Part shown: positions 1-21,371 of the stretch, in pieces
How the letters are laid out: each line of letters begins with the position of its first letter
Position numbering within the stretch: the first letter of the stretch is position 1
DNA from: a virus
Direction: 5' to 3' (one strand)
Virus record (IMG/VR): IMGVR_UViG_3300049856_000303
Coordinates: 1-21,371 of that record
DNA: 21,371 nucleotides
Program-made: the position numbers and the translations under genes
Notes under the pieces: generated by a model
Databases searched by the model: none
Seen by the model: only the letters and a program-made list of their open reading frames with translations
Told to the model about the DNA's origin: nothing

Positions 1-126
1 ACACAAGCGGCAATTGGGATATTTGGAAGTAGCCTGGGCCCAATGGCACTTAATGGTATCCCAATGAATTTGAATGGCCCGCCTGTGGTTGTGCTACCTC
101 CACCATTGCCCGTAACAGGAGTGTAA
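1..126 (+). CDS. C-terminal end of an unidentified upstream gene (partial)
   Basis: Frame 1 is open from the first base to a TAA at 124-126 and gives the last 41 residues of a protein. The tail is rich in glycine, proline and hydrophobic residues, with a Pro-rich run (LPPPLPVTG) just before the stop, and no catalytic motif is visible. The next gene's ribosome-binding site (AGGAG, 117-121) lies inside this reading frame and its ATG follows the stop by one base, so the two genes are co-transcribed and probably translationally coupled. Because the partner is a PAAR spike tip, the missing gene could encode the central spike or hub (gp5 role). That is inference from position only; the 41 residues do not show it. 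Confidence 0.6.
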   Translation, partial: TQAAIGIFGSSLGPMALNGIPMNLNGPPVVVLPPPLPVTGV

Positions 127-127
127 T

Positions 128-436
128 ATGCCTATTGCGTTACCTGTGGTGCGTATGGGTGTGGATGTGTGCAGTGGCCACCCGGCTGGACCCACATACT
201 TTCCTCCGCGTCCTACCATTACTGGTGCGAGTACAGTATTCGTGGAGGGTATTCCTGTAGTGCGTATCCTGGACACCTGGGCACCTCACACCAATATTAT
301 TAGTGTACACCCCAGTCCGGGAGCCGGAGGTTCCCCTACTGTGTTTGTGGAAGGGCAACCGGTCATGCGTGTCGGCGATCCCATCGCCTGTGGGTCGGTA
401 TGTGCAATGGGATCGAGCACGGTTTTTTGTGGGTAA
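128..436 (+). CDS. PAAR-domain spike-tip protein (T4 gp5.4-like)
   Basis: A 102-residue protein with PAAR repeat architecture. Two similar segments, STVFVEGIPVVRILD (about 35-49) and PTVFVEGQPVMRVGD (about 70-84), are followed by a third partial copy, SSTVFCG, at the C-terminus. PAAR proteins fold into a small cone that binds one metal ion and caps the trimeric spike of contractile tails and type VI secretion systems; T4 gp5.4 is of similar size. Likely metal ligands are His18, His54, Cys88 and Cys92, with Cys15 and His61 as alternatives. The start has a clear AGGAG at 117-121. The gene sits immediately before other baseplate genes, which fits a role in piercing the outer membrane. The family call is firm; the exact ligand set is inferred. 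Confidence 0.9.
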   Translation: MPIALPVVRMGVDVCSGHPAGPTYFPPRPTITGASTVFVEGIPVVRILDTWAPHTNIISVHPSPGAGGSPTVFVEGQPVMRVGDPIACGSVCAMGSSTVFCG

Positions 437-445
437 GGAGTTATC

Positions 446-1231
446 ATGGCATTTAATTTAGATTTCTCACATGTGCCATCTGGACTGACGATACCAACTT
501 TGCCTACCACTCCGACTGGTATCTCAGATGTGTCCAAGAGTTTGGTCGATAAGATCACTACCGACCCTGGTAGCCTGTTCTCGAATCCTATGGTGGGCGC
601 CGTGAACGTCTTGGGTGATAGTGTGACTCGTCTGGAAACAAAAATGACGGGTCTCTCAACAGGTGTGGAATTTAGTCCAAGCATCACTCAGGCAGAGGCT
701 TCTGCTTATTTGTCAACTGACCCTTTTGAAGATGTGCGAACTTCAATGGGAAATTTCATGATGCACACAGATCGACTTGCCGGATTATTGAAAAGCCAGG
801 GCATTCAGGCACCAGGATTGCAACAAATTATGTCGATTGGTACGCAGATGCAGAATATGGCAACACTGTTGAATGCAGCCAGTGGTTGTCTACCTGTGAT
901 TGGAGGAGCTACGGGTCTTTTCTCTCAAGATGCCTTTAATCGTCATGCGGCTACCGTCGATGGGGTGTTGTCAAGAATAGAACGGGGCGCGGCGACGGTC
1001 GCCGATATCACAAGCACCCTGGTCGATGTAGCAAATCTCATTCGTGGCATCGCCGATAAGGATAGTCAATTTCTTCAGAATTGTGTCAATCAATTGCAAG
1101 CTGCATCCGTGGGGTTGATCCTTGAGGCGCTTGATAAGAACCCCTGTGCTCACTTTGTTTTGGATACGATCAAGAATACCAACCCAGGCGGTGTGTTGGA
1201 TGTGCTCAGTAAGCCAATCGTCAAACAATAA
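446..1231 (+). CDS. Unknown virion-associated protein between PAAR and gp25
   Basis: A 261-residue protein that I do not recognise. It starts at an ATG preceded by AAGGAG (435-440). The N-terminus (about residues 10-30) is rich in Pro and Thr and probably extended. The rest looks mostly alpha-helical, with amphipathic stretches around 95-145 and 165-235. It has three cysteines, in the contexts SGCLP, NCVNQ and NPCAH. No signal peptide or clear membrane helix is seen, although the segment around 145-160 (CLPVIGGATGLF) is hydrophobic and glycine-rich. Its place between the spike tip and gp25 suggests a baseplate hub, tail-tube or chaperone role, by analogy with the unassigned genes found at this position in other T4-superfamily phages. 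No function should be assigned from sequence alone. Confidence 0.75.
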   Translation: MAFNLDFSHVPSGLTIPTLPTTPTGISDVSKSLVDKITTDPGSLFSNPMVGAVNVLGDSVTRLETKMTGLSTGVEFSPSITQAEASAYLSTDPFEDVRTSMGNFMMHTDRLAGLLKSQGIQAPGLQQIMSIGTQMQNMATLLNAASGCLPVIGGATGLFSQDAFNRHAATVDGVLSRIERGAATVADITSTLVDVANLIRGIADKDSQFLQNCVNQLQAASVGLILEALDKNPCAHFVLDTIKNTNPGGVLDVLSKPIVKQ

Positions 1232-1233
1232 CA

Positions 1234-1241
1234 CATAAATA
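1234..1241 (+). promoter_or_regulatory. Late promoter motif CATAAATA before gp25
   Basis: CATAAATA in the 15-base gap before gp25 matches the T4-type late -10 element (TATAAATA; NATAAATA in cyanophages), which is read by a gp55-type sigma factor. If the element spans -13 to -6 as in T4, transcription would begin at about 1247, the A of the gp25 ATG. The context ACACATAAATAG is identical to that of the motif at 20161-20172. The AGGA used by read-through mRNA (1241-1244) overlaps the motif. Confidence 0.6.
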
Positions 1242-1246
1242 GGAAC

Positions 1247-1636
1247 ATGGCTACACCAATCATTTACCAAGACTTTTCGTTAGATTTTGCGATCCATCCA
1301 ATCCGCAAGGATTTGGTGCTCAAGAGCAACGCGGAATCAGTGGTTGCGGCGATTAAAAATCTACTCCAAATGAATCACTATGAGGTGCCATTTCACCCTG
1401 AGATTGGTTGTAACATTCGCAAGCTCCTGTTTGAAAATGTCAGTGATTTTACGGCGCGTGACCTCAATCGATTTATTACCGAGACTATTGAGAACTTTGA
1501 ACCTCGTTGTAGTATTCAATCGTTGGTGGTTACCCCCGATGAAGATAATAATTTGTACAATATCAAATTGAGAGTGTTTATCAATTCTTCTACCAATCCC
1601 TTGAGTGTCGATTTTATCCTTAGACGTGTAAGATAA
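1247..1636 (+). CDS. 25: Baseplate wedge subunit gp25
   Basis: A 129-residue protein close in size to T4 gp25 (132 residues). It carries the family's hallmark EPR motif at residues 85-87 (context NFEPRCSI), which in contractile baseplates packs in the core bundle formed with gp6 and gp7. It also shows the usual gp25/GPW fold: an N-terminal strand region with a DFSLDFAIHP-like start, a helix with the pattern SVVAAIKNLL, and a C-terminal strand pair ending in FILRRV. gp25 is the sheath-initiator-like subunit that links the wedge to the first sheath ring. The ATG is preceded by AGGA (1241-1244), which overlaps a late promoter motif. gp6 follows after 13 bases, as in related phages. Confidence 0.92.
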   Translation: MATPIIYQDFSLDFAIHPIRKDLVLKSNAESVVAAIKNLLQMNHYEVPFHPEIGCNIRKLLFENVSDFTARDLNRFITETIENFEPRCSIQSLVVTPDEDNNLYNIKLRVFINSSTNPLSVDFILRRVR

Positions 1637-1649
1637 AGGAAAGCGTAAC

Positions 1650-3689
1650 ATGGCTGAGAAACTGGTTATTGCCGATTTAGAGTTTGAAACCATCAAACAG
1701 AATCTCAAGACATTCTTGAATACGCAGAGCACCTTCTTAGACTACAACTTTGAGGGATCATCGTTGGCAATTCTTGTCAACTTGCTTGCATTCAATACCT
1801 ATTACAATGCGTTCTACATGAACATGATGGCCAATGAACTCTTTATTGATTCGGCTCAGGTTCGCAATTCCTTATTGTCACATGCAAAGTCACTCAATTA
1901 TACTCCGGTTAGTCGTCGGGCGCCGACAGCCATTGTTACTGCGGTGGTGACCCCTCCGGGTGGTAACACCCAATCCCTCTTAACAATGGATCGTTTCACC
2001 GAATTCCAATCCCAAGCTATTGACGGAGTGAACTACACCTTCGTCACCACGGCAGCTACTTCGGTGTATAAAGAGTCGGGCGTCTTCACTTTTACATCCT
2101 TACAAATCAAAGCAGGGACACCACAAATTGCAACCTTCACCTATGATGCGTTAAGTAACCCCGCGTCACAGTTCGAACTGCCAAATGATGACATCGACAC
2201 CAGCACGTTGCTGGTGACCGTGCAAGAATCAAGTGTTAATACGTCCTCTCAGGTATTCGCTCTTTCCACTGACATTACTGAGTCCACTGCGAATACGGCT
2301 GTGTATTATCTCAGCCCTACCACCAGTAACAAGTACCAATTGACCTTTGGAGATGGTGAAGTCTCCAAGGCACTGGCTAATGGAAATATCGTGATTGCGA
2401 GTTATCTCTCGACCGGCGGCATCGATGCCAACAAAGCTAATTCATTCGCAACGGGGTCGATTGGCGGGTTCTCGAATGTCACTGTTGCGTCGGTCTCTTC
2501 CGCCTCTGGGGGTGCCGAACGCGAAACGGATGATTCAATCCGCCAACACGCCCCACTGAGTTACACCTCACAAGGTCGTGCCGTCACACAGAAGGACTAT
2601 GAATCACTCTTGAAGCAATCTTATCCAAATATCCAGAGTATTTTCGTGTGGGGTGGAGAAGATAATATACCACCTGTCTATGGAAAAGTGTTCATTTCCA
2701 TTGCTCCAAAGGAAGGAGTGATTATCAATGACGCGGAGAAGGTTAGAATTGCCACAGATATTCTAGGTCCGATTTCTATTCTCACCATCACCCCCGAATT
2801 GGTAGACCCTGATTATGTGTATCTGAAATTCGAAACTACTGTTGAGGTGGATGGAAAGCTCACGCTATTAACTTCCGCACAGATCACCGATACAGTACGT
2901 ACCGCAATTGTCAATTACGCAGACACAACCTTCAATCAATTCGGGGCTATCTTTGTGATTTCAAAGTTCGGCCGAGCGGTCGATGATTCCTTGCCAGCGA
3001 TTATAGGGTCAGATACCGCAGTGCGTTTAGAGAAACGTATTGTTCCTTCGTTGAATGTGCGTACCACTTACACGGTTAGTTTTTCGACCGAATTGCGCCA
3101 TGCCCCCATTCAGCGAGCATTGAAATCCACTGCATTTACCGTGCATGACACCTCCAATGTTTTACGAACTGCATACATCGAAGAAGTCTTTAATTCCTCA
3201 ACGGGTGTGGATTCTATTTCCATCACAAACCCTGGATATAATTATATCGAGGCACCTACGATTATTGTCACCGGTGACGGTTCCGGCGCCGAAGCCGTGG
3301 CCACTATTGTCAATGGACGTATCGATACCATCACCGTCACAAAGAGGGGTACCTCTTATACCTCGGCTATCGTAACCATTACTGGTGGAGGAGGGCAGGC
3401 CGCGGCCGCGTCGGCCGTCGTGCAGTCAAAGTTTGGCACACTACGCACCTTCTACTACAATTCCAATTCCGAGAAAGTAGACATCAATCCCTCTATCGGC
3501 ACTGTAGATTATTTCAAAGGTGAACTGGTTATTCGGGATTTGACCGTCGTTGAATCTTTAACAGATGCCGGGGACATTCGAATCAGCGTGGAGCCCGAAG
3601 CGTCAATCATTGAAACACAGCAAAATCAATTGCTGTTGCTCGATTCGGACGATGTAAGTGCCATTAACATTTCTGTGATTGTTAGATAA
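1650..3689 (+). CDS. 6: Baseplate wedge subunit gp6 (baseplate-J-like)
   Basis: A 679-residue protein (T4 gp6 is 660). The N-terminus has the strongly conserved gp6 block: LDYNFEGSSLAIL at about 30-42, then FNTYYNAFYMNMMANELFID at about 48-67 and LLSHAKSLNYTP at about 75-86. Around residues 290-360 is a baseplate-J-like domain (RQHAPLSYTSQGRAVTQKDY, then GGEDNIPPVYGKV). Dimers of gp6 form the inner ring that holds the wedges together. Residues 520-591 hold a two-unit glycine/tyrosine repeat also present in the three following genes and absent from my picture of T4 gp6. AAAGGAAA (1635-1642) supports the ATG. The next gene starts 5 bases after the stop. Confidence 0.93.
   Translation: MAEKLVIADLEFETIKQNLKTFLNTQSTFLDYNFEGSSLAILVNLLAFNTYYNAFYMNMMANELFIDSAQVRNSLLSHAKSLNYTPVSRRAPTAIVTAVVTPPGGNTQSLLTMDRFTEFQSQAIDGVNYTFVTTAATSVYKESGVFTFTSLQIKAGTPQIATFTYDALSNPASQFELPNDDIDTSTLLVTVQESSVNTSSQVFALSTDITESTANTAVYYLSPTTSNKYQLTFGDGEVSKALANGNIVIASYLSTGGIDANKANSFATGSIGGFSNVTVASVSSASGGAERETDDSIRQHAPLSYTSQGRAVTQKDYESLLKQSYPNIQSIFVWGGEDNIPPVYGKVFISIAPKEGVIINDAEKVRIATDILGPISILTITPELVDPDYVYLKFETTVEVDGKLTLLTSAQITDTVRTAIVNYADTTFNQFGAIFVISKFGRAVDDSLPAIIGSDTAVRLEKRIVPSLNVRTTYTVSFSTELRHAPIQRALKSTAFTVHDTSNVLRTAYIEEVFNSSTGVDSISITNPGYNYIEAPTIIVTGDGSGAEAVATIVNGRIDTITVTKRGTSYTSAIVTITGGGGQAAAASAVVQSKFGTLRTFYYNSNSEKVDINPSIGTVDYFKGELVIRDLTVVESLTDAGDIRISVEPEASIIETQQNQLLLLDSDDVSAINISVIVR
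3207..3422 (+). repeat. GxGY-type beta repeat module in gp6
   Basis: Residues 520-591 of gp6 contain two related units. Each follows the pattern hydrophobic strand, then T/N-x-G-x-x-Y, then A-P-T or S-A-hydrophobic, a short strand and a glycine-rich turn (TNPGYNYIEAPTIIVTG and TKRGTSYTSAIVTITG). Similar units occur at 4559-4765, 5666-5776, 6650-6880 and 13100-13282. Confidence 0.75.
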
Positions 3690-3694
3690 CCACT

Positions 3695-6043
3695 ATGGCT
3701 AATACCGTTTCATTACTGGTACGCCAACAGCTACCAGAATTTATCCGATCTGATTTTGATACCTTTGCTACATTCATCGAAGCATATTATGCGTGGATGG
3801 ATCAGACAGGTAACACCATCGATTTAAGCAAAAACATTCCGAACTACATGGACTTGGATCGGACATTGGACAGTTTCATTGAATTTTTCACAAAGCAGTT
3901 TTTGCCACTATTCCCACCGGATCGTCTAAGCAACCCGACATTCTTCGTTCAACACGCGAAAGAATTCTACCGTACAAAGGGAACCGAAAAGGCAGTCAAG
4001 TTACTATTTCGTTTATTGTATAATCAGAATATCGATGTGTTCTACCCTAAAACAAGTGTCTTGCGGGCATCCACTAGTGGGTGGACCGGAACTCCTTCCT
4101 TGCGCCTCGACCCAACGATGTGGACCATCCAATATGGAGATGGAACCACGACCCGTTTTCGTGCTCTTGATACTTCCCTAGGGGTAACGCCAACAGTATA
4201 TTTGAACGGGGTGCTACAATCAACGGGATATCGTCATTCCCCGAATGAACCGTTCTTGATTTTCGACACCGCTCCGGCATTGGGCGTAGAGCTGAAAGTG
4301 ACCTACATAGGCAACGAATTGACCGACCTGTTTGGAACAAATGCCATTGTGGTGCGCTTCGTGGGGCAAACCTCTGGGGCATCCGTAGTCTCAGAAACCC
4401 TACAAGAAATTATATCTGATACCATCACTCAATTGGACTTGGCTGTTTCCTCCCCTCAAGGTACCTTTACTCAATTTGAAATTGTCAAAGGACGTTGGGT
4501 GTATGACACATCCACTAATGCCTATGTGGACATCTACGGTAGGTTGCAATCCTACTTGGCATCCATCACCCTGGTGAACGGCGGCCTGGGATATAACGTC
4601 GGTGATCCTGTGATTGTTACTGGGGGGTTCCCTGCGAATACCGCTACGGCCGTCGTGGATGAAATTTTCTCCGCGCTCATTTCGAACATCACCGTCGTCA
4701 CAGGAGGGGCCGGATATCAACCGGGGCAAGCCTGTTATATCACCTCGACTCCTAACACAGGGTTGAATGTCTTTGTGTTATCTGTGGATACGTCCGGTAA
4801 TGTGCATCCGAATTCCTATCCTATGAACCAGGATGTTATGACTCTCTGGGCAAATACCGTCATGTCGAACCCAGACTACTACTTTACCCCGGGTCTCTCA
4901 GAGAATGTTAATACAATCATGTCAATAGCTTTCACAGATATGATATTCGGGAAGCAACCTATTGAACGATTGGGCCCGATCTCGACCGTGACTATTACAA
5001 GCAGCACGACGGTGTTCAATCCCGCTCCAACCCTGGCAGTCGATGCTCCTATCGTGGTCGTTACCGGCATCAATGCTAATAGCAATGTCGCTACAGCGAA
5101 CGTGTCGTTGGCGTATTTTGGCATTATTGGTAAAATGAATGTAGTGTCGGGTGGTTCACAATATCAGGTTGGTGATGAAGTTACGTTTGAAAATATTCCA
5201 GGGGTAGGATTAGGTATTGGTGCCGCCGCAGAAGTTACCAGTCTCCATTCTGCGAATTCAGGCATCAAGACAGCTAATTTTCGTCCTTCGCGTGTCACTG
5301 GTACCGTCACCGTTAATACCGCAGTATCGAATACCCAAGTGGTAGGCAGTGGTACGTTCTTTACGACTGAGCTTGTGGCAAACGATCATATCGAAATCAA
5401 TAGTGAATCGAGCTATGTCAGCACCATTATCAATGCTACACATATCACCGTGAATACAGCATTTACACGCAATTCAACCAGCAGACGCATGGGCATTTAT
5501 GGGCGCTATTTCATCGGGGGTATGAATTATAGGCAGAATAGTATGCCAACTGTGATTGTGTTGTCAAACAATCCTTCCGCTACGGGAGCAGTTATTCTTG
5601 CTGAGCTAGTTCTTTCTGGGGGTGCTTCGTTTCTGTTGGAACCACAAACTAAAGAACCTGTCGGAAAGATTAAGACCATTCGAATCACTAATCACGGATA
5701 CGGCTATCAATCGACCCCTACCATAAACCTAACAGGTAGTGGAAATGGGCGAGCGAACGCTGTCGCGGTAATGTTAAGCAATCTGTTTCAAGGTGCCGGA
5801 AGATATCGTAATACGGACGGATTCCTGAGTTCGGATCAAAAACTTCAAAATGAGGGATACTACACCACGTTTTCCTATGTGATTCGTTCACAGACGGAGT
5901 TGGCCAAGTATAAGTCTATTCTTAAGAACCTCGTGCATCCTGCTGGCGTGTCCCTGTGGGGGGAGTATGTGGTTGAGTCAGAAATTGCTGGAGAAAGCGG
6001 ATTGTCGGCGAATGTGGCAAATACCTTCCAAGCTTCCAGTTAG
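3695..6043 (+). CDS. 7: Baseplate wedge subunit, gp7-like
   Basis: A 782-residue protein, shorter than T4 gp7 (1032). The N-terminus is typical of the wedge protein at this locus in marine T4-like phages: LPEFIRSDFDTFATFIEAYY (13-32), MDLDRTLDSF (52-61) and HAKEFYRTKGTEKAVKLLFR (87-106), followed by a YPKTSVLRAS block. The C-terminus carries a second conserved block, DGFLSSDQKLQNEGYY (about 711-726), followed by a segment ending in LVHPAG. Between them are beta-rich repeat units at about 289-350, 475-515 and 658-694. gp7 clamps gp10, gp8 and the gp6 ring in T4. No Shine-Dalgarno sequence is present in the 20 bases before the ATG, and the gp6 stop is 5 bases away, so translation is probably coupled. 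The family call is good; strict orthology to T4 gp7 is less sure. Confidence 0.82.
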   Translation: MANTVSLLVRQQLPEFIRSDFDTFATFIEAYYAWMDQTGNTIDLSKNIPNYMDLDRTLDSFIEFFTKQFLPLFPPDRLSNPTFFVQHAKEFYRTKGTEKAVKLLFRLLYNQNIDVFYPKTSVLRASTSGWTGTPSLRLDPTMWTIQYGDGTTTRFRALDTSLGVTPTVYLNGVLQSTGYRHSPNEPFLIFDTAPALGVELKVTYIGNELTDLFGTNAIVVRFVGQTSGASVVSETLQEIISDTITQLDLAVSSPQGTFTQFEIVKGRWVYDTSTNAYVDIYGRLQSYLASITLVNGGLGYNVGDPVIVTGGFPANTATAVVDEIFSALISNITVVTGGAGYQPGQACYITSTPNTGLNVFVLSVDTSGNVHPNSYPMNQDVMTLWANTVMSNPDYYFTPGLSENVNTIMSIAFTDMIFGKQPIERLGPISTVTITSSTTVFNPAPTLAVDAPIVVVTGINANSNVATANVSLAYFGIIGKMNVVSGGSQYQVGDEVTFENIPGVGLGIGAAAEVTSLHSANSGIKTANFRPSRVTGTVTVNTAVSNTQVVGSGTFFTTELVANDHIEINSESSYVSTIINATHITVNTAFTRNSTSRRMGIYGRYFIGGMNYRQNSMPTVIVLSNNPSATGAVILAELVLSGGASFLLEPQTKEPVGKIKTIRITNHGYGYQSTPTINLTGSGNGRANAVAVMLSNLFQGAGRYRNTDGFLSSDQKLQNEGYYTTFSYVIRSQTELAKYKSILKNLVHPAGVSLWGEYVVESEIAGESGLSANVANTFQASS
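4559..4765 (+). repeat. GxGY-type repeat units in gp7, first block
   Basis: From residue 289 of the gp7-like protein, two units read LVNGGLGYNVGDPVIVTGG and VVTGGAGYQPGQACYITST. They share the glycine-tyrosine turn plus strand pattern with the gp6 module. A more degenerate unit (VVSGGSQYQVGDEVTF) lies near 5140-5190. Confidence 0.65.
5666..5776 (+). repeat. GxGY-type repeat unit in gp7, second block
   Basis: Residues 658-694 of the gp7-like protein read KTIRITNHGYGYQSTPTINL, then a glycine-rich turn and an alanine-rich strand (ANAVAVML). This is the copy closest to the gp6 and gp8 modules. Confidence 0.7.
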
Positions 6044-6047
6044 ATCG

Positions 6048-6055
6048 TATAAATA
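6048..6055 (+). promoter_or_regulatory. Late promoter motif TATAAATA before gp8
   Basis: An exact match to the T4 late -10 consensus TATAAATA, 4 bases after the gp7 stop. By T4 spacing, transcription would start at about 6060-6061, giving a leader of roughly 16 bases that contains AAGGAAA (6067-6073) ahead of the gp8 ATG at 6077. It is the best-matching motif of the five found between genes. Confidence 0.8.
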
Positions 6056-6076
6056 GACAATTGGATAAGGAAATTT

Positions 6077-7417
6077 ATGGCGAATAATTTTTCAAATATC
6101 TCAAGGCGCCTTGGGTACGAACGTGCCTTTACCTTCTTTGACAGCTTTGTTACCACAGCCAATGATGCTGCGGTAGGCTACATCATGCTGGGCCGCAGTC
6201 TGCCTTGGGATGCCAACGATACGGCTCCTGCGATCTATGACACCGAGAATACCCTCTTCGACACCTACAATAACTTCCTAGGCGGAAAGAGAATCACAGG
6301 TAATGACATCTATCTCGTAGTGCCAAGACGCAATTGGGTTGCCAATACGGTTTGGACACAGTACGATGACGATAGCAACACCCAGTTCTCTTCCGGCAAC
6401 TCCATGTTTGTCTATGCTAGCGGTGGCAATGTCTATAAGTGCTTGGATAACGCAAATGGCGCGTATTCGACTATTGAGCCGGCGAATAACTACACCAGTG
6501 CCAATGGATTTACCTCACCAGGAGACGGGTACACCTGGAAGTACATGTATAAGGTGCCAAGCACAAGCAAGTTTTTGACTTCTACGTGGATGCCTGTGCC
6601 GTTGACTCAGACCTCGGCATATTTTGGATTTGCAAATAACCTCGTCGCAGGTGCGATTTCTAGAGTGATCCTCACCAATCGAGGTAACGGGTATTCAAAT
6701 ACCAACACCACTATCCAGGTCACAGGTTCAGGTACGGGCGCGAATGTCACAGCAAACGTCAATGCCGCTGGCAATGTCCAATCGATTACTCTCAATGCGA
6801 GAGGATCGGGGTATTTAAGGCAGAATACACAAGTTCGGGTCGTCGGCTCAGGAGCTAATTCAACAATTCGAATGGTACTATCACCGTACGGTGGTCATGG
6901 GTTCAACCCAGCCCGCGAATTGGGTGCCAATACAGTCATGATTTCAGTTAAGGTGGGAGATGTCGATTCTTCTGAGGGAGGAACGATTACCGCCAACAAC
7001 GATTTTAGACAAATCGGGTTGTTGATGCGTCCTCATAAATATGGGGAGGATGTCGCGGTAACCGCGGCCAGTGCAAACATTGCAGTCAGAATGGTTACAC
7101 AGATAGTGCTCACGTCAGGTCCATCCTATCTTAAAGATGAGATAGTCTATCAGGGTAGTAACGTAGCCTATTCAACCTTCTCAGCTAATGTCTCAGATGT
7201 CTTCACCAATGCCATTGAAACAACCCATCGTCGCGGAGCGATTATTCCCGGTACCTTACTTATAGGCAATACGTCAGGCATTTCTCGTACAGTAGTGGCC
7301 ACCACAACCCCAGATTTAGCAGAAGAATCCGGCGATCTGGTCTACACTGAAAATCGTGGCGCAGTGACGCGAACTGACGGCCAGGCCGAATGGGTAAAGA
7401 TTGTTCTGAACTTCTAA
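6077..7417 (+). CDS. 8: Baseplate wedge subunit gp8
   Basis: A 446-residue protein, longer than T4 gp8 (334). The N-terminal two-fifths has clear gp8 features: AVGYIMLGRSLPWDAND (about 34-50), GGKRITGNDIYLVVPR (about 69-84), WTQYDDD, NVYKCLDNANGAYSTIEP and DGYTWKYMYKV (about 151-161). gp8 dimers form part of the wedge and bind gp7 and gp10 in T4. Residues 192-268 are a two-unit glycine/tyrosine repeat that accounts for much of the extra length. The C-terminal end (YTENRGAVTRTDGQAEWVKI) matches the end seen in cyanophage-type gp8 proteins. AAGGAAA at 6067-6073 fixes the start, and an exact TATAAATA lies just upstream, so gp8 probably heads its own late transcript. Confidence 0.92.
   Translation: MANNFSNISRRLGYERAFTFFDSFVTTANDAAVGYIMLGRSLPWDANDTAPAIYDTENTLFDTYNNFLGGKRITGNDIYLVVPRRNWVANTVWTQYDDDSNTQFSSGNSMFVYASGGNVYKCLDNANGAYSTIEPANNYTSANGFTSPGDGYTWKYMYKVPSTSKFLTSTWMPVPLTQTSAYFGFANNLVAGAISRVILTNRGNGYSNTNTTIQVTGSGTGANVTANVNAAGNVQSITLNARGSGYLRQNTQVRVVGSGANSTIRMVLSPYGGHGFNPARELGANTVMISVKVGDVDSSEGGTITANNDFRQIGLLMRPHKYGEDVAVTAASANIAVRMVTQIVLTSGPSYLKDEIVYQGSNVAYSTFSANVSDVFTNAIETTHRRGAIIPGTLLIGNTSGISRTVVATTTPDLAEESGDLVYTENRGAVTRTDGQAEWVKIVLNF
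6650..6880 (+). repeat. GxGY-type repeat module in gp8
   Basis: Residues 192-268 of gp8 hold two units, LTNRGNGYSNTNTTIQVTG and LNARGSGYLRQNTQVRVVG, each followed by a glycine-rich turn. The module sits right after the conserved gp8 core and looks like an inserted beta domain. Confidence 0.72.
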
Positions 7418-7426
7418 AAGATAACG

Positions 7427-7434
7427 CATAAATA
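7427..7434 (+). promoter_or_regulatory. Late promoter motif CATAAATA before the giant virion protein gene
   Basis: CATAAATAG lies 9 bases after the gp8 stop. The predicted start is at about 7440 (an A), giving a leader of about 20 bases with GGAG at 7449-7452 ahead of the ATG at 7460. Motif, leader length and ribosome-binding site together fit a genuine late promoter. Confidence 0.75.
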
Positions 7435-7459
7435 GATCAACAACCAGTGGAGATACTTC

Positions 7460-10400
7460 ATGGCTATCGATTTGACCCAAGACCCGTACAATGACGACTT
7501 TGCTCCTGAGAAGAACTATCATAAGATTCTTTTCAAGCCTAGTTTCGCGGTCCAAGCGCGAGAACTCACGCAATCTCAGACAATTCTTCAGGATCAAGTC
7601 AGCAAATTCGGGAATGGTATTTTTCAAAATGGTTCCATCGTTACTGGTGGACAAACCATGCTGGAATCGACTGCCACAAAGTATGTCTGCATCGAAGCCA
7701 CTGACCCTTCTGGTGCTGTGGTTGATGTTGCTAATTTTATTGGAAAATTCGTTGTTGATGGTGACGGTCAGGGCATCCGTGCTTATGTAATTGCCGGGGC
7801 CGCGGCCACACTCACTTCTCCAACCTACTTGATCGTTAAGTACACCTCTGGACAAATTTTCAACACCACGCTTGTACAGCCCATTAAGACAGAAGATAGC
7901 GCATACTCCGTCAGCATTATTGCGAGTCTCTCAACTCCAACCAACTTTACTGATGTCATTAGTGGATTAAAGTTTGGGGATGCGTCTATTTGCAGTATCG
8001 ATGAAGGTGTGTTCTATGTCAATGGGTATTTTGTTCAAGTATCTCCTCAGACTGTTGTGCTTGATGCGTTTAGCAATACCCCAACCTATCGTATTGGACT
8101 TCAGATCGATGAAGCACTCGTGGATGCCACGATGGATGCGTCATTGTTGGACCCTGCCCAAGCAGCAACCAACTTCCAGGCGCCTGGAGCGGATCGTTAC
8201 CAAATCACTCTTACGTTTGTTAAGCGTTCCCTCACATCGGATGATGATACCAAATTCATCGAATTAGTTCGCGTGACCGGCGGAACACTGACCAAGAAGG
8301 TGGTCTATCCTGTCTATTCCGCATTAGAAGAAACTCTCGCTCGTCGCACAAACGATCAATCGGGATCATTTACTGTGCGTCCGTTTAAGGTGGCCACCAC
8401 CCCTCATGCCACGTATGCAAATGCGTACAACATCATCATTGAACCTGGCAAAGCCTATGTGCAGGGGTATGAATTTGAAACAATTGGTCCCACGACAATC
8501 AAGGCAGAGCGGGCCCGTTCGGCTGCTAACGTCACCAACTACAACAGCACCATTGACTACCAGAATTGGATCGAAGTAACAAAACTTGTTGGTCCAATCC
8601 CATTTAAGACGCTCCAGCCTGGTGTGTTACATTGTGTGAGCACCGCCAACATTGCTACAGCAAATGCTGTTGTTGCTGCCAATACCTCAATGGGTACTCT
8701 TCGTATTCGTGCGCTTGATTATCAGAGCGATGCTAATGGCACTTCAATCAGCACCGCAGTATGGCGAGCGTATGCGTTCGATGCGAACGTCTCTCAAAGC
8801 ATCACGGCTAATTGTTCGGCCACTGGAAATTCCACCGTCATGCGTTTGGCACCAAACTTCTCAGCTATTGCCAATGCGTATGCGGGTGTGAAGTTTACTA
8901 TCACAACTCATGCAGGAGTTGCTGTCAATGAAACCCATACAATAGGTCGCTATGACGGCCCAACCAATAATGCGTTTTTACAAGGCACAGAGACCTTTGC
9001 CTTCGGTACGCCAAGTACGGCGACACGGTATCGCCTCGACTATGAATTCAAAGATAGTGAGGCCATCGTCTATGCAAATACCACCACCAACCAGCATCTC
9101 TTTGCTACATCAATGGATGTGGCTTCATCCAGCAAAGAAGCCTTTTTGGTAGACCGATATGAGGGCACATTCCTTACTGATACAGGATTCAATCGATTGA
9201 TTATGGAATTACCGTACCCAACAATTGCCGACCAAGCAGTTGTGGGTGGTTCGCCATTGACCAATACAGAGTATTTCGGTCGTAAAGTCTTCACTGGTCA
9301 GGGATTCACCGCGAATGTCACGACAATAACCAGTGCAGCGGGAATCACCAGTGCTGTCAATGGCTCATTGTCGGGGTCTGATGCAGTGGACAATATCCTC
9401 GTGGTGGTAAGAAATAATACCGGCGCCTCCATTGCCAACAATCAAGTTATCAACTTTTCGTCTGGAAATCCAGCGGGAAATACCGTATCGGTCACCACCG
9501 TCAGTAACACATCTACCTGGACAATCACCGTTCCAAACATGAACAGTGCTTCTTCGGCTGATGTGTATGTGAAAGTGAAGCTGCCGTATTCTCATGCAAT
9601 CGGAAACTTACTCAAGAGTAAGACCGCACGAATTGCCAATGTCGCTAGTGGTTTGAATTCGGGTGGTACTCAAATTCCAGATGCAACAGGATTGGTTCAG
9701 TGGTATTCTCAGGGTGCAGGTACTTTGGGTGCTCAAATCACGATCTACGCGAACTCCGCAGCATGGTTGAACCTCAAGGACCCATCAAAGTCCCAATCAC
9801 TCTTTACGTCTGATGTAACTACGCTCCGTAAGGTCATTGATGTGGGTTCGAATTTGATTGAGGACGGTAACGTGGCGATTGCAGCCGATATCACCAACCG
9901 TTACATCTTGGATAATGGACAGCGTGACAATGCTTACGATCATGCGTCCATCACATTGAAGCCTACCTCTCAGGGACCAAGTGGTAATGTAGTCATTTAT
10001 GTCGATTATCTCACCCACTCAGGATTGGGATATTTGACTGTTGATTCTTATGCGTCTGCTAACATCGGGTATGCCAATATTCCTTCATACACCTCTGCCA
10101 CGACAGGCACAGTGTATAATCTACGTGATTGTGTTGATTTCCGCCCTCGTCGCCAAGATGCCGACTTTAATAACATTTTCGATGAAGAAATCTTTGGTAT
10201 CTCTGGTCTCACATTCGAAACCGACTTCTCATATTACTTGGCGCGTATCGACAAGATCATTTTAACCAAGGACCGAGTGTTCGAAGTACTCGCGGGAGTC
10301 CCATCATTGTTCCCCGTCTCCCCAGCGGACAAAGACAACGCCATGACGTTGTACACCCTTATACTACCTCCATATACCCCAAACACAAAAGAAATTCGTC

Positions 10401-13400
10401 AACGCTACAATGATAACCGTCGCTACACCATGCGCGACATTGGTACGCTTGAAAAGCGTATCTCGAATTTGGAATACTACACGTCCTTGAACTTGCTCGA
10501 ACAGACCGCCAAGAACCAAGAGATCACGGATGACACGGGCGCCAACCGTTTCAAGAATGGTATCTTGGTTGATCCATTCACAGGACACAAGATCGGTGAT
10601 GTGTTGAATATTGATTATCTGTGTTCTGTGGACCCACAGAATCAGGAATTGCGGCCACCATTCCAGCCTCGCAGTCTTGATCTAGAGTTGAGTGCGACAA
10701 ACTCAACGAATTATGGTCGTAAAGGTGCGTTTGTTACCTTGCCATACACCGTGAGAACATTCATCGACCAATCGATTGCGTCCAAGTCGATCAATGTCAA
10801 CCCATTTAACACTGTCTCATTCATTGGGCAGATCAAGCTTGATCCCACTTCCGATAATTGGGTTGACAGAAACCAGGCACCTGATGTCAACGTCAACTTA
10901 GAAGGTGATGCTGACGCTTGGGAAGCTCTTGCCTTTACGGTAAATAAGAATGCGGCTAATGCTAAGTTTGGTGCAACCACTTTTGGTACCGTGTGGAATG
11001 ACTGGAACACAACCTTCTACGGAGAAAAGAAGCAACCAGATAAGATCATCGTACCTGGACAACGTGGTTGGCTTGGGGCAATCGGTCACTATGTACCTGT
11101 CTATGGCAACGTACTGAAGCGCAGCACGACAGAAATCACCCAGACCACAGCTCGTCAAGGTACAAAGTCACAATTCGGTACCGAAGTTATCACGGAATCC
11201 ATCGGCAACAAAGTCAAAGATGTCTCAGTTATTCCATACATTCGTTCGCGTGGTGTCTTGTTTGTCGGAAAGATGTTTGCCCCAAACACTAACCTCTATG
11301 CCTTCTTCGATGAGACTGCGGTGACCACCTACTGCAATAGGCTCAATGTTGTGAAGGTGGCCGATAATACAGTCGTGTATAAGGACGATTATCAGGATTC
11401 TGAAGCTGTGCGTGTATGGGACCCTGCCAGAGGCGCCAATGCTGCCTTTGGACAAGTCGTGCTCAGCCGCAAAGAATCAACTCACACTAATGTTAGTATA
11501 GTCAGTGTGTCTGGAGGCGACGACGACAATGTTGCCAACGCCTACTTCATGCACTCCACCAATTCAACCTTCTTGATTGGTATGACGAGTGGTGCCAACT
11601 CTCGTATCTCAGGGTACTACCACAACTCAGGGTTCGCCCAGAATCCAAACGTGAGCAGCATTCTTCTATCTCATGATGTTGCCAACTCCAATGTGGCATT
11701 CTCCAATACATTCCTTGCGGGAAAAACCATCTACTTTACCGCAGGTAGCGGGCTTGGACAGTCCTCAGTGATAACGTCTTATAATGCTAACACACGAAAT
11801 GTCTCATTCAGTCCAGCACTAACTACAGCCATAGGCACCGATACTGCATACTCGATTGGACAGTTCCAGACAGATTATCGTGGTGAATTTACTGGTATCT
11901 TTGTAATTCCATCGACCGATGCAGTACGTTTCCGTACTGGAGAACGGCAACTGACATTCGTTGACTCCTTTGCTGGTACCTTGGAAGGATCGGGCACCAA
12001 CGGTTCAGTGACTTATCAGGCTTCAGGTCTTCTTCAGACATTAGAAAATACCATCATCTCAACTCGTGTGCCAGCAATTCAGCGCACCGTGCTTGGACAA
12101 TCCAAGACCACAGTAACCAGCAAAATTACCGATACCGTTGTTGGAAAGATTCAAGTTGGATATTGGGACCCTCTTGCCCAGACCTTCTTGGTTGACCAGA
12201 CATTCCATCCATCTGGTGTGATGGTTACCGGTATTCGTTTGCTTATTAAGAGTGCCGATCCTAACATTCCAATGGAATTACAGTTACGCCCTGTGGTCAA
12301 CGGGTTCCCACACTCCTCAGCGGTCATTCCTGGTTCAGATGTGGTCTTGAATGCTAGTGACATCGTGACCTGCTCAGAAGAAACGCTTGCTGCCAAGTAC
12401 GCTGCTGGCGGCAATCCTCTGGATGATGCTACGTTATATACCCAAGTAGACTTCAGTGGACCTGTGTTCTTACAGCAGGGAGCTGAATACTGCGTGGTCT
12501 TGATGGCAAACTCCGTTAAGTATCAAGTCTATGTGTCACGCATGGGAGACAAGATCCTCGGCACAGACCGATTGATTTCTTCGCAGCCTTACCTCGGTGT
12601 GTTGTTCAAGTCACAGAACTCAACCACCTGGAATCCAATCCAGGAAGAGGATTTGACCTTCCGATTGCTGTATGCAAAATTTGATACCACTGTACAGTCC
12701 AACGTGGAATTCCAATTGGCGGCATCGAATGCCATTACGGCGAACGTACCCCTCGACACCTTCTATGTGTCTTCTGGAAATCTTGTGTTGCCTAATACTA
12801 GTATTGATGCCATGTATGCGTCAACCACCGCCGCAGGGATCAAAGAAGGCAACAAGATAATTCCTCTAGGTGAAAATATTTATTTTGATGACACACTTGG
12901 CCGTCGTGTGGCCACAAGCACCACCAGTTCATTCAAGTTACGTATGTTACTCTCTTCTTCTAATGAGGACGTGTCCCCAGTGGTCGATCTTGACCGAGTC
13001 AGTCTGTTGGGTATTGAGAACCTGGTGAATAACCTCGAATTAAGCAACAGTGCTGTGGTCGTCATTAGTTCTAGCAATAATTGGTTCAGTGCTGCGGGTC
13101 TGAGTGTGACTATTTCTGGAGGTGGTGGCAGTGGTGCGAATGCGTACATTGCCAACACACAAATTGACAGCAATAATCGTGTACTTGCCAATGTGGTTGT
13201 GGATTCCAATGGTAGCGGGTATACATCCGCCCCAACCATCACAATTTCTGGTAACAACAGCCTCACTGCAAACATTCAGTGCATTGGTGAGAACCGATCT
13301 TCTGGAGGACCAGCTTTTGCTCGTTATATCACTCGTAAGGTAACACTATCTGATGGCTTAGATGCAGGAGACTTCCGTGTGTTCTTTGCTGCCTACAAAC

Positions 13401-13708
13401 CATCAAATGCCAACATTTACGTGTATTACAAGATTCTATCGGCCGATGATACCGAGGTATTCGATAACAAGGGATATCAACTCATGACCATCATCCAGGG
13501 GGCGAATAACCTCTCCCTCAACCAGGATGACGTGAAGGACTTCGTGTATGCCCCAGGTACCGGAAACGTGGCTGATAACCGAGTGCAATATGGATCGTTT
13601 GCGAGCTTCAAGAACTTTGCGATCAAGATTGTCATGACATCAACAGATACTACTAAGGTGCCACGAATCAGAGATTTCCGAGTTGTCGCCCTTCCATCTC
13701 TTTCATAG
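7460..13708 (+). CDS. Giant DUF4815-type virion structural protein
   Basis: A 2082-residue protein that fills nearly a third of the window. The N-terminus is the DUF4815 signature of T4-like marine phages: DPYNDDFAPEKNYHKILFKP (7-26), then a QARELTQSQTILQDQ stretch and GSIVTGG by about residue 63. A second family block, TLYTLILPPYTPNTKEIRQR followed by YTMRDIGTLEKRI and NLEYYTSL, lies at about 962-1012. Later blocks are VRFRTGERQLTFVDS (about 1487-1501), DPLAQTFLVDQTF (about 1572-1584) and SRMGDK (about 1693), then LTFRLLYAKF (about 1732). Residues 1881-1941 carry the glycine/tyrosine repeat, followed by ARYITRKVTL and VYYKILSADD. The position after gp8 suggests that it replaces outer-baseplate functions filled by gp9-gp11 in T4 and anchors fibres; that role is inferred. 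GGAG at 7449-7452 supports the start. Confidence 0.88.
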   Translation: MAIDLTQDPYNDDFAPEKNYHKILFKPSFAVQARELTQSQTILQDQVSKFGNGIFQNGSIVTGGQTMLESTATKYVCIEATDPSGAVVDVANFIGKFVVDGDGQGIRAYVIAGAAATLTSPTYLIVKYTSGQIFNTTLVQPIKTEDSAYSVSIIASLSTPTNFTDVISGLKFGDASICSIDEGVFYVNGYFVQVSPQTVVLDAFSNTPTYRIGLQIDEALVDATMDASLLDPAQAATNFQAPGADRYQITLTFVKRSLTSDDDTKFIELVRVTGGTLTKKVVYPVYSALEETLARRTNDQSGSFTVRPFKVATTPHATYANAYNIIIEPGKAYVQGYEFETIGPTTIKAERARSAANVTNYNSTIDYQNWIEVTKLVGPIPFKTLQPGVLHCVSTANIATANAVVAANTSMGTLRIRALDYQSDANGTSISTAVWRAYAFDANVSQSITANCSATGNSTVMRLAPNFSAIANAYAGVKFTITTHAGVAVNETHTIGRYDGPTNNAFLQGTETFAFGTPSTATRYRLDYEFKDSEAIVYANTTTNQHLFATSMDVASSSKEAFLVDRYEGTFLTDTGFNRLIMELPYPTIADQAVVGGSPLTNTEYFGRKVFTGQGFTANVTTITSAAGITSAVNGSLSGSDAVDNILVVVRNNTGASIANNQVINFSSGNPAGNTVSVTTVSNTSTWTITVPNMNSASSADVYVKVKLPYSHAIGNLLKSKTARIANVASGLNSGGTQIPDATGLVQWYSQGAGTLGAQITIYANSAAWLNLKDPSKSQSLFTSDVTTLRKVIDVGSNLIEDGNVAIAADITNRYILDNGQRDNAYDHASITLKPTSQGPSGNVVIYVDYLTHSGLGYLTVDSYASANIGYANIPSYTSATTGTVYNLRDCVDFRPRRQDADFNNIFDEEIFGISGLTFETDFSYYLARIDKIILTKDRVFEVLAGVPSLFPVSPADKDNAMTLYTLILPPYTPNTKEIRQRYNDNRRYTMRDIGTLEKRISNLEYYTSLNLLEQTAKNQEITDDTGANRFKNGILVDPFTGHKIGDVLNIDYLCSVDPQNQELRPPFQPRSLDLELSATNSTNYGRKGAFVTLPYTVRTFIDQSIASKSINVNPFNTVSFIGQIKLDPTSDNWVDRNQAPDVNVNLEGDADAWEALAFTVNKNAANAKFGATTFGTVWNDWNTTFYGEKKQPDKIIVPGQRGWLGAIGHYVPVYGNVLKRSTTEITQTTARQGTKSQFGTEVITESIGNKVKDVSVIPYIRSRGVLFVGKMFAPNTNLYAFFDETAVTTYCNRLNVVKVADNTVVYKDDYQDSEAVRVWDPARGANAAFGQVVLSRKESTHTNVSIVSVSGGDDDNVANAYFMHSTNSTFLIGMTSGANSRISGYYHNSGFAQNPNVSSILLSHDVANSNVAFSNTFLAGKTIYFTAGSGLGQSSVITSYNANTRNVSFSPALTTAIGTDTAYSIGQFQTDYRGEFTGIFVIPSTDAVRFRTGERQLTFVDSFAGTLEGSGTNGSVTYQASGLLQTLENTIISTRVPAIQRTVLGQSKTTVTSKITDTVVGKIQVGYWDPLAQTFLVDQTFHPSGVMVTGIRLLIKSADPNIPMELQLRPVVNGFPHSSAVIPGSDVVLNASDIVTCSEETLAAKYAAGGNPLDDATLYTQVDFSGPVFLQQGAEYCVVLMANSVKYQVYVSRMGDKILGTDRLISSQPYLGVLFKSQNSTTWNPIQEEDLTFRLLYAKFDTTVQSNVEFQLAASNAITANVPLDTFYVSSGNLVLPNTSIDAMYASTTAAGIKEGNKIIPLGENIYFDDTLGRRVATSTTSSFKLRMLLSSSNEDVSPVVDLDRVSLLGIENLVNNLELSNSAVVVISSSNNWFSAAGLSVTISGGGGSGANAYIANTQIDSNNRVLANVVVDSNGSGYTSAPTITISGNNSLTANIQCIGENRSSGGPAFARYITRKVTLSDGLDAGDFRVFFAAYKPSNANIYVYYKILSADDTEVFDNKGYQLMTIIQGANNLSLNQDDVKDFVYAPGTGNVADNRVQYGSFASFKNFAIKIVMTSTDTTKVPRIRDFRVVALPSLS
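13100..13282 (+). repeat. GxGY-type repeat module in the giant virion protein
   Basis: Residues 1881-1941 hold LSVTISGGGGSGANAYI and VVDSNGSGYTSAPTITISG, the most canonical copy of the G-x-G-Y-T-x-A-P-T-hydrophobic motif in the window. It lies just before the conserved C-terminal domain. Confidence 0.75.
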
Positions 13709-13715
13709 GATGACC

Positions 13716-13952
13716 ATGCTAAATACTGTCCAGATTGACAACAATCCCGATTTGGTGCGAGACATGAATTCAAAGGCGGTTGTGAGTACTGATGTTTCGG
13801 GCCTTAATCGCTATAATGAGCAGCGCCGAAAAGCGTTACTCCAAAAACAGGAATTTCAGGAAACGAAACAACGATTGGCGAGTATCGAGACTGAAATGGC
13901 AACCCTAAAGAGAATTGTGGGTGAATTGACCGTATTGAGGAGCCGAGGCTAA
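13716..13952 (+). CDS. Small coiled-coil protein, unknown function
   Basis: A 78-residue protein beginning at ATG 13716 (MLNTVQIDNNPD). I chose this start over the ATG at 13710 and over upstream TTG codons because AGGA at 13707-13710 is well spaced for it; that AGGA overlaps the stop of the giant gene. The N-terminal half is polar and contains NNPDLVRDMNSKAVV. Residues about 39-74 (KALLQKQEFQETKQRLASIE onward) have heptad-like spacing of Leu, Ile, Met and Val and should form a coiled coil. Small coiled-coil proteins of this sort are common between the baseplate and fibre genes of T4-like marine phages, where they may be connectors or assembly factors. The function is unknown. The stop is directly abutted by the next ATG. 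Confidence 0.75.
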   Translation: MLNTVQIDNNPDLVRDMNSKAVVSTDVSGLNRYNEQRRKALLQKQEFQETKQRLASIETEMATLKRIVGELTVLRSRG

Positions 13953-14990
13953 ATGTCTATCAATCAAATTACTTCTGCAAATACTTTCGGACAATTGATT
14001 ACGGCTGTTGCCGCGATGATTGCAGTTGCCAACAACCTTACAGATGGTCCCCAGGTTTCGTCCAATGCAGCTTGGACCTTCACCAATCCTGGTGTTGGGG
14101 TTAATGTTGGCAATACGGCGATTATTAAGACGGCGAACATCACGACACTGAATGCCTCGACTGCCAACATCACTGGGGCAACCTTTGCAACCATCAACGT
14201 CAGTGTCGCCAATCTGACCACCGCCAACATCATTACACTCAATGCCTCCACTGCTAATATCTCTAATGCTACTCTCACGAGAATGAATACCTCGTTTGCA
14301 AATATCACCGCGGGTATTGCGGTGCTCTCTAACATGACCGCAACGGTGGCTAATGTCAATAGTGGTACCTTCGGTGTCTTGAATACTTCCAGTGCGAATA
14401 TTGTGTTTGGAACTGCGGTACTCTCGACCCTGAGTGTGTCCATTGCGAACGCCACGGTGTTGAATGTCAACAGCGGTACCTTTGGTGTACTGAATGCCTC
14501 GGCTGCAAACCTGACTCAGGCATCGGTCACGACCCTCAATGTAGCCAATTCAACCTTTGCCTCGGTGAATGCCTCGGCGGCGAATCTGACCACAGCCACT
14601 ATCGGAACACTTAATCTTGCTGGTGGGATCATCGATCTCTTCGCTCGGCCTAAGGCGAATTCAAAATCTATTACGGTGACCACCCCAGTTGTGACCGATA
14701 ACATCACAGTGCTCTTTACGGAAACTGACATGACATTAAGAAAAGTTGTGTCGGTGGTTCAAGGAACTGCGACACCGAATGTGGTGTTCAATCTGAACTA
14801 CGCGAACACAAGAGAAACTGGAACCGTAGGAACCTCGATCACAGGCAATATCACTTGTGCCAATACTACGAATGGGGTATTCACCACAACCTTCGTGAAT
14901 GCTTCCGTTCCAGCGAATAATTATATTTTCTTGCAATTCTCTACAGTATCGGGCACGGTCAACGAAATCTTTATTTCGATGTTTGCATAA
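13953..14990 (+). CDS. Tail fibre / adhesin with about ten-residue Asn-Ala-Ser-Thr repeats
   Basis: A 345-residue protein. Residues 1-55 form a short N-terminal region that may attach the fibre. Residues about 61-225 are a low-complexity repetitive shaft of units such as TANITTLNAS, VNSGTFGVLNTS and VNASAANLT. The spacing is close to ten residues, with Asn, Ala, Ser and Thr dominating and hydrophobic residues at regular positions, as expected of an elongated trimeric beta fibre. Residues about 238-345 form a compact C-terminal beta domain (SITVTTPVVTDNITVLFTET to the end FISMFA) of a kind often found capping phage fibres. GAGGAG at 13937-13942 and GAGG at 13945-13948 could both serve the ATG, which follows the previous stop directly. 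No enzymatic motif is seen. The receptor is unknown. Confidence 0.82.
   Translation: MSINQITSANTFGQLITAVAAMIAVANNLTDGPQVSSNAAWTFTNPGVGVNVGNTAIIKTANITTLNASTANITGATFATINVSVANLTTANIITLNASTANISNATLTRMNTSFANITAGIAVLSNMTATVANVNSGTFGVLNTSSANIVFGTAVLSTLSVSIANATVLNVNSGTFGVLNASAANLTQASVTTLNVANSTFASVNASAANLTTATIGTLNLAGGIIDLFARPKANSKSITVTTPVVTDNITVLFTETDMTLRKVVSVVQGTATPNVVFNLNYANTRETGTVGTSITGNITCANTTNGVFTTTFVNASVPANNYIFLQFSTVSGTVNEIFISMFA
14133..14620 (+). repeat. Fibre shaft repeats (TANIxxLNAS type)
   Basis: Repeat region encoding residues about 61-223 of the 345-residue fibre. The segment encoding NVNSGTFGVLN occurs twice, near 14352 and 14462, with silent changes. LNAS recurs four times and A-N-I/L-T many times. 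The DNA copies differ at third positions, so the repeat is conserved as protein. Confidence 0.75.
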
Positions 14991-15008
14991 AGGGGAAGGC
15001 GTAACATT

Positions 15009-15833
15009 ATGCTAATTCAATCACTCACCACTGACAAAATTTCACTCATCACTACGACTACTGCCAACACTGATATTGTTGCATCCTTTGTGGATCGTGA
15101 CCAATCAACAGGCATAGTGGGACTTGCCGGCAAGCAACTCACCGCGGTGAACACAGCAACAACCACTGATATTGTTGCCGCACCTGGGGCGTCAACCACA
15201 AGGAATCTCAAGGCACTGAATATTCGCAACAAACATGCGTCAACTAATAACACCATTACCGTACAGTATAATGCGAATTCAGTTCTCTATGAACTGCATA
15301 AAGCCACGTTGCTAGCTGGAGAAGTTTTACAGTACATTGAAGGTTTGGGGTTCTTCAAGACCTTCGATACCACGAGAGATTCGCGCAACTTTACAACTTT
15401 GTCCGATCAATTGTTTGCCGATGGAAATAATTGGACCACTATTGTTGGATTAACGTGCCCGGTAAAAGCGAATGTGGCCTATGGATTTTTTGCGTTTATT
15501 CCTCATATTACTGATGCCACCACAACGGGAGCGCAATTTGGTGTGAAACTAACCTCAGCACCTACGGCCTTGCGAGTGGGTACCATTGATACTGTCAGCC
15601 CTAGCGCAACCTCGGCCACGTTCTCTTCGGGTGTCGCTCAAGTAGTAGATACTGCCATCACGGCGCAAACTAGTGGGCCTGGTGCCACTCAAGCTCCCGC
15701 ATTGATTGCTGGCTATTTTGTTCCGAGTGCCGATGACGTGTTTGAAATGAGAGCAAATTGTGAACCTGGAACAGCCGGAACATTGACTACAAAAGCGGGT
15801 TCATTGCTACAAGTCTTCAAACAGACCTCCTAA
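15009..15833 (+). CDS. Modular tail adhesin A (paralogue of the next gene)
   Basis: A 274-residue protein. Residues 7-117 form a beta-rich module shared with the following gene, including DR(D/N)QS at 29-33, TTDIVAAP at 52-59, TVQYNAN at 84-90 and a closing GLGFF. This module appears in many unrelated phage tail proteins and has no established activity. Residues about 125-274 form a different domain with an aromatic/glycine-rich beta pattern (NVAYGFFAFIPH, ATTTGAQFGVKL), ending in LLQVFKQTS. It resembles the C-terminal beta-sandwich of fibre or structural proteins. The ATG at 15009 has GGGGAAGG upstream (14992-14999), somewhat far at 9 bases. It is probably part of the virion and involved in host binding; that is inferred from position and composition. 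Confidence 0.78.
   Translation: MLIQSLTTDKISLITTTTANTDIVASFVDRDQSTGIVGLAGKQLTAVNTATTTDIVAAPGASTTRNLKALNIRNKHASTNNTITVQYNANSVLYELHKATLLAGEVLQYIEGLGFFKTFDTTRDSRNFTTLSDQLFADGNNWTTIVGLTCPVKANVAYGFFAFIPHITDATTTGAQFGVKLTSAPTALRVGTIDTVSPSATSATFSSGVAQVVDTAITAQTSGPGATQAPALIAGYFVPSADDVFEMRANCEPGTAGTLTTKAGSLLQVFKQTS
15027..15359 (+). repeat. Shared N-terminal adhesin module, copy 1
   Basis: Residues 7-117 of adhesin A align without gaps to residues 7-117 of adhesin B (15861-16193), with about half the residues identical by hand count. The proteins cannot be aligned by eye after this point. Confidence 0.85.
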
Positions 15834-15842
15834 AGGAACATT

Positions 15843-16721
15843 GTGATTCTTTTAACTAACACGACTGATAAATTATCTCTCGTTACTGACTTTACCGGCA
15901 ACGTCAAGGTTAGTACGATTTTTATAGATCGTAACCAATCAAGCGGAAACGTAGGTTTGGCTGAAAGGCAATTAACCACGATCACCACCGCTGCCACCAC
16001 TGATATTGTGGCGGCACCAGCAGCAACCACCACACGTAAGGTCAAGGAACTTCGTGTCCATAATGCCAACACCACATCCCCTATGGATGTGACAGTTCAA
16101 TATAATGCCAATGGTTTACTCTATGAGTTCATCTCTTCTCGGCTGATGCCGGGTGATGCACTGACTTACGCAGAAAATACAGGGTTCAAGCTCGTCACAA
16201 AGCAAAAATTCTTCGATGAAATTCGGGTGATGTGGCCCACGTCTACAATTTCTGGAGAAGTGATTTGCAACGGTAACAACAACGCAGGTCAAGCGCATAT
16301 GCCGGGGTTCAGTATTAAGGGGTTGAAACCGTTTACCACTTATCATTTTCTCTTTTCGGGAATTACAATCAGTGCTGCGACAATCGGTGCGAGAGTTAAT
16401 ATAGGAAGGGATCAACAATCCGCCGGGTCTGTCGTAGGCGGTGGATTTGTTGCTATCACGAACAACAACGTAACTGCTACAATAGTCGGAACTGCGGCTG
16501 ATTATGTATCAGGAGCGGGGACTTTAGTGAGTGTGGGTACCGGAACTCTTGATCCCGGTGGGTTGCACTTCTATTCTGGTACATTTACCACGAGTGAATT
16601 TGGTGAGCGAGATCATGTTGAGGTATGGTTATTTTCGGAAACTTCTAACCAACAAGTTAAAATGCAACAGGGCGCGTGGTATCGTGTATGGGAAGCCACT
16701 GGCTTTGTTGCAGGTTTGTAA
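15843..16721 (+). CDS. Modular tail adhesin B (paralogue of adhesin A)
   Basis: A 292-residue protein that probably starts at GTG 15843: AAAGGAA (15832-15838) is correctly spaced and the residues from the GTG align with the start of adhesin A. Residues 7-117 are the shared module (TTDKLSL, IDRNQSSGNVGLA, TTDIVAAP, TVQYNAN, ENTGF). Residues about 122-292 are unrelated in sequence to the tail of adhesin A. They begin FFDEIRVMWPTSTISGE and contain a TTYHFLFSG strand, long glycine/serine loops and a C-terminal GAWYRVWEATG. The duplicated module with swapped ends suggests that the N-terminus docks on the same site and the C-terminus recognises different targets. That is inference. A 51-residue gene follows after 12 bases. 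Confidence 0.8.
   Translation: MILLTNTTDKLSLVTDFTGNVKVSTIFIDRNQSSGNVGLAERQLTTITTAATTDIVAAPAATTTRKVKELRVHNANTTSPMDVTVQYNANGLLYEFISSRLMPGDALTYAENTGFKLVTKQKFFDEIRVMWPTSTISGEVICNGNNNAGQAHMPGFSIKGLKPFTTYHFLFSGITISAATIGARVNIGRDQQSAGSVVGGGFVAITNNNVTATIVGTAADYVSGAGTLVSVGTGTLDPGGLHFYSGTFTTSEFGERDHVEVWLFSETSNQQVKMQQGAWYRVWEATGFVAGL
15861..16193 (+). repeat. Shared N-terminal adhesin module, copy 2
   Basis: Second copy of the 111-residue module described for adhesin A. The DNA has diverged substantially, so the duplication is old or the two copies were acquired separately. Confidence 0.85.
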
Positions 16722-16733
16722 TACGAGGATAGC

Positions 16734-16889
16734 ATGGCAAACGGATGGTTTCATCCCGACATACGCGCAAACACCTGGTTTGATGTAGTGATAAGCGAAG
16801 ATGGCTTGTTTGACCCTCAGTTGCTCAATGAACCAACCGGAGGCGCCCCTCCTGTCGGTCCTCGTAGGCGCCCCATCATTGTTGGATAA
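16734..16889 (+). CDS. 51-residue tail miniprotein with Trp-Phe motifs
   Basis: A short ORF beginning at ATG 16734 after GAGGAT (16725-16730), ending in TAA at 16887-16889. It fills an otherwise unexplained 214-base interval on the coding strand. The N-terminal half has two similar pieces, NGWFHPDI (3-10) and ANTWFDVV (12-19), followed by a second FDP. The C-terminal half is Pro/Gly/Arg-rich (PTGGAPPVGPRRRP) and probably unstructured. Small proteins with a GWFHPD-type start occur beside fibre genes in other phages, but I know of no assigned function. It could be an adaptor peptide, an assembly factor or a virion peptide. The stop codon overlaps a late promoter motif. Confidence 0.65.
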   Translation: MANGWFHPDIRANTWFDVVISEDGLFDPQLLNEPTGGAPPVGPRRRPIIVG

Positions 16890-16892
16890 ATA
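16885..16892 (+). promoter_or_regulatory. Late promoter motif GATAAATA before the propeller fibre gene
   Basis: GATAAATAC spans the TAA stop (16887-16889) of the 51-residue gene. The predicted start is at about 16898 (an A), giving a leader of about 38 bases with CAGGAG (16926-16931) ahead of the ATG at 16936. The first base departs from the T4 consensus but fits the NATAAATA form known from cyanophages. Confidence 0.65.
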
Positions 16893-16935
16893 CTCTTATA
16901 GGAATATCTTTATCTAATGAGAATCCAGGAGCCAG

Positions 16936-19900
16936 ATGCCCTTTATATGGAACAGCAGCCCTAACATTCCCGCCGCCAATCTCCCGCAACCTACAGGTCC
17001 AACGCAAATTTCAACTGAGGCGCATGTTGTTGCCAATACGGTTGAAGCTGGTGGCACACTCCTCTATAACACCGCTGCGGTCGGATTTGATGTGATTTAT
17101 GAGGTTCCCACCCTCAATGTGGGCAATCTCAGTGTTGCCAATCTCCAAGGGGGAATTCCTCCTCTATTGAACGTATCTCCCATACTCTATAATGTCGCCA
17201 CAGGCACAGTCTCCCATCTAAGTTCAGGTGTGACGCCAGGGTCGTACGGTGGAGCTGCCATTGTTCCGTCCCTAGTAGTCAATGCCACTGGGCATATCTC
17301 TTCACTCACCAATACAACTATTCTGCTCACCGGGGATAATCTTATCTCGAATGGCAACGGTTCCCTCTTTATTGGTAACACCTTAACTGGCAGATTCGAT
17401 ACGCGACCAATCACCCCAGGAACGGGAGTGTTGGTCAATAATGATAAAGGAGAAATCACTCTTGTTGCCACAGGCGATCCTATTCTTTCGGGACATCGCT
17501 ATGGAAGTGCCTGGATATCGACACTAGACCAGCTTCCCTCTTCTAATTTTGCCCACTTAACAAGTGTTGCGTATGGTGGAGCCCTAAACCGTTATGTGGC
17601 AGTGGGAATCAATGAACTTGAACCCGCCAATTCTGGTTTTTCTATAACCAGTCCTGATGCCATCAATTGGTCCACTAAAAACTTTATTCCAGCAAACTTA
17701 CTTAAAATGGTGTGGACTGGGTATCTTTTTGTGGGAGTTGGGGAAAATGGTTTAGTCATGACCAGCCCAGATGGTATCACCTGGACTCAGAGGGCAGCCT
17801 ATGCCGGTACTTGGTATGGTGTGGCCTGGAATGGTTACACACTTGCCGCCATAGGACCAACCAACAAAGCGATGACTAGTTCTGATGGTATCAACTGGAC
17901 GAGTCAAACCCATACTGGTGGTAGCGGATTCAAAGATATCACTTGGTTTGCCGGGATCTTTGTTGCTGTAGGTGATGGTGGAAAGATGATGACCAGTCCT
18001 GATGGTGCCACCTGGACTAATAGAGCTACAGGTGGCGACCCGTTTCAGCCAGCAACGGCCCTTGCTTGTGTGACATCTGGTAGTACTGTTGTAGTAGCCG
18101 CTGGAATAGGATTTATTCAGTATAGTGCAAACGGAATTGTTTATATGGGTACTCCTTATCCAGGCGGGTTCACTGGCGGCGCCGAGGCATTAACTTTTGG
18201 TGCTGGTACATATGTCGGAGTAGGCGTAGATGTCATGACAAGTGCTGATGGCATCACTTGGACCGACAGGACTCCGGCAGTAAGTGGACAAATGTTCGAC
18301 GTGATTTATGCGAATGGTCTCTTCGTTGCAGTGGGGCGTTGGGTCATGACCAGTCCCGATGGTATCACCTGGACGAACCGATATGTAAACCCTATTCCGA
18401 GACAAGCTATTGCATGGAACGGAAGTACCTTTGCCGCAGTGACCGGTGACGGAGTTCGAACTAGTCCCGATGGTGCTGCGTGGACACTACATAGTGCTCT
18501 TGCAAGTGATTGGCGCAGTGTGGCATGGGGTGGTGCAGTCTTTGCCGCAGTAGGTACCAGCAGCGTCATGACCAGTCCCGATGGTATCACCTGGACTGGC
18601 AGAACTTCGGTGGCAGGCTCCTGGCAAAGTATTGCATGGAATGGAACGGTGTTTGCGGCCGTGGGTCCAAGCATTGTACAAACCAGTCCAGATGGCATCA
18701 CTTGGACTGCAAGAAGTTCAGTGGCGGGTTCCTGGAGTGGCATCACCTGGAATGGTCTAGTCTTTGTTGCCGTGGGTCCAAGCATTGTACAGACGAGTCC
18801 TGACGGAATTACTTGGACTTCTAGAACGACTGTCAGTGGCAGTTGGGTAGATGTGTCGTGGAATGGCGCTGTCTTTGCCGCAGTAGGTACCAATATCGCT
18901 ATGACGAGTCCCGATGGGAATGTCTGGACTTCGCGGGCCACGGTCAATGGTTCGTGGGTAGCGATTGAGTGGGACGGCAGTGTTTTTGCCGCAGTGGGCA
19001 GTGACGGCCGTATTATGACCAGTCCTGATGGTCTGCATTGGACACAACGAACCAATGCACCTTCTGGTATTTGGCAAGACCTTGCGTGGAGTGGGAATGT
19101 GTTCGCTGTGGTCAGCGGAGACGCAAATAGCAATACTGCCATTATGACCAATCACTATGATGCGGTCACCTCTGTTGCCGGCCGAGTTGGTCGTGTGATA
19201 CTGAATACCAATGATGTGTCTGAAAATGCCGCCGGTCCATTGTATTTTACGAACGAACGCGCCCGGCTAGCACTTAGTAACACCTTCCCAATCAGCTATG
19301 ACACACTTACGGGTATTTTTGGTCATGCGAATTCTGGTGTTACGGCTGCATCCTATGGTAGCGCGGCCGCCGTTGCGGTTGTCACGGTCGATGTGCGTGG
19401 GCATGTCACGAATGTTGTTGGCACACCTATTGCTATTTCTAGTAGTGTCATCAGTGAATCGGCAGGCGGTCCATTTTTCCATACGGCAGCGCGAGTACGC
19501 GGTAATGTAAGCAATACTGCTCCAATCAACTATGATGCGACTACCGGGATATTCAGTCATGCGTTGTCGGGAGTGACGGCAACGACCTATGGCAATACTT
19601 CATTTGTTCCTGTGACCACAGTAAATTCAACAGGACATGTGACTTCTGTGGTCAATACTGCCATCGTTATCACTTCAAATGCGGTGACCGCCACACTCAC
19701 GAGTGATAATGCTGGTGCAAACAACCTGGGTGCCTTCCTATCTGTCGTGGGACCAACCGGAGGCGTCACGGCCCCTGTCACTACAGATGTTTATACCAAC
19801 GTCTGTTCCATGATTGTCGAGGCCGGCGACTGGGACATGGAAGGATCACTTGAACTCAGTGTAGGGGCAACCACTGCGGCAACACGATTAACCGGTGGAG

Positions 19901-20127
19901 TCAGTCTTACTACCAATGCCATCGATATATCAAATGCCGGAGGCTTTATGGCTTATCAAACCGCAGCATTTGTCGTAAGCCAAAAATACATTTTCCCAAC
20001 CGGAAGAAGACGTATTTCTCTCTCAGCCGCAACTAGAGTAAATTTGGTTGGGGCCCTCACCTTCACCACATTAGGTGGGGCGACCTGGGGTGCCAATAGT
20101 TTCCTATCAGCAAGAAGAACTCGATAG
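16936..20127 (+). CDS. Large tail fibre with two predicted seven-bladed beta-propellers
   Basis: A 1063-residue protein, probably a host-recognition fibre. Residues about 82-132 are a shaft repeat (PILYNVATGTVSHLSSGVT, ending in NATGHISSL). From about 205 to 745 run fourteen units of about 37 residues with the pattern W-x-x-hydrophobic-A-W-N-G-x-x-F-A-A-V-G, then M-T-S-P-D-G-I-T-W-T. This is an Asp-box-like beta-propeller blade, and fourteen units fit two seven-bladed propellers. Residues about 785-834 and 863-912 carry two more shaft repeats (YDTLTGIFGHANSGVTAAS and YDATTGIFSHALSGVTATT), with fibre motifs such as ENAAGPLYFTNERAR. The C-terminal domain has EAGDWDMEGSLEL (about 962-974), a cap found on other phage fibres. 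CAGGAG supports the start. No hydrolase residues are visible. Binding, probably to sugar or protein, is inferred. Confidence 0.85.
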   Translation: MPFIWNSSPNIPAANLPQPTGPTQISTEAHVVANTVEAGGTLLYNTAAVGFDVIYEVPTLNVGNLSVANLQGGIPPLLNVSPILYNVATGTVSHLSSGVTPGSYGGAAIVPSLVVNATGHISSLTNTTILLTGDNLISNGNGSLFIGNTLTGRFDTRPITPGTGVLVNNDKGEITLVATGDPILSGHRYGSAWISTLDQLPSSNFAHLTSVAYGGALNRYVAVGINELEPANSGFSITSPDAINWSTKNFIPANLLKMVWTGYLFVGVGENGLVMTSPDGITWTQRAAYAGTWYGVAWNGYTLAAIGPTNKAMTSSDGINWTSQTHTGGSGFKDITWFAGIFVAVGDGGKMMTSPDGATWTNRATGGDPFQPATALACVTSGSTVVVAAGIGFIQYSANGIVYMGTPYPGGFTGGAEALTFGAGTYVGVGVDVMTSADGITWTDRTPAVSGQMFDVIYANGLFVAVGRWVMTSPDGITWTNRYVNPIPRQAIAWNGSTFAAVTGDGVRTSPDGAAWTLHSALASDWRSVAWGGAVFAAVGTSSVMTSPDGITWTGRTSVAGSWQSIAWNGTVFAAVGPSIVQTSPDGITWTARSSVAGSWSGITWNGLVFVAVGPSIVQTSPDGITWTSRTTVSGSWVDVSWNGAVFAAVGTNIAMTSPDGNVWTSRATVNGSWVAIEWDGSVFAAVGSDGRIMTSPDGLHWTQRTNAPSGIWQDLAWSGNVFAVVSGDANSNTAIMTNHYDAVTSVAGRVGRVILNTNDVSENAAGPLYFTNERARLALSNTFPISYDTLTGIFGHANSGVTAASYGSAAAVAVVTVDVRGHVTNVVGTPIAISSSVISESAGGPFFHTAARVRGNVSNTAPINYDATTGIFSHALSGVTATTYGNTSFVPVTTVNSTGHVTSVVNTAIVITSNAVTATLTSDNAGANNLGAFLSVVGPTGGVTAPVTTDVYTNVCSMIVEAGDWDMEGSLELSVGATTAATRLTGGVSLTTNAIDISNAGGFMAYQTAAFVVSQKYIFPTGRRRISLSAATRVNLVGALTFTTLGGATWGANSFLSARRTR
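17179..17330 (+). repeat. Fibre shaft repeat before the propellers
   Basis: Encodes residues 82-131 of the propeller fibre. It shares the frame P-I-x-Y-x-x-x-T-G-x-x-x-H-x-x-S-G-V-T, then S/T-Y-G and V-x-x-x-G-H-hydrophobic-T/S-S/N, with two units after the propellers. Confidence 0.7.
17542..19182 (+). repeat. Fourteen tandem propeller-blade repeats (about 111 bp each)
   Basis: Units of about 37 codons; neighbouring late blades are exactly 111 bp apart where I measured. Eleven carry a T-S-x-D-G-x-x-W box. Blade 1 has TSPDAINW, blade 5 is degenerate (QYSANGIVY) and blade 14 ends in MTNHYDA. Blades 9-12 are the most alike. Exact DNA repeats include 32 bases at 18343-18374 and 18565-18596 (222 bp apart) and 23 bases at 18658-18680 and 18769-18791 (111 bp apart). 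Confidence 0.85.
19289..19438 (+). repeat. Fibre shaft repeat after the propellers, unit 1
   Basis: Encodes residues about 785-834 (PISYDTLTGIFGHANSGVT, then VDVRGHVTNVVGTPIAI). It is the same 50-residue unit as at 17179-17330 and 19523-19672, preceded by an ENAAGPLYFTNERAR motif. Confidence 0.75.
19523..19672 (+). repeat. Fibre shaft repeat after the propellers, unit 2
   Basis: Encodes residues about 863-912 (PINYDATTGIFSHALSGVT, then VNSTGHVTSVVNTAIVI). It is 234 bp from unit 1, a multiple of three, so the whole segment of about 78 residues including the preceding ESAGGPFFHTAARVR is duplicated. Confidence 0.75.
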
Positions 20128-20163
20128 AATGGGTTTTCTTACTTCCTACCAGCTTCAAGAACA

Positions 20164-20171
20164 CATAAATA
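20164..20171 (+). promoter_or_regulatory. Late promoter motif CATAAATA before the Ig-like tail gene
   Basis: ACACATAAATAG lies in the 69-base gap, the largest in the window. The predicted start is at about 20177 (an A), giving a 20-base leader with GAGG at 20187-20190 ahead of ATG 20197. The first half of the gap (20128-20160) is pyrimidine-rich and holds nothing else I recognise. Confidence 0.75.
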
Positions 20172-20196
20172 GACTGAATAACCAACGAGGTATGCT

Positions 20197-20529
20197 ATGG
20201 CTGGGTTTGTTCCCTTAGAAATTGAACAGTGGTCTACCTTTTCCCGCATTATTACTGTCAAAACCGATGATGGGTTGGCACAGAACCTTTCGGGATATGT
20301 TGTCACATCACAGATGAGAAAATCCTATGATTCTCTCACGGCCGTGACCCTTCCGGCTTCACTCTCTGATGCGTCAAATGGGGAAATTACTCTAGCTATG
20401 ACTTCAGCCAATACCGGAAATGTGTCACCTGGTCGCTACCTCTATGATGTGATTACCACTTCGCCTGGAGGTGTGGTACAACGATTGATTGAAGGAATCG
20501 TGGTCGTCAGTGCAGGAGTAACACACTAA
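20197..20529 (+). CDS. Small Ig-like/BppU-type tail protein
   Basis: A 110-residue all-beta protein. The layout is common in phage fibre operons: an N-terminal strand pair (IEQWSTFSRIITVKTDDG), then LSGYVVTSQMRKSYD at about 34-48, a GEITLAMT strand at about 66-73, GRYLYDVITTSPGGVVQRLI at about 82-101, and a final strand IVVVSAGVT. Proteins of this shape usually act as a fibre-base or baseplate-attachment domain. The start at 20197 is preferred to the out-of-frame ATG at 20192 because only 20197 opens a long frame and GAGG lies 6 bases upstream. The stop overlaps the next start by one base (TAATG), so the two genes are coupled and their products may form one fibre. Confidence 0.75.
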   Translation: MAGFVPLEIEQWSTFSRIITVKTDDGLAQNLSGYVVTSQMRKSYDSLTAVTLPASLSDASNGEITLAMTSANTGNVSPGRYLYDVITTSPGGVVQRLIEGIVVVSAGVTH

Positions 20530-21197
20530 TGGCAGTTGGACCTGATCTCGTTGTTACAGTTAAGAGCACCGGGGTTCGAAGTACCGTTGTTTCCTCTCCT
20601 GGGGGAGCAGCCGTTAAATTGGTACAACTCGATGATGTGACCGCCACTCCTAAAGCCAACGGCGATGTGCTGACCTGGATTTCTGCCAATGGAAAATTTG
20701 AATTTCATCCAGGCACAGGCAGCGGAACTGGTGGCAACGCAAATGTGAGTGTGGCGACTGCCCCGGACAATACCACTGATGGGACCATCATAGGCACCAG
20801 AGGCAAGATCACATTCCTTGAAGGTGACAATACCATACTCACCGTGACAGACGATCCGGGAAACGATCAGGTGTATGTGGATATTGCTGCTCCCGCGCCT
20901 GGTAGTCTTGTGCAAAGCAACGGGGTACTACAGTCGTATGAACCCATTCTCAATTTTATTCCTGGTAATAACATCACCTTTGTTGTTCAGGATGATACAG
21001 GGTCGTTGCGAACGAATATCACAATTAACGCTTCGGGAGGTTCCGGTCTCGATCAGTTCGCCAGAGACAATTCAAATGGAGCATTTGGGCAAGCCAATAC
21101 CGCCAATGTCACTGGGCAAGCTGCGTTTGATGCTGCAAATAATGCAAGCGATTCGGGAACTGACTATGCGGTAGCGGCCGGTTACGCGATGCCGTAA
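20529..21197 (+). CDS. Fibre-like virion protein with C-terminal Ala/Asn helix
   Basis: A 222-residue protein. Residues about 28-60 (VKLVQLDDVTATPKANGDVL) form a motif common in phage fibres, where a VTDGDVLxW-type strand starts a short repeat. Two beta sections follow, GTRGKITFLEGDNTILTVTD and PILNFIPGNNITFVVQDDTG; both look like the IxFxxGxNITxTxxDD repeat of phage structural proteins. A glycine linker (ASGGSG) then leads into residues about 174-210 (RDNSNGAFGQANTANVTGQA), an Ala/Asn/Gln-rich stretch typical of the trimeric helical region of T4-like fibres. AGGAG at 20514-20518 and overlap with the upstream stop set the start. It probably belongs to a short fibre or connector. The specific role is unknown. 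Confidence 0.75.
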   Translation: MAVGPDLVVTVKSTGVRSTVVSSPGGAAVKLVQLDDVTATPKANGDVLTWISANGKFEFHPGTGSGTGGNANVSVATAPDNTTDGTIIGTRGKITFLEGDNTILTVTDDPGNDQVYVDIAAPAPGSLVQSNGVLQSYEPILNFIPGNNITFVVQDDTGSLRTNITINASGGSGLDQFARDNSNGAFGQANTANVTGQAAFDAANNASDSGTDYAVAAGYAMP

Positions 21198-21219
21198 TTA
21201 TTAGAACAAGGAGAATACT

Positions 21220-21371
21220 ATGGCTGCGGTCAATCAGAAACCAATTTTTACAAAACAAGGTGATGTGTCCTCAAACGCAGGTATTGTGGTCACCGCGAAC
21301 ATGGGCCCAGTGATGCTCACTGCCACGGGTGACTATACCGGGGTCTCAGGTAATCATAAACTTGTCTTTAC
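21220..21371 (+). CDS. Start of a probable virion protein (partial, runs off the window)
   Basis: The first 50 codons of a gene that continues past the window, opening MAAVNQKPIFTKQGDVSS. AAGGAGA (21208-21214) is well placed for the ATG. The pattern KPIFT..GDVSSNAG, then VTAN, DYTG and LVF resembles the N-terminus of a family of short phage structural proteins found near fibre genes, where a beta-sandwich follows. The call rests on few residues. Confidence 0.6.
   Translation, partial: MAAVNQKPIFTKQGDVSSNAGIVVTANMGPVMLTATGDYTGVSGNHKLVF

Follow-up and report, generated by a model that had tools for sequence, protein, structure and literature searches.

The window analysed here is an entire virus record of 21,371 bases, probably a genome fragment, and its gene set is made up of T4-like baseplate genes. 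The T4-like baseplate wedge genes gp25 (1247-1636), gp6 (1650-3689) and gp8 (6077-7417) were detected together with the gene for a further wedge protein (3695-6043) and the gene for a DUF4815 protein of 2082 aa (7460-13708), whose best named relatives belong to Pelagibacter phage Mosig, Methylophilales phages Melnitz and Prochlorococcus phage P-HM1. The DUF4815 gene is followed by three unassigned fibre-like genes and then by the gene for a tail fibre of 1063 aa (16936..20127, plus strand), an open reading frame that thus lies 3' of gp25, gp6, gp8 and the DUF4815 gene. Two adjoining genes (15009-15833 and 15843-16721) with clearly related N-terminal halves are a tandem duplication of putative fibre or baseplate proteins. 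The small gene downstream of the fibre gene (20197..20529, plus strand) matches phrog_1084 (4.6e-23) and phrog_3304, 'L-shaped tail fiber protein assembly' (8.8e-18), and is a possible fibre-assembly factor. An antisense frame of 281 aa (18306-19151, minus strand) overlies the propeller repeats described below and is probably a by-product of repeated codons.

The fibre protein can be divided into successive parts, all encoded on the plus strand. The N-terminal module (MPFIWN..., aa 1-64; 16936..17127) recurs at 49-64% identity in 11 viral loci, on fibres that bear either propellers (L001 and L009 among them) or an unrelated head, and it is probably responsible for baseplate attachment. It is followed by the proximal shaft, with YGxxxxVP..V..TGHI repeats (aa 65-178; 17128..17469) of a type that recurs after the propellers, and by the entry segment GDPILSGHRYGSAW (aa 179-202; 17470..17541), in which GDPILSGHRYG and W193 are invariant in four orthologues. 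This segment contains the putative closing strand D' (aa 193-197; 17512-17526), a strand in the AlphaFold2 model. Propeller 1 (units 1-7, aa 203-486; 17542..18393) and propeller 2 (units 8-14, aa 487-749; 18394..19182) were delimited by profile units, the model and structure matches. The exit segment RVGxxxLNTNDVxEN (aa 750-776; 19183..19263) is conserved in the four orthologues and leads to the distal shaft repeats (aa 777-905; 19264..19650), recognised from the sequence and a phrog_36881 match within aa 750-1063. The protein ends in a C-terminal tip (EAGDWD...RRRISLS, aa 906-1063; 19651..20124). The original prediction regarded the propellers as the head of the fibre; they lie instead in mid-fibre, between two shaft segments and followed by an exchangeable tip of 158 aa.

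The count of fourteen units of about 37 residues was confirmed. Units were cut by hand and aligned by MAFFT, giving 14 units of 36-48 aa at 17542-19182 (aa 203-749). The profile built from them found 14 domains in the real protein with 673.9 bits, a circular score from a profile made of the very units it scores, and 11.0 bits in the best of 200 shuffles. Iterated over 171 loci, the profile again returned 14 units in the fibre. At the DNA level the repeat is diverged, with a 111-nt period and a match of just 77%, and the count of 14 is kept in the relatives L001 (84% identical), L009 (about 50%) and L216 (about 44%), which come from other contigs, so an assembly artefact is unlikely. The 77% match also speaks against recent DNA amplification in the window. 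Two adjacent units of L009 are identical at 105/114 nt, indicating recent amplification in that locus, with the total still at 14. Duplication of a whole propeller was rejected as well: units i and i+7 share on average 35% identity and other between-half pairs 34%, giving no sign that the second half was copied from the first. The one Pfam family to which every one of the 21 aligned relatives gave a match is DUF6242 (PF19755), of unknown function; the score of the fibre is borderline (27.6 bits for the whole protein and 31.2 for the module alone, cut-off 29).

The predicted Asp-box-like turn was found in 13/14 units, in each case as the short s-Asp-box SxDxxxW (units 1-13), compared with a mean of 1.25 and at most 6 in shuffles of the region. 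Unit 5 has a degenerate form of the box (SANGIVY), and unit 14 lacks one. The classical form known from sialidases, GH74 and Vps10, S-x-D-x-G-x-T-W, has 0 matches anywhere in the fibre protein, and across all arrays we counted 1995 short boxes versus 75 classical ones. The model places the box between the third and fourth strands (for instance, box 99-105 between strands 96-99 and 106-108), which is the position of the S/t-x-D/n-x-x-x-W/f/y pattern in s-Asp-box propellers. Since s-Asp-boxes usually occur in just one or two blades per propeller (PMC2716378), the near-complete set is distinctive; it is common to the wider array family.

Pattern searches of protein and DNA, together with phage records, gave 224 loci, whose units we counted by the iterated profile. 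Removal of duplicates and of arrays cut by contig ends left 209 uncut runs, with seven units in 112 of them, six in 18 and eight in 3. Above eight units, the commonest length was 14 (9 cases), and one run had 42. Propellers had been regarded as unusual for such a fibre; they are not rare in phage fibres, as arrays of exactly seven units dominate the viral contigs and a mid-fibre propeller trimer has been solved in the phi11 receptor-binding protein (RBP) (PMC4901313). Fourteen units without a linker were detected in the window, L001, L009, L216, L035, L026, L174, L175 and L080, and a linker of ~30 aa follows every seventh unit in L015, L022 and L010. The seventh unit is the shortest or is oddly ended in several arrays (36 aa in the window, 35 in L174, 34 in L080, and L035). 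Unit numbers other than multiples of seven also occur among the viral arrays (6, 11, 13 and 33-34 units), and these may reflect missed degenerate units.

The wider family includes several unusual proteins. L077 is a 1670-aa ORF of 42 units (six times seven) without linkers or any other recognisable domain, in which a seven-unit periodicity of identity was looked for and none was seen. L015 and L010 are adjoining giant ORFs on one contig (IMGVR_UViG_3300048598_000530): the first is 3173 aa or longer and combines an extended collagen-like stretch with five propellers (35 units, ~30-aa linkers), and the second has 2737 aa and 28 units. In Synechococcus phage B23 (MN695335) we detected an unannotated seven-unit propeller frame of 323 aa (L004, ~5860-6830, plus strand), where the antisense 'hypothetical' genes gp328 and gp329 are annotated instead. 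The propeller family also extends beyond phages, as similar arrays (L225-L255) were found in numerous bacterial genomes and in a single archaeal MAG.

The proposal of two seven-bladed propellers in tandem is supported by the array lengths, an AlphaFold2 model, Foldseek matches and a break in conservation. AlphaFold2 with three orthologues resolved the first propeller only (pLDDT 55-86) and left the second unresolved, the alignment being too shallow; the best matches of that model included both seven- and eight-bladed proteins. With 21 in-register rows of 14 units, the monomer model (pLDDT 81.5, pTM 0.63) predicted fourteen blades with strands in fours, units 7 and 14 being without a regular fourth strand. 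The same model has an extra N-terminal strand (model 15-19, aa 193-197) and a confidence dip between units 7 and 8 (model 307-309, aa 485-487). In some rows of the 21-row alignment, units 7 and 8 are separated by a linker. This biases the model towards a 7+7 arrangement, which is therefore not wholly independent of the unit counts. The best solved Foldseek matches included 2YMU, AIP1 (1NR0), Utp21 (4NSX) and the 7+7 enzymes of family GH74 (1sqj, 6p2o). A PDB sequence search with the window module alone returned nothing, and a search with the profile gave Ycf48 as the best match (5e-4).

Neither the 21-row model nor the unit counts of the fibre pointed to a solenoid, a single large ring or a number of units other than fourteen. 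A single fourteen-blade ring closed by the N-terminal strand would agree with the direct junction of units 7 and 8 in the fibre, and the closing strand, together with the fourth strand lacking at the opposite end, would suffice for one ring as well. We consider it very improbable, because array lengths cluster at seven, seven-bladed chains match each half of the model separately, conservation and irregular features shift at the 7/8 boundary, and deposited propellers reach at most twelve blades (PMC6805158). The regular 37-residue period and long linkerless arrays such as L077 could also be expected of an open solenoid or superhelix of sheets, but the closed-ring structure matches (Z about 27), the preference for seven units, the missing fourth strand at the array end and the complementary N-terminal strand make this reading barely credible.

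The two predicted propellers appear to be nested, such that the strand before unit 1 would close the second ring. In the VIA alignment, the seven-bladed YncE (2.5 A) and 7bie match model 20-306, and 5yzv (2.4 A) and 7big (2.5 A) span from 13-14 to 562-564 with 256-261 aligned residues; the second range is best read as the N-terminal strand together with units 8-14. This predicted closure was read from the alignment ranges and strand lists, not from coordinates. The same topology is described for Utp21, AIP1 and 2YMU, with a 14D-1A / 7D-8A connection and strand 14D ahead of blade 1 (PMC3897721). We infer that the chain enters and leaves the module at neighbouring points, so that the module, its ends meeting, could form a side arm of an uninterrupted shaft.

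The propeller module, proximal shaft and tip are swapped between related phages. L001 has propellers 82/86% identical to those of the window, with a proximal shaft of about 31-32% and a tip of 22% identity, while L009 has a tip of 88%, a shaft of 74%, propeller 1 of 43% and propeller 2 of 65% identity. L216 combines the propellers with an L001-type tip, so that the window-type tip is replaced in both L001 and L216. In L217, L218 and L220-L223, the N-terminal module of the window was detected in fibres that end in an unrelated, conserved head of ~400 aa with GWxxLxAxxxxSGxGG ... WYEVYAI ... LLLHR. The sharing of parts among L001, L009 and L216 and the unrelated heads show that the fibre is a mosaic of interchangeable parts, in which the propellers are one choice of working end. 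Among phage records, none with the same tip or the same N-terminus was found.

The two propellers differ in conservation. Among the four orthologues, propeller 1 has a mean identity of 43%, which may partly reflect poorer alignment, with ~37 gap columns per pair, and propeller 2 has 61% with ~5 gap columns per pair. The per-unit identities do not overlap (35-52% for units 1-7 and 54-72% for units 8-14), and this step marks the 7/8 boundary again. The sequence comparison suggests that more varied demands act on propeller 1, in line with a role in receptor contact. The dN/dS of the propellers versus L001 is 0.08, indicating purifying selection, and is approximate with dS >1. Variable blade positions mapped between the window and L001 showed no single clear face.

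The elements of the fibre are known singly: linkerless 7+7 propellers in WRAP, AIP1, Utp21 and GH74 proteins, and propellers in phage fibres or spikes in phi11 RBP, PhiKZ gp131 and endosialidases (PMC4901313). The WRAP propeller of Nostoc Npun_R6612 (2YMU), the top Foldseek match, likewise has fourteen linkerless blades in two sevens (PMC6805158, PMC9218822), but its blades are near-identical WD40 repeats on a STAND ATPase, whereas those of the fibre are diverged s-Asp-box blades. AIP1 (1NR0) and Utp21 (4NSX) also have two seven-bladed propellers, and in them an N-terminal strand completes blade 14 (PMC3897721), as proposed for the fibre, but they are eukaryotic scaffolds of WD40 sequence. In phi11 gp45 (RBP), a mid-fibre propeller with a proposed glycan-binding site is followed by a C-terminal 'tower' (PMC4901313); this siphophage protein differs in its single five-bladed propeller per chain and helical stem, and no sequence relation between it and the window fibre was found. 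The C-terminal domain of PhiKZ gp131 (4GBF), a proposed receptor binder at the baseplate periphery of a myophage, is also seven-bladed (PMC4901313), but is a single propeller at the C-terminus. The GH74 xyloglucanases (1SQJ, 2CN3) share the Asp-box 7+7 tandem arrangement (PMC2716378), but are enzymes with classical Asp-boxes, and matching conserved acids were not found in the fibre. No paper directly describing tandem propellers in phage fibres emerged from the literature searches, and a nested double s-Asp-box propeller in a T4-like shaft with exchange of parts was not found in the searchable literature. What is new is the arrangement of known parts, namely tandem propellers of the WRAP/AIP1 type and mid-fibre propellers of the phi11 type.

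The absence of a sialidase signature was supported. The whole fibre protein has no R[IL]P motif, no Arg triad was detected, and the predicted rings have seven blades and not the six of sialidases (GH33/GH58). Across the four orthologues, the propellers have no invariant Glu, Tyr or non-box Asp that could correspond to the two catalytic Asp of GH74: the invariant Asp residues are those of the Asp-boxes, and the invariant Arg residues follow the box Trp. These findings argue against a sialidase or a GH74-like enzyme, and the profile search of the PDB returned no GH74 chain at E<=0.1. We therefore regard it as improbable that the double propeller is a glycan depolymerase (e.g., GH74- or sialidase-like) cutting surface polysaccharide during adsorption, although GH74 xyloglucanases are among the fold matches (1sqj, 6p2o), the tailspike endosialidase of phage K1F is a trimeric propeller (PMC2716378, PMC4901313), and the poorly aligned propeller 1 could hide a site.

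With no enzyme signature or conserved catalytic acid found, binding is favoured over cleavage, as originally predicted, and receptor binding is the best inference. The most likely target of the propellers is a glycan or protein on the host surface, probably contacted through the faster-changing propeller 1. It is also conceivable, though unlikely, that the propellers are a spacer or stabilising bulge and that receptor binding falls to the C-terminal tip alone. The tip lies furthest out and is clearly swapped among relatives (88% vs 21-22% identity), and the dN/dS of the propellers is low. However, a passive part would not need two closed 7+7 rings, propeller 1 changes faster than the rest of the module and carries indels, the mid-fibre propeller of phi11 is a proposed receptor site (PMC4901313), and relatives put another large head on the same N-terminus in place of the module.

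Taken together, the fibre is, with a probability of roughly 70%, a structural tail or baseplate fibre of a T4-like phage, its shaft interrupted by two s-Asp-box propellers that form a receptor-binding, exchangeable module. In the proposed architecture, the chain would leave the proximal shaft at GDPILSGHRYG and lay down one strand (D'), and after the propellers it would run on into the distal shaft and then the tip. Each chain would thereby bear a side arm of two lobes, propeller 2 next to the shaft and propeller 1 beyond it, and the separate tip would give a second host contact. A trimer, displaying six propellers, is plausible. We also put forward, tentatively and with less than even confidence, a phage two-lobed adhesin cassette, in which propeller 2 would be a conserved adaptor closed by the strand entering from the shaft and the nested propeller 1 a fast-changing receptor binder; its ends would meet, making it insertable without breaking the shaft, and the design might be extended to the fibres with three to six propellers in other phages.

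The fibre provides a concrete architecture by which a T4-like phage may add a large binding domain in mid-fibre, and the unlike rates of change of the two propellers predict which one would meet the host. The seven-unit preference over some 200 viral arrays is a simple rule for annotation, and the fibre points to an abundant and almost unannotated class of phage propeller proteins.
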